DNA of 64,000 nt from assembly GCA_943737045.1 (NCBI GenBank), contig CALSFV010000662.1, forward strand, positions 1 through 64,000, written 5' to 3'. Source of the DNA: Parapristionchus giblindavisi (Eukaryota > Nematoda > Chromadorea > Rhabditida > Diplogasteridae). Positions 1 through 64,000 of the stretch are shown in pieces (position 1 is the first letter of the stretch; every line of letters starts with the position of its first letter). Both the position numbers and the translations under genes were made by a program. The notes beneath the pieces were generated by a model that worked only from the letters and a program-made list of their open reading frames with translations, was not told the DNA's origin and did no database searches.

Positions 1-675
1 TTCCTACTCGAGGAATTGATATAAGAATCTCTGAGAGTCTAAACGGATACGGTTGTTTAGAGGGGATGGGAAGAAGGGCTACTGTACCTCTTTCCAGAAT
101 CAACAACACAATCAGTAGCTGTTATAATCAATCGAGGAGAAATAAGAGAACCAGAACAAAGAAGAGGTGAGGAATCAACCGAATCACGTGATAGAACCTA
201 CAATTTAAAGATCAAAGATCTAAGATTAAAAGATCAAAGATCAAAGATTACCTTGACTAGATAAGGATGCTCATTCCATTTAGATTCCATTCCATTGATT
301 ATTCCATTAGAAAGAATGAACAAAGTGGAGAGAATGAGAATTTGTTTTCATTATTGATATGAATGAATGAATAGATGAAGTCTCACTTATATTAAGATTA
401 TTGAAAAGTGGGCGGAGTCATAGAAGATATGAATACGAAGAATGAAAGATCTTTATCACTTTCAATAAGATAAAGAAAGAGATCGATAATATGATTGCAT
501 TGCACGAATACCGTAAGAAGAATACTAAGGATCTACATAATAACACAACAATAAAGTGATTATTTAATATGATGACTATTTCCGTCACATCCAAACCATT
601 GATCTCCTATCGATTTAGGATATCCTTCAGATATTCTCATTCTATCAATCAATACATTTTCATTTGAATCAATAT

Positions 676-1966
676 TTAATCTAACCTGAATCCATTAACT
701 TTATAATATTTAGTCCCGACAAATAGAAAACTCTGATCATTAAATCGAAGGGCTGCATCTATTTTAGATGGAATTTCACCCTGAAGATGATAGACAGATA
801 AGATATTATGAAATCTAATGAACCTTAAATATTCCTTTAGTACTCTTTGGCCATTGTCTTCCATTCCAAAACGAGAATAAGGCCAATATCGATCCTGAAT
901 TATATAATTATTGATTTATTGATTCGATAGATCTTTACCTTTTTGAACATATATGGTTGATCATCTTCACTATATATAAGGCAGCATCAATATCATCAGG
1001 CATATCTATTAATCCCTATTGATTGATATTGATTGAATTGTAATAGATACAGTATGACTTACTCGATTTATACGCCATGGATATCCCTTCTGTAATTCTC
1101 CATCTCGATTCAATAACCAATACTTATCTCCCTTAAATTAATTAATACATATTCTAAGGATATGTTTTAGTAAATGTGGTAGGAGATATGAGAGAATGAC
1201 TGGATCAAGTTATGTTTGACACAACGAAACTATACCATTTGAAGAAAATATGTGTACTTATGTATATAGTAAGCCGAACACGCTTAGATCAACGAGACAA
1301 ATCTCAAACATCGATCGATGTTAAGCCAAGAAAAAAACTTACCAGGAAAACCTATTTGCGCACATTATATTTTATCAAAATATTTTATTGTCAATATCGA
1401 TAGTTTGTTTATTCAAATGTATCCACTTTGTGTGCTGGTAAAAATCGGTAAAAAATTCTTGGTCCGAGATTTTTCAAATTAAAAATTCCATAACTTTTTT
1501 AATTGAATTTTTTTTCAAGAACAAAGTTGATCAGAGCATCGATCTGACCATAAAACACCTTTTCACAAATAATTTGCACAAATAAAAACAGTTTTTTCGT
1601 TGTCTTTATAGATCGATATAAGACGAAATATCGTTTTTTTTGTTAATTGATCAAGTCCTCATATACACGGACCATCATTAGAATTCCATAAATCAATTGA
1701 AAGTAGTATTGTACCTTGAACACATATGAATCTCCATCACCATCAGTTAATATATCATCAATATTACTATCAAATGGCCATGAATCAATTATTAATCGAG
1801 GATATCCTTTCTCTATTCCACCTTCATCTAATAAACGCCATACCATTCACCTTAAATTCCATTATATTATCGATCGATAAATTGGATCGAATACCTTTGA
1901 AAGCAAACAATGTTCCATTTCCAAGTACTGTAATAGCATCAATAGTAGGATTCTTCTCCCGTTTTT
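676..1966 (-). pseudogene. Hemopexin-repeat (matrix metalloproteinase-like) gene, 3' part, broken
   Basis: Minus-strand exons at about 1895-1966, 1715-1850, 1063-1131, 939-1015 and 676-894 read as four hemopexin blades. Each carries the family signature IDA(A/I) followed by FK(G)-x-x-YW and GYP; examples are FKGDKYWLLNRDGELQKGYP, KIDAALRFND and NPTIDAITVLGN. The product ends at a TAA at 676-678. Hemopexin domains normally follow a zinc protease catalytic domain, but no HExxH motif lies upstream, where the sequence changes abruptly to a GC-rich island near 1985. Two frame breaks occur: one inside the exon at 1715-1850 (near 1838, between the EWY and WRLLDEGG parts of one blade) and one at a TATATA run at about 971-977. 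Either this is a decaying gene cut by an insertion, or the consensus has indel errors. Hemopexin assignment is firm; status as pseudogene is inferred. Confidence 0.65.
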
Positions 1967-1984
1967 GGATGGTCGAAAAGCGTG

Positions 1985-2195
1985 AGAAATGCGGGGAGCC
2001 CAACGGGTGATAAAGCGCCCGCGGATGATTCGAGGGTGATATGCGGGCGATCGAGCGACCGCGGGCGATCGGCGGGTGAGATTTGTGACTCCGATCGCCC
2101 GCGGGCGAAACGAACGGTTCGACCCGCGGCACATCTTAGGGGAGGAGCGTCCGCGGACGATAGTGGGAATAGCGCCGGAGAGGGAGCCGGGAAAT
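1985..2195. repeat. GC-rich island with CCGCGGGCG / GGGCGATCG words (left)
   Basis: About 200 bp of strongly GC-rich sequence in an AT-rich genome, built from repeated short words such as GCGGGCGATCG, CCGCGGGCG and AACGGGTGAT. It begins exactly where the hemopexin gene stops being readable. Related words recur at 18820-18980 and almost nowhere else in the window. It could be an end of a large mobile element, a promoter island, or a satellite remnant. Confidence 0.45.
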
Positions 2196-3605
2196 AGAAA
2201 TTCCGTGGTGTGGTAGAGGAGCTGAAGCCTAATATTTGAATTTTCGAAGTGCGGTTGAATTTTAATTTAGATTAGTCGTTTTACTTATTTTATTGTAGTA
2301 TATTGAGGTTGTTTGAAATGTTAAATTAATGACCTGTGTGTGCGTCTAGAGTTAGAGTTGTTTTGGGGCCATATTGTCTATCTGCTGTTGTTCCGTGAGC
2401 ATGTCTTGTTGTTTATGCGTATTTTTCTTTAATTTTTTACCTGCACCTGCCCGGTTTTAAATATTAATGTTCGTATTTCAGTGGGTTCGAGACACTCGTA
2501 TCGGTCGTTCTGCAGGCAGGCGTACATTGACTGGTTCAGGTAAATATTTTATTTACTTATCCACTTTTATGTTTCATCTTTATTCATTTATCTGTACCAT
2601 TTCTAATTATGCTTACCGATTGTGCTGCGGCGCTCATTTATTCTTTTATTACTATTCTTATTACTATTATTACTATTCTTATTATTTTTATTTATAATTA
2701 TTCTCCTTTTCCTCCTTGTTTCTTCTTCTCATCCTTCTCCGTCTTCTTCTTTCCCTTGCTTTTCTTCTTCTTCTTCTTCTTATTATTATTATTATATTAT
2801 TATTATTATTATTATTATTATATTTTATTTCTTGCTTGATTTCCTCCTCCTCCGCCCGCTTATTCACGCTGCGATTTCACTTCTTGCATTATTAGGGATT
2901 GTATATTGGAGTGATTATTACGCGTTTAGACTAAGCTGCGTAGGTTGGGCATTGTAATTAGTTGATTGCCGTTGTTTCGCGAATTTTGTTGGATGATATT
3001 GAGTTTGCTATTAAATTTAATTAAATCATGCGCGATTTTCATAACGTTTTTCTAAGTGTTGGTTTAGATTCATATTTTGTAGCTATTGCTTTTACTATTG
3101 TCGTTTCATCTTGTTGTCTTGTGTATTATCCTTACATTTTTTAGTGAGCCCTCGCACGTGATCGACGTTGTGACCCGTAAGGTCATAGCTTGTAGCAGTC
3201 AAGTAGCGTGGGAGTGAATCTCGGTAGATATTTCGATAATCATTATGATAAATTTTTTATTTGTCATTTCTATTTTTGTATCTTTCATCTTTCTTTATCT
3301 TTACATTTATCTTTATCCTGCTAATCAATCACTCTGCTACTTTCTATTTTCTTTCTTTGATATTCCTTGTGTATGATATTAAACAGGTGTATCATATTAA
3401 ACAGTATTATCTTTTCAGTTCACGCGAAGGCCTATTCAAGCATTTGAATCAACGTTTGGTCGAGCGGCTACAACAGGTAGATATTTGGAAAATTATAATT
3501 TATTATTGTTATTGCTATAAGCTTTCATATCTCTTGCCTGATTTCCATTTTGTTTTACTGCCGCTCTCTATCATGCATGCGACGGCTTTTATCTTATTTA
3601 TTCAG

Positions 3606-3775
3606 TGATTCCTCCTCCTCCTCCTCCTCCTTCTTCTTCTTCTTCTTCTTCTTCTTCTTCTTCTTCTTCTCTTCTTCTTCTTCTTTCTTCTTCTGTCTTC
3701 TTCTTCTTCTTCTTCTTCTTCTTCTTTCTTCTTCTTCTTCTTCTTCTCTCTTCTTCTTCTTCTTCTTCTTATTAG
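3606..3775. repeat. (TTC)n microsatellite
   Basis: An interrupted array of TTC/TCC triplets about 170 bp long. Long serine, phenylalanine, glutamate or lysine open frames across it are artefacts of the triplet period. Confidence 0.9.
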
Positions 3776-3777
3776 TA

Positions 3778-4655
3778 TTATTATTTGATTCATTCATCCT
3801 TTCATTCCGTTCCATTCATTTATTCATTCATTCAGTCATTCTTTGATCATTTCATTCATTTATTCATTCATTCATTCATTCAGTCATTCCGTTCCATTCA
3901 TTCATTCATTCCATTTCATTCATTCCATTTCATTCATTCCATTTCATTCATTCCATTTCATTCATTCCATTTCATTCATTTCCATTTCTTTCATTCCATT
4001 TTCTTTCATTCCATTTCATTCATTCCTTCATTCATTCATTGATTCATTCCGTTCCATTCATTCATTTATTCATTCATTCATTCAGTCAGTCAGTCATTCT
4101 TTGATCCTTTCATTCATTCATTCATTCCTTCATTTATTCATTCATTCATTCATTCCTTCAATTGATTCATCGCATTCATTCATTCATTCAGTCATTCTTT
4201 GATCCTTTCATCCATTCATTCATTGATTCATTGCTTCATTCCGTTCCATGTTTATTCATTCTTTTCATTGATTCATCCATTCCATTTTTATTTGCATTCC
4301 ATTTCATTCATTCATTTTATTCATTCATTCATTCATTCATTCCATTTTATTCATTCTTTCATCGATTCATCCATTCATTTACTCATTCATTCATTCATCC
4401 TTTCATCCATTCATTCATTCCATTTCATTCATTCCTTCATTGATTCATCCATTCATTCCTTCATTCATTCATTCATTCATTCATTCATTCATTCATTCAT
4501 TCCATCCATTCATTCATTCATTTCATCCATTCATTCATTCCATTTCATTCATTCCTTTCATTGAGTTCATCCATTCATTCATGTCATTCATTCATTCATT
4601 CATTCATTCATTCATCCATTCATTCATTCCATTTCATTCATTCCTTCATTCATTC
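3778..4655. repeat. (ATTC)n tetranucleotide array
   Basis: About 880 bp of degenerate ATTC/ATTT/TTCC tetranucleotides with higher-order blocks such as CCATTTCATT. It opens several overlapping frames rich in Ser, Phe, His and Ile, which are not genes. Confidence 0.9.
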
Positions 4656-4870
4656 AGATCACGTGAGTGTCGATTATCGTCTATCCTTCCCATATTTGTC
4701 ATCAATGTTTCCCTCTGGTTTGTGTTTAATTTTAATACATTCTATCTCTTTTCGCGTATTCAGTATTGTATTTGACGGAAGTAGCAAACAAGTCATGTTT
4801 TTATTTCATAAGCAAATAATAAACCAATTTTAAAATTTTAAAAACAAAAGTAAGTGATAATAAATTGCAG

Positions 4871-7800
4871 GAGGCTCTGTGTGCAAGTGCGGGCGACTCC
4901 TTTTCTTCATGCAATAGATTGTGATCGTACAGGTACTGTGTTTAACTTACGGTATTGTTACTGTAACAATTAAAAATTGATTTATTCAGAATCTACACGA
5001 AAGGAAGGCGACCCTCCTACGAACACAAAGAGACGACGATTAGTAGGAGATGAATTGGATCGAGTACACGGTGAGTCCTTTGTTTCTCGCTAAATTATAA
5101 ACTTGATCTATCGCTTATATTTTTATACAATATCCTGTTTCAATTACGTCAGTACGCTTGTTGTGTACAAAAATCAGAGTTAAAGAACTAAAATTAATTC
5201 GATATGAGCATTTTTATGGTAAAGCCAATCAACATTTCACTTTTCACAATTTGAGTTCACGCTATTTACATATCCGGGGCCGGTTGGACCCCATGTTTGT
5301 TATGTTTTCCGTTACTGTAATCCCAAAATTCTCGCTCGGTTTACAGACGGCTTTACATCCTTTCGCCTAACAACACGTTGTCAAACTAACGTATGTGGAT
5401 ACGATCCTTTTGAGATCGCGCATGACCTAATCACAGTTGATCACTATACCACAACAAAATAAAATGCAATTTGACCAACTACCGTAACCCACCTGGTAGT
5501 ACCCCTGTCATTTACGACTATTATTACCAATATAATTGCAACTTGGTTGACAATTGTTGCCATCTCGGCGGCAGTGATGCCGTTTGATCGTAAAACAACC
5601 GGCAAGATCCGGGAAAATTTGTAGTTTTATCGGTCATAGCCGGACAACAGCCGGATGTACCGAACCGATTTATTCTTTTCCTTAATTAGTTCTTTTCATT
5701 GTATTTCCTATTTCTTGCTTTTGAGTCTATAGAATTCAGATGCAGTGCATAATTTTATGATTTGCATAATTATTTTAACCCTCGCAATTTATTGCGGACC
5801 GATTTTTCCCAGGCTTCAAGCCATTTTTTTCAGCGAATATTTATTTAATTCGTTAATTGCATAATTAAACGATTAAATTCAGCAAATGCGTTGACATTTT
5901 CATAATTCACGCAAGAAGATTGGCAAAATATTTCTGAGTGATTATGTCGGTGTATTTTCGCGATGTATGATAAATAAATAAAAACAAATCGTTATGGGTC
6001 GTAACATTTGTGTTACGCGCCAGCGCCCTGCAACAATAAAAGAAACCCTGAAAGGCAATAGTGACAAGGTTAGAAGGTACCGTAACCATCAATAACCATC
6101 GATCAACAATTGTTGACTACCATTTTATATCCGATCAGGGTTTTCCACTCGAGACCCTGTATATTCCAAAATGTACGCCGACGCCGACGGAGCGAAATGT
6201 AACACATTGCGCACTTATGGCGCAGGCGCGTAACACAAATGTAACGTCGCATTAAAGGTTTCTCTGCCTTGAACTTTATTTTACCTTCTATTACAGAAGA
6301 GCAAGCGAGTTCGCGGCTGTCCGATGGCGACTACAGCAGGCAGTCGTCTAGTAGTGGTTAGCAAAATTCCATTTTATTTTTTTTTAATTCCAACTATTAA
6401 CCACTGTTAGCGTACACATTGTGCGATGCTTAATGTACAATGTTCATATGTTCATTTCTGTATGCTTGTTGGTGTTTTAAGCAGTTTTGTTGTAGATCTG
6501 TCCATCGGGAATGGAGATGAAGAGGAAGAGGAAGAGGAGGAGGTGGCGACGGAGGAGGAGGAGGAAGAGGAGGAGGAGGAGGAGGAAGAAGAAGTTCCCA
6601 AGGGTAGGAAAAAATGGTTTTCCAAATTTTCTTATCTATTGTCTATTTTAGATCCGATGAGGATAGGTGACAGATTAACCATAGACGCTTCCAACTTCGC
6701 TCACTTTGGGTGGTCTGCTTCCGAATATGAAGCTACGCAGCTCACGCATCCTGTACCATTGACATACAGAGACCTCGATCGTCACTGTCGGTTGAAGTTC
6801 AAGTGTGCTGGATTTGAAGAAAAGCACTATTGTGCGGGATGTTCATCTCCACGTTCTTCATCTACTTCGCCGTGTCCGCTAGCATGCGCGTATGTAGAAT
6901 TACGTTTTCCCTCAACCAAAGTGTGTACTTTCAGCAGTCCTGAACTCATGAGCCTCTCGTATACTCCATTCAATGCCATGTATGAAGAAGTGCTGAAAAG
7001 AACCGCTGCATTGATTGTTGAGGAACATCGTCGTGTGCATGCAAGGTAGGTGGCGTAGTACTATTAAAACGCCTTCTCCGTAAGAGCGGCGGGGCATGGC
7101 ACAATGTTTCAAAATCATCCTAGGTGATCCATATTTCATGATTGGAGTACCTAGGGGACATTTTCCCCAAAAAATGATCCAAATTATTGATTTTTGATAT
7201 TCTAAAAGTCGAAAAATCGAAATGTGATTTCCATGACATGTTGTATACCATTCGATAGAGCATCGAAAGATACATAATAATCCCAAGATTCATGAGTTTT
7301 CATAGCACCGTGTTCGAGAAATATGAAATTTTCCGAATTTCATGAATGGCTGGTAGCTGGTCCAAATAAGTGTGATATTCGGGTAGCACATCCATTGTTA
7401 CCCAACATGAAAAATCCAGGCCCTGGAAATAATGGTGTAAGTCATGAGATCAGAGCGACAAAAATTGGCCAAAATCTGGAAAATTTCATATTTCTCGAAC
7501 ACAGTGCTATGAAAACTCATGAAACTCATGGGATTATTATGTATCTTTCGATGCTCTATCGAATGGCATACAACAAGCCATGGTTTCTGATTGTTTGAAA
7601 CTAATATCATGGTGCTATGCCCCCCACAGTTCTCCTTCGGTTGCCGGATTTTCACATCCTTTTCGTCATTCCTATATTCTTTTCAGGAACGCTTCATTGA
7701 TCGCTTGTTACACCGTGCCTAGTGATCTCTCGGATTGTACCGCGTTTTCGAACGCGATGGAGTCAGCGGTGGAATTCGACAGTGGTATCATCAAGACACC

Positions 7801-10674
7801 TCTTCTGTGCAATACGGACGGAACTCACAAGGTCGGCCTCGGGTAGGATAATTTTTGATGTAGTAATGGGATTTAATTTTAAAATAAAAATGCTTCAGCA
7901 AGGCAGTTTGGCCTGTCTTTTTCTCGATCGCCTCTTTGCCTATGCAAACACGAGCTAGAGCTTGCAATGTGGTCTTTTGTAGACTAGGGACTCTGAGCAG
8001 TGCATTCAGCACTGCGTCGTGCAACATCTTAATCCAAGGTAAATGCTTATTGTTGTAGCCTTGTTGCGTCACCGAAATATTTGGGATGTACAGGGTTTGT
8101 AGGGCATTCACTTGGCACCAGCACACTGCAGAGGTCCCATTGACCGTCCGATCATAAGGTCGCAGTTACATAATGCAAATGCTTTAGGCTTGAAGGCTGA
8201 AATAGATGATTGTGCAGTACGTATTCATGTGGCAGATAGAGTGTTCTCGTTTCATCCTGTCCTCATGGGATCAATTCTCGATAAACAGGTAATCAAATTT
8301 ACCTTTAATTCCAATATATTGAATTATGACACATTCAGGCACTGCATAAGGCCTACGACTTATCACTATGGAATGCGAAGACTGGATCACACTCGTGCAA
8401 TCTGTGTCTCGTTTCCGCGATCCGAGTTGGAACGAGAACGATCTTCCCCCTGAATCTCGGTTCAGGTAAGTGAGGTTTATTTTTGTTCTATCACTTTGGC
8501 ATCCTCTCATTGAATGATCCACAGGTGCGCGGTCGAGAGGTGACGTAATCGTTTCGGCTCGTGCTTCGAAACACGGTCTTGGAAGTGAGTTCGAAAGTTC
8601 TTTAACGACCATTACCTTGATCCCAATATATCAAGGTTTGACGGAGTTTCAAAGGTTGATCCCCATGACCGAGGCTGCCTGCGACATTCTACATGATGAG
8701 GAATTGGGATATTGCAGAGATTTGGTTCACAGTAAGTATTTGTTACAAATATGTCTAAATATTATTCCTTCTCGTTTAGGTCTTCTGGGTAAGAAGTCCA
8801 GCCGTCCGCTCTCGCAACTGCAGCTGAAGCCAGGATCAATCAAACTGATTGATGATGCAGTTGCCCGAGCGCGCCTTCCTTCTTCTTCTCTCCATCGCCT
8901 GTGCACACCCTCTTCTGTTGGCTCTCGGACAATGAGTGGTATAGAGTATTTACAGGTTTGAATAATTGGCGGCTTAACTGTGTGCTAACAATTTACTACA
9001 TTTCAAGTTCATGCTTCTAATCGCCCCCCCTGTTGCCTATTCTCAGCTGTTCAACGACGACAGAGTGTCTGCCTGCACTCTGTTATTATGCGTGAGGCTC
9101 ATAATCATCGGTTGGTGCATTTACAGTATTGTACAAAATTCCAATACTTGCAGGTGACCCCGACAAGTACGTGAGATTCGGTCGATTGCTCGACGACGTT
9201 GTTGCGGCGCTAAAGGAGATGTGGACTGATTCGTTTGGCGAGAGTTCACTCAATTTGAAATGCCACGTTAGTTTTGTAATTGTTTATGTTAATATTCGTA
9301 TGAGTCTTATTTAACCGTGGTTTTTGAACTTCTTGGTCTTCTGCCAAAGTGCGGGCAACGGCTTGATTCCTTCCTCGAAACACGAAAATGTTCGGCATTT
9401 CTCAAATGGCGGGGGATTGGACTGACTGATATCAAGGGAAGTGAGAGAGGGGCTATTGTGCAGTATCAATAAAGCCGAACTAAAAAGATTCACCGTTAAT
9501 TCTAGCTCAACCTAATAGCTAAGAGAACTCTTGCAGTCCTTCCTCATGCACTCAACTTCCAACTCCATTTCTCCGCCTTTCGCATCTTCCTCAAGCATGT
9601 TCGAGGCACTCAATCATATTATCAAGAAGGGTCCGGTGACAACAACACATGTGTCAGCTATTCATCGGAGGTGAATTCATGAAAAGTATTTGCAAACAAA
9701 CGATGTTTATCAGATCCATTCTTCTATCGTCCCTCACGGAGGATTTGGAGGTGATTGCTGGCGACAAGAAGAATCCTCTTCGGAAGGCTGCTGAGACTGC
9801 ACTTGGACGATACCTTGGACAGTCAAAGTCTAATGGTGGAGGGGCAGTGAGTCATTGTCCATTTGATAGTTTCTTTGGATGTATGCTTTATACATCCTTC
9901 CATCTGCCTCACGCACATTACGCTAAGTATGGATCTGCGTTAAATTTGGAGTGTTTTGCCTCCCAATATGTAGCCAACCGTCGATAAACAACGGATGGCT
10001 ATCGTTGCCTTTCGCAGTAATTTTGTGGCCCATCAGATTGTTATATTTTGGATTCAAAACACTCCAAAATGCTTATGCACCGAAAAAAAACATAATAAAG
10101 CTTTGTTTATTATCTTTTTCTCCAGAGACCTCTTCGTGGTGCCATTCCTCAAGCTAAACTCCATGCGTGGCAAGCCCACAAGGAATACGTCGTTCACCTC
10201 CACGGTCATGACAGCGTGTTGTGGTTAGTGAAATTTTGCGACCTTTATTAAACATGCCAATTCAGGCCCAATGCAGAAATAGGAGGTAGAAGGCTTCGAT
10301 CATATCTAATTGATGAATACCGAAAGTCATCCAATTCAATAATTTCCTTCGACTCTGGAGGAAAAATATTGTATGCAAGAGTAGTTTGTACTGTTGTAAC
10401 CAACTCCCGCTGTTTTGTGCTAGGGCAACTCTTGCGTGTCGGTAAAGTCATATCGGTATTGGCAAATGCCATCGCGAAAGATCCTAAATACTCCCATGTT
10501 GCTAGTGTATTAAGAGAGAGCGAGGAAGTAAATCTTCTGAGAAGATTGGTCCCTAATCAGTCTTATGACTACGTAGAAATAAACCCTCAATCAGTTCTTA
10601 GCCATTGTGTTCTCGTGAGATTAGATATCAGAATGTACATTGTTACCGCTCCCTTCATCTTTACTAGAACGTAA
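4871..10674 (+). CDS. Tnp2/CACTA (EnSpm)-like transposase, multi-exon
   Basis: Phase-consistent exons: 4871-4932, 4990-5070, 6297-6356, 6496-6603, 6652-7045, 7687-7842, 8132-8288, 8339-8465, 8525-8731, 8780-8955, 9008-9110, 9154-9266, about 9329-9465, 9537-9670, 9714-9846, 10126-10223, 10266-10674 (TAA). The N-terminus has a basic KRRR patch and a long Glu tract. The core resembles Tnp2 transposases: LLCNTDG (candidate first Asp), SILDKQ, SHSCNLCLVSAIRVGTR (zinc-binding CxxC before RVG, PL), ACDILHDEELG in the place of the family's DxLH-xx-WEG block, SGIEYLQFMLLIAPPV, the SLNLKCHLLGLLPK block and MFEALNHIIKKG, like the family's FE-x-LN-x-x-K. The start is not found. The acceptor before CTTCTTGGTC at about 9329 is not a normal AG, and the exon after it ends unclearly, so this copy may be damaged there. 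Family assignment is by motif order only. Confidence 0.62.
6000..6246. mobile_element. MITE-like element with 27-bp terminal inverted repeats
   Basis: The left end at 6000-6026 (CGTAACATTTGTGTTACGCG...) is matched in inverted orientation at 6219-6246 with one or two mismatches. It sits in the intron between transposase exons at 4990-5070 and 6297-6356. No coding capacity is seen. Confidence 0.65.
7089..7625. mobile_element. Foldback element inside transposase intron
   Basis: About 540 bp whose halves are inverted copies: the 7235-7335 stretch (ATTCGATAGAGCATCGAAAG, then TTCATGAGTTTTCATAGCAC) recurs reversed at 7480-7575, and the ends read GGGGCATGGCACAATG and, inverted, GGGGCATAGCACCATG. It lies in the intron between exons ending 7045 and starting 7687, so it is nested in the larger element. 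Confidence 0.65.
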
Positions 10675-10757
10675 ATAGCATCTATACATTCGTGTTTTAG
10701 TTGTATTTGGTTTAGTTGTAGTTCTTTTGTGTTACTTGTTGAAATTGATTCAACTAT

Positions 10758-10974
10758 GTCGGATGAGAACCGACAGAATGATAACCGACAGGATGATAAC
10801 CGGAAGCTACCTGATGAGAACCCACGTGATGCGAACCGAAATTTTGAATCATTTGTCATAAAGCAGGTCTTATACGCTCAGTGTTCATCATGTGGGTTCC
10901 CATCCGGTAGCTTCCGGTTATCATTCTGTCGGTTATCATTCTGTCGGTTATCATTCTGTCGGTTCTCATCCGAC
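10758..10974. repeat. Hairpin of inverted ACCGACAG/CTGTCGGT repeats
   Basis: Just downstream of the transposase stop codon, GATGAGAACCGACAGAATGA and GATAACCGGAAGCTACC are followed about 60-130 bp later by their inverted copies (CGGTAGCTTCCGGTTATCAT, TCATTCTGTCGGTTATCATT repeated three times). The TGATAACCGACAG-type unit is itself tandemly repeated in both arms. Confidence 0.75.
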
Positions 10975-11146
10975 AAAGTTCCATCTGCAAAGCACTCCAT
11001 TTTCCTTAGTATTGTGAAAATTTTATGAAGATTAAAGCTTGATTCCAACGTTTGTATGCCTATCCGGGCATCCGTCTTATGTCGGCTTCATGTACTTTTA
11101 ATTATATGAACCATCACTTAAATATTTGTCAGTTCAGTTCTGAGTA

Positions 11147-13868
11147 ATGGCAGGAAGATTAGATATCATCCTCAAAGCTGGATTCACATTGGTTTGTTTA
11201 ATTCGTTTTCCAATTATCAGAACTAATTGAAAATTTATTTTCAGGATGACTGCATACTGTGTCTGTCATCGGGAGATAGTGATGAGTTCTATTCGAAGGT
11301 GAACTGTTTTTATTGAAAGGCTAATAAATGTAGGCTTTACAGAACTCCCGTCTACAACCTGCTCGAATACTCATCTCAGCATTGCTTCGCAATGGCTGCG
11401 ACGTGGTGAGTGGCATTTATTTTAGCAAAATTAATGGCAAACAGTGATAGGGTACCATAACCGTTAACGTGAAGGTGTTAGGTGGTATACGATAATTAAT
11501 TCTTCTTAGAATTCATTGATTGACGAGGCGATGAACTACAGCACTTTTCAATCAAAGAAAGATACTCTTCTATCAAAGAAAGATACTCTTCAATCAAAGA
11601 TAGAGATTGGAGACACTTCACGCATCCCCAATCCGTTTGTATGCACTACAATGTATTCAACGATACAATAAACAATTTAGACTGACGAGATCATCGATGT
11701 GGAGTCGAATCATGTGGGAGATGAGTCAACAATGGAGAGAAGCCGACGGCAGGTGATTTTCATTGTTAAATTAAACCATTTTAAATTACATTGCATTTTT
11801 ATATTTACGATTCAACATTTGAAACAGCAAATAAACAAGTGAATAGGGAATGAGAGGTGTAAGGGGAGAGAGCGGATTGCAGGTTTTGTTCATATGTAGA
11901 CTTAATGAAACATGCACTCCCCTCTGTCCCATTGCCCCTCTCATTCCCCATTCGCTTATTTAATTTCTGTTTCAAATGTTGTTCGATCCTTGAATGTATG
12001 ATTAATTTAAATTCAGACAATGGTTGGCTGTCCTCCAACCACTCCAGTACCCAAGGCAGAGTTGGCTGTAGCACCGAAGAAACAGAAGATTATGAAAAAT
12101 GAAGTGAGATGCTAAATTTAATTTTTATTTAAACTAATTGATTTCCTGTTAATAAGATCGAAAACCGCGTTATGTTGCATAGCAGTCCGTTTCCATTTCG
12201 TTTATCCATTTCGGTTCGGATGTCGTACCTGACTGCAACTTTTTCCTTTCCTGTTCCTTTAACCGAAATTTGAATCATTTCAGTTTGATGATGAAGTGAA
12301 CACGTGTACTGTAACTATGAAGAAATTGCTGTCATTATCAAGGAAAGGAGAAGCTGTTGCTGAGGTAATATAAAGTTATGAGAAGATGGTCTGTATAGAA
12401 ATCCAAATTTGCAGCAATACGGTACTTCATTATCTCGCCCCCCAACTCATGATGCCATCAATATGCGCGGTTACAGTACTGGCGAGCAACTAGAAGGAAT
12501 GCTAACCATGGTGGGTTTATCTTTCTTGTTATATGAAATAGCTATCAAATACCCGAAAGCCAGAATCGGGAATTTTTAATTTAAGTCTTAGTGGTTTTTT
12601 TTTTAAAAATACACTGCGAAATGTGAATTTAAATCTTTCAAATTTAATTCTTTTTTAATTCGTTTTATAAAACTTCTTGGGTTATTCCTTTTTTTTGGCA
12701 GTGGACGGGCAATGAATTTTTTTCGTTTTAGCAGCGAGTCATGGGAGGGTATTTATCGACGCTGCGCTCTGATATGTGTGCATCTGCAGCGTCTACTGGC
12801 ACGACTTCTGATATTTTGGTAAAGAATACATTATCTTTTACAAAAATCTTAATTACTTGCAGCGACTCTACCGATTCGATCCTGATAGATTGGTCGATTC
12901 GACCGGAATACAGAAGAAATATATCGTGAAGATGTTGAATGGTGAAAAGGAGGTTGACCTTGGCATTATAGCCGAAAGGGCTATAAAAACTATGATTACC
13001 GGTAGTACAGATATAAAGTCTATGTACAGAACCCTTCTGAATTCATTCTTTGATGCTGTAAGCAAACGAAGATCCATTTTATTTTTTTAAATGTTTTTCC
13101 CTTCCAGTTGTTACCTGTGAGCATGCGTCATACTCTATCTCTATCACACGGCAAAGGGTTAACTCCTTTGAGGAATACCGATGCCTATCTTGCAATATTC
13201 GGTTAGTGAAAATTAAAAAGAAATTGTTATATGTGAGCAAGCTCTAAGTCGCCCTTTTCCTCGGTATTAATTTTTTAAATACATTGTTCCATAGGTCTTT
13301 AGAGATTCGCAAAATGCGATCATTTTTTCGCAAAATGCGCTCTTTTTCTGCACAATGCGTAAATATGTTTTTGCAAAAAAATTGGGTGAGGGTTCATGGT
13401 TTGCTACATACTTTTTAAACTATGCTGTGTTCGTTTGACTCATGTAAAATGCAGGGGAAACACTTGATGCCTTAACGAATTTTTTTGTACGTTACATGTT
13501 CCAAACGGCGATACTTTTTCAGAAGTCATTCAACGTGTAGCTGGTGTTAACCGGGATCCTGCTTTCAATAAGCAATTGGAAGAAGAAATAAAGAGGGCAG
13601 CGTGAGTTTATTTTGAAATTATTTTATAACCACGGAGAAAATGAAAGTTGGTTTTTTTTTTCTCGGAATTTTTGTCGGTTTCGACTATAATTTTTATTAT
13701 TACAAAAATCTGTGAAATTGATGAGCCGATCTAGCTTGACTTATACTTTCTTTAATATGCGAATAGTCAATCGAATAACGCATCAATCTTTCCAGAAGGA
13801 GATATCGAGACAACCACTCATCAAAGATCAAGCAGATAGGAGAGAAGCAAGTCGAGGCAAAAGATTGA
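11147..13868 (+). CDS. Second element-encoded protein, possible BEN-like C-terminus
   Basis: Thirteen exons all join in frame from ATG at 11147 to TGA at 13866-13868, giving about 387 residues: 11147-11191 (MAGRLDIILKAGFTL), then exons starting near 11245, 11334, 11511, 11680, 12017, 12284, 12416, 12732, 12862, 13108, 13522 and 13797. The middle has a repeated SKKDTL motif and a basic patch (APKKQKIMK) that could be a nuclear signal. The C-terminal 110 residues are helical-looking and charged (MYRTLLNSFFDALLP, GKGLTPLRNTDAYLAIFEVI, LEEEIKRAARRYRDN), in the style of BEN DNA-binding domains; this is a weak resemblance. It follows the transposase on the same strand, recalling CACTA elements that encode a DNA-binding TnpA beside the transposase. 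Not recognised by name. Confidence 0.6.
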
Positions 13869-15233
13869 GGTAAACATCATACTATATATGCCATCAAACC
13901 ATCAAACACCATGGAATAAACACCTCCAAAAAAGTGGAATTTTTTTACAAAAATTGGTTGTTTTTTTTAGTTTGGAACCCACTTGAGTAGAACTAAAGTT
14001 GAAAAATAAATCGGGAGCTTTGCGTATCACATTTTGTATACTACATACTGTACTGTATACTGTAGAATCTTACTATAGATGTGTTTCCATGAGAAATTCC
14101 AACCATGCATATTTCTATCATTCATGACTTCTTACAGCCCCGTATGCCTGATTTCGTTGAAGGCTTAGCTTCGTTCTCACGTCTTGTGATCAGCCATCTA
14201 TATTTATTGTTCAAATGGTCCTCCCATTCCTCGTCCACCTATAAGTTGTGCTCTTTCCGTATTTGTTTTCCATTTCTTTTCCTTTTCCGTTTTCCATTTC
14301 CATATTTGTTTTGTTTTCTGTTTCCATTCTTCTTTCTTTCTTTACTTAATTTATCGATTGTAATTGAGCTAATGTGAGTTACGGATTAATTATAGGTTGT
14401 ACGTTATTTCACGTTTAATCATTACTATAATACGTGTACTAGTTCGATTTTAGTGTTTAGGTTGTGATTCAATAATTACGATCCGTATTCCTTATTAAAA
14501 TTAATATTACAAAATGATAATAAATTTGTTTTCACTTTCCCATCTTTCATGTCTATGAGTATTGATCAATGGTTGTAAACCAGCACTATATCTTTTTTTT
14601 TATATTTTCAGCCCTATCATGGCAATTGATTAGCGAGAACGAGAATTGCATAATAAAGATCAAAGATCAATCTGCTAATCCATAATTTAAATTATAGAAT
14701 ATTCTAAATGAATTGATCAAGAAAAGATTATCATTCTATTATTATAATTCATAATTTCATTTTAGGTATGTTACTTATCGATAATTATTTTTACTAAATA
14801 TATAAATCAATACCTATAATAATACCACCTATAACACCTTTTATTTGATATCTTACTTATCGTTTCAAACATAGGGAGATGCAGTATATCTGTATTGATT
14901 GATGTATATTATAGGTACGTTATTGGAGATGATGAAGATCAGAGTATAATATATGATGAATGTAGAAGACTTGAATGATATGCACCTAAAGGACATAAAT
15001 ATTCCGAAGGAAAACGGAAGGCTGGCATGTACATTATTATATGCTTTATTATCTATATCCTTATATCTTTTATTATTATATATCGGTACTTGTCTATCAC
15101 TTAGCGAACCGAGATCAGATTAGGTTGAAACCGTTACCAATGATTTTTCAGTGCAGATTGGTCCAGGATTATGTATCTGGACGTTGAATTATAATGATAT
15201 TGATAATTATAATGATAGTGTTCATCATCAATA
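13869..15233. other. No gene recognised
   Basis: AT-rich sequence. A degenerate acceptor-side copy of the later exon modules occurs at about 15115-15170 (CCAATGATTTTTCAGTGCAG then ATTGGTCC), showing that the module family starts before the RSPRY1-like fragment. Nothing else is supported. Confidence 0.4.
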
Positions 15234-16200
15234 ATGGAATTATTAAAGGGAAGAGTAACACGCCTTTTATTATGTTTTTTTAAGTCTCATCGAACAATTG
15301 GATTGCATAGAAATGTTTGTATCGTTCTTGGTTCTTTAGCTGAGAAAATGGCTGGAGCTAGTTGTAGTTCCATATGTACAACTGTTACTAGACAATATCT
15401 TTTTTTTGATAATGTGGTTAGTTCATTCTTCATATTATTATATGATTATTGATTGATTCAGCATTATAATTGTCCTCCAGAAGTCATTCTATTCTCATTG
15501 ATTGCTCTTGAGAAATTTTCCCAAATATCAGAGAATCGATTAACTATTCTTAGATCATTTAATCGTAATGAAGGACAGCTTAATGCTCTTGAGGTACATA
15601 TTTATAATATATATGCGTTGTAAAGTGCTCATACTCATATGAAAATGATACCATTAAGTTATTGTAGTAAATTCTACTCTTGATTCAAAAGTCGTCAAAC
15701 ATTATTTTGTATAATAATGTTTTGCTGTTTCAGATTCTCGAAAGATGGTTAGATGGTGATAATCGAATGAGAGATCCTATATGTAAACAAGAGAGATCCT
15801 ATATGTGAGTATATATTGATTGTATTCATTGTATTCATTGATTTTAGTTGTTAATGACAATCGAAGATATTCATGTACAGTTAGTTAGTTGAGTTATGGT
15901 TGAATTGAATGAATGCAATGCTTAATATCGTTCTGATGTATTTGAATTTCTCAAGATAGGTCCTTATTTCAATCATTCAATTATGTGTCTTTCAATGATT
16001 TATCATTACTTTCAATAATTACTTTCAATCATTGAACTCATATGAATATATTCATATGAGTATTATGTATTTGAATGGATAGAGGATAGAGGTAACAGAT
16101 ATTGTGCTGAAGCTCTTTGTGATATATCTTCATTTGAATCAGTTCTATGTGCATTTGAAGTATATATGCATTTGAAGTACCTCAAGATAGGAAGGGAGCA
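15234..16200 (+). pseudogene. RSPRY1-like (RING and SPRY protein) gene fragment
   Basis: Spliced reading gives HRNVCIVLGSLAEKMAG, then PPEVILFSLIALEKFSQISE and ILERWLDGDNRMRDP, followed near 16090-16160 by EALCDISSFESVLCAFEV. These match, in order, the armadillo-like region of RSPRY1 (HRN-x-CVVLG-x-AEKLAG, LFALIALEKFAQTSENK, LERW) and its SSFESV-x-CTF block before SPRY. The expected QVGFCAQW segment is replaced by a short duplicated phrase (two ICKQERSYM-like readings at 15780-15803). No SPRY core or C-terminal RING follows. Human RSPRY1 is a secreted or vesicular protein of skeletal biology; that role is not implied here. It looks like a captured or decaying piece of a host gene. Confidence 0.6.
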
Positions 16201-16485
16201 TGGTGAGATCATTCAATCATATATTATATATTATTGATAATATTATTAATTTTCAATGAGTTCGCATTACGATTTTAGATTCTGACCTTAGTTTTGTGTA
16301 ATTATTAGAGTTTAGAACGATGTAAAATTTCGGTGTTATTGATAAGTATTGTGATAATAGGTATTATGAAGCTACAATACTCACGGCAGGGATTAATAAT
16401 AATATACTTTATGCAATGGATTCAGCAAATTGCATTTAAAATTGCAAATCGACCTATAACCATATCCAATGATTTTTCATTTCAG

Positions 16486-16674
16486 ATTGGCCCCGGTTCA
16501 ACCGAGAGGGACGCAACGAGATGGGGCGGAGGATGGCGGGATACTGTAGAATCAGGGACTGAATGAGTACCGCTGGTACAGTAAGGCAAGCTCATTCGGT
16601 CGCGCATTCTACAGTAGACCGATGAAGACGCCTCTGATATGGACCGGAGAATGGAGAAGGAGAGGCCGAAACAG
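16486..16674 (+). ncRNA. Exon-like module 1 with long hairpin
   Basis: The module begins after a TTTCAG acceptor and ends at ACAG|GTGAGA. It carries a hairpin at 16542-16616: the 5' arm TACTGTAGAATCAGGGACTG and the 3' arm ending GCGCATTCTACAGTA pair over about 26 bp, closing on GAATGAG/CTCATTC, with loop TACCGCTGGTACAGTAAGGC. Flanks read CCCCGGTTCAACCGAGAGGG and GAGAGGCCGAAACAG, shared with the other modules. The resemblance to a pre-miRNA is structural only. Confidence 0.55.
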
Positions 16675-16869
16675 GTGAGAGATAGTCATTTGGTACTTGT
16701 CCGATACGTACGTACCGATATCTCAGTGGGTGTATGCGGCGATTATCTATATCCTTACTATTATTATATATTATGTTATATCTTTTATTATTATATATCG
16801 ATAATGGTCTGATATGTAGCAACCGAGATCAGATTGGGTTTCAACCGTAACCAATGATTTTCATTGCAG

Positions 16870-17082
16870 AAGCGCCATTTCCCCCGTGTGGGACCCGAGA
16901 TGGATCGGAGAATGGACAAGGAGAGGCCAGAGATGAGGTGAGAGATAGTCATTTGGTACTTGTGTATCACGTAGTAATCGATGATTCATTGGGTTATAAC
17001 CGTAACCAATGATTTTTGATTGCAGCTTGAACCCGGTTCCACCGAGAGGGACTACAAACGGCGCCATAAGTGGCCAGAAGAG
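16870..17082 (+). repeat. Exon-like modules 2 and 3, no hairpin
   Basis: Two short members at 16870-16937 and 17026-17082. Each follows the repeated block CCGTAACCAATGATTTT...TGCAG, carries CCCCCGTGTGGGACCCGAG or CCACCGAGAGGGAC, and ends GAG|GTGAGA. They retain splice-like borders but lack the hairpin insert. Confidence 0.6.
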
Positions 17083-17342
17083 GTGAGATATAGACGTAGG
17101 GAACTTACCTGATATGCAGCTACCAATATCTGATTAGGTCTGAACAATACATTTTGTAGAACTCACATTTTGTGTACGGGTCAGTATATAAATTGGTCGG
17201 CTTGCAAATTACGGGTCACTTTACCTCATATTTCGCCAAAAAATACACAAAAATACGACGAATGAGCAATAACATAGTTCTTAAATTGTGAGTAGAACAA
17301 AAACATATGGTTATAACCGTAACCAATGATTTTTGATTGCAG

Positions 17343-17537
17343 ATTGGCCCCGGTTCCCCCGAGAGGGACGACACGAGATGGGCGGAGAGTGAGCCCCGGT
17401 TACTGTAGAAGAAGTTACTGAATGAGTACCACTAGTACAGTTTGGCAAGCTCATTCAGTCTCGACTTCTGCAGTTAACCGCGGGTGCAGCCTCTCCCTGG
17501 GACGCGGCGGAGAAGACGCCAGGAGAGGCCGAACCAG
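17343..17537 (+). ncRNA. Exon-like module 4 with long hairpin
   Basis: Bounded by TTGATTGCAG and CCAG|GTGAGA. The hairpin at 17397-17480 has arms CGGTTACTGTAGAAGAAGTT and ACTTCTGCAGTTAACCG, closing on ACTGAATGAG/CTCATTCAGT, with loop TACCACTAGTACAGTTTGGC. The stem is about 30 bp with a few mismatches and bulges. Arm differences relative to module 1 occur in both arms and keep pairing. Confidence 0.58.
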
Positions 17538-17795
17538 GTGAGATATAGTACATACATTTTAGTACCCTCACAGCGTGAGGATTGACCCACTATATAAGGG
17601 TAATTTTTATCTGAAACATTGCAATGTAAAATAAAAATAACGATTTTCCACTATATTTCGATATTCGACCCACTATATAAAACAATCTGGTGAGGGCGCC
17701 GAAAATGGGTGATATAGTAATTCGGTATTGGTTCTGATAGGTAGCAACCGAGATCAAATTGGGTTGGAACCGTAACCAATGATTTTCCATTGCAG

Positions 17796-17989
17796 ATGGG
17801 ACCGGATCCCCCGAGAGGAACGACACGAGATGGGCGGAGAGGGATCCCCGGTTACTGTAGAAATTGCGAATGAATGAGTACCACTAGTACAGTACGGCAA
17901 GCTCATTCACTAGCAATTTCTGCAGTTAACTGCGGAAGCAGTCCCTCCCCGAGATGGATCGGACAATGCCCAAAGATAGGCCAGAACAG
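17796..17989 (+). ncRNA. Exon-like module 5 with long hairpin
   Basis: Bounded by CCATTGCAG and ACAG|GTCAGA. The hairpin at 17849-17932 pairs GTTACTGTAGAAATTGCGAA with CTAGCAATTTCTGCAGTTAA, and TGAATGAG with CTCATTCA, around loop TACCACTAGTACAGTACGGC. Module 6 carries an almost identical copy. Confidence 0.6.
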
Positions 17990-18175
17990 GTCAGAGGTAG
18001 TCATTTGGTACTTGTCTATAACTTAGCAACCAGGGCTGTGCAACAAGGCATATTTTCGGCAATGTTCCCCAAAAACATATTTTGATGATTTTTTGATCTT
18101 TTGTAGACTTGATTCGAGCAATAAACGTTATTGCACACTTGGGTTGAAACCGTAACCAATGATTTTTCATTGCAG

Positions 18176-18366
18176 TTTGGCCCCGGATCCCCCGAGAGGG
18201 AAAAGAGATGGGGGAGAGGGATCCCCGGTTACTGTAGAAATTGCGAATGAATGAGTACCACTACTACAGTACGGCAAGCTCATTCACTAGCAATTTCTGC
18301 AGTCAACCGTGGAAGCAACCTCTCCCTTGGACGCGGCTGAGAAGACGCCATGAGAGGCCCGAAGAG
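18176..18366 (+). ncRNA. Exon-like module 6 with long hairpin
   Basis: Bounded by TCATTGCAG and GAAGAG|GTGAGA. The hairpin at 18226-18309 is nearly identical to that of module 5; it differs by one base in the loop (ACTACTAC for ACTAGTAC) and near the base of the 3' arm (CAGTCAACCG). Confidence 0.6.
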
Positions 18367-18454
18367 GTGAGATACAGTAGATAAGAATTGGTATAATAGG
18401 CAGCAACCGAGATCAGATTGGGTCAGAACCGTAATTCATGATTTTTTATTGCAG

Positions 18455-18520
18455 ATGGGTCAGTCCCCCCGTGTGGGACCCGAGACGGGGCGGAGAAGGC
18501 GTGAGGAAAGGCCAGAAGAG
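18455..18520 (+). repeat. Exon-like module 7, no hairpin
   Basis: Follows TTTTTATTGCAG and ends CCAGAAGAG|GTAAGA. A further spliced-looking exon starts at 18570 after ATCATTGCAG (TCCGGCAACCACTCC). Together they suggest a multi-exon transcript on the plus strand that ends before the last hairpin. Confidence 0.5.
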
Positions 18521-18702
18521 GTAAGAGAATCACTTTCACTATCACAAGCTTTTACATTATCATTGCAGTCCGGCAACCACTCCTCCGTTAGTGAGAAGCA
18601 AGCCGCGTCGATGAGAAGAATTGCCATTTTATTTGTTTAATTGTTTATTTAATTCGTTTGTTCATCAGTTTAAACATGTTTTTTGTGTTGATGGCCATTA
18701 GA

Positions 18703-18784
18703 GGTTACTGTATGCATTGCGATTGTTGAAGTACCACTTCTACAATATGGCAAGCTTAAACAGTCGTAATGCATATGGTGAACC
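18703..18784 (+). ncRNA. Divergent member of the hairpin family
   Basis: GGTTACTGTATGCATTGCGA pairs with GTAATGCATATGGTGAACC, and TTGTTGAAG with the start of the 3' arm GCTTAAACAGTC, around loop TACCACTTCTACAATATGGC. Stem arms differ from the other four, while the loop keeps TACCACT...TACA.TA.GGCAAG. Confidence 0.55.
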
Positions 18785-18814
18785 GAGGGGCACCCATGAT
18801 CCTGGGCCCCTATC

Positions 18815-19100
18815 TCTTATTATCCGCGGGCGAACGCCCACACATTCACGGTCGAACCCCGGGCGATCGGCGGTCGATCACCCGTTGATTCGTGGGCGCC
18901 CGAGAGGGCCCTTCCGGATGCAGGCGAATCAACGGGAAATCACCCGAATTTCGTCCGACGATCGCCCATTCAAAAACCGGAGCAGATATCTGCAAGGGAT
19001 AGTGATGTGCGCTGTTTGGAATGGGCTAGGGAGAGAGTGACGCGTCGCGGTCACGCATCGCGGTCGAGATGCCGCGGCTGCTCTATTGCGTTCGCAAGAG
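18815..19100. repeat. GC-rich island (right)
   Basis: GC-rich sequence sharing words with the island at 1985-2195: ATCCGCGGGCG, GGGCGATCGGCGG, ATCACCCGTTG. It is the last unusual sequence before ordinary host DNA of the KH-domain gene. Possibly the right end of the large element; exact termini and target duplication were not found. Confidence 0.45.
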
Positions 19101-19400
19101 ATTGGAGCGTTTCTATGCCTCGCTATCTCATTAATTGACATTTTCCACTCGTTCGCGTTATGTTTATGAGGCGTTGTATCGATTATCCAAATTCAATGTC
19201 ATTTCTTACAGGTAATTAGCAGCCGAACCTATCGGCCCATCGAGAAGGTTGCCATTTAGGCTCTTCTCTTAGATCGATCATCAATCCAAGGTCATAACCT
19301 ACAGGTATCTTTTTAAACGGTTTTAGTAGTTGATTAGATCTTTTTTTTGTATCGAATTAGAATAATTTGTACGTTTTTTCAGGATTTGTGGTCGCTTAAT

Positions 19401-21690
19401 ATGGAATACTATAGACAAACACAGACTGTAAGTCATTCTGGACAAGCGCCACAGAGCTATATGTATCAACAGCCTGTAAGTTATTCATAGGAAATTTATT
19501 AAATTTAGTTGGGTTTTGTTGTTTATTCATTGTTTTTTTTCAGACAAGCGCACAATCGAATTCGGGTATGTACTATCAAGCGATGAACAACTACCCCCAA
19601 CAACCTTCACCTTACGGTATGCAGGATTCCGTTAGTCAAGGTATACTTGCATAAACAGAAGCGCTACAAAATACTTTTTTATGGCATTTGTAATATTTTC
19701 ATTTGACAGGCAGTAGCATGGTTCAGCAACAAGGTGTAGCTGGTGCAACCGGCAATGGTAGAAGAGCTCGTGGAACTGATACGAACGCTCCTATTCATCC
19801 GAATATGTCTAGAGGACAGGTCAGTTATAGTTAGTTTTAATTCTTATATGATATTAAATTAGTTTCAGGATGATACCCCTCTAAGAATGGTTGTTGATGC
19901 TAAGTACGTAGGAGCCATCATTGGTCAGCAAGGAAACAAGATCAGAGAGATCACGAAGGAGAGCAAAGCACGGTGCATCGTTGATGCTCATAAGGGAATG
20001 AGGGATGCCCAGGGAACCGCTGAGAAAGTACGGTAGCTTTGATTTTGAACAATATCTGTGAGAAGTATATTAAAAATGAATTTTTTTAGGTTATCATGAT
20101 CTATGGAACTCCTGAGAACACGTCTAAGGCCGTCGTAAAGATTTTGGAGGTTATTGAAACCGAAAAAGAGAAGGAGCGTGATAGAGAAGTAGCAGCCGGC
20201 GATTCTGGACTTGGAGATCTAGAGAAAAGTTGTAGTAATGAAGTAGAATTGAAGCTTCGTGCACACAATCAGCTAGTAGGAAGATTGATTGGAAAGCAAG
20301 GAAGTACGATTAAGAAGATCATGACTGATACCGACACTGTTATTTATGTATCTAAGTAAGTCAAATCTTAACAAATGCATTATTGAATAAATTTGATTTG
20401 ATTGCAGTTTGGCTGAGAGCGGTCCTACTGCTGTTCTAATGCCTGCCTACGCTGAAATGCTCATGTCCACTGATAGAACGATTACTGTAAAGGCCTCAAC
20501 TGTAGCTGCTGTATCTGCTGCTGAACAAAGAATCTCTGCCAAACTAAGGCAGAGTTATGAATACGATGTTGCTAATAGAGTTCGTTCTTTTTTTATTGTA
20601 TTAATTATTATTTAAAAATATTAATGCGTTATGGTTCAGGTTGCATTCGGAGGTGCTGCTTCTGCTGCTCTACCCATGATGCCCATGACTTATGATGCTT
20701 CTGCTATGGCTGGAGGTATGGACTCGGCACTAGGAATTATCATTCCATCACATTTATTCATATATTTGTAGGTATCAGACCCCAATTGACTTCTTCCTTC
20801 AAATGTGCCAAGATGTTCGTTCCAAACAACATGGTTGGAGCTATTATTGGATCCAAGGTACGCTTTATATTTTAATTTATCTCGTTCAATTCATAAAAGT
20901 AATTGATTTAGGGATCTCACATTCGCAATATCATGCGTACCACAGGAGCTGTTATGCGAATTGAAGGAAACGATAAAATCCGCGAGGAAAAGGAAAAGAA
21001 GGAGAAAGAAGATGGAGATGAAACAACTGAATCACCAGTCGAAGATAGTACTCCTAAGGAGACTAATACAAATGATAAGGAAGATGATACTGAAGGAGAA
21101 GATAAGAAGAAAAAGGAAAATGTAGATAATGAAGAAGTTTCTGAAAGACTTGTTACTATTACTGGAAATGATCAACAAATATATAGAGCACAATATTCTA
21201 TCTTCGCCAAGATCGCTGAACAACAAGGACAATATGTTGAGGAGGTATGATTGGGATAATAGACAATGTAGATGAATGAATAATATTTTAATTTACAGGT
21301 TAAACTTCGAAGTGAAGTAAATGTTCCATCTCGTTTGGTTGGAAGAATTATTGGAAAGGGAGGACAGAATGTTAGAGAACTCCAAAGACTTACCGGTGCT
21401 CATGTTAAGATTGCCGAAGAGAATAATCCTGAGAATAAGGAGAAAGAGGATGATAAGGTACTGTAATGTAATTGATTGTATGGAATGGTTAATGAATTGA
21501 TGTATTATAGGAAAGTGATGGAGCGAATGAAGTTGGAGAGACTACTGTACGTGTTATTGGAAATATGACTGCAACCCTTGGAGTAGAAGCTCGAGTAGCG
21601 ACTCTTATCAGTGAATTCGCAAGAAATAGTGTAAATGAACGATCTGATCGTCCTAATGGTGCATCATCTGCTGGTCCTACTAATGAATAG
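19401..21690 (+). CDS. imph-1: IGF2BP/IMP-type RNA-binding protein, four KH domains
   Basis: Spliced from ATG at 19401 to TAG at 21688-21690. A Gln/Tyr/Ser-rich N-terminus is followed by four KH domains with intact GxxG loops: VGAIIGQQGNKIREIT, LVGRLIGKQGSTIKKI, VGAIIGSKGSHIRNIM and LVGRIIGKGGQNVREL. The first reads DTPLRMVVDAKYVGAIIG, very close to the IGF2BP KH1 start. A long Glu/Lys/Asp-rich insert interrupts KH3 (about 20960-21140). IGF2BPs bind mRNA to control localisation, stability and translation in the cytoplasm. No RRMs precede KH1, as in the Drosophila orthologue. Noncoding spliced exons lie upstream near 19210-19310. The gene symbol follows the C. elegans orthologue and is an inference. 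Confidence 0.85.
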
Positions 21691-23390
21691 AGATAAGAAT
21701 ACGATACAACTATGACATACGAGGATATTATAATGTAGCACCACCACTGAAATACGAGTATCACTATCTATCTATCTCTTTTCACCCTCATCCCCCTTTG
21801 TGTATCTATTGTATACCGTATCCTTCCTTATTTTCACCTCTTTGTGACACTTTTGTTGTACGTTACATTTGTTCCTTTTCTATTTATTCGCATCTTCTCC
21901 TATCTATCTATCTATATAATGTATCCACTTATTCATTTATTCATGTTCTCTTCTTTCCTTGTATTTCGTTCGTTGGTCCTTCTCGAATACGAGTCTATGG
22001 CTGTTCGCGGCGGGTCCGCTTCCCGCGTTGAGCCCCGCCCTCTGGAGCTAGCTCCTCATCCCCTCCCATCATGATACCTTATTCCTTCTCAGAAGCTCTT
22101 CCCATCAATCCCATCCCCAATCCATTAAATCGCCAACCGAGAATGCTCCGCCTACTGCCAAACAAGTTGACGAGACTTGATCAATCAATCAATCCATTTT
22201 TTGCTCTCCATTGCCATCTCATGAGTCTTCCTGAATGGAGTATTGAGTACTGTACTTCCCCCCTCATCATAATAAGCTAAGCTAAACTGTATCTCGTTGT
22301 TCCTCTCTTAGAGTACATTGAGTTGAATTCATGATTGAAACGTTAGCCACATTGTTGACATTGTGACAACTGTAATAACCCATTTTAGCCCCCTTTTTAC
22401 GTGCATTGGTGTACATGAGAGGCTATGCTCGAGAGGGTAGAGGTCTCCGCTATCCACATATACGCTAATCATATGCATCATTACTACTTGCAATCCAGAT
22501 AAAGGATGTTTCTGTATGTTGTGTGTGGTGACATGTGAGTCAGAATGGACAGAGGAAGAAGGAAGAGAGAGAGGGTGGACAGCCACAGCCTGGCACGCAT
22601 AGAGAAGAGAGACAGATCGATGAGAATGAGAGAGTGAAGAAGAAGAGAGACACTACTCTGTCAGAGACTCTCTTTACTCTTCTCTACCATTTATTTCTCC
22701 CTTTTCTCATTCTATAACGTTTATACCGTATATCTCTTTCTATTTTACATCTTATTCTTATTGTTTTACTTTTCTAAAGTTGCTTATCTTGCAAAAAATG
22801 TTTAACGAATATATAGTCATAAGAATAGAAAAAAGTGTTGATACAGTCATCATTATAATAGATGAATTTGAAATGATTAACCATCTAAAGTGCATAGAGT
22901 AATTGAGGGAAAATGTGCTTTATTCATCTCTTCCTCATAGTACAAACATTCATAGTATTGATCGATTCCTTGACCTTGAACACTCTTCGTCTATTTCATT
23001 TCATTTATACTTTCAAACCTGATTCCATCCTGAGCTCTTCATCTTATATTCATTCATTCATTATCTACATTTCATCTACGTTTATTGTTTCATATATTAA
23101 AGTTTATTAAACCATAAATAATTTTTTTTGAATGATATGGGTTAGCTGAAGTAAGTATGTAGATGGAAGTAACTGACCTAGATCTACCTTTTACTCTTCT
23201 TCTTCTTCATTTCTCATTTCGTAACGTTCCGTTCCATTCTTCATTTGCCATTGCTTACTTTCTCTACTCTTACTATCGTATCGTATACTGTATGTATACG
23301 GTATATGTACATCAATCCTATGAATTTCTACATATTGTATACAAATTGTATTCATTTAAGATCTCATAACCTCTGAATGATCAATCAATA
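21691..23390. other. Intergenic, no gene recognised
   Basis: Pyrimidine-rich sequence at 21770-21960 is probably the 3' UTR of the KH gene. A short GC-richer patch occurs near 22005-22060. Nothing coding is supported between it and the LRR gene. Confidence 0.5.
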
Positions 23391-26300
23391 ATGTATCGAT
23401 TATTAGTGATTCTTTGTTTGATCTCTCCATTATTATCTACTATTTCTCCATCAAGATGTGATTCGGTTGAGAAGAATCTAACTGTTATTCTTAAAGGAAA
23501 AGAAGTCGTACGTTTATTTCTATTATGTGTTACTTCATATCTATCTATTCAATATCAGTGACATCTTTAATCTTATCTTTCCATGTATTCAAATAATATA
23601 CTTTTTTTATAAAAAAATTAAATATGATAGTGTATACATATAGTCTTATCAATATACTCCTTTCAGTCTCCATGTCGATGTTTCCAAGATGTAGGAGATG
23701 ATATATGGATTGGATGTACTGGAAAATCAATGCCTTCTGTATTTGATTCATTACGATCAATAAGTGAAACTCTTGTATCTAAACTTCATGTATGGGATTC
23801 ATTGACTAATGTCATTCCTAGTGATATGCTCGAAAAGGTTAGATCTTATCATATCTAATATTATAATATCTTATCCATTGTAGGTTCGTCCTAAAACTCT
23901 CATCGTAGAGAGAGGAGGACTAAGTTTGATTCGTCCTGGAGTATTTGAGAAAGTATCATATCGATTGAAATCTATATCATTTCGAAAGAATGCACTTAAA
24001 TCTATTGATCCGAAGATCTTCTCAGAATTACAAAGACTACAGAAACTTGATATGAGCAGTAAGTTTTTTAAAATGATTTTCCATGAAGATGTAAATTCTA
24101 GATGATTTAATTTTTACTTTTTTTCCTCCCAAAATATTTACTATATCAGGCCTGTCACGAGAGAATCGACCTAAAGCTCGGAATTGAGAAATATTACAAA
24201 ACAAGTTCTCTCCAGTTTTATTCTTGTTTAGGCATGTCCTACCGACCTTAACTAAGGAACTCTGCTGAGTGCGAATAGTAACTGAATCGATAGAATGTTT
24301 AAATGAATTAATAGAGTAGTGCGGACTCTAAGCCTAAGCTTACCTTAACTAAAGGAAGTCTGCTGAGTGCGAATAGTAACTGAATCGATAGAATGTTTAA
24401 ATGAATCAGTAGAGTAGTGCGGACTCTAAGCCTAAGCTTACCTTAACTAAGGAACTCTGCTGAGTGCGAATAGTAACTGAATCGATAGAATGTTTAAATG
24501 AATTAATAGAGTAGTGCGGACTCTAAGCCTAAGCTTACCTTAACTAAAGGAACTCTGCTGAGTAAAGGATAATGAATTGCTCACGGGCAGGGATGTGCAT
24601 TTTTCGTTTTTTCGATTTCTTTCAATTTTTCGAATTTTTCTCGAAAAACTTTTTCGACGAAAAATTCGAAAAAATCGAAGAAAAAAAATGCTTTTACATA
24701 AAAAGCACAAAATTTCAAAAATTAATAGTTATTAGCGACTTTTTTGAAAAATTTTGAAACAAAAATTACAATTTTTGTTGAGCAAAAATATTTTTTCATG
24801 AAAGCGGATTCAATTAAGAATCACACAGTTGCAATTCTTGCGTTATCATTATATCGATAGTAAAAAAAAATTCTAAAGAGAATAAAACGTGATATGTGCT
24901 CTGCGATTCTCTAAGGGTGTTTCTCCGGCGCTACCGGGCACACTATCCCAAGTATGGCTGTAACAGCGCATAAATAGCCTTCTTGTAAAATAATTCTGAA
25001 CTCTTTCAATGACTATTTTGTCGTGCTTTTAGAACGGATTAAAAACAGTTGGATATAATGTTTTTTTCGAATGAAGGCTATAAAATGATGATAGAACAAT
25101 GAAAATGAAGTTGAGGAAGTTTGTAAAAATCAGCAAAAGAATAATGACAGAAACGGGGGTTGAACCAGGGGGACAGGGCTGCCAGCCTGTCGCGCTACCG
25201 GTTGAGCCGTCGAGGAAGTTGGACACACTACTTTGCATCTCGTAGGGTATTTTGGCGGTGCGCCGTTATCGATCGAAATTATCGATTACTATGAAGCTTT
25301 TGAAAACAGTTAACTGAATCCATACACTAATTAAATAGATCGATAGAGTAGCACGGATCCTAAGCCTAAACAAACCTTAACTAAAGGAACTCTGCTGATT
25401 TTGGATAGTAACTGAATCGATAGACTAATTAAATGTATTAATAAAGTAGTTCGGTGCAAGAAATAAGAAGACAATGTGTTTAAAATTATTACTAAGTCAG
25501 TTTGCAATTGCCCGCAATTTGGCCATCCGTCGGATAACTATCCGACGGACGGCCAAGTTGCGGCCGCAAGTTGGCCATCCGTCCGTTACGGACACCTGGG
25601 GATGAACCATACAAACGCATTAACGTATTTTTTCGTAAACCACTCATTTTGTAGCCCTCGAAAAGTTACATAACATACTTCAGGCTCGTCCGCGCCGAAT
25701 CGACAGGTTTTGAGTTATTTTGCCTAGAGTGTTGCGCTGTTCGGAAGCACTTTCATGATCTCTGGTTTGTTTAGATCGATAGAGCACGAAAAAATAGCGG
25801 GTGTTTCCCTCGCGCATTTTTTTCACAGAAATGAACCTGAACCGAGATATTTGAGTTCAAAGTTGTGTTCCCGGATGACCGACTCGGTGTAGGGAGCCCC
25901 AGAATGATATTTACACAATGACACTTTGGGGAATGGTAGGACATGCCTAGAGGTACCGAAAACTGATGCTAACTCATTTCATGTTTTTCGCCCCATTCCG
26001 AAAAATAGCCATTTTAGGTCGATTCTCTCGTGACAGGCCTGATATTATGGCCCAGAATTTACTGAAAGCTATTCGAAATGGTTTAAGAACAGATTCGAAG
26101 CACTCAAAAAATCAATAACTCTCTGAAATGATTGTTTGATCTATATAAATAATTGATTAACATGTTTACAGGAAACAAGATCAGTAATGTAACTCAGTAT
26201 GATCTATCCACACTCCCCGAATTGATTGAATTGAATCTTGCATTCAATGAAATTGTCTCAATAGAAGATTCATCATTTTCTCGTCTTCCAAATCTCAAAA

Positions 26301-27994
26301 TTCTCATTCTTCGAAGAAATAAGATTACAACTATTACTAAGTGAGAATTAATATTGTACATTTTAAATTTTACAAAATAATAAAATAAAATTTTTCCAAA
26401 CACCGTAATGACAATATGTAATTCAAAGAAAAATATTTTTTAAATGTGAAAATGTTGATAATTTCAGTGGAACCTTCAAAGGTCTTTCAAATATAGAAGA
26501 ATTGGATTTATCAGAAAATGAGATTCGATCGATTGATTGGGAAGCATTCTCTGATATGAAGAAATTACGAGTTCTTAATCTTGGAACGAATAGAATATCT
26601 CATGTACAATTGAGAGGATTGATATCACTTCATAAACTTCTTATTAATAATAATTCTATTCTTACTCTTAAGAACGTTTCACTCAGGTATCCATTCATTG
26701 TATTCAATTATTATATTATCAATGATCTCTAATTCAGAGATCTTCCATCTCTTCAAACTCTCTCCTTCGATCGTAATTCATTGACTTCACTGAAAGAGAA
26801 TGATCTATTCGGTCTATCTACTTCTACTAAACTCATTACTCTCGCATTGGCTGCTAACAATATTAGTGTGGTCAGTATTTCCATAAAAAATAAAGTTAGA
26901 AAATTAATAATAAAATTTATCGGTCGATAGAATGAATGAATAATTGATCTGATTAAGATTTCTCCACGTGCTTTCACTCCAATCTCTTCATCTCTAATAA
27001 CTCTTTCACTTCAAAATAATGAATTGAAGAGTCTATCAACGGATGGACAATCGTGGTTATCACCATTTAGGTAATCAATACTTTGATTGTATACTGTAAC
27101 TATATCGATTGATATTATAGAAAGCTCCAGAAGGTTCTTCTATCGGGTAATTCGATTACAATTCTCAAGGATGGTGAACTCCCTGAATCATTGGAGACAC
27201 TGGCTCTTGATAACAATAAACTACAAAAGGTACTGTAATGAATGAATAAATCAATAAATGAATATATTGATTAAGATGGATGTAAATGCACTATCATCAG
27301 TTCGTCTTACTCATTTATATCTCAATGATAATCATCTTCATCATCTTCCTCATGGAACATTTAATACTCTTACTAACGATACTCTACAAGTCATTGATAT
27401 CAGTTGTAAGTGTCCCATCTTCACTCCACTCCCCATGTCCCCTTTCTACTCCGCTCCCCCTTTTCAGCTAATGACTGGCAATGTTTATGTGGAGAGGAAT
27501 GGTTGGGTGATTGGTTAGCTTCTAATTCTGATAAGAATATTGGAGCATCTAGTACGAATGATTGTCTTAGCTCCAAGTCTTGTTCTACTCCTAAAGAGGA
27601 TGAGGTATGTCCCATATTCGCTCCGATGTCCCCTTTCTACTCCGATCCTCCTTTTAGGTTCATTCAACATGGGTGACAGCAGTGGCAGGAGTCTTAGCTG
27701 CAGTATCTCTAGTCATACTCTTAATCATTGCTTGGTTATTCATTGAAGAAGGCAAATCAATCCGATCACTTCCACCACATAAACAACATAAGGTATTATT
27801 ATATTTTTATTATATTAAAAATATTTTTGTGTAGCTATTTAAATATTGGAAATAATAGTATTTAATCTGCAAATATTCAGGGACTTGGAATTAACTCAGA
27901 TCGATTGCGATTGATTAATGATAGAGAGAAATCAGAAGTAATCGATAGTTCACAAAGAAAAGGACGAAAAGTTCGATTTGATGGAGAAGATTAA
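23391..27994 (+). CDS. Leucine-rich-repeat single-pass membrane protein
   Basis: ATG at 23391 starts a hydrophobic signal sequence (MYRLLVILCLISPLLSTIS). A cysteine-capped N-flank follows (SPCRCFQDVGDDIWIGC), then about ten LRRs of the type LPELIELNLAFNEI, LSNIEELDLSENEI and MKKLRVLNLGTNRI, an LRRCT-like cap (DWQCLCGEEWLGDWL with downstream cysteines), one membrane helix (TAVAGVLAAVSLVILLIIAW) and a short basic tail ending at TAA 27992-27994. Exons are split by short introns except one of 2.1 kb (24062-26170), which holds a transposon. Such proteins are usually cell-surface adhesion or receptor molecules. The specific orthologue was not recognised. Confidence 0.85.
24240..24565. repeat. Tandem repeat, unit about 97 bp, more than 3 copies
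   Basis: The unit starts ACCTTAACTAAGGAACTCTG and contains GAATCGATAGAATG and GTGCGGACTCTAAGC. A diverged extra copy lies at about 25300-25450, on the other side of the transposon interior. Confidence 0.9.
25137..25215 (-). other. tRNA-derived sequence (pseudo-tRNA or SINE head)
   Basis: On the minus strand GGCTCAACCGGTAGCGC resembles an A box and D arm, ACAGGCTGGCAGCCCTGT an anticodon arm, and GGTTCAACCCC a B box. The T stem has mismatches and the acceptor stem does not pair, so a functional tRNA is unlikely. Confidence 0.5.
25509..25561. repeat. Short palindrome (GGCCATCCGTCGGA hairpin)
   Basis: GCAATTTGGCCATCCGTCGGA and the inverted TCCGACGGACGGCCAAGTTGC pair with a very short loop. A further half copy (AAGTTGGCCATCCGTC) follows directly. 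Confidence 0.75.
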
Positions 27995-28469
27995 TCGATA
28001 TTGTTATATTTTATTGATTGTACATTATTGATTGTTATCTCAGATATCATTCTATTACCTCTCATTCATTCTTTTATTATATGTATCGAATACCAACCAA
28101 ATCTACTAGATGCAATACCTTTTTTTCTTTCCCGCCCTCTCTACCTCTCCCTTTAACTCCCTCCCTCTCCCCTTCCCTTTTCCTCTTTCCTCTCCATATT
28201 CCATCATTTTGTTCATATTTAGATATCGTGTGAGCATTGTCTTAACTGGTTATAATCATCCCTTTGATCATCTTCAATCTATTATTCTCTAAATGGACAA
28301 CGGGTTCAACTCATCTTATACTATACGTTTTATTATTTTTATTATTTTTTATTTTCAATTTAAAATTGAATAAAACATGTCTGGTTTCAATTAATTAAAC
28401 TTCAAAAGCATTGTAGCCTGCCTAGCAAGTCAAGTTGAGGTTATATAACTTATCTGATGCCTTCCACAT

Positions 28470-28686
28470 CATAAACATAAGTGAAAAAAATATGAAAAAA
28501 TTCAGAACGAATTATACAGTGATCTGAAACGCGTGATCTGGAAACTTCCTAGTTTCATATGCTTCGGCCGTGCACGATCTGTACATATCGGAACGATTTA
28601 TTGCAACCGTTGTTAAAAAAAAACATCGAAACGTTTCAAATAATTCGTTCTGATTTTTTTTATAGTTTTTTTCACTTATGTTTATG
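28470..28686. mobile_element. Foldback/MITE-like inverted repeat
   Basis: CATAAACATAAGTGAAAAAA...CAGAACGAATTAT at the left is matched inverted by ATAATTCGTTCTGA...TTTCACTTATGTTTATG at the right, arms about 46 bp. It is intergenic, between the LRR gene and the myosin light chain gene. Confidence 0.65.
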
Positions 28687-29397
28687 TTTTTTTTTTGTGA
28701 CTTTACATTGTCTAGTTAGTATAAGATTAAATGATATAGTTTATATATCATATAGAAGATAAATTTTTGAATGGCAGTCTCCCGTTAATTGCAGCGTTTT
28801 GGTTAATACAAAAATGTGTTTGGATTTTTTCGAATAGTTTGATGTTTTTTTTTCAGAAAAAAATTTGTAAACTTTAGCTATTAGTTTCATGCGCAACATT
28901 TCGTGTCGACTCTTGCAAAAAAATCTGCAGACACTGTACATAAATAAATACTTATTTAGATGATTAAGTTGTGTATGTACTTTTTTGATTATGAACATTC
29001 TTTAACATTACCAATACATGAATGTCTATAAAAGTATATTTTGTCTAACATATTGTATAGAGAGACAATAACTTTACTTGAAAGAGTTTGATCATGTTCT
29101 ATCATTGGATCAATGTGGAAACGATTATGAAATGGACAACACATTTATGGCAGTTCTTCTCTTTCCAAATTGGAAAACAATCGAGTTGAATTCAATCAAT
29201 AAACACGATTCTAGAGGATTACTGTAGATCTATCTTACTGTAATGTTGACTGAGGAATAACCGAGAGAGATTTATACACAATAAAGACAAAGAGAGATGT
29301 CAAAGAGAGAAAGAGGGTAGGAAGGGATACGGTAATGAAGAAGAGATATTGATCGATTGGATAAATGTATTGATTGAATTTGATCGTAAATAAAAAT
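28687..29397. other. Intergenic, no gene recognised
   Basis: AT-rich with homopolymer runs. The 3' UTR of the minus-strand myosin light chain gene probably occupies the last 100-200 bp. Confidence 0.4.
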
Positions 29398-30695
29398 TTA
29401 TTCATCAGGGAAAGGTCCAGCCATAACCTTCTTGATGAAAGCTGAAATATAATGTATGAATTATCGATTGATTGGAGAAATATTGATTAGTATTACCTTC
29501 ATAGTTGACAAGACCCTCAGCATCTTCAACTCCCTTAAGAATCTCATCAGCTTCATCAGCACTGAGTCTCTCTCCAAGAGCAAGAAGAATGTGCCTATAA
29601 TCAATCAATCAATTAATTAATCAATTAATCAATCAATCAATCGATATATTAATTACTAATTGATCTACCTGAGTTCAGCAGCAAGAATCTTTCCAACCTC
29701 GTCCTTGTCGAAGACCTTGAGTCCCTCCATGAAGTCAGCGAAAGTTCCAACATCCTACAAATATATCGATTGATTTCGTTCAATTATTGATTGATTTAAT
29801 GAAATTATCGATTGATCTCAATGTTGAATGATTGGATTGAATGTAATGTATATCGATTGATGTGAGATGAGAGGGAGGAGATCTCGCCTTCTCTTTCTAT
29901 CTCTACATTACACTAAAGGATAAGAAGAAGAAGAGGGAGAGGTTGAAGAGTGGCATCAAGATTGAAGAAGAAAACTAGCAGAAGAAGAAGAAGAAGAAGA
30001 AGAAGAAGAAGAAGAAGAGTAGAAGAAAGATAATATCGAGATAGATATATTCATATATTGATCTATTGATTGATCAGATATTATAAATAAAACAAGAATT
30101 CTCAATAATAATTTAAGAGATAAGAAAAAGTGAATAACAATATGAGATAATAGACTATATTCAAAGGAATGAATAGATATATTCAATAGATAATCAATGA
30201 AATAAACAAAAAAAGAATAATAAATGAAGAAATATATGAACCTTCTCCTTAGAGAGCTGCTCATAGATGGGAAGCCACTCCTCAAAAGTGATTCTCTTCT
30301 CTCCCTTTCTCTTGAACTCTTGTCCAGAGGCCTGCAAATACCGTATTCCTCATTTGCCGTACTTCTATCTATCAAGACTATCCTTTATCCATACTCTACC
30401 ATATACCCTATGATCTACCGTACTCTATACCATACCTTTGTGACCATAGCCTGAGTAGGCTTCAATCCAGCTGCACGGACAACATCTCCGATTTGAGTTC
30501 CATCGATCTTTCCATCGAGTTCTTCATCATAAAGATTGAAGATCTCCTTGAGCTGATCTACAATGATAGATAAATAATACAGTTAATGATGACTTAATAG
30601 GACTTAGAGTGATAAGTCATGCACTTAGAGGGACTTAGTGTGATAAGTGATAACGTTGATGGATGTACTTAGAGGGACTTACCCTGAGACGGCAT
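29398..30695 (-). CDS. mlc-3: Myosin essential light chain, MLC-3 type
   Basis: Six exons (30683-30695, 30436-30557, 30242-30331, 29669-29754, 29497-29594, 29398-29441) join in frame to about 150 residues. The product begins [20 protein letters not shown] and ends [14 protein letters not shown]. It has degenerate EF-hand pairs typical of essential light chains ([53 protein letters not shown]). The length is normal for the family. The protein would bind the IQ motif of muscle myosin heavy chain. The intron at 29755-30241 is enlarged by AGA/GAA repeats (29980-30020). The sequence is close to the C. elegans MLC-3 pattern, hence the symbol. Confidence 0.92.
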
Positions 30696-30699
30696 GGTT

Positions 30700-31803
30700 G
30701 GTAGCTGAGGATAGTTGAGAAGTGGATAGAAGGAGGGACTGAAGAGATGAGAAGTAGGGGAGGGGAGGGGGAGTGAGTGTAAGGATGGAAGAGAGTGGGG
30801 GATACGCCCACGATGATAGATAGAATGAAGATGATGAAGAGATTCAGAGATATATAGACTATTGAGAGATAGGAGAGATTGAATATAGTAGATGAAGAGA
30901 TATAGAGATATGATAGACACTGTATGGATGTATTCAATTGTTTGCTAATACTCAAAGAATGTCATCCAGAATGAAGGAGATGAAGAAAAGACGTAGTCAA
31001 GCACATTTAGACAACTACTTGTTAATACTATCAGTATGATTGAAAAAGATCAAAGATCAGCTTCAAAGGTAGCCATATTATAGAATATTAAAAGAGTATA
31101 TAATAAGTATAAAGTTAAATCCTTCCACCCTCGTTTCTTTCATTCTTCTTCAGTGTAAAGTGTAGTGAGAGATGGGACACGGAAGATATTTCTGAGAAGA
31201 GAAATCTACTTCAGTCTCAGTCTATCTATTATATCATTCCATTCTTATTTAATATTTCTACTTGTAATCGATCATAAATCAATACTAATACTAATATCTA
31301 ATCAATAACTATTTTAAATTTTCTGTGTGATTTAGTACAAACTCCAAATTCTTCAGTAACTACCGTAACCTTATTCCTTTCTTTAAGCAACCCTAACTAA
31401 TAGATACTTCAAGGTTTTGGAATTGATTTTTTGGTTGACAATGTAATATTGATAAATGGTCGGAAGTGAGAGTGATTCTGTGTATAGAGTGTAGACAGAA
31501 TAGACAGCTGTTGAAAAAGGGTGAATGAATAGCTAAACCAATACTTTTATCAACTACTAAATCATATGAAATAACAATTAGTAACAAACAACAGTGATAG
31601 ATGAACAAATAACAATAATCAAATAAAGCGAACCTATTTCAACATTCTAACAAACAAATTATATTAACCTGTAACATTTGAAGAGAACATTAACCCAATC
31701 TATAGAGAGAATAATTGAGAACTAGAAAAGGAATCAAAGATTAGAGTGACAGATATTACAAAAAAAGGTTTAACAGGTTCTTAAATTCAGTTTATTAGAT
31801 ATA
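30700..31803. other. Intergenic between mlc-3 and rpc-2, no gene recognised
   Basis: Purine-rich sequence near 30720-30790 lies just upstream of the mlc-3 start and may belong to its promoter or 5' leader. Nothing else is supported. Confidence 0.4.
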
Positions 31804-34800
31804 TTAGACAGAACTCTTAGCTAATTCAAGTCGCGGAACAATATTCATCGATTGTAATTCCTAAATGAATAATATTACTATAGGATATTGTATTGATCCA
31901 AGTCTTACCTGGAATAAGAGTTTGCATGCATACGGTATATTGATTGATGCTAGATTCTTTGATGATCGACAATGCTGACACCATCCTTTGTATCCAAGTA
32001 GACCACAATCAGCACATACTTGCACCTGAGAGGATTACGGTATATTTATAATCAATCAATACATCGATGTCATTAAAAGTAGAGAATAGATATATTTAAT
32101 ATATTTAAAATGAATAAACTAACATTGAATTCATCAGATGATACAAGTAATCGTTCCATAAGTAGCATACTAGTACCATATGCAATGAGACAATCTCTTT
32201 CCATTTCACCTAATCTTAATCCTCCTTCTCTACTTCTTCCTTCTGTTGGTTGACGTGTCAATGCTGCTCTAAACATATCATCCATTCACTCTATCCATCT
32301 CATCTCATCTACTCTACTCTACTCTATCTATTCATTCACTCACCTAGGCCCTCTAGCACGAGCATGCATCTTATCCAATACCATATGCTTCAGTTTCTGA
32401 TAATAGATTGGACCAAAGTAGATATAAGCTGATAATTGTTGACCAGTGATTCCAGATGTTAACATATCCTTCAATCAACGTATTAGGGATCAAAGATCAA
32501 AGATCACATTCATAATACCTTTCCCATGTAGTTGTAACCACGCGATGCTAATTCTTCACATACATCCTTCACCTTAAATAAATAAGATAGAAAAACTGAA
32601 TATTAATTTACATATTTTTTTATAATTTTCGAGAACTGACTATAGTATAAATGATATAATAAGTATGTAAATGTATAATATATAATATATACTTGATCTC
32701 CTCCAAAAGCAGTTCCATAATGGAATCGTCCATTCATTACTCCATTCTTAGCTGATAACAATTCCATCAACTTTCCTACTGTCATACGAGATGGATATCC
32801 ATGAGGATTCATAATCATATCTACAATCAATCAATCAATAATATTCATCATACTGTATATATATATCTATTGATTGATCATACCAGGTACCATTCCAATA
32901 TCATTGAATGGCATATCTTCTTGAGAAGCAATCAATCCACATACTCCTTTCTGTCCATGTCTAGATGAGAACTTATCTCCCAATTCTGGTCGTCTACAAG
33001 TTGATCATATATCATATCAATTGATGAATAAAAGAATGAATATACCTTGTTTGTCTAAGAAGAACCTTGACAACATGAGCATCTTCTTCATTATAAGTCA
33101 ATAATACTCTTTCAGCATATGAAGGAATAGGATTCTTATATGATTGAGATACATCCTTGTATTGAACTGAACTTGTATCCGATGCTGTAATCACAGATTA
33201 ATCGATAATCAAGGTATACCGTATACTTACCATCTCCACCTGTTACAACAGGCATATGTTTATTGATTAGTGTCTGCTTAGAATGAATACGAGCTCCAGT
33301 AAAGACAATTCCTTCCTAATAATAGAAGACTATCGATCAATACTTCATAATTACAGTATACCTGATCGAGTACAGCATGCTTCCAGATAGGTTTCATCGT
33401 CTTAGGATCCAAACTAGGTCCCATCAATCGATCGAATGTCTGATTGGGATACTTTCGAGCTGTTCCCTTCATGTGCTTGTATACCAGACATCTACCGTAT
33501 CCTGGAAGTACAATAGAATGATGAATATACTACCGTATGCTACTATTACAGTACCTCTATCGAGAGAAGCCTTATTAAGAACAAGAGCATCTTCAATATC
33601 ATATCCTGAATACGACATGACAGCAATGATTCCATTCTGACCAGCTGGTAACTTCTCGAAGTTACACAGTTCTATTGTCTATAATGATGAATATATGAAT
33701 AATGATGAGAGTGTATAGACTGACTCTTGATTTGACCATTGGACGTTGAGGATAACATAGAAGATACATAATAGAATCAATTCTCAATTGTTGATTGTAT
33801 GCTATTGATCCCATTGCTTGTTTACCCATAGCACATTGATAGGTATTACGAGGTGACTCAATATATTATTGATTAGTTGATAGAATAGATCAATCAATCA
33901 ATACCTGATTATGATGAGGATATGGAATAAGACCAGCACATACTCCCAATAGAGTAAATGGTTCAATCTATATAATCAATATATGATGGAATGAATAGAT
34001 AGATAGATAGATACCTCAAGATGAGTAGTATCATTATTAACATCCTTCTCATAAACAGCAATGAATGCATCATTCAATTCATTCACATCAAGATATTCAA
34101 CTACTCCCAAATCAACTAAATCTTCAAATACTAATTCACCCTTCTTCATTTGCTGAAATAATAAAATAAGTGAAAGATTAACATATACCTATTATATAAT
34201 ACCTGAATGATATCATTATTAATCAATGGTTTTCCATTCTCAACAATAAGATATGGTCTACATAATCGACCTCCATCACATGATACATATACTGATCTTT
34301 GAAGTTGAGATGTTGCTATTGATACAAACTCTGATAATAATCCACTCCTACAATATAATAGTCTAATCAAGACAAAGAGAAGATATGTACTATACCTTCT
34401 AACAGATCTAACAGATCTCACTACTCTTTTGTAATCAAGGGTTGTTCCTATGAGAAGACCATTCACAAATACAAGATATTGATTACTGTAGAGAATTAAA
34501 GTATTGATTAGTAAATGAGGAAATATGAATGACATACGGAGTATGAATACGAGAGAAATGAACAGTACGAATATCATGAACTCCTGAATTGAAAAGAAGA
34601 CGAAGAACTGGCTGGAAGAGGAATGAATAGAGGAATGAAATAAATAGAATAATGAATAGAGTAATAATCAACTTTGCTACCATACGTGGGCACCACTGCC
34701 GCTAGCGGCAAAACACCCCCGATTTTTGGCACCCGACCCCCCCCCCCCCCCCGATTTTCCAAAAAAAAATCACTCAAAGTGACGTATAGATGTTCCATTT

Positions 34801-37327
34801 TTTGCGTCCTACCCCCCGATTTTCATTTCCAGCAGCAATACCCGCCCACGTATGTTTACTACCAAGGTTGCGGCATCGTATTTATGAGTATACCCATACC
34901 AATAATCAAATCATATTAAAATTTCTTTTGCCATTATTATTAGTAATGAATAGATATATAGATCTAATGAATGAAATAGTCTTACTCCTTCATGACAATC
35001 AGTAGTTATATGTGATAGTAACGATAGATTCTTGACTAGACCACATGCTTCACCTTCAGGAGTATCGGAGGGACATAATAGACCCCATTGAGATGGTTGA
35101 AGAGAACGAGGTCCTGATACCTATAATATCAATATTCATTAATACTATATAATCAATCTAATATAATATGAACTATTACAAGCGATATTGATAGGATTGA
35201 TTCATAGGTCGAATAGCTTGGTTATCAGATTTCAAAAAGCGGTCAGGCTTGGTACTTTGTAACATACTTTTCGACATATTGATAGATAAAAGTGAATGGA
35301 TGGATGTGTACCTTTCTTGTCTTTTCAAATGTTGAATTGATTCGAGTCATCATTCCAAGTGCAGAGATATATGAGAGACGAGAAAGTACCTTCAATATGA
35401 TATAATAGATACAATGGATAATATCTTTACTCTTACTTGAGTAACTCCAATTCTTTCCATTCTAAATCTACGAATAGTCCAGTTTCCACTAGCAAGAGCT
35501 GTTACTATCTGATTTGTGATCAAATCCTTAAATGAATCAATAAACAATAGAAGATATCGATATCTTCAGTACCTGTCTCATATGTCTAACTATATCTAAT
35601 GGAGCAGCTAGAGTTTTCCCTAATGAATGATCTGCTACTTTCTTCAATTCAGAATTGAATCTATACAATGATAGATATCATTATCATATTCATATGATAT
35701 ATGAATACCTCTTGAAAGCATCTTCAAATAAAAGAGCAAGTAGTGATCCAGCTAATTCCATTCTCTTATTACCATAGAAATCACGATCATCTAATTCATG
35801 TTCCCCTAATTCAGCTTGAATCAATCTGTGTATATATAATGAATAATTAATATATTCAATCAATCAATATACCTTCTAGTCATCAATCCAAGATAGATTG
35901 CTTTCATCTTGAAATCTCCGTCATTTGATGGAATATGACAGATCATTGCAGTTGAAAGAAAATCGATAGCTTCATGATCCTACAGTAATTCAATCAATAA
36001 ATTATCGATCGAATACTGATGACAAACCTTAGCAACAGTAATATTAGCTTGTTGAGCACCGAATCCAAATTTGCGAACTTTCACTTTAGTTGCTATGAAA
36101 TTGAGTGCATGCTGCTGTGAATGGATTTTGAGTGTATTCAACTCCTGAAACGATAATAATAATAATAATAATTTAGCTCCATATTAGATTACGGTATACC
36201 TCAAGAGATGCACCCATGGAAGCAACGAATCTTTCTTCACTACCAACTGCAGAGACAATATCAAACTCTGATTCTATTCCCATTGCCTATAATGATATCA
36301 ATGTAGATAATGATGACTACTAGATGTATATACTTTGAATACAACAGCAACAGGAAGATCATCTGATAGTTGATTATGACGAACTACATACTTTCCTTTC
36401 TTTACTAATACATATGTCTTACTCTTTCTTTCGGTTGTCGAACTCAACACCTACAATCAATAAGATTAACTCAATAACAATGTCCTCACACATTATCATT
36501 TGTGATTTCATAGATAAAGTTAAACAATACATGTTGTCAATGTAATATTTAAAAGTGTCTAATGAACCTCGCATTGAAGATCTTTATTTGAATTCCTTCC
36601 AATCATCATTCTGTTCTTTGATAACTGTTCTTGAATGAGAATAACCTAGAAGAATAGATCGAGATTCATATTTCTATTCACTATCTACTATACCTTCTCT
36701 GATCCTCTAACAACGAAATATCCTCCTGGATCATAAGGACATTCATGAACTCGTGCAAGTGCTTCTTCAGCCTATTATGTATATATTGATTATCTATAGA
36801 ATGAATTAAACTGACGAGATCTTTAAGCACACATCGACTTGATCTCAACATAATAGGCATTCTTCCAATGATAAGATCACGTTTGATAACTTTTTGATTC
36901 CCTCGAGTGTATTCAACATCCACCTGAATGATATTAATAATGACTCTAAAGTAAATAGATATGATACCGTGATGGGTGCACTGTACGTCATATCGCGTAA
37001 TCTGCATTCATGAGGAGTGATCTTATCATGTAATTGATTGAATCCTTCTTCTGATGATGGACGACCTACTCGAATATCAGTGTATCTATAATCAACATTC
37101 AACAATTCACTTAGTTATAAGATGGCATACTTGAGGTAGAAGTTAGGATTGGCATCACTTGTTACAAGATGATTAGCTGCCATGATTCCTCTGATCTCTT
37201 CATTGATGAAGTAATCGAATGATACGATATGTTGTTTCACTAATCCACGTACTTTGAGGAATGCAGGAACAAGTCGCCATTTGTCCTCCAGGGGAATATA
37301 TTTCTTCCCCCCATCATCGACGACCAT
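31804..37327 (-). CDS. rpc-2: RNA polymerase III second-largest subunit (RPC2/POLR3B)
   Basis: More than twenty small exons from ATG at 37325-37327 to TAA at 31804-31806. The N-terminus ([33 protein letters not shown]) and internal blocks ([100 protein letters not shown]) follow the second-largest-subunit order. [12 protein letters not shown] and the C-terminal NIVPRLEL point to Pol III rather than Pol II. The C-terminal zinc ribbon is [16 protein letters not shown]. It forms half of the Pol III active centre. The sequence CTCCAG precedes the ATG directly, so an upstream leader exon or a trans-splice site is likely. Upstream lies the giant palindrome. Confidence 0.93.
34681..34854. mobile_element. 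Small MITE-like insertion in rpc-2 intron
   Basis: CATACGTGGGC at 34681 is mirrored by GCCCACGTATG at 34844-34854. The interior has a C-tract of 17 bases near 34737-34753 and repeated CCCCCGATTTT phrases. It is absent from the coding exons on both sides. Confidence 0.6.
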
Positions 37328-37390
37328 CTGGAGAAAGACTAAGTTAAATTAACTGATCATGTATAAAAAATTATATTGCGTTTGTCTGAT

Positions 37391-38826
37391 TTAAAACACA
37401 CTATCTGAGAAAATCGACATAGGTGCGGTATCGATGAAAAATAGATTTTTTTGTTTTATGTATGATAATTACAGGCTCCATGAGTGTAGTTCACTGGTAC
37501 TTGGAAATTCCTTCCAATTGAAAATTCGCTTCAGGAGGTGACCACACCACGATTTGGCGCCTTTTCCTAAAAAGTTTATTTCGAATCCAATCGATTCGGT
37601 AGTGGATGCAATCGACTCCTTGGCTAATTATAAGAAACTATTGTTGAGGAGAGTTTTTCGATCAACGGATAACGAAGGCTGGAATTGGGAATTTTCGAAA
37701 AAAATTTTACATTAAATTAATTCTCACTATTTTCCTATGGGGCAGGAAAACTTTTTATTTGCTTAATAGCTTCTACATATTATATTACACCTTTGGTTTA
37801 AAATTCATAATTTTTTAAAAATACGAATTATATGAACTAATCATTTTTATAACGAATTCGTGAATTATGGTGTGCTCCTACAGTAATCCCTAATTAGTTA
37901 ATTTGGTTTTTTCGCTAGTTTTAAGCATTTTTTCTGCGCTTTTCTTTACAATATTAGATGTATATGATTATTCTGCACCATCGGAGTACAACTGCGCGGT
38001 ATATGTGGAGATTACATTACTGATCGTACTTGTACTGTATTTTTTTTCACTTTCGTATCCGAGCCAGCTTGCGAGTTTGTTACCATGCTCATGCCGTTCC
38101 GTGCTCTTTCTTGTCGGTTTTATAGACTGATCAGAGAATAAGAGAGAGCACGTAAATTACAGTACACGTACAGTACAAGTACGATCAGTAATGTGGTCAT
38201 CACATATGCCGTGCAGCTGCACTCCGATGGTGCAGAATAATCATATATCTATAACATTATAAAGAAAAGCGCTGAAAATATGCTTAAAACTATCGAAAAA
38301 ACTAAATTAACTGATTAGGGATTACTGTAGGAGCACACCATAATTCACGAATTCGTTATAAAAATGATTAGTTCATATAATTCGTATTTTTAAAAAATTA
38401 TGAATTTTAAACCACAGGTGTAATATAATATGTAGAAGCTATTAAGCAAATAAAAAGTTTTCCTGCCCCATGGGAAAATAGTGAGAATTAATTTAATGTA
38501 AAATTTTTTTCGAAAATTCCCAATTCCAGCCTTCGTTATCCGTTGATCGAAAAACTCTCCTCAACAATAGTTTCTTATAATTAGCCAAGGAGTCGATTGC
38601 ATCCACTACCGAATCGATTGGATTCGAAATAAACTTTTTAGGAAAAGGCGCCAAATCGTGGTGTGGTCACCTCCTGAAGCGAATTTTCAATTGGAAGGAA
38701 TTTCCAAGTACCAGTGAACTACACTCATGGAGCCTGTAATTATCATACATAAAACAAAAAAATCTATTTTTCATCGATACCAAAAAATATCCCAGTTGTT
38801 GAATTCTCTCAGATAGTGTTTTTTAA
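37391..38826. mobile_element. Giant palindrome with TTAA flanks (foldback transposon)
   Basis: Two arms of roughly 620 bp (about 37394-38039 and 38171-38822) are near-perfect inverted copies around a unique core of about 130 bp. For example GGTGTGCTCCTACAGTAATC on the left reappears inverted at 38320-38342. Both outer ends read AACACTATCTGAGA inward (one extra AC at the left) and abut TTAA, the piggyBac-type target. No transposase is present. It lies between the divergent rpc-2 and UBE2K genes, so it may affect both promoters. Confidence 0.88.
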
Positions 38827-39287
38827 GGGATTAACACAGAGAAATTATTACAACAACAGAGACATCACGCAAACTACATAGCACAATCACGGATAGAAGG
38901 ATTGTACGAACAATTTGAGGGAAACCCCAACGTCAAAAACGCCGAAAAAGAAATCGTGAAAGAGAAGAAATTTGTAATCCTGTAAATATGCGCTGTAAGA
39001 AGTTCAAAGTTTCGAGCGCTGCAAAATGTTTTAGTTTGCGATTGATTGCGCGAATGACATTATAATTAGTGCTGTTGGCGTGCGTTTATGATATTTGTTT
39101 AATAATTATTTTAAACTAATTCTATGTTATTGTTCGTATATAGTACGTATCCAGCGTTATATACCTCGATAAACGTACATTTAAGGATATGTATTCTTCC
39201 TCGTGATGATTTTTGTACTTCGATTGTACTTTTATTGTTCCAGGTTTATGCAGAGGGAAACTAGATATTAACTGAACATAGTTTAAC
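38827..39287. other. Probable shared upstream region of rpc-2 and UBE2K
   Basis: AT-rich unique sequence between the palindrome and the UBE2K start. The acceptor-like TTGTTCCAG at about 39235-39243 suggests a spliced 5' leader or a trans-splice site upstream of the UBE2K ATG. Confidence 0.4.
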
Positions 39288-40563
39288 ATGTCGAATATCG
39301 CCTATCAACGAGTTCAGAGAGAATGTAAAGAAGTGGCTACAAACAAGGATATAGATGCATCTGGAATCATGATAGAACTATTGAATGATTCATTGACTCA
39401 TATGAAAGGAACTATAAATGGACCACCTGAAAGTCCATATGAAGGAGGAAAATTTGATCTCGATATTGTCATCCCTGAGAATTATCCATTCCAACCTCCA
39501 AAGGTACTCATTTGTTTATCACCATATTCTCAATTGCCATTGCTAAGGTAAAATTCATCACGAAAATCTGGCATCCGAATGTTAGCTCTCAGACTGGATT
39601 AATTTGTCTAGATATTCTTAAAGATCAATGGTAAGTTATATTGTATGGAAAGAATATTAATGTGTATGTTGTTGAGGGCTGCATCATTGACTCTTCGTAC
39701 TGTTCTTCTAAGTATTCAATCTCTTCTTGCTCTTCCTGAACCTAAAGATCCTCAAGATGCTGTAGTTGCTAAACAAAAGATGGCGTCACCAGATCTATTT
39801 GATGTAGATAATCTCTTGTACTATTCATCTTATTCTTTCATTCATTTCAGCGTACAGCTAAGTTCTGGACTCAATATTATGCCAAGGGAGATGGAGTGAA
39901 GTGCGTTGATTTTTTGCAAAAGATCGATAAGTTACGGGATATGGGAGTTAGTGAGGTAATCATTTATTTTTATCTTGCCATCTATCGCACAGCGTTTCTT
40001 CCAACACTGGGAGAGCGGTCATTGAACACTCAGCAAAGTGACAAAAAAGATATGCTAATGGTGTACTTCAAACGTATAAACGTTCTCACTTTCACGTACT
40101 TTCGTTTTGTTCGCTCTGCTGTTTTCTGTGTGACACAATGATCGCTCTTCAAACACTGTATATCGATCAACAATGAGCCTATTCCTTATTTACTCTGTAT
40201 TACTAACACAAAAATACTTGCTCATCAACTCCTTTTTTTTATATTTCTTAATTTTAAGAAATAGGCGGAGCTTACAGTTAGAAATGGAGTTCTTATGATT
40301 GAATTTCATATAACTAAGAAAAAATTTATGATGGTTTGAATGTTAGAAATATATTTATTTTTATTCATATTTTTATTCCCCCCCCCCCCGAGCCCCTTCG
40401 CATAGCCTTGCAAAAAGTGAAAAATTGCGTAAAAACGATTTTTAATGCAAGATCAGCCGCAATTTCACACTTTTTTTATTGATCTTTTCAGGAACAATCG
40501 CTCTCAGTATTATCATGTTGCGGGTGGGATCTAACTAAAGCTACAGATTATCTATTCTCTTGA
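39288..40563 (+). CDS. ubc-20: Ubiquitin-conjugating enzyme E2-25K (UBE2K) with UBA domain
   Basis: Exons 39288-39503, 39548-39630, 39677-39803, 39851-39955, 40492-40563 join in frame. The UBC fold reads [41 protein letters not shown], then [21 protein letters not shown] with the catalytic Cys in ICLDIL, and [18 protein letters not shown]-terminal UBA follows ([34 protein letters not shown]). This matches E2-25K/HIP2, which builds K48-linked ubiquitin chains. The tandem duplication starts inside the fourth exon, so only this copy is complete. The symbol follows the C. elegans E2-25K homologue and is tentative. Confidence 0.92.
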
Positions 40564-40837
40564 GTATATCATAGTATTAATTGATTAAATGGTACAATAC
40601 TTGAAGTTATACAACTTTCATTCAATTCAATCATTCTCATCTTTCATCCCATACCTCTCAAATATGTAATAGAGTCGGTTATAATTTTTTAATAAACATA
40701 TATGGCTTGTACTGTACACCGTTCGATAAAGAATTATTTACTTGACCCATACTGGATTCCATTCATTGAGGTTTTTATCCCTCTAAAATATTGCAATAAT
40801 CAATTACCATCTGTCGTATAATTGATATTAAGTAATA

Positions 40838-41067
40838 ATGCCTTGCGACGGAAAGCCTAAAACTGAAGTGAAAGATGGGGAGAAGAAGCTGAAGCCATGC
40901 TGTGCTTGTCCTGAAACGAAGAAGGTTAGATGAGTACTGTAATTGATATTGATTGAAAGTTGTTGAAGCCTCGTGACCAATGCATTGTTGAGAAGGGAGA
41001 AGAACATTGTGGAGATCTAATTGAAGCTCATAAGAAGTGTATGAGAGATCATGGATTCAATATCTAA
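40838..41067 (+). CDS. cox-17: COX17 copper chaperone, copy 1
   Basis: Exons 40838-40924 and 40969-41067. The product of 62 residues has the copper-binding [11 protein letters not shown] and two CX9C pairs (CPETKKPRDQC and [11 protein letters not shown]), ending [11 protein letters not shown]17 delivers Cu(I) to SCO1/COX11 in the mitochondrial intermembrane space for cytochrome c oxidase assembly. Length and motif spacing are normal. It is followed by AATAAA-containing sequence near 41175. Confidence 0.95.
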
Positions 41068-41287
41068 TCTTCATTCATTCATTCAATAGAAATCTCCTTA
41101 TCCATTACAGTATATTGCTCAAGAAGATGCTTTATCAATTGTTATCTGTTTTACTCCATAGTTACTGTTAGATGTTAATAAATAGTTGTTTATATTCCAT
41201 TACCTTGGCTTTGCATATCGTTTGAATCGATAATCAATATTTGAAGATAATTGCGGTATTCCTTCATATATATTGAATAAAGTACAG

Positions 41288-42218
41288 ATGGGACATGTGC
41301 TAGATGAAGCCTTATCAGAAGCTCTTCTATTACATCAAGAAATCATTCGATATGATGCGAAACTAAAACTGAGAATAAGAAGTCTACAGTATGTTATCAT
41401 GTATTGATTAGTTAACAGATATGAATCAATTGTTTTCTAGAGAAGTAGTGAATGATGAGAATAGTTTACTACGAGAGACACGAGCATGTCGATCATTGAT
41501 TGATGATATAGCATCACGAATCGATCGATTATCACTTGTACCGGCTAGAGTAAGTATCACTACTCTATTGATTAATCCTATCGATTGATTGATTCAGTTA
41601 ACTTCTCGTTCTGAAAAACAATCAGTTGTTAATCATGTCAATGAACATACACGTGAATTAGATAAGAGCAAAGAGGTTTGTTATTGTTTATCTCATTTTG
41701 GTGTATTATGTATCTATAGAATCAATAATTAATTGTAAATAATAACAGGATTTATCAGAAGCGACACGAAAGACTCGATCATTAATCGATAAGAAGAATA
41801 GATCAGTTTTATTTCATGATAATGATTCATTATTAAGAAGAAGGAAAAGAGAAGAAGAAGAAATGAATAGACAAGGAGAAGAAACAGGAGAACGATTATC
41901 ATTACTCAAGGAGAAACTTGCTTCTAGTGAAAAACAATCTGAACAAGATTTAATCAATACTGAGAGGTATACGGTAGCTTTCACATCTACGACTTATGCT
42001 GATCAATTCCTTGTAGGACCTCTGAGACAATCAATAAAACAGGATCGGAGTATCGATCTCAAGGTGCATTTATTCAAACAAGTGGAAAGTTAATGTCAAA
42101 ATGGGAAAGAAGAGAGTTAACCGATAAGATTCTTGTATTCATAGCTCTTTTATTCTATTTAGCTGCTCTTTATTATATTCTACACAAACGATTTCTTCAT
42201 AAATTTGTCTTTTGGTGA
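41288..42218 (+). CDS. sec-20: SEC20/BNIP1 SNARE, copy 1
   Basis: Exons 41288-41388, 41441-41549, 41598-41675, 41749-41966 and 42017-42218 join in frame. The N-terminal two thirds is helical and charged. The C-terminal part reads TSETINKTGSEYRSQGAFIQ, TSGKLMSKWERRELTDK, then a membrane anchor ILVFIALLFYLAALYYIL and a short basic tail ending VFW. RRELTDK followed by the anchor is the SEC20/BNIP1 signature. SEC20 is a Q-SNARE for Golgi-to-ER retrograde transport. The last intron is only 50 bp; reading through it gives a false stop. Confidence 0.85.
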
Positions 42219-42459
42219 TTCATTTCCTTTCTTTTCATCTACGGTTTTATCGGATTTCTGTGATACTTGTTAATTCGTAATTGTAAATAAGAGTAAATAA
42301 ATATGTATTTATTTGAAAGTACAAATCGATTGATCGTTTTAATCGATATGGAATTATCTCAATGATATGAGAATGTATTCATCTAGTTTATACTTGATAT
42401 GAATAAATTGATTGATTTATTGATCTGTGAATGAAGAGATAGATATAGTATGTCTATAG

Positions 42460-45400
42460 ATGACAGCTCCACCCCTTCCTCTACTACAAGATGTTCTTAA
42501 TCTTATAAGAGAAAGAAGAACTGATGAGGCTAAAAGATTAATCGATAAAGATCATTCACTTATGGAACAAAGAGATGAAAGTGGACGGTATATTATCGAT
42601 TCATTTTCATATCTGTTACAGTATCCCATTACAGTACCGTACTTCACAATGCTGCCGTGGTGGGACTCCTTCCACTGGTTGAACTAGCGATTACGGTAAG
42701 ATTGATAACTGCAGTAATCTCTAATAATCATGATCGTTGTAGGAAGCAAAACAAGATATAAATGATGAAGATTCATTGGGATGGACTCCATTGATGATTG
42801 CATCTTCAAGTGGAAAAGAAGAGATTGTTAGATATCTTCTATCATTTCATCAAGTAATCAATATTATCGCTAATAATCAATATCTAATCAATTCATTAAG
42901 ACAAATGTTTCTCATATGAATAATAATGGTCAAACTCCTCTTCATTATGCTTGTAGTAAAGGACATTCAAAGGTATAAAAGACTAATCAATATCTATAGG
43001 GTTACTGTAGTATCTTTCAGATTGTATCAATGTTAATTGAGAATGGAGCTGATTTGAATGGACGTGATAAGTATGGAGCTACTCCATTACATAGAGCTTC
43101 ATCACAAGGAAGAGATGATGTTTGTGATTACTGTATATTATATTGATTGATTATTTGTATTTAGATTGTCAAGATTCTAGTATCTTCAGCTGGAATTAAG
43201 ATCGATTCTAAAGATGGAGAAGGAAAGACTCCATTGTCAGTCAGGATTACTATATCTATATGATTATGATTACTGTACTTTGTATGATAGTACATTCCAT
43301 TATATTTCAGATATCACGCATGTGAAGAGGGATGCACTCAATGTATAATCTATCTTGTAATGGCTGGAGCTGATGGAACTATCGAGGATACGGTATGTAT
43401 TATTGATTGATTATCAACGACGATACGAAATCATTGATATGAAATATGGAATGTATTATATATCTGGCAAACATCAATCTAATCGATATTGAATGATCTA
43501 TCGATTTTACATTTCGGATATACAGCAATCCAATCTGTATTGATTGATCTTTTATTCATTTTATCATTCGGATATACAGTAATCCACTCTGTATTGATTG
43601 ATCTTTTATTCATTTTATCATTCGGATATACAGTAATCCAATCTGTATTGATTGATCTTCTATTCCTTCTATCATTCGGATATACAGTAATCCACTCTGT
43701 ATTGATTGATCTTCTATTCCTTCTATCATTCGGATATACAGTAATCCACGCTGTATTGATTGATCTTCTATTCCTTCTATCATTCGGATATACAGCAATC
43801 CAATCTGTATTGATTGATCTTCTATTCCTTCTATCATTCGGATATACAGTAATCCACTCTGTATTGATTGATCTTCTATTCCTTCTATCATTCGGATATA
43901 CAGTAATCCAATCTGTATTGATTGATCTTCTGTTCCTTCTATCATTCGGATATACAGTAATCCACTCTGTATTGATTGATCTTCTATTCCTTCTATCATT
44001 CGGATATACAGTAATCCACTCTGTATTGATTGATCTTCTATTCCTTCTATCATTCGGATATACAGTAATCCACTCTGTATTGATTGATCTTCTATTCCTT
44101 CTATCATTCGGATATACAGTAATCCACTCTGTATTGATTGATCTTCTATTCCTTCTATCATTCGGATATACAGTAATCCACTCTGTATTGATTAATCTTC
44201 TATTCCTTCTATCATTCGGATATACAGTAATCTACTCTGTATTGACTGATCTTCTATTCCTTCTATCATTCGGATATACAGTAATCCACTCTGTATTGAT
44301 TGATCTTCTATTCCTTCTATCATTCGGATATACAGTAATCCACGCTGTATTGATTGATCTTCTATTCCTTCTATCATTCGGATATACAGTAATCCAATCT
44401 GTATTGATTGATCTTCTATTTCTTCTATCATTCGGATATACAGTAATCCAATCTGTATTGATTGATCTTCTATTCCTTCTATTATTCGGATATACAGTAA
44501 TCCAATCTGTATTGATTGATCTTCTATTCCTTCTATCATTCGGATATACAGTAATCCACTCTGTATTGATTGATCTTCTATTCCTTCTATCATTCGGATA
44601 TACAGTAATCCACTCTGTATTGATTGATCTTCTATTCCTTCTATCATTCGGATATACAGTAATCCACTCTGTATTGATTGATCTTCTATTCCTTCTATCA
44701 TTCGGATATACAGTAATCCACGCTGTATTGATTGATCTTCTATTCCTTCTATCATTCGGATATACAGTAATCCAATCTGTATTGATTGATCTTCTATTCC
44801 TTCTATCATTCGGATATACAGTAATCCAATCTGTATTGATTGATCTTCTATTCCTTCTATCATTCGGATATACAGTAATCCAATCTGTATTGATTGATCT
44901 TCTATTCCTTCTATCATTCGGATATACAGTAATCCAATCTGTATTGATTGATCTTCTATTCCTTCTATCATTCGGATATACAGTAATCCAATCTGTATTG
45001 ATTGATCTTCTATTCCTTCTATCATTCGGATATACAGTAATCCAATCTGTATTGATTGATCTTCTATTCCTTCTATCATTCGGATATACAGTAATCCAAT
45101 CTGTATTGATTGATCTTCTATTCCTTCTGATTACTCTTCTATTCACTCAACTCACTTTCATTCAATATACACACAGACTGATCACATTACGGGGTCACCT
45201 ACTCATATTGTTTGATCTATTTATCTCTACCTCTCCCTCTCCCTCTCCCTCTCCCTCTCCCTCTCCCTCTCCCTCTCCCTCTCCCTCTCTCTCCCTCATA
45301 GTACCTCTCCCTCTCCCTTATATCCACAAGTAGAACCTTTATTGTGTGTGTCCGTATAATGTTAGTTGTGGTCCGGAAGTCATGTTAGAAGGATGGAATG

Positions 45401-46047
45401 AAGTGCATTGACTCAATCCATTTGCATTGCCAATGAAGGAATTGAAGAAGGAGAGGGAGAGGGAGAGGGAGAGGGAGAGGGAGAAGGAGAGGGAGAGGGA
45501 GTGGGAGAGGGAGATTGAGAGGAAGGAGACAGTTGAAGAGGAGATCAAAGAAAGAATGAAGAAGAAGATGGACAAGTGTTGAATGAAGTGAAGTCTACTA
45601 TCATGGAGATGATGTAGTTGAGTAAAAGGAAGATGAAGAAGAATAACAAGACTAATCAAGGAAGGAAGACAAAATATATGTATTATGGATGATTAAATGG
45701 AGAGAGACCTTTTCCAAATACCGTAATCTAATCAACACCCACAAATTATTTATTGTCTTTATGGCGCGAATTATAAAATTTTTATAGCTTTTACTGGATT
45801 TTATTGTTTTACCTATGGCATTCGAAAAATGAACGATTTAAATGAAAAGTCGATGAGAAAAATGAAAAAATCATTAAATTGTGTGCGTAAAAAATACTTT
45901 TGTATTGATGATCTCAAATGTGGTTGTGAGTGTGAAAAGATTATTTGATTTTAGGAAGGAAAGTCTCCATGCGATGTAGTGAAGAATGAAGAAACTGGAA
46001 GAGTTTTGATTGAAACGAGAAAGAAATATAAAGAAATGATTAATTAA
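42460..46047 (+). CDS. PSMD10/gankyrin-like ankyrin-repeat protein, copy 1
   Basis: Exons 42460-42587, 42635-42695, 42743-42853, 42901-42972, 43021-43119, 43165-43235, 43311-43392 and 45955-46047, all in phase. Ankyrin repeats: GRTVLHNAAVVGLLPLVELA, DSLGWTPLMIASSSGKEEIV, NNGQTPLHYACSKGHSKIV, KYGATPLHRASSQGRDDIVK, EGKTPLYHACEEGCTQCII, EGKSPCDVVKNEETGRVLI. Number and arrangement of repeats match gankyrin, the 26S proteasome assembly chaperone that binds the Rpt3 C-domain. The last intron is 2.56 kb and contains the 54-bp minisatellite. The gankyrin name is probable; other small ankyrin proteins are possible. Confidence 0.78.
43505..45130. repeat. 54-bp intronic minisatellite, about 30 units (copy 1)
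   Basis: The unit begins ATTCGGATATACAGTAATCC, continues with AATCTGTATTGATTGATCTT or CACTCTGTATTGATTGATCT, and closes with a TTC/CTT-rich stretch. Because 54 is a multiple of three, open frames run through it on both strands (18-residue periods such as FGYTVIQSVLID), but it lies wholly in the last PSMD10-like intron and is not a gene. Unit variants (CACTCTG, CACGCTG, AATCTG) occur in blocks, suggesting expansion by multi-unit duplication. Confidence 0.95.
45228..45515. repeat. (CTCCCT)n and inverted (GAGGGA)n arrays
   Basis: A CTCCCT hexamer array at about 45228-45320 is followed about 120 bp later by its complement (GAGGGA) at about 45445-45515. Both are in the last PSMD10-like intron and are repeated at 52498-52785 in copy 2. 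Confidence 0.9.
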
Positions 46048-46348
46048 TTAATTATATCCATAATATTGTAATCTATTGTATTCAATGTCATTTATTTTAA
46101 TATATATTTATAAATGATGAGATAATTAATAGTTTTGTGTTTGATAGAATATACGAATGGATGTGATTTGACCGGAATGGTATATGAATAGAGATAGAAG
46201 AAAGAGGAAGGGAGGTCCTTCTAAAGGGGGAGGAGTCTATGATGAGACAGAAGAAGAAGAAGAAGAAGAAGAAGTCAACCTTCTCTTTCTATTCATTCTT
46301 CTATCCAATCCATCAACCATCTCAATGTATTTACATCCATAATCAATT

Positions 46349-47182
46349 ATGATTATTGTATACATTATCATCTTTTCCTTCTTTATTCCTTCAGGTACCG
46401 TAATCTATTCATTTATTATTACGTTACTGTATCTATATGTAAAGATGGATAGATATGGAATACGTGCGAATTAGAAAGATCTAAAATGATTTTATATCAC
46501 TTGAATATATTCTTTTTGTTCTATTTTCTCATCTCTTCTAAACCACTTAAGTCTTCTTTTGTTCTTCTTCTTACTCTTGACATAATCTCCATATATTCTA
46601 ATAAGTGGGTACGATATATTCTATTCTATCCTACATATGACGCTTATTCTATTCATTCTCATGACCAATTTGACCCTTTAATTGATCATTACTTCATCTT
46701 GTATTGTATATGATAGAAAGAGGAAGAGGATATGGAGATATAGATAGAGATAGATAAGGTGGAAGAATATATGAATAATAGTAGATAGAAGAGTCACTCA
46801 ACCGAAGATTGACGGAGACCTCACTCCATTTAAGACATCTTAGAAGTTGAGATAAAGAGGAAGGAGAGGGAGAGGGAGAGGGAGAGGGAGAGGAAGAGAT
46901 TCATCATTCTCGTCTCATGGATTCAATTCACAAGGGATCTCTTATCTCTTACTTCTTTTAGGTATAACTTCTTCATCATTAAGTGATGAAGAATTGGAAT
47001 GTATCAAACAAGAACGAGCTCCTATTGAACATCTTCATAAAAGAGTACGATAGAATAGATCTATGATTATCGATTGATCGATTATTGATTGATTGATTAT
47101 TTATTGATTATAGATCCATACATCAACAGCAGGTCATCCAGCATATCTTCATTGTATCATACCCAATGGAACTAATCATTTA
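46349..47182 (+). pseudogene. zig-8-like gene, 5' fragment created by duplication (copy 1)
   Basis: Exons 46349-46394 (signal peptide MIIVYIIIFSFFIPS), 46962-47044 and 47114-47182 (HTSTAGHPAYLHCIIPNGTN) are present. The duplication junction then places the UBE2K 3' part where exon 4 should be, so the Ig domains cannot be completed. If transcribed, exon 3 (phase 0) could splice in frame to the UBE2K last exon at 47818. Confidence 0.8.
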
Positions 47183-47237
47183 GTAAGTCATTCTCTATCC
47201 CTCTCCTCTTCTTCCTCCTCTTCTTCTTCTTCTTTTT

Positions 47238-47889
47238 GCAAAAGATCGATAAGTTACGGGATATGGGAGTTAGTGAGGTAATCATTTATTTTTATCTTGC
47301 CATCTATCGCACAGCGTTTCTTCCAACACTGGGAGAGCGGTCATTGAACACTCAGCAAAGTGACAAAAAAGATATGCTAATGGTGTACTTCAAACGTATA
47401 AACGTTCTCACTTTCACGTACTTTCGTTTTGTTCGCTCTGCTGTTTTCTGTGTGACACAATGATCGCTCTTCAAACACTGTATATCGATCAACAATGAGC
47501 CTATTCCTTATTTACTCTGTATTACTAACACAAAAATACTTGCTCATCAACTCCTTTTTTTTATATTTCTTAATTTTAAGAAATAGGCGGAGCTTACAGT
47601 TAGAAATGGAGTTCTTATGATTGAATTTCATATAACTAAGAAAAAATTTATGATGGTTTGAATGTTAGAAATATATTTATTTTTATTCATATTTTTATTC
47701 CCCCCCCCCCCCCCCGAGCCCCTTCGCATAGCCTTGCAAAAAGTGAAAAATTGCGTAAAAACGATTTTTAATGCAAGATCAGCCGCAATTTCACACTTTT
47801 TTTATTGATCTTTTCAGGAACAATCGCTCTCAGTATTATCATGTTGCGGGTGGGATCTAACTAAAGCTACAGATTATCTATTCTCTTGA
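47238..47889 (+). pseudogene. UBE2K 3' fragment (UBA end only)
   Basis: The remaining part of UBE2K exon 4 (47238-47277, reading [12 protein letters not shown]) and the last exon at 47818-47889 ([10 protein letters not shown]...LFS). The catalytic UBC domain is missing, and exon 4 has lost its own splice acceptor to the breakpoint. Confidence 0.9.
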
Positions 47890-48163
47890 GTATATCATAG
47901 TATTAATTGATTAAATGGTACAATACTTGAAGTTATACAACTTTCATTCAATTCAATCATTCTCATCTTTCATCCCATACCTCTCAAATATGTAATAGAG
48001 TCGGTTATAATTTTTTAATAAACATATATGGCTTGTACTGTACACCGTTCGATAAAGAATTATTTACTTGACCCATACTGGATTCCATTCATTGAGGTTT
48101 TTATCCCTCTAAAATATTGCAATAATCAATTACCATCTGTCGTATAATTGATATTAAGTAATA

Positions 48164-48393
48164 ATGCCTTGCGACGGAAAGCCTAAAACTGAAGTGAAAG
48201 ATGGGGAGAAGAAGCTGAAGCCATGCTGTGCTTGTCCTGAAACGAAGAAGGTTAGATGAGTACTGTAATTGATATTGATTGAAAGTTGTTGAAGCCTCGT
48301 GACCAATGCATTGTTGAGAAGGGAGAAGAACATTGTGGAGATCTAATTGAAGCTCATAAGAAGTGTATGAGAGATCATGGATTCAATATCTAA
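48164..48393 (+). CDS. cox-17: COX17 copper chaperone, copy 2
   Basis: Exons 48164-48250 and 48295-48393, same coding sequence as the gene at 40838-41067, with the copper motif and both CX9C pairs intact. Upstream and downstream flanks are duplicated too, so it should be expressed like copy 1. Confidence 0.93.
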
Positions 48394-48613
48394 TCTTCAT
48401 TCATTCATTCAATAGAAATCTCCTTATCCATTACAGTATATTGCTCAAGAAGATGCTTTATCAATTGTTATCTGTTTTACTCCATAGTTACTGTTAGATG
48501 TTAATAAATAGTTGTTTATATTCCATTACCTTGGCTTTGCATATCGTTTGAATCGATAATCAATATTTGAAGATAATTGCGGTATTCCTTCATATATATT
48601 GAATAAAGTACAG

Positions 48614-49542
48614 ATGGGACATGTGCTAGATGAAGCCTTATCAGAAGCTCTTCTATTACATCAAGAAATCATTCGATATGATGCGAAACTAAAACTGAGA
48701 ATAAGAAGTCTACAGTATGTTATCATGTATTGATTAGTTAACAGATATGAATCAATTGTTTTCTAGAGAAGTAGTGAATGATGAGAATAGTTTACTACGA
48801 GAGACACGAGCATGTCGATCATTGATTGATGATATAGCATCACGAATCGATCGATTATCACTTGTACCGGCTAGAGTAAGTATCACTACTATTGATTAAT
48901 CCTATCGATTGATTGATTCAGTTAACTTCTCGTTCTGAAAAACAATCAGTTGTTAATCATGTCAATGAACATACACGTGAATTAGATAAGAGCAAAGAGG
49001 TTTGTTATTGTTTATCTCATTTTGGTGTATTATGTATCTATAGAATCAATAATTAATTGTAAATAATAACAGGATTTATCAGAAGCGACACGAAAGACTC
49101 GATCATTAATCGATAAGAAGAATAGATCAGTTTTATTTCATGATAATGATTCATTATTAAGAAGAAGGAAAAGAGAAGAAGAAGAAATGAATAGACAAGG
49201 AGAAGAAACAGGAGAACGATTATCATTACTCAAGGAGAAACTTGCTTCTAGTGAAAAACAATCTGAACAAGATTTAATCAATACTGAGAGGTATACGGTA
49301 GCTTTCACATCTACGACTTATGCTGATCAATTCCTTGTAGGACCTCTGAGACAATCAATAAAACAGGATCGGAGTATCGATCTCAAGGTGCATTTATTCA
49401 AACAAGTGGAAAGTTAATGTCAAAATGGGAAAGAAGAGAGTTAACCGATAAGATTCTTGTATTCATAGCTCTTTTATTCTATTTAGCTGCTCTTTATTAT
49501 ATTCTACACAAACGATTTCTTCATAAATTTGTCTTTTGGTGA
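48614..49542 (+). CDS. sec-20: SEC20/BNIP1 SNARE, copy 2
   Basis: Exons 48614-48714, 48767-48875, 48922-48999, 49073-49290 and 49341-49542. The only difference from copy 1 that I noticed is a 2-base deletion in the second intron (CACTACTATTG for CACTACTCTATTG), with splice sites unaffected. Confidence 0.85.
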
Positions 49543-49783
49543 TTCATTTCCTTTCTTTTCATCTACGGTTTTATCGGATTTCTGTGATACTTGTTAATTC
49601 GTAATTGTAAATAAGAGTAAATAAATATGTATTTATTTGAAAGTACAAATCGATTGATCGTTTTAATCGATATGGAATTATCTCAATGATATGAGAATGT
49701 ATTCATCTAGTTTATACTTGATATGAATAAATTGATTGATTTATTGATCTGTGAATGAAGAGATAGATATAGTATGTCTATAG

Positions 49784-52700
49784 ATGACAGCTCCACCCCT
49801 TCCTCTACTACAAGATGTTCTTAATCTTATAAGAGAAAGAAGAACTGATGAGGCTAAAAGATTAATCGATAAAGATCATTCACTTATGGAACAAAGAGAT
49901 GAAAGTGGACGGTATATTATCGATTCATTTTCATATCTGTTACAGTATCCCATTACAGTACCGTACTTCACAATGCTGCCGTGGTGGGACTCCTTCCACT
50001 GGTTGAACTAGCGATTACGGTAAGATTGATAACTGCAGTAATCTCTAATAATCATGATCGTTGTAGGAAGCAAAACAAGATATAAATGATGAAGATTCAT
50101 TGGGATGGACTCCATTGATGATTGCATCTTCAAGTGGAAAAGAAGAGATTGTTAGATATCTTCTATCATTTCATCAAGTAATCAATATTATCGCTAATAA
50201 TCAATATCTAATCAATTCATTAAGACAAATGTTTCTCATATGAATAATAATGGTCAAACTCCTCTTCATTATGCTTGTAGTAAAGGACATTCAAAGGTAT
50301 AAAAGACTAATCAATATCTATAGGGTTACTGTAGTATCTTTCAGATTGTATCAATGTTAATTGAGAATGGAGCTGATTTGAATGGACGTGATAAGTATGG
50401 AGCTACTCCATTACATAGAGCTTCATCACAAGGAAGAGATGATGTTTGTGATTACTGTATATTATATTGATTGATTATTTGTATTTAGATTGTCAAGATT
50501 CTAGTATCTTCAGCTGGAATTAAGATCGATTCTAAAGATGGAGAAGGAAAGACTCCATTGTCAGTCAGGATTACTATATCTATATGATTATGATTACTGT
50601 ACTTTGTATGATAGTACATTCCATTATATTTCAGATATCACGCATGTGAAGAGGGATGCACTCAATGTATAATCTATCTTGTAATGGCTGGAGCTGATGG
50701 AACTATCGAGGATACGGTATGTATTATTGATTGATTATCAACGACGATACGAAATCATTGATATGAAATATGGAATGTATTATATATCTGGCAAACATCA
50801 ATCTAATCGATATTGAATGATCTATCGATTTTACATTTCGGATATACAGCAATCCAATCTGTATTGATTGATCTTTTATTCATTTTATCATTCGGATATA
50901 CAGTAATCCACTCTGTATTGATTGATCTTTTATTCATTTTATCATTCGGATATACAGTAATCCAATCTGTATTGATTGATCTTCTATTCCTTCTATCATT
51001 CGGATATACAGTAATCCACTCTGTATTGATTGATCTTCTATTCCTTCTATCATTCGGATATACAGTAATCCACGCTGTATTGATTGATCTTCTATTCCTT
51101 CTATCATTCGGATATACAGCAATCCAATCTGTATTGATTGATCTTCTATTCCTTCTATCATTCGGATATACAGTAATCCACTCTGTATTGATTGATCTTC
51201 TATTCCTTCTATCATTCGGATATACAGTAATCCAATCTGTATTGATTGATCTTCTATTCCTTCTATCATTCGGATATACAGTAATCCACTCTGTATTGAT
51301 TGATCTTCTATTCCTTCTATCATTCGGATATACAGTAATCCACTCTGTATTGATTGATCTTCTATTCCTTCTATCATTCGGATATACAGTAATCCACTCT
51401 GTATTGATTGATCTTCTATTCCTTCTATCATTCGGATATACAGTAATCCACTCTGTATTGATTGATCTTCTATTCCTTCTATCATTCGGATATACAGTAA
51501 TCCACTCTGTATTGATTAATCTTCTATTCCTTCTATCATTCGGATATACAGTAATCTACTCTGTATTGACTGATCTTCTATTCCTTCTATCATTCGGATA
51601 TACAGTAATCCACTCTGTATTGATTGATCTTCTATTCCTTCTATCATTCGGATATACAGTAATCCACGCTGTATTGATTGATCTTCTATTCCTTCTATCA
51701 TTCGGATATACAGTAATCCAATCTGTATTGATTGATCTTCTATTTCTTCTATCATTCGGATATACAGTAATCCAATCTGTATTGATTGATCTTCTATTCC
51801 TTCTATTATTCGGATATACAGTAATCCAATCTGTATTGATTGATCTTCTATTCCTTCTATCATTCGGATATACAGTAATCCACTCTGTATTGATTGATCT
51901 TCTATTCCTTCTATCATTCGGATATACAGTAATCCACTCTGTATTGATTGATCTTCTATTCCTTCTATCATTCGGATATACAGTAATCCACTCTGTATTG
52001 ATTGATCTTCTATTCCTTCTATCATTCGGATATACAGTAATCCACGCTGTATTGATTGATCTTCTATTCCTTCTATCATTCGGATATACAGTAATCCAAT
52101 CTGTATTGATTGATCTTCTATTCCTTCTATCATTCGGATATACAGTAATCCAATCTGTATTGATTGATCTTCTATTCCTTCTATCATTCGGATATACAGT
52201 AATCCAATCTGTATTGATTGATCTTCTATTCCTTCTATCATTCGGATATACAGTAATCCAATCTGTATTGATTGATCTTCTATTCCTTCTATCATTCGGA
52301 TATACAGTAATCCAATCTGTATTGATTGATCTTCTATTCCTTCTATCATTCGGATATACAGTAATCCAATCTGTATTGATTGATCTTCTATTCCTTCTGA
52401 TTACTCTTCTATTCACTCAACTCACTTTCATTCAATATACACACAGACTGATCACATTACGGGGTCACCTACTCATATTGTTTGATCTATTTATCTCTAC
52501 CTCTCCCTCTCCCTCTCCCTCTCCCTCTCCCTCTCCCTCTCCCTCTCCCTCTCCCTCTCTCTCCCTCATAGTACCTCTCCCTCTCCCTTATATCCACAAG
52601 TAGAACCTTTATTGTGTGTGTCCGTATAATGTTAGTTGTGGTCCGGAAGTCATGTTAGAAGGATGGAATGAAGTGCATTGACTCAATCCATTTGCATTGC

Positions 52701-53317
52701 CAATGAAGGAATTGAAGAAGGAGAGGGAGAGGGAGAGGGAGAGGGAGAGGGAGAAGGAGAGGGAGAGGGAGTGGGAGAGGGAGATTGAGAGGAAGGAGAC
52801 AGTTGAAGAGGAGATCAAAGAAAGAATGAAGAAGAAGATGGACAAGTGTTGAATGAAGTGAAGTCTACTATCATGGAGATGATGTAGTTGAGTAAAAGGA
52901 AGATGAAGAAGAATAACAAGACTAATCAAGGAAGGAAGACAAAATATATGTATTATGGATGATTAAATGGAGAGAGACCTTTTCCAAATACCGTAATCTA
53001 ATCAACACCCACAAATTATTTATTGTCTTTATGGCGCGAATTATAAAATTTTTATAGCTTTTACTGGATTTTATTGTTTTACCTATGGCATTCGAAAAAT
53101 GAACGATTTAAATGAAAAGTCGATGAGAAAAATGAAAAAATCATTAAATTGTGTGCGTAAAAAATACTTTTGTATTGATGATCTCAAATGTGGTTGTGAG
53201 TGTGAAAAGATTATTTGATTTTAGGAAGGAAAGTCTCCATGCGATGTAGTGAAGAATGAAGAAACTGGAAGAGTTTTGATTGAAACGAGAAAGAAATATA
53301 AAGAAATGATTAATTAA
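49784..53317 (+). CDS. PSMD10/gankyrin-like ankyrin-repeat protein, copy 2
   Basis: Exons 49784-49911, 49959-50019, 50067-50177, 50225-50296, 50345-50443, 50489-50559, 50635-50716 and 53225-53317. The coding sequence is the same as copy 1. The last intron is one minisatellite unit shorter. Confidence 0.78.
50829..52400. repeat. 54-bp intronic minisatellite, about 29 units (copy 2)
   Basis: Same order of unit variants as copy 1 except for the loss (or failure to gain) of one unit from the run of AATCTG-type units at the right end. One unit of copy 1 (CTTCTGTTCC at about 43927) is CTTCTATTCC here. Confidence 0.93.
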
Positions 53318-53618
53318 TTAATTATATCCATAATATTGTAATCTATTGTATTCAATGTCATTTATTTTAATATATATTTATAAATGATGAGATAATTAAT
53401 AGTTTTGTGTTTGATAGAATATACGAATGGATGTGATTTGACCGGAATGGTATATGAATAGAGATAGAAGAAAGAGGAAGGGAGGTCCTTCTAAAGGGGG
53501 AGGAGTCTATGATGAGACAGAAGAAGAAGAAGAAGAAGAAGAAGTCAACCTTCTCTTTCTATTCATTCTTCTATCCAATCCATCAACCATCTCAATGTAT
53601 TTACATCCATAATCAATT

Positions 53619-56600
53619 ATGATTATTGTATACATTATCATCTTTTCCTTCTTTATTCCTTCAGGTACCGTAATCTATTCATTTATTATTACGTTACTGT
53701 ATCTATATGTAAAGATGGATAGATATGGAATACGTGCGAATTAGAAAGATCTAAAATGATTTTATATCACTTGAATATATTCTTTTTGTTCTATTTTCTC
53801 ATCTCTTCTAAACCACTTAAGTCTTCTTTTGTTCTTCTTCTTACTCTTGACATAATCTCCATATATTCTAATAAGTGGGTACGATATATTCTATTCTATC
53901 CTACATATGACGCTTATTCTATTCATTCTCATGACCAATTTGACCCTTTAATTGATCATTACTTCATCTTGTATTGTATATGATAGAAAGAGGAAGAGGA
54001 TATGGAGATATAGATAGAGATAGATAAGGTGGAAGAATATATGAATAATAGTAGATAGAAGAGTCACTCAACCGAAGATTGACGGAGACCTCACTCCATT
54101 TAAGACATCTTAGAAGTTGAGATAAAGAGGAAGGAGAGGGAGAGGGAGAGGGAGAGGGAGAGGAAGAGATTCATCATTCTCGTCTCATGGATTCAATTCA
54201 CAAGGGATCTCTTATCTCTTACTTCTTTTAGGTATAACTTCTTCATCATTAAGTGATGAAGAATTGGAATGTATCAAACAAGAACGAGCTCCTATTGAAC
54301 ATCTTCATAAAAGAGTACGATAGAATAGATCTATGATTATCGATTGATCGATTATTGATTGATTGATTATTTATTGATTATAGATCCATACATCAACAGC
54401 AGGTCATCCAGCATATCTTCATTGTATCATACCCAATGGAACTAATCATTTAGTAAGTCATTCTCTATCCCTCTCCTCTTCTTCCTCCTCTTCTTCTTCT
54501 TCTTTTACTATCTAAATAGGATAGTCTTCGACGTTTTTTCCTTCTTTTTCACTTTTGCCGTCAATTGAATCTACACCCATCCTAGTCAGTCTCCTTTCAC
54601 TACAACAACATCACTCACTTACTTACTTACTATCTACTTTCTCCCTCTTTCCGTCTCCCTCTCCTTCTCTCCCTCTCTAATTCTTCCTCTCCCTCTCCTT
54701 CTGATTTGTTCATTCTCTCTGATTCTTCATGAGTATTTGTTTTGAGTGATAATCTCTTCTCTCTCCATTCATTTCATTCTTCATATGAAATAGAGATAGA
54801 AGAGGGGAATATATTTCATCTCCATAAATATAGATACTTCCTTCCTCTTTCTTCTTCTTCTTTCATTCTACCTTTAGTAACCATTCAAATCCATAAATCT
54901 AAGTGAATGAGAGAAGGAGTTATATCATTTCGAATGAAAGTCATGGAGAAAGGGAGAGGGAGAGATCAAGAGGGAGAGAGGGTAATATAATTATAAGCAG
55001 GTGGTAGTAATATGTATTATGAGAGTGAAGTGGATGATCATCTTTAGTCTAATCTATCTCTTCACACTTTCATTCTATCTTCACTTTTTTATCCTTTATA
55101 TTTGAATCTTTCAATGTTCATCTTAATGTTCAAATGTATATTCTCTTCAAGAAATTGTATAAAGAAAGGGGAAAAAATAGAGAAAAGTCATAGTTTCATA
55201 CACTTTTCATTGTTTTTTTAAGACTACAAATGATTGTGAATATAAATATGGAGTATGGGAGTGTTTATTAAATATCTTCCCTATCTACAGTATGTCTTGT
55301 AGGTAGCATGGACTCGTCATAAAGACAGTGCTCTATTGACAGCTGGAACATTCACTTTCTCATCTGATCCACGATTCCAAATATCTAAGAAGAGTCCTAT
55401 TGAATGGACATTGATTATAAGGTATGGAGAGGGAAAGGGAGAGGGAGAGGAAGAGGGAGAGGGAGAGGGAGGGGAGAGGGAGAGGGAGAGGGAGGGGAGA
55501 GGGAGGGGAGAGGGAGGGGAGAGGGACAGGGAAGGGGGAAAAGGAGAGGGAGGGGGTTACAAGGAGGTATAAGAAGGAAGGAGTTGAAGAGGAGGAGACA
55601 GAATGTAATAGACCTTCACTTATTCAATTTATTTGATAGTCTCATGGGTATTTCATCCATTCAAACCTATCTTCTATATCAATAAACGAACATGAACTAC
55701 TAGATGTAGATCTAGTGATTGGATCAATAGATTCACATAGTACTGTATCATCCAATATATTGATTATTTCAGAACAACGAATGTATTAGATTCAGGATGT
55801 TATTTGTGTGAAGTGAATACATTACCATCAACTATAGTCTATCCAATATATCTTCATGTAAATGAAGTAACTCTATCTACTTCTATTATTAGTTAGTTTA
55901 TTCATTCAATTCAATTATATTAATCATATAAATGAAGGATCTGAAGAAGGAAAACTAATGGCTAATGTTGATGGTGAAGAAGTTGTATTGAATTGTACTC
56001 TCAGGTATCTTTCATATCAGTATTTCATCCATCTAAATTTATCTTTGATTTTTGATCTATCTAAACTGATCTTTGATTTATCTATTTCTATCTTTGATCG
56101 TTAAGTTAATATTTTCACTTGGTTACTGAATTGATCTTTGATCTTTAAGTGTGGACAAGGAATCATCAGGAAAGCGTATAATATGGATGAGAAATGGAGA
56201 GGAATTAGATGTTAATGATACGCATAGTAAGTGGATTCCCTCTTGAACATTTCAAAGAGACCGAATCTGATGAGGGGAATGGAGTGGAGAGGGGACAAAG
56301 GGGGGGCATAATAGGAGTATGGAGGGGATATATAAGAACCGTTTAGAAGTCTTTCGTCATTTTTGTAAAAACCCTTATTTTAGTCATTTACTCTCTTACT
56401 CTCACTGTCATGAGTAAACGGTATCGGGTTGGAAAATTCAGAAAATACAATTTGTGTAGGATTGGTGAATTTGTTGAAAATAATGGTTGTAATATGATAT
56501 GGATGAAGTCATTAAATGAATGAAAACATCTCTTATGGATTAAGTGTTTCATACATCTCTATGACCTATTCTACTCTCTCTCTATCTCCCTCTAGATTCT

Positions 56601-57213
56601 CCCTCTCCCTGATCCCTTCTCTACTCTCCCCCTCCCTCTCCTTCGTCAAATGAATCTCGTCATAAAGAATTTCTTATTCGTATTCCGTATAGACATTAAA
56701 AGTCCTTCGTTCTCATTGGTTCGATAGTCCATTTAAAGTCCTTTCATCCTATAGAGAAAAGAGAAAGAGAAAGGACAGAAAGAAAGATGAAATCAAAGTT
56801 GATTCTACTACGTTATATGACTCAATCTACATGTATATTCGAGTATTAGCATAATTGGTAGGAAGAGGAGAAGGAGAGGGGGGGGGGGGGGGGAGATAGA
56901 GGAATTGAAGGGCAAAGAGTACAATCAAATGTGATTCAATTACAGAATATATTCATAAATGGAAGAGATCGAATGATTATGTAATCGATACATTGAGAAT
57001 AAGATATGCTAATAATGTGAATGATAGTGGACATTATTCATGTGCTATGGATAATGGTAAACAGAATGCATCACAGATTATATCATTGAATATGGGTAAG
57101 TCATCTATATATCAATCAATATTATTCATTATATTTCAGCTAAACTCAAAGCCAATTCATCAATAATGAATTCATCCATTATTCTAATATATGTATTCAT
57201 TTTATTGATCTAG
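53619..57213 (+). CDS. zig-8: ZIG-8/DPR-like two-Ig cell-surface protein
   Basis: Exons 53619-53664, 54232-54314, 54384-54452, 55303-55421, from 55773, about 55938-56004, 56150-56226, 56946-57095 and 57140-57213 (TAG). Signal peptide MIIVYIIIFSFFIPS. Ig1 has AYLHCIIPNGTNHL, VAWTRHKDSALLTAGTF, DPRFQISKKSPIEWTLIIR and LDSGCYLCEVNTLPS, the DPR/ZIG-8 pattern. Ig2 has EEVVLNCTL, RIIWMRNGEEL and VNDSGHYSCAMDNG. The C-terminus is hydrophobic (SSIILIYVFILLI), suggesting a GPI-anchor signal. DPR-type proteins mediate neuronal recognition. The joint between the exons at 55773 and 55938 could not be made in frame with standard sites, so one border is uncertain. Confidence 0.78.
54507..55302. other. zig-8 intron 3, unique part
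   Basis: Pyrimidine-rich (CTCCCT, CTTCTT) sequence that continues after the duplication ends. No coding content seen. Confidence 0.6.
55428..55560. repeat. (GAGGGA)n purine array
   Basis: About 130 bp of GAGGGA/GGGGA repeats in the zig-8 intron after the exon at 55303-55421. A pure G tract of 17-18 bases also occurs at about 56879-56895 in a later intron. Glu/Gly/Arg-rich frames there are artefacts. Confidence 0.9.
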
Positions 57214-57830
57214 ATATCATAGTCATTATCATTCAATCAATCAATCACTCAATCAATCAATACATGTATTCATTCACTTTAATTCATTCATTTCTTTCTC
57301 TTTGATTCATAACATCAAATGCTCATTCCATTCATTCATAATTTATCTTAGCATTGATCTCAAATATATTATTGCCAAGCTAGGTCAAATTATCATTTAC
57401 AAAGTACAAAAGTATAAAATTGTACAAGAGAGCGTATAAATCGATCGTATCTCAATAACCTATATGGTATTATATCATGCAAGAGGGATTTAATAATACA
57501 AACAACTTATTGATTGAATTCAGAATGACAAACATCTTGTATAATTGGTACATCAACTAAAAACGAGACAAAAGTGTATCCATTAGTACAAAATATTTAA
57601 TATTCTTAAATGATTCATTTGATTTAAAGAGAAAAGGATTAATCCATCTTATATGATATAGAGAAATGTTATAGAGATAAGCAAAGATGAATAAATAATG
57701 GAAATGGAACCGTTTGAGGTGAATTTTGGATGGGATGAATGAAAGCAAATGAAGAGAAGAGGAATTATGAATGGATGAATACACAATTAATATAATAATT
57801 ATGAAAATGTGAAAGATATCAACATACAAT
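57214..57830. other. Convergent 3' region of zig-8 and rab-35
   Basis: AT-rich, no coding exon recognised. It must hold the 3' UTRs of the two convergent genes. Confidence 0.5.
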
Positions 57831-59932
<2,102 letters not shown>

Positions 59933-62392
59933 TCCTTCAAACGTGTAAAATAAACAAACGAGATAAATCGTTCAAAGACAATAACGAAATTTTGATAGGT
60001 AGAAAATAGGGTTATATTCATAGATGACAACATAAGCGCACATGATTGAGTGCCAAATCGAAAAGTAAGGAAATAGCACTAATAATGAATACAAAAAATA
60101 TTTAATTAAAACCGTACGCGTACGGCCGTACACGGCCTCCCAAAAGTTGGACTGGAAAATGGGCAGAATCGTCAAACTTTTTTCTACAGTAGATAAGGAA
60201 TGGCGCGAAAAGGTGTTTGAATTGCCTGCCGTACATTGCCCGTGTCGTGGTACAGTATACCTTGATTTTCGTGGTAGAATTTACCGGCCTACTTTTGTAG
60301 GTTTAAACATCAGGCATTTCCCTGATATTCAGGTAACATCAGGGCCTCCGTTGTAAGAGTCTTAATTCTTTCCTGTTATAACATGTTTTGATCTTGGATT
60401 ACAATTTCTGTTTTGCTCTCGAATATTGTGTTGTTTTTGCATATTTTACTTGTTTATCGTTTCATGACATTTAATTTTGCACTTTTAAAACTACTATTTA
60501 TCAGTTACGGCCTGCTGCGTGTACTTTTCTCTGTATTAATTGACTCGACCATTTCAGAACGTCAAATTATGACTACCGGTGGATCTACCTATGCTTATTT
60601 GAATCCATTGTAGTATAATATAAATGAATCGATTCAAATGAATGAAACTCCATATCGTTTATCGTTTGTATTCGACGGAGAGAAAGCAATGAATGAAGTT
60701 AGTTATATTTATTTGAACATGTGATATTCGATTTATCGATTGGTATATAGATAGCTACGTTTGATGAGCTTCATGTATAAAGGATGGTGAAGGACTGAAG
60801 AATATTGATCGAACTGAAGGATCGACGAAATCTTATGATGGGTACGCCGTTTATTGATTGTTTTTCGATTTTTTAAATATCTTGTAATTTATCATTTAAT
60901 AACCTTCCCATAGCTCCCTTCTCTTTCATAATATCTTCTAATTCCAGAGCCTTCTTCTCCTATTCAATTATCGATTGTTCATCTACATTCATCGTGTGCT
61001 TCTCTTCCACTATCGATTACACGTCTTTGGGGACTTAAGAAATGATAGCCGATGGCTTGGTGGATTAACATAGGACTCCGTCTTCATCGTCAACAGGATC
61101 ATTGTTTCTCGGAGCCTTATCAGTAAGTAGTTTAATAACTAAGTCTCCATTATGTTTTCACGTCTTACTAGAAGAAATGACTGATTTCATTTTTTTCTAC
61201 CTTCCCTTCATTCTCATCTGTAATATCTGTAATATAGTAATTTTAAGTTTCTTTGCTTTCAGGTTCAACGCTTCTAATCTGAATGGCAAATTTGATGGAC
61301 ACACTTGTTAACTTTATTGATTATCGTTCTGGCATTTGCCTAATCATTCACGAAAATGCACCCTGGATAGAGTCAGATACTACGTTTCAGGTGGCTCTTT
61401 GTCGCCTGATCTCTGTTCCTTACTCATTCACTCTCCATGGTCAGCAAGAACCATGTCTTTATCATATGACCTAATCCTGATGTTTTATTTGTACTTTGCG
61501 GAATGTAAATTGTTTTGTAATGTATGTCTAACGTTACCACATTATAAAGATTTCAAGGATAAATATCATGATATCTCGTCAAGTGTTAAAAAAATGTAAA
61601 CAAGCATCATCAAAGAAACCAGTGAGAGAATGTACAAAAGAAACTGCGATGTAAGAATTTATTTAACATATTTTAAGTTTGTTCCTTCTGATTTCATGAG
61701 CATCTAGCATCGGAAAATATATGTAAAACATGTAAAAACCCAAAAAAAATGTAAAATATCATTAAAACACTAAAAATTAAAAAGAATTTTGAAATTCGCG
61801 CTACATTGCCTGAACCATATCCCGGCTTCAGGACTTTCCGGCTGCCCATCGCTTAGTGCATTTCCAATCCAGATTTTTGGCTTGTCTGGGAGGCCGTGAA
61901 CCGTTCGAGTCATGAGCGATGGGCGGAGCTTGCAATACGTGCATGAGATAAGCGCGCACGCAAAAGACTCGGCGAACGCCGGTTCCAGGATTACCGGCTC
62001 TGTCCATAATCCGCCCCGTGGTGTCTTATTCACATCGTTCTGGTGCTCACATTCGAGGTTTCCCAATTCATATAATTGAATATTTTTCATGCAATAGTTC
62101 ATATTACATGGATTTTTAATGGAGGTATGTAGTACTTAGCTCATGCTAACAGAACAGAAAAAATACGAAGCAATCATTAAACATTGACAATTTGACAAGC
62201 GATTAGTAAAAGACAGAAAGTGTATCAGGCTCTATGATTCGATCAGATCTGTTTTTGTTTACTTTTTCTTAGCTCTTAAAGTTGTCACTGTTCTATAGAT
62301 TTCTCATGGAAGGTAACGATGAAGTTCACTCTCAACTGAAGTGAAGAAGGGATTAACTGAGATTTGAAAAGACTGGTTGAATACAAGTAAAG
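59933..62392. other. Region without a recognised gene
   Basis: A palindromic CCGTACGCGTACGG word lies at about 60111-60124, and a GC-richer patch at 61795-62040 looks like transposon debris. Short open stretches with splice-like borders occur (for example 60602-60700, reading RLSFVFDGEKAMNE), but they could not be linked into a recognisable protein. Confidence 0.35.
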
Positions 62393-63364
62393 ATGAAGGA
62401 GTACGATGACTTCGTCTTCAAGAACTTACAGAGTATGGCTGTATGCTTGTCAAGGGTTAGTGTTTGCGTTATGATTAGGATGGAATTGTTTATTTGTAGC
62501 TGGAAACAGTACGTGCATATGAAGTAGAGAGACGATTATTGGGTGAATTAGCTAATGGAGTACATCAACTACCTCTAAATCATAATATTAGATGTTCTCT
62601 CATTGCAACTAGCTTCTATCTCCTATACTGTAAACCTGAAATGGTATGTGGGACACATGGAAAGCCTTGATTTTAATCAGAGTTATGTCTAGATTACGGC
62701 TGATATAGTGAATGTTCTCGTAAAGAATTTGTCTACTCTTTCTCAAATGAAATGGGTCGATGATTCGATTGGATGCAAACAAGATAGTTAGATATATCTT
62801 TCATTCATGAACATACAATAAATGAATATAATTAAGAGGTTACAATACAAGAATCATTCGCTTTTCATTTCAATACATGTCTGTCTGAGATCGCATCAAG
62901 ACTTCAGACATTGGGAAAGAATGAATTGAGAGATGTTATTGTCAGTGCACAGGTAATTAATATTATGAAGTTTATCAATTATTCTTTATTATTTAGATTG
63001 ATTGCCTAGCTTGCGCTGTATCATCAATTATTGAAGCTTTGAATAATGAAGAAAAGCATCATGAACTATCATCTAAAGGTACGGTAGCTAAATTGATCTT
63101 TGATCTATGATATGATATTTGAGTGTATATGATGAAGATGATATCATTTATTCTTGGATTGATTCGTTCATTTGGACGATCAAATGAAGAAGGAGAAAAA
63201 CCATTGATTGCCCATGTTTTTCCATTGAAATTTGAACAGTTTTCATCAAATGAAGAGGCAAAAAAGAGTTCTCTTCGATTGAGTACTGATATTGATGTTA
63301 TGTTATCATCTGAAGGAATTGATACACAAATGAAGAATGATTCAAGAGATCCTTTAAGGTATTC

Positions 63365-63408
<44 letters not shown>

Positions 63409-64000
63409 TCCATCATTCTATTCAATATAGATTCAAACGTATTGCTTCTCGTCATGGAGCTAGTTTCGTATCTTCATCTCCATTCAGAATTACATCGAAT
63501 GAATTGGAAATCATATTTGATACGGTATTTCTTTTTATATCAACTGTAATTCAATCGATAAATTGGAGATGCAATGTATTCTGAAGAAAGAAGTAATGGA
63601 TAAGTTGGATGTGATAGCTGATGAAGTATTTCTTGTAAGTCATGATGATTGCATCAATACAATATATGAATGGTTCAATGTTTAGCTTGGATCATTGAAA
63701 CGTTTTCCATATAGTCGAGTAAGTGAGACCATCCTCCTTTCTTGTCTTACACTTCTTCGAGATCTTCTTCAACCTTTCTCTATTCTTGATCAACATTGTC
63801 CCATTGGAGACAAATTTGCTAAAGAGGTTACTGTATACAGTATCATTCAATCAATATCGTAATCTTTGTTACAGTTGAATTCATTTTGTATGGAAATCAT
63901 TCATGCTTCTGATGCATCACGAATATCGAATGATGATGAAAAGTGAGTATGGTAGTATTGATTGAGTTGTAGTGATCTTTGTAGGAGGACGGCTATTACA
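62393..64000 (+). CDS. Phosphatidylinositol 4-kinase III alpha, N-terminal part
   Basis: ATG at 62393 (MKEYDDFVFKNLQSMAV) opens a run of short exons to the window end. The helical repeat region reads NIRCSLIATSFYLLYCKPE, IVNVLVKNLSTLSQMKWVDD, TIQESFAFHFNTCLSEIA, MMKMISFILGLIRSFGRSNE and SLKRFPYSRVSETILLSCL. Order and spacing resemble the N-terminal solenoid of PI4KA (LLRLLKGLPKVYWVEES, ESFSFCLVTLLSDVA, CLIGISRAFGRYS). The kinase domain would lie beyond the window. PI4KA makes PI4P at the plasma membrane with TTC7 and EFR3 partners. A (AT)n microsatellite lies in an intron at 63368-63406. Confidence 0.7.

Follow-up and report, generated by a model that had tools for sequence, protein, structure and literature searches.

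A one-sided array of exon-like modules, whose hairpins are conserved in structure, was carried by a DNA transposon of the nematode Parapristionchus giblindavisi. In the window, the 64,000-nucleotide stretch of contig CALSFV010000662.1 that was analysed, the array made up the right-hand 2.5 kb of a 17,027-bp element with terminal inverted repeats (TIRs) at positions 1956-18982 on the plus strand. Sequence features indicate that the array likely gives a spliced plus-strand RNA. Our preferred reading, with a probability of about 0.4, is that the array represents a spliced noncoding transposon transcript, the hairpins of which would be recognised by a protein and act in cis on the RNA of the element. 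Transcription, splicing in vivo, protein binding and the resulting effect are proposed for the array from its sequence.

The extent of the transposon was defined by the points at which its copies diverged and by its inverted ends. All 12 of the long copies besides that of the window departed from the window sequence at 18982, and two other insertions, which read across the left border, departed from it at 1954-1956. The ends consisted of a 17-bp imperfect inverted repeat, CTCCCGTTTTTGGATGG at 1956-1972 on the plus strand and CTCCGGTTTTTGAATGG at 18966-18982 on the minus strand; the divergence points and this repeat therefore set the limits of the element. Both flanks were read on one contig for six insertions, and five of these showed a target-site duplication of 2 bp (AT in C13 and C24, TT in C157 and C368, and TA in C275); the flanks of the sixth, C71 (TT/TA), did not fit a 2-bp duplication. 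Elements of the CACTA/EnSpm type have TIRs starting with CACTA or CACTG, a target-site duplication typically of 3 bp and a Tnp2-like (Transposase_21) transposase. The initial annotation had called the element CACTA-like, a label left unsupported by the CTCCC ends, the 2-bp duplication and the absence of any Pfam match above cut-off.

The presumed transposase gene consisted of split open-frame exons at 4991-9266 on the plus strand, which were joined into a single open frame of 543 residues by splice sites picked by hand to hold the frame. A 497-residue hand-spliced protein, the last ~36 residues of which were joined by guess, had PF18272 as its best Pfam match (E 0.013, below cut-off), and the single exons gave PF18272 (0.0011) and PF25786 (0.0053), both below cut-off. 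No homologue of the 497-residue protein was found at E≤1e-3 among 7994 scored candidates.

A presumed captured fragment of a host gene with introns, which may be RSPRY1-like, was located at 15231-15799 (plus strand). It lay downstream of the first acceptor block (15128-15169) and upstream of module 1, in the same sense as the transposon's own exons. It matched positions 139578-139955 and 140069-140149 of contig C239 at 84% on the protein level, and the C239 copy is presumably its parent. A host fragment inside a TIR element, with a parent-like copy elsewhere in the genome, is the arrangement that defines Pack-TYPE elements and is seen in this transposon. The long copies of the element also matched, and there were weaker hits (74-81%) beside the related arrays L016, L017 and L047, on contigs C398 and C224 (L016/L017) and C21 (L047), where they lay further upstream. 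In L016 and L047, nothing separated a block equivalent to 15128-15169 from the module-1 block that came after it. A counterpart of 16053-16344 was found in L016 upstream of the acceptor block of the 15128-15169 type. The order of captured segment and acceptor block therefore differs between families.

Copies were sought in the whole genome (251 Mb, 703 contigs). The array was present in 13 long copies with 99.7-100% identity. One left flank was common to five contigs (C661, C487, C354, C228, and C71) and one right flank to five other contigs (C144, C306, C450, C469, and C98); the contigs of the left-flank group, except C71, ended 1955 bp past the element, and those of the right-flank group 6077 bp past it. 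Shared flanks at a fixed distance look like contig-end duplicates of unresolved repeats in the assembly, and the true insertions are therefore fewer than 13, a count that the long copies overstate. With up to two mismatches, the right-end TIR had 47 matches genome-wide, compared with 0 for a reversed control, and the matches formed inverted pairs at 13 contigs. Eleven of the pairs were 3.6-5.7 kb apart (C2, C13, C24, C45, C70, C71, C202, C222, C239, C398, and C653), and the spacing was 15.4 kb in C141 and 210 bp in C157. Each of the 11 small relatives of 3.6-5.7 kb carried array pieces at one end (loci L014, L015, L018-L020, L046, L048, L049, L051, L052, and L056).

Several further features were observed beside the element. 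The left parts of the C13 (L053/L048) and C24 (L056) elements contained short exon-like stretches with the acceptor TTTTTCAG, the donor CAG/GTA and differing interiors; judged by eye, exon-like pieces of the C13 element possibly derive from host exons by capture. A search for the SL1 leader that allowed up to one mismatch gave 627 matches in the genome (223 forward and 404 reverse), and a tandem of ~1.17 kb was among the matches listed. In the window, 39911-47236 and 47233-54506 formed a tandem 7.3-kb duplication (~99%), which may be real or an assembly effect; a 54-bp repeat was present in both copies, in about 29-30 units each. An inverted repeat at 37427-38039 and 38169-38781 had arms of 613 bp with 97% identity and a gap of ~130 bp.

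Direct reading of the sequence confirmed the seven related tandem modules on the plus strand, within 16486-18520, that the initial annotation had described. Hairpins were contained in module 1 (16486-16674, hairpin 16539-16624), module 4 (17343-17537, hairpin 17398-17483), module 5 (17796-17989, hairpin 17850-17935), and module 6 (18176-18366, hairpin 18227-18312), and were absent from module 2 (16870-16937), module 3 (17026-17082), and module 7 (18455-18520). The fifth hairpin (18703-18788) does follow the modules, as had been noted, and belongs more precisely to a presumed terminal exon (18569-18982) separated from module 7 by a presumed intron of 48 nt (18521-18568), an ordinary size in nematodes. 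No donor block was found after this exon, and neither AATAAA nor ATTAAA occurred in 18501-19100. An acceptor block of the CCGTAACCAATGATTTT..CAG type preceded each module, in variant form in the first and the seventh, and an extra, eighth block lay upstream at 15128-15169 on the plus strand without a clear exon. The donors were of the form AG/GT, with GTGAGA in five of the seven modules, GTCAGA once (17990) and GTAAGA once (18521), in agreement with the usual GTGAGA reported before.

Profiles of the acceptor, donor and hairpin were scanned over the window and 16 related loci. Nearly all modules showed the order acceptor, hairpin (or none), donor, and the last one or two hairpins before the element end were without a donor. 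The exceptions were one hairpin without a following donor and one extra donor-like block in an intron, in L014/L015, and no block was found in L050. The acceptor borders were AG in all 46 distinct rows that reached the border (3 of 49 rows stopped short) and the donor borders were GT in all 38, counts that are weaker than those of an unbiased sample since the consensus used to pick out similar rows itself contained AG and GT. The freest positions of the border motifs were donor +3 (G in 29 of 38) and acceptor -4 (G in 28 of 46). The 30 distinct hairpin exons measured 153-207 nt with a median of 191 nt (27 at 187-195 nt, the others at 153, 153, and 207 nt), the 19 distinct exons without a hairpin measured 56-66 nt, and the 47 distinct introns, a count outside which the last intron of the window stands, measured 80-1113 nt with a median of 239 nt.

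None of the 30 hairpin exons could be read through in an open plus-strand frame, and protein-coding modules were rejected on this ground; on the minus strand, two frames were open in 10 and 6 of the 30. Conserved splice borders, combined with the lack of an open frame through the hairpin exons, are the pattern expected of a spliced noncoding RNA. In the exons without a hairpin (16870-16937, 17026-17082, 18455-18520, and their relatives), frame 0 was open in 18 of 19 and the length was divisible by three in 13 of 19, although at acceptors with the sequence CAGAAG some exon starts in this frame analysis were misplaced by three nucleotides. The openness of frame 0 possibly reflects short coding cassettes or GC-rich chance.

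All five hairpins of the window, starting at 16539, 17398, 17850, 18227, and 18703, folded as had been claimed, at -36.4 to -41.3 kcal/mol with z of -6.05 to -7.25, and none of 200 dinucleotide shuffles for each hairpin matched the native fold. At first look, one hairpin gave 167 candidates in the genome, of which 40 were scored and 127 were unscored. In 38 of the 40, a match to the right TIR followed on that strand at a distance of 670-1321 bp. The other two belonged to the arrays L017 and L047, both of which could be aligned to a transposon end: L017 has a diverged end TIR, ...GTTTGAAAAGGGGAG, and the analysed piece of L047 aligned to the window as far as 18912. Each element contained three to six hairpins. 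Because the scored hits lay beside, or in arrays alignable to, a transposon end, a free-standing RNA gene was rejected; the earlier proposal of an independent, clustered small-RNA gene found no support for the same reason, together with the greater variation of the mid-stem relative to the apical part. Rfam gave 0 matches at the gathering threshold over the 64 kb, and in 14500-19500 only MIR444 (20.6 bits, E 1) and mir-1000 (20.3 bits, E 0.67), both sub-threshold.

The structure of the hairpins was analysed in an almost gapless alignment of 86 columns that contained 37 distinct hairpins (68 occurrences), with pairs defined by i+j=83 for columns 1-4 and i+j=82 for columns 5-30. Paired cells amounted to 88.9% of 1109, compared with 82.5% in shuffles, and to 25-40% when the partner was slid by 1-3 columns. 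The covariation score, 0.225 versus 0.147, was reached by 0 of 500 shuffles; the shuffle counts given here overstate the support since the sequences are related. For pairs with two-sided change the excess was weak (12 versus 8.1, 8 of 500 shuffles), and it was absent for further pair types (29 versus 28.2, 224 of 500 shuffles). RNAalifold on 28 extended hairpins found two-sided support in 3 of 26 pairs. Pairing was thus kept while the stem sequence changed, which supports the earlier suggestion that structure is maintained over stem sequence and that the duplicated exon-like modules hold a structure of the noncoding RNA type.

Mean column identity was highest in the apical stem (0.986, columns 28-30 with 52-54), followed by the outer stem (0.889), the loop (0.875, columns 31-51), and the mid-stem (0.771), in which 5 of 34 columns were invariant. 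The description of a conserved loop on variable arms consequently applied to the mid-stem, with a contrast that was gradual rather than absolute. The apical features kept were A31 opposite C49-A50-A51, the U30.G52 wobble in 34 of 37 hairpins, and C32-C33 with G47-G48.

The strand on which the stem is kept was judged from the way in which pairs decay. If the stem were kept as DNA, Watson-Crick pairs should decay equally often to G.T and to A.C, since a G.T on one strand reads as A.C on the other. Counted on parsimony trees, changes from Watson-Crick to G.U and to A.C were 24:8, and repeat counts over all pairs with two tie-breaks gave 23:7 and 19:6. Restricted to the 26 core pairs, the full tree gave 19:7 (p 0.029) and 15:6 (p 0.078) with the two tie-breaks. 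Trees built from half the columns gave 20:7, 17:7, 19:5, and 16:4. The same kinds of change in the flanking exon and intron were balanced at 240:237 (29:21, 29:34, 98:104, and 84:78 in four sets); the hairpin's own unpaired columns leaned likewise to G.U at 14:10. The plus strand also folded more stably than the minus strand in 32 of 37 hairpins. An excess of G.U of 2.4-4 to 1 on the plus strand moderately favours selection on a plus-strand RNA, and its direction was that of the splice signals.

The main rival to this reading is that the hairpins are small-RNA precursors carried by the transposon, pri-miRNA-like and cut by Drosha and Dicer, that perhaps silence a host defence gene in the way of rice miR820. 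The size of the hairpins, with stems of about 26-30 bp, would suit such precursors, and exonic pri-miRNAs are ordinary. Conservation pointed the other way: a mature microRNA arm is expected to be more conserved than the loop, but the possible 22-nt arms (0.808 in columns 6-27 and 0.798 in columns 55-76) were less conserved than the loop and the apical stem, and a mid-stem that is the most variable part, with an apical part that is the least, is unlike a targeting microRNA. Two arm sequences of 22 and 23 nt, with up to two mismatches, were found at 48 and 39 places in the genome; 45 and 36 of these lay 420-2433 bp before a right TIR, the other three for each arm fell in the arrays L016, L017, and L047, and none occurred elsewhere. 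No near-complementary host target was found for either arm at this mismatch limit. Animal microRNAs can act by the seed alone, so that the lack of near-complementary matches leaves targets possible. No Rfam family reached its cut-off, and we consider small-RNA precursors unlikely. A precedent exists in rice, where CACTA elements carry miR820, a microRNA that targets OsDRM2 (PMC3459959), so that a hairpin RNA borne by a transposon can serve a purpose.

Two other explanations were considered. The modules may be subterminal repeats, the alternative named by the initial annotation, that serve as transposase binding sites or foldbacks and look exon-like by accident. In favour of this, the array invariably lay at the right end of an element or could be aligned to one, which bears out the transposon-borne, right-terminal part of that proposal. 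The small relatives in C13 and C24 kept the array and had no match to 4991-9266, and this retention also fits a cis role at the DNA level. Against subterminal repeats, separate GGGCG/CGCCC words already crowd both ends: the 3.6-kb C13 element had 14 on the left and 11 on the right in the outer 300 bp versus 2 in the other 3021 bp, the C24 element had 13 and 10 at its ends versus 1 in the remainder, and the window element was milder, its outermost 250 bp containing 5 on one side and 6 on the other, compared with 5 in the array and 5 in the middle 10.4 kb. Moreover, the left parts of the C13 and C24 elements had no array match, a 210-bp element (C157:70996-71205) had both TIRs yet no array, and the AG/GT borders, exon lengths and G.U pattern, which point to RNA, have no obvious reason at the DNA level. 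These observations make subterminal repeats distinctly unlikely. Hitch-hiking would explain the hairpins by a small foldback insertion in an exon that was amplified in tandem and has no present function, its pairing being due to template-switch correction or youth. The obvious tandem duplicates and the near identity of the long copies fit this, but the two-sided pair changes and the apical conservation speak against it, and correction from arm to arm would not favour G.U over A.C; hitch-hiking is improbable.

Comparison with known systems showed partial likenesses. The cut-and-paste DNA transposon with a hairpin RNA encoded in its body resembles the rice CACTA elements with miR820; in rice the RNA belongs to a microRNA family whose host target is known (PMC3459959), whereas the nematode element has three to six hairpins, mostly in separate exon-like modules. 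Their arms vary more than the apical part does, and the two arms tested gave no near-complementary match in the host. Pack-TYPE elements and soybean CACTA elements with host gene fragments share a TIR element with a captured host fragment (here 15231-15799), but the nematode element differs from them in that repeated noncoding exons with hairpins, at its 3' end, come from the element itself. Capture of host sequence has also been described for animal Pack-TIRs, likewise TIR transposons, in a paper whose main text contains neither "hairpin" nor "nematode" (PMC8277862). We found no published report of such an array among open-licence PMC papers. The histone mRNA stem-loop and the iron-responsive element are protein-bound stem-loops in which a conserved loop or bulge is held on a stem kept by pairing. 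As commonly described, they are like the present hairpins in these respects, and the Rfam search gave no match at threshold.

In the preferred reading, a nematode TIR transposon family would carry a noncoding transcription unit that is spliced and runs toward the right end of the element, and the array would be its 3' portion. Exon duplication would account for the three to six hairpins found in each element. Conservation of the hairpin would act on RNA, with the pairing of the stem held, the mid-stem drifting, and the apical part, composed of the U.G wobble, the A/CAA internal loop and the CC-GG step, conserved. A putative protein, encoded either by the element or by its host, would most likely recognise the apical motif. 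Several hairpins on one spliced RNA may then form a multivalent landing pad in cis on the element's own transcript, with export, stability or escape from silencing as candidate roles. More boldly, and with considerable doubt, a DNA transposon family may encode its own multi-hairpin noncoding RNA, which arose by duplication of exons and is selected for RNA shape, that recruits a protein through the apical motif and so protects or steers the transcripts of the element by anti-silencing or export.

Cut-and-paste transposons are usually described by their ends and a transposase, and a structure-conserved hairpin RNA would be unusual equipment for such a mobile element, if the RNA is made. If the reading is true, a cut-and-paste element would possess, in the array, a regulatory RNA gene of its own and not a derived microRNA. 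The hairpin motif offers a concrete bait for its binding partner. A spliced, structured RNA on a transposon family would inform how exons captured from the host become linked to those of the transposon, and also how elements survive under the strong RNA silencing of animals.
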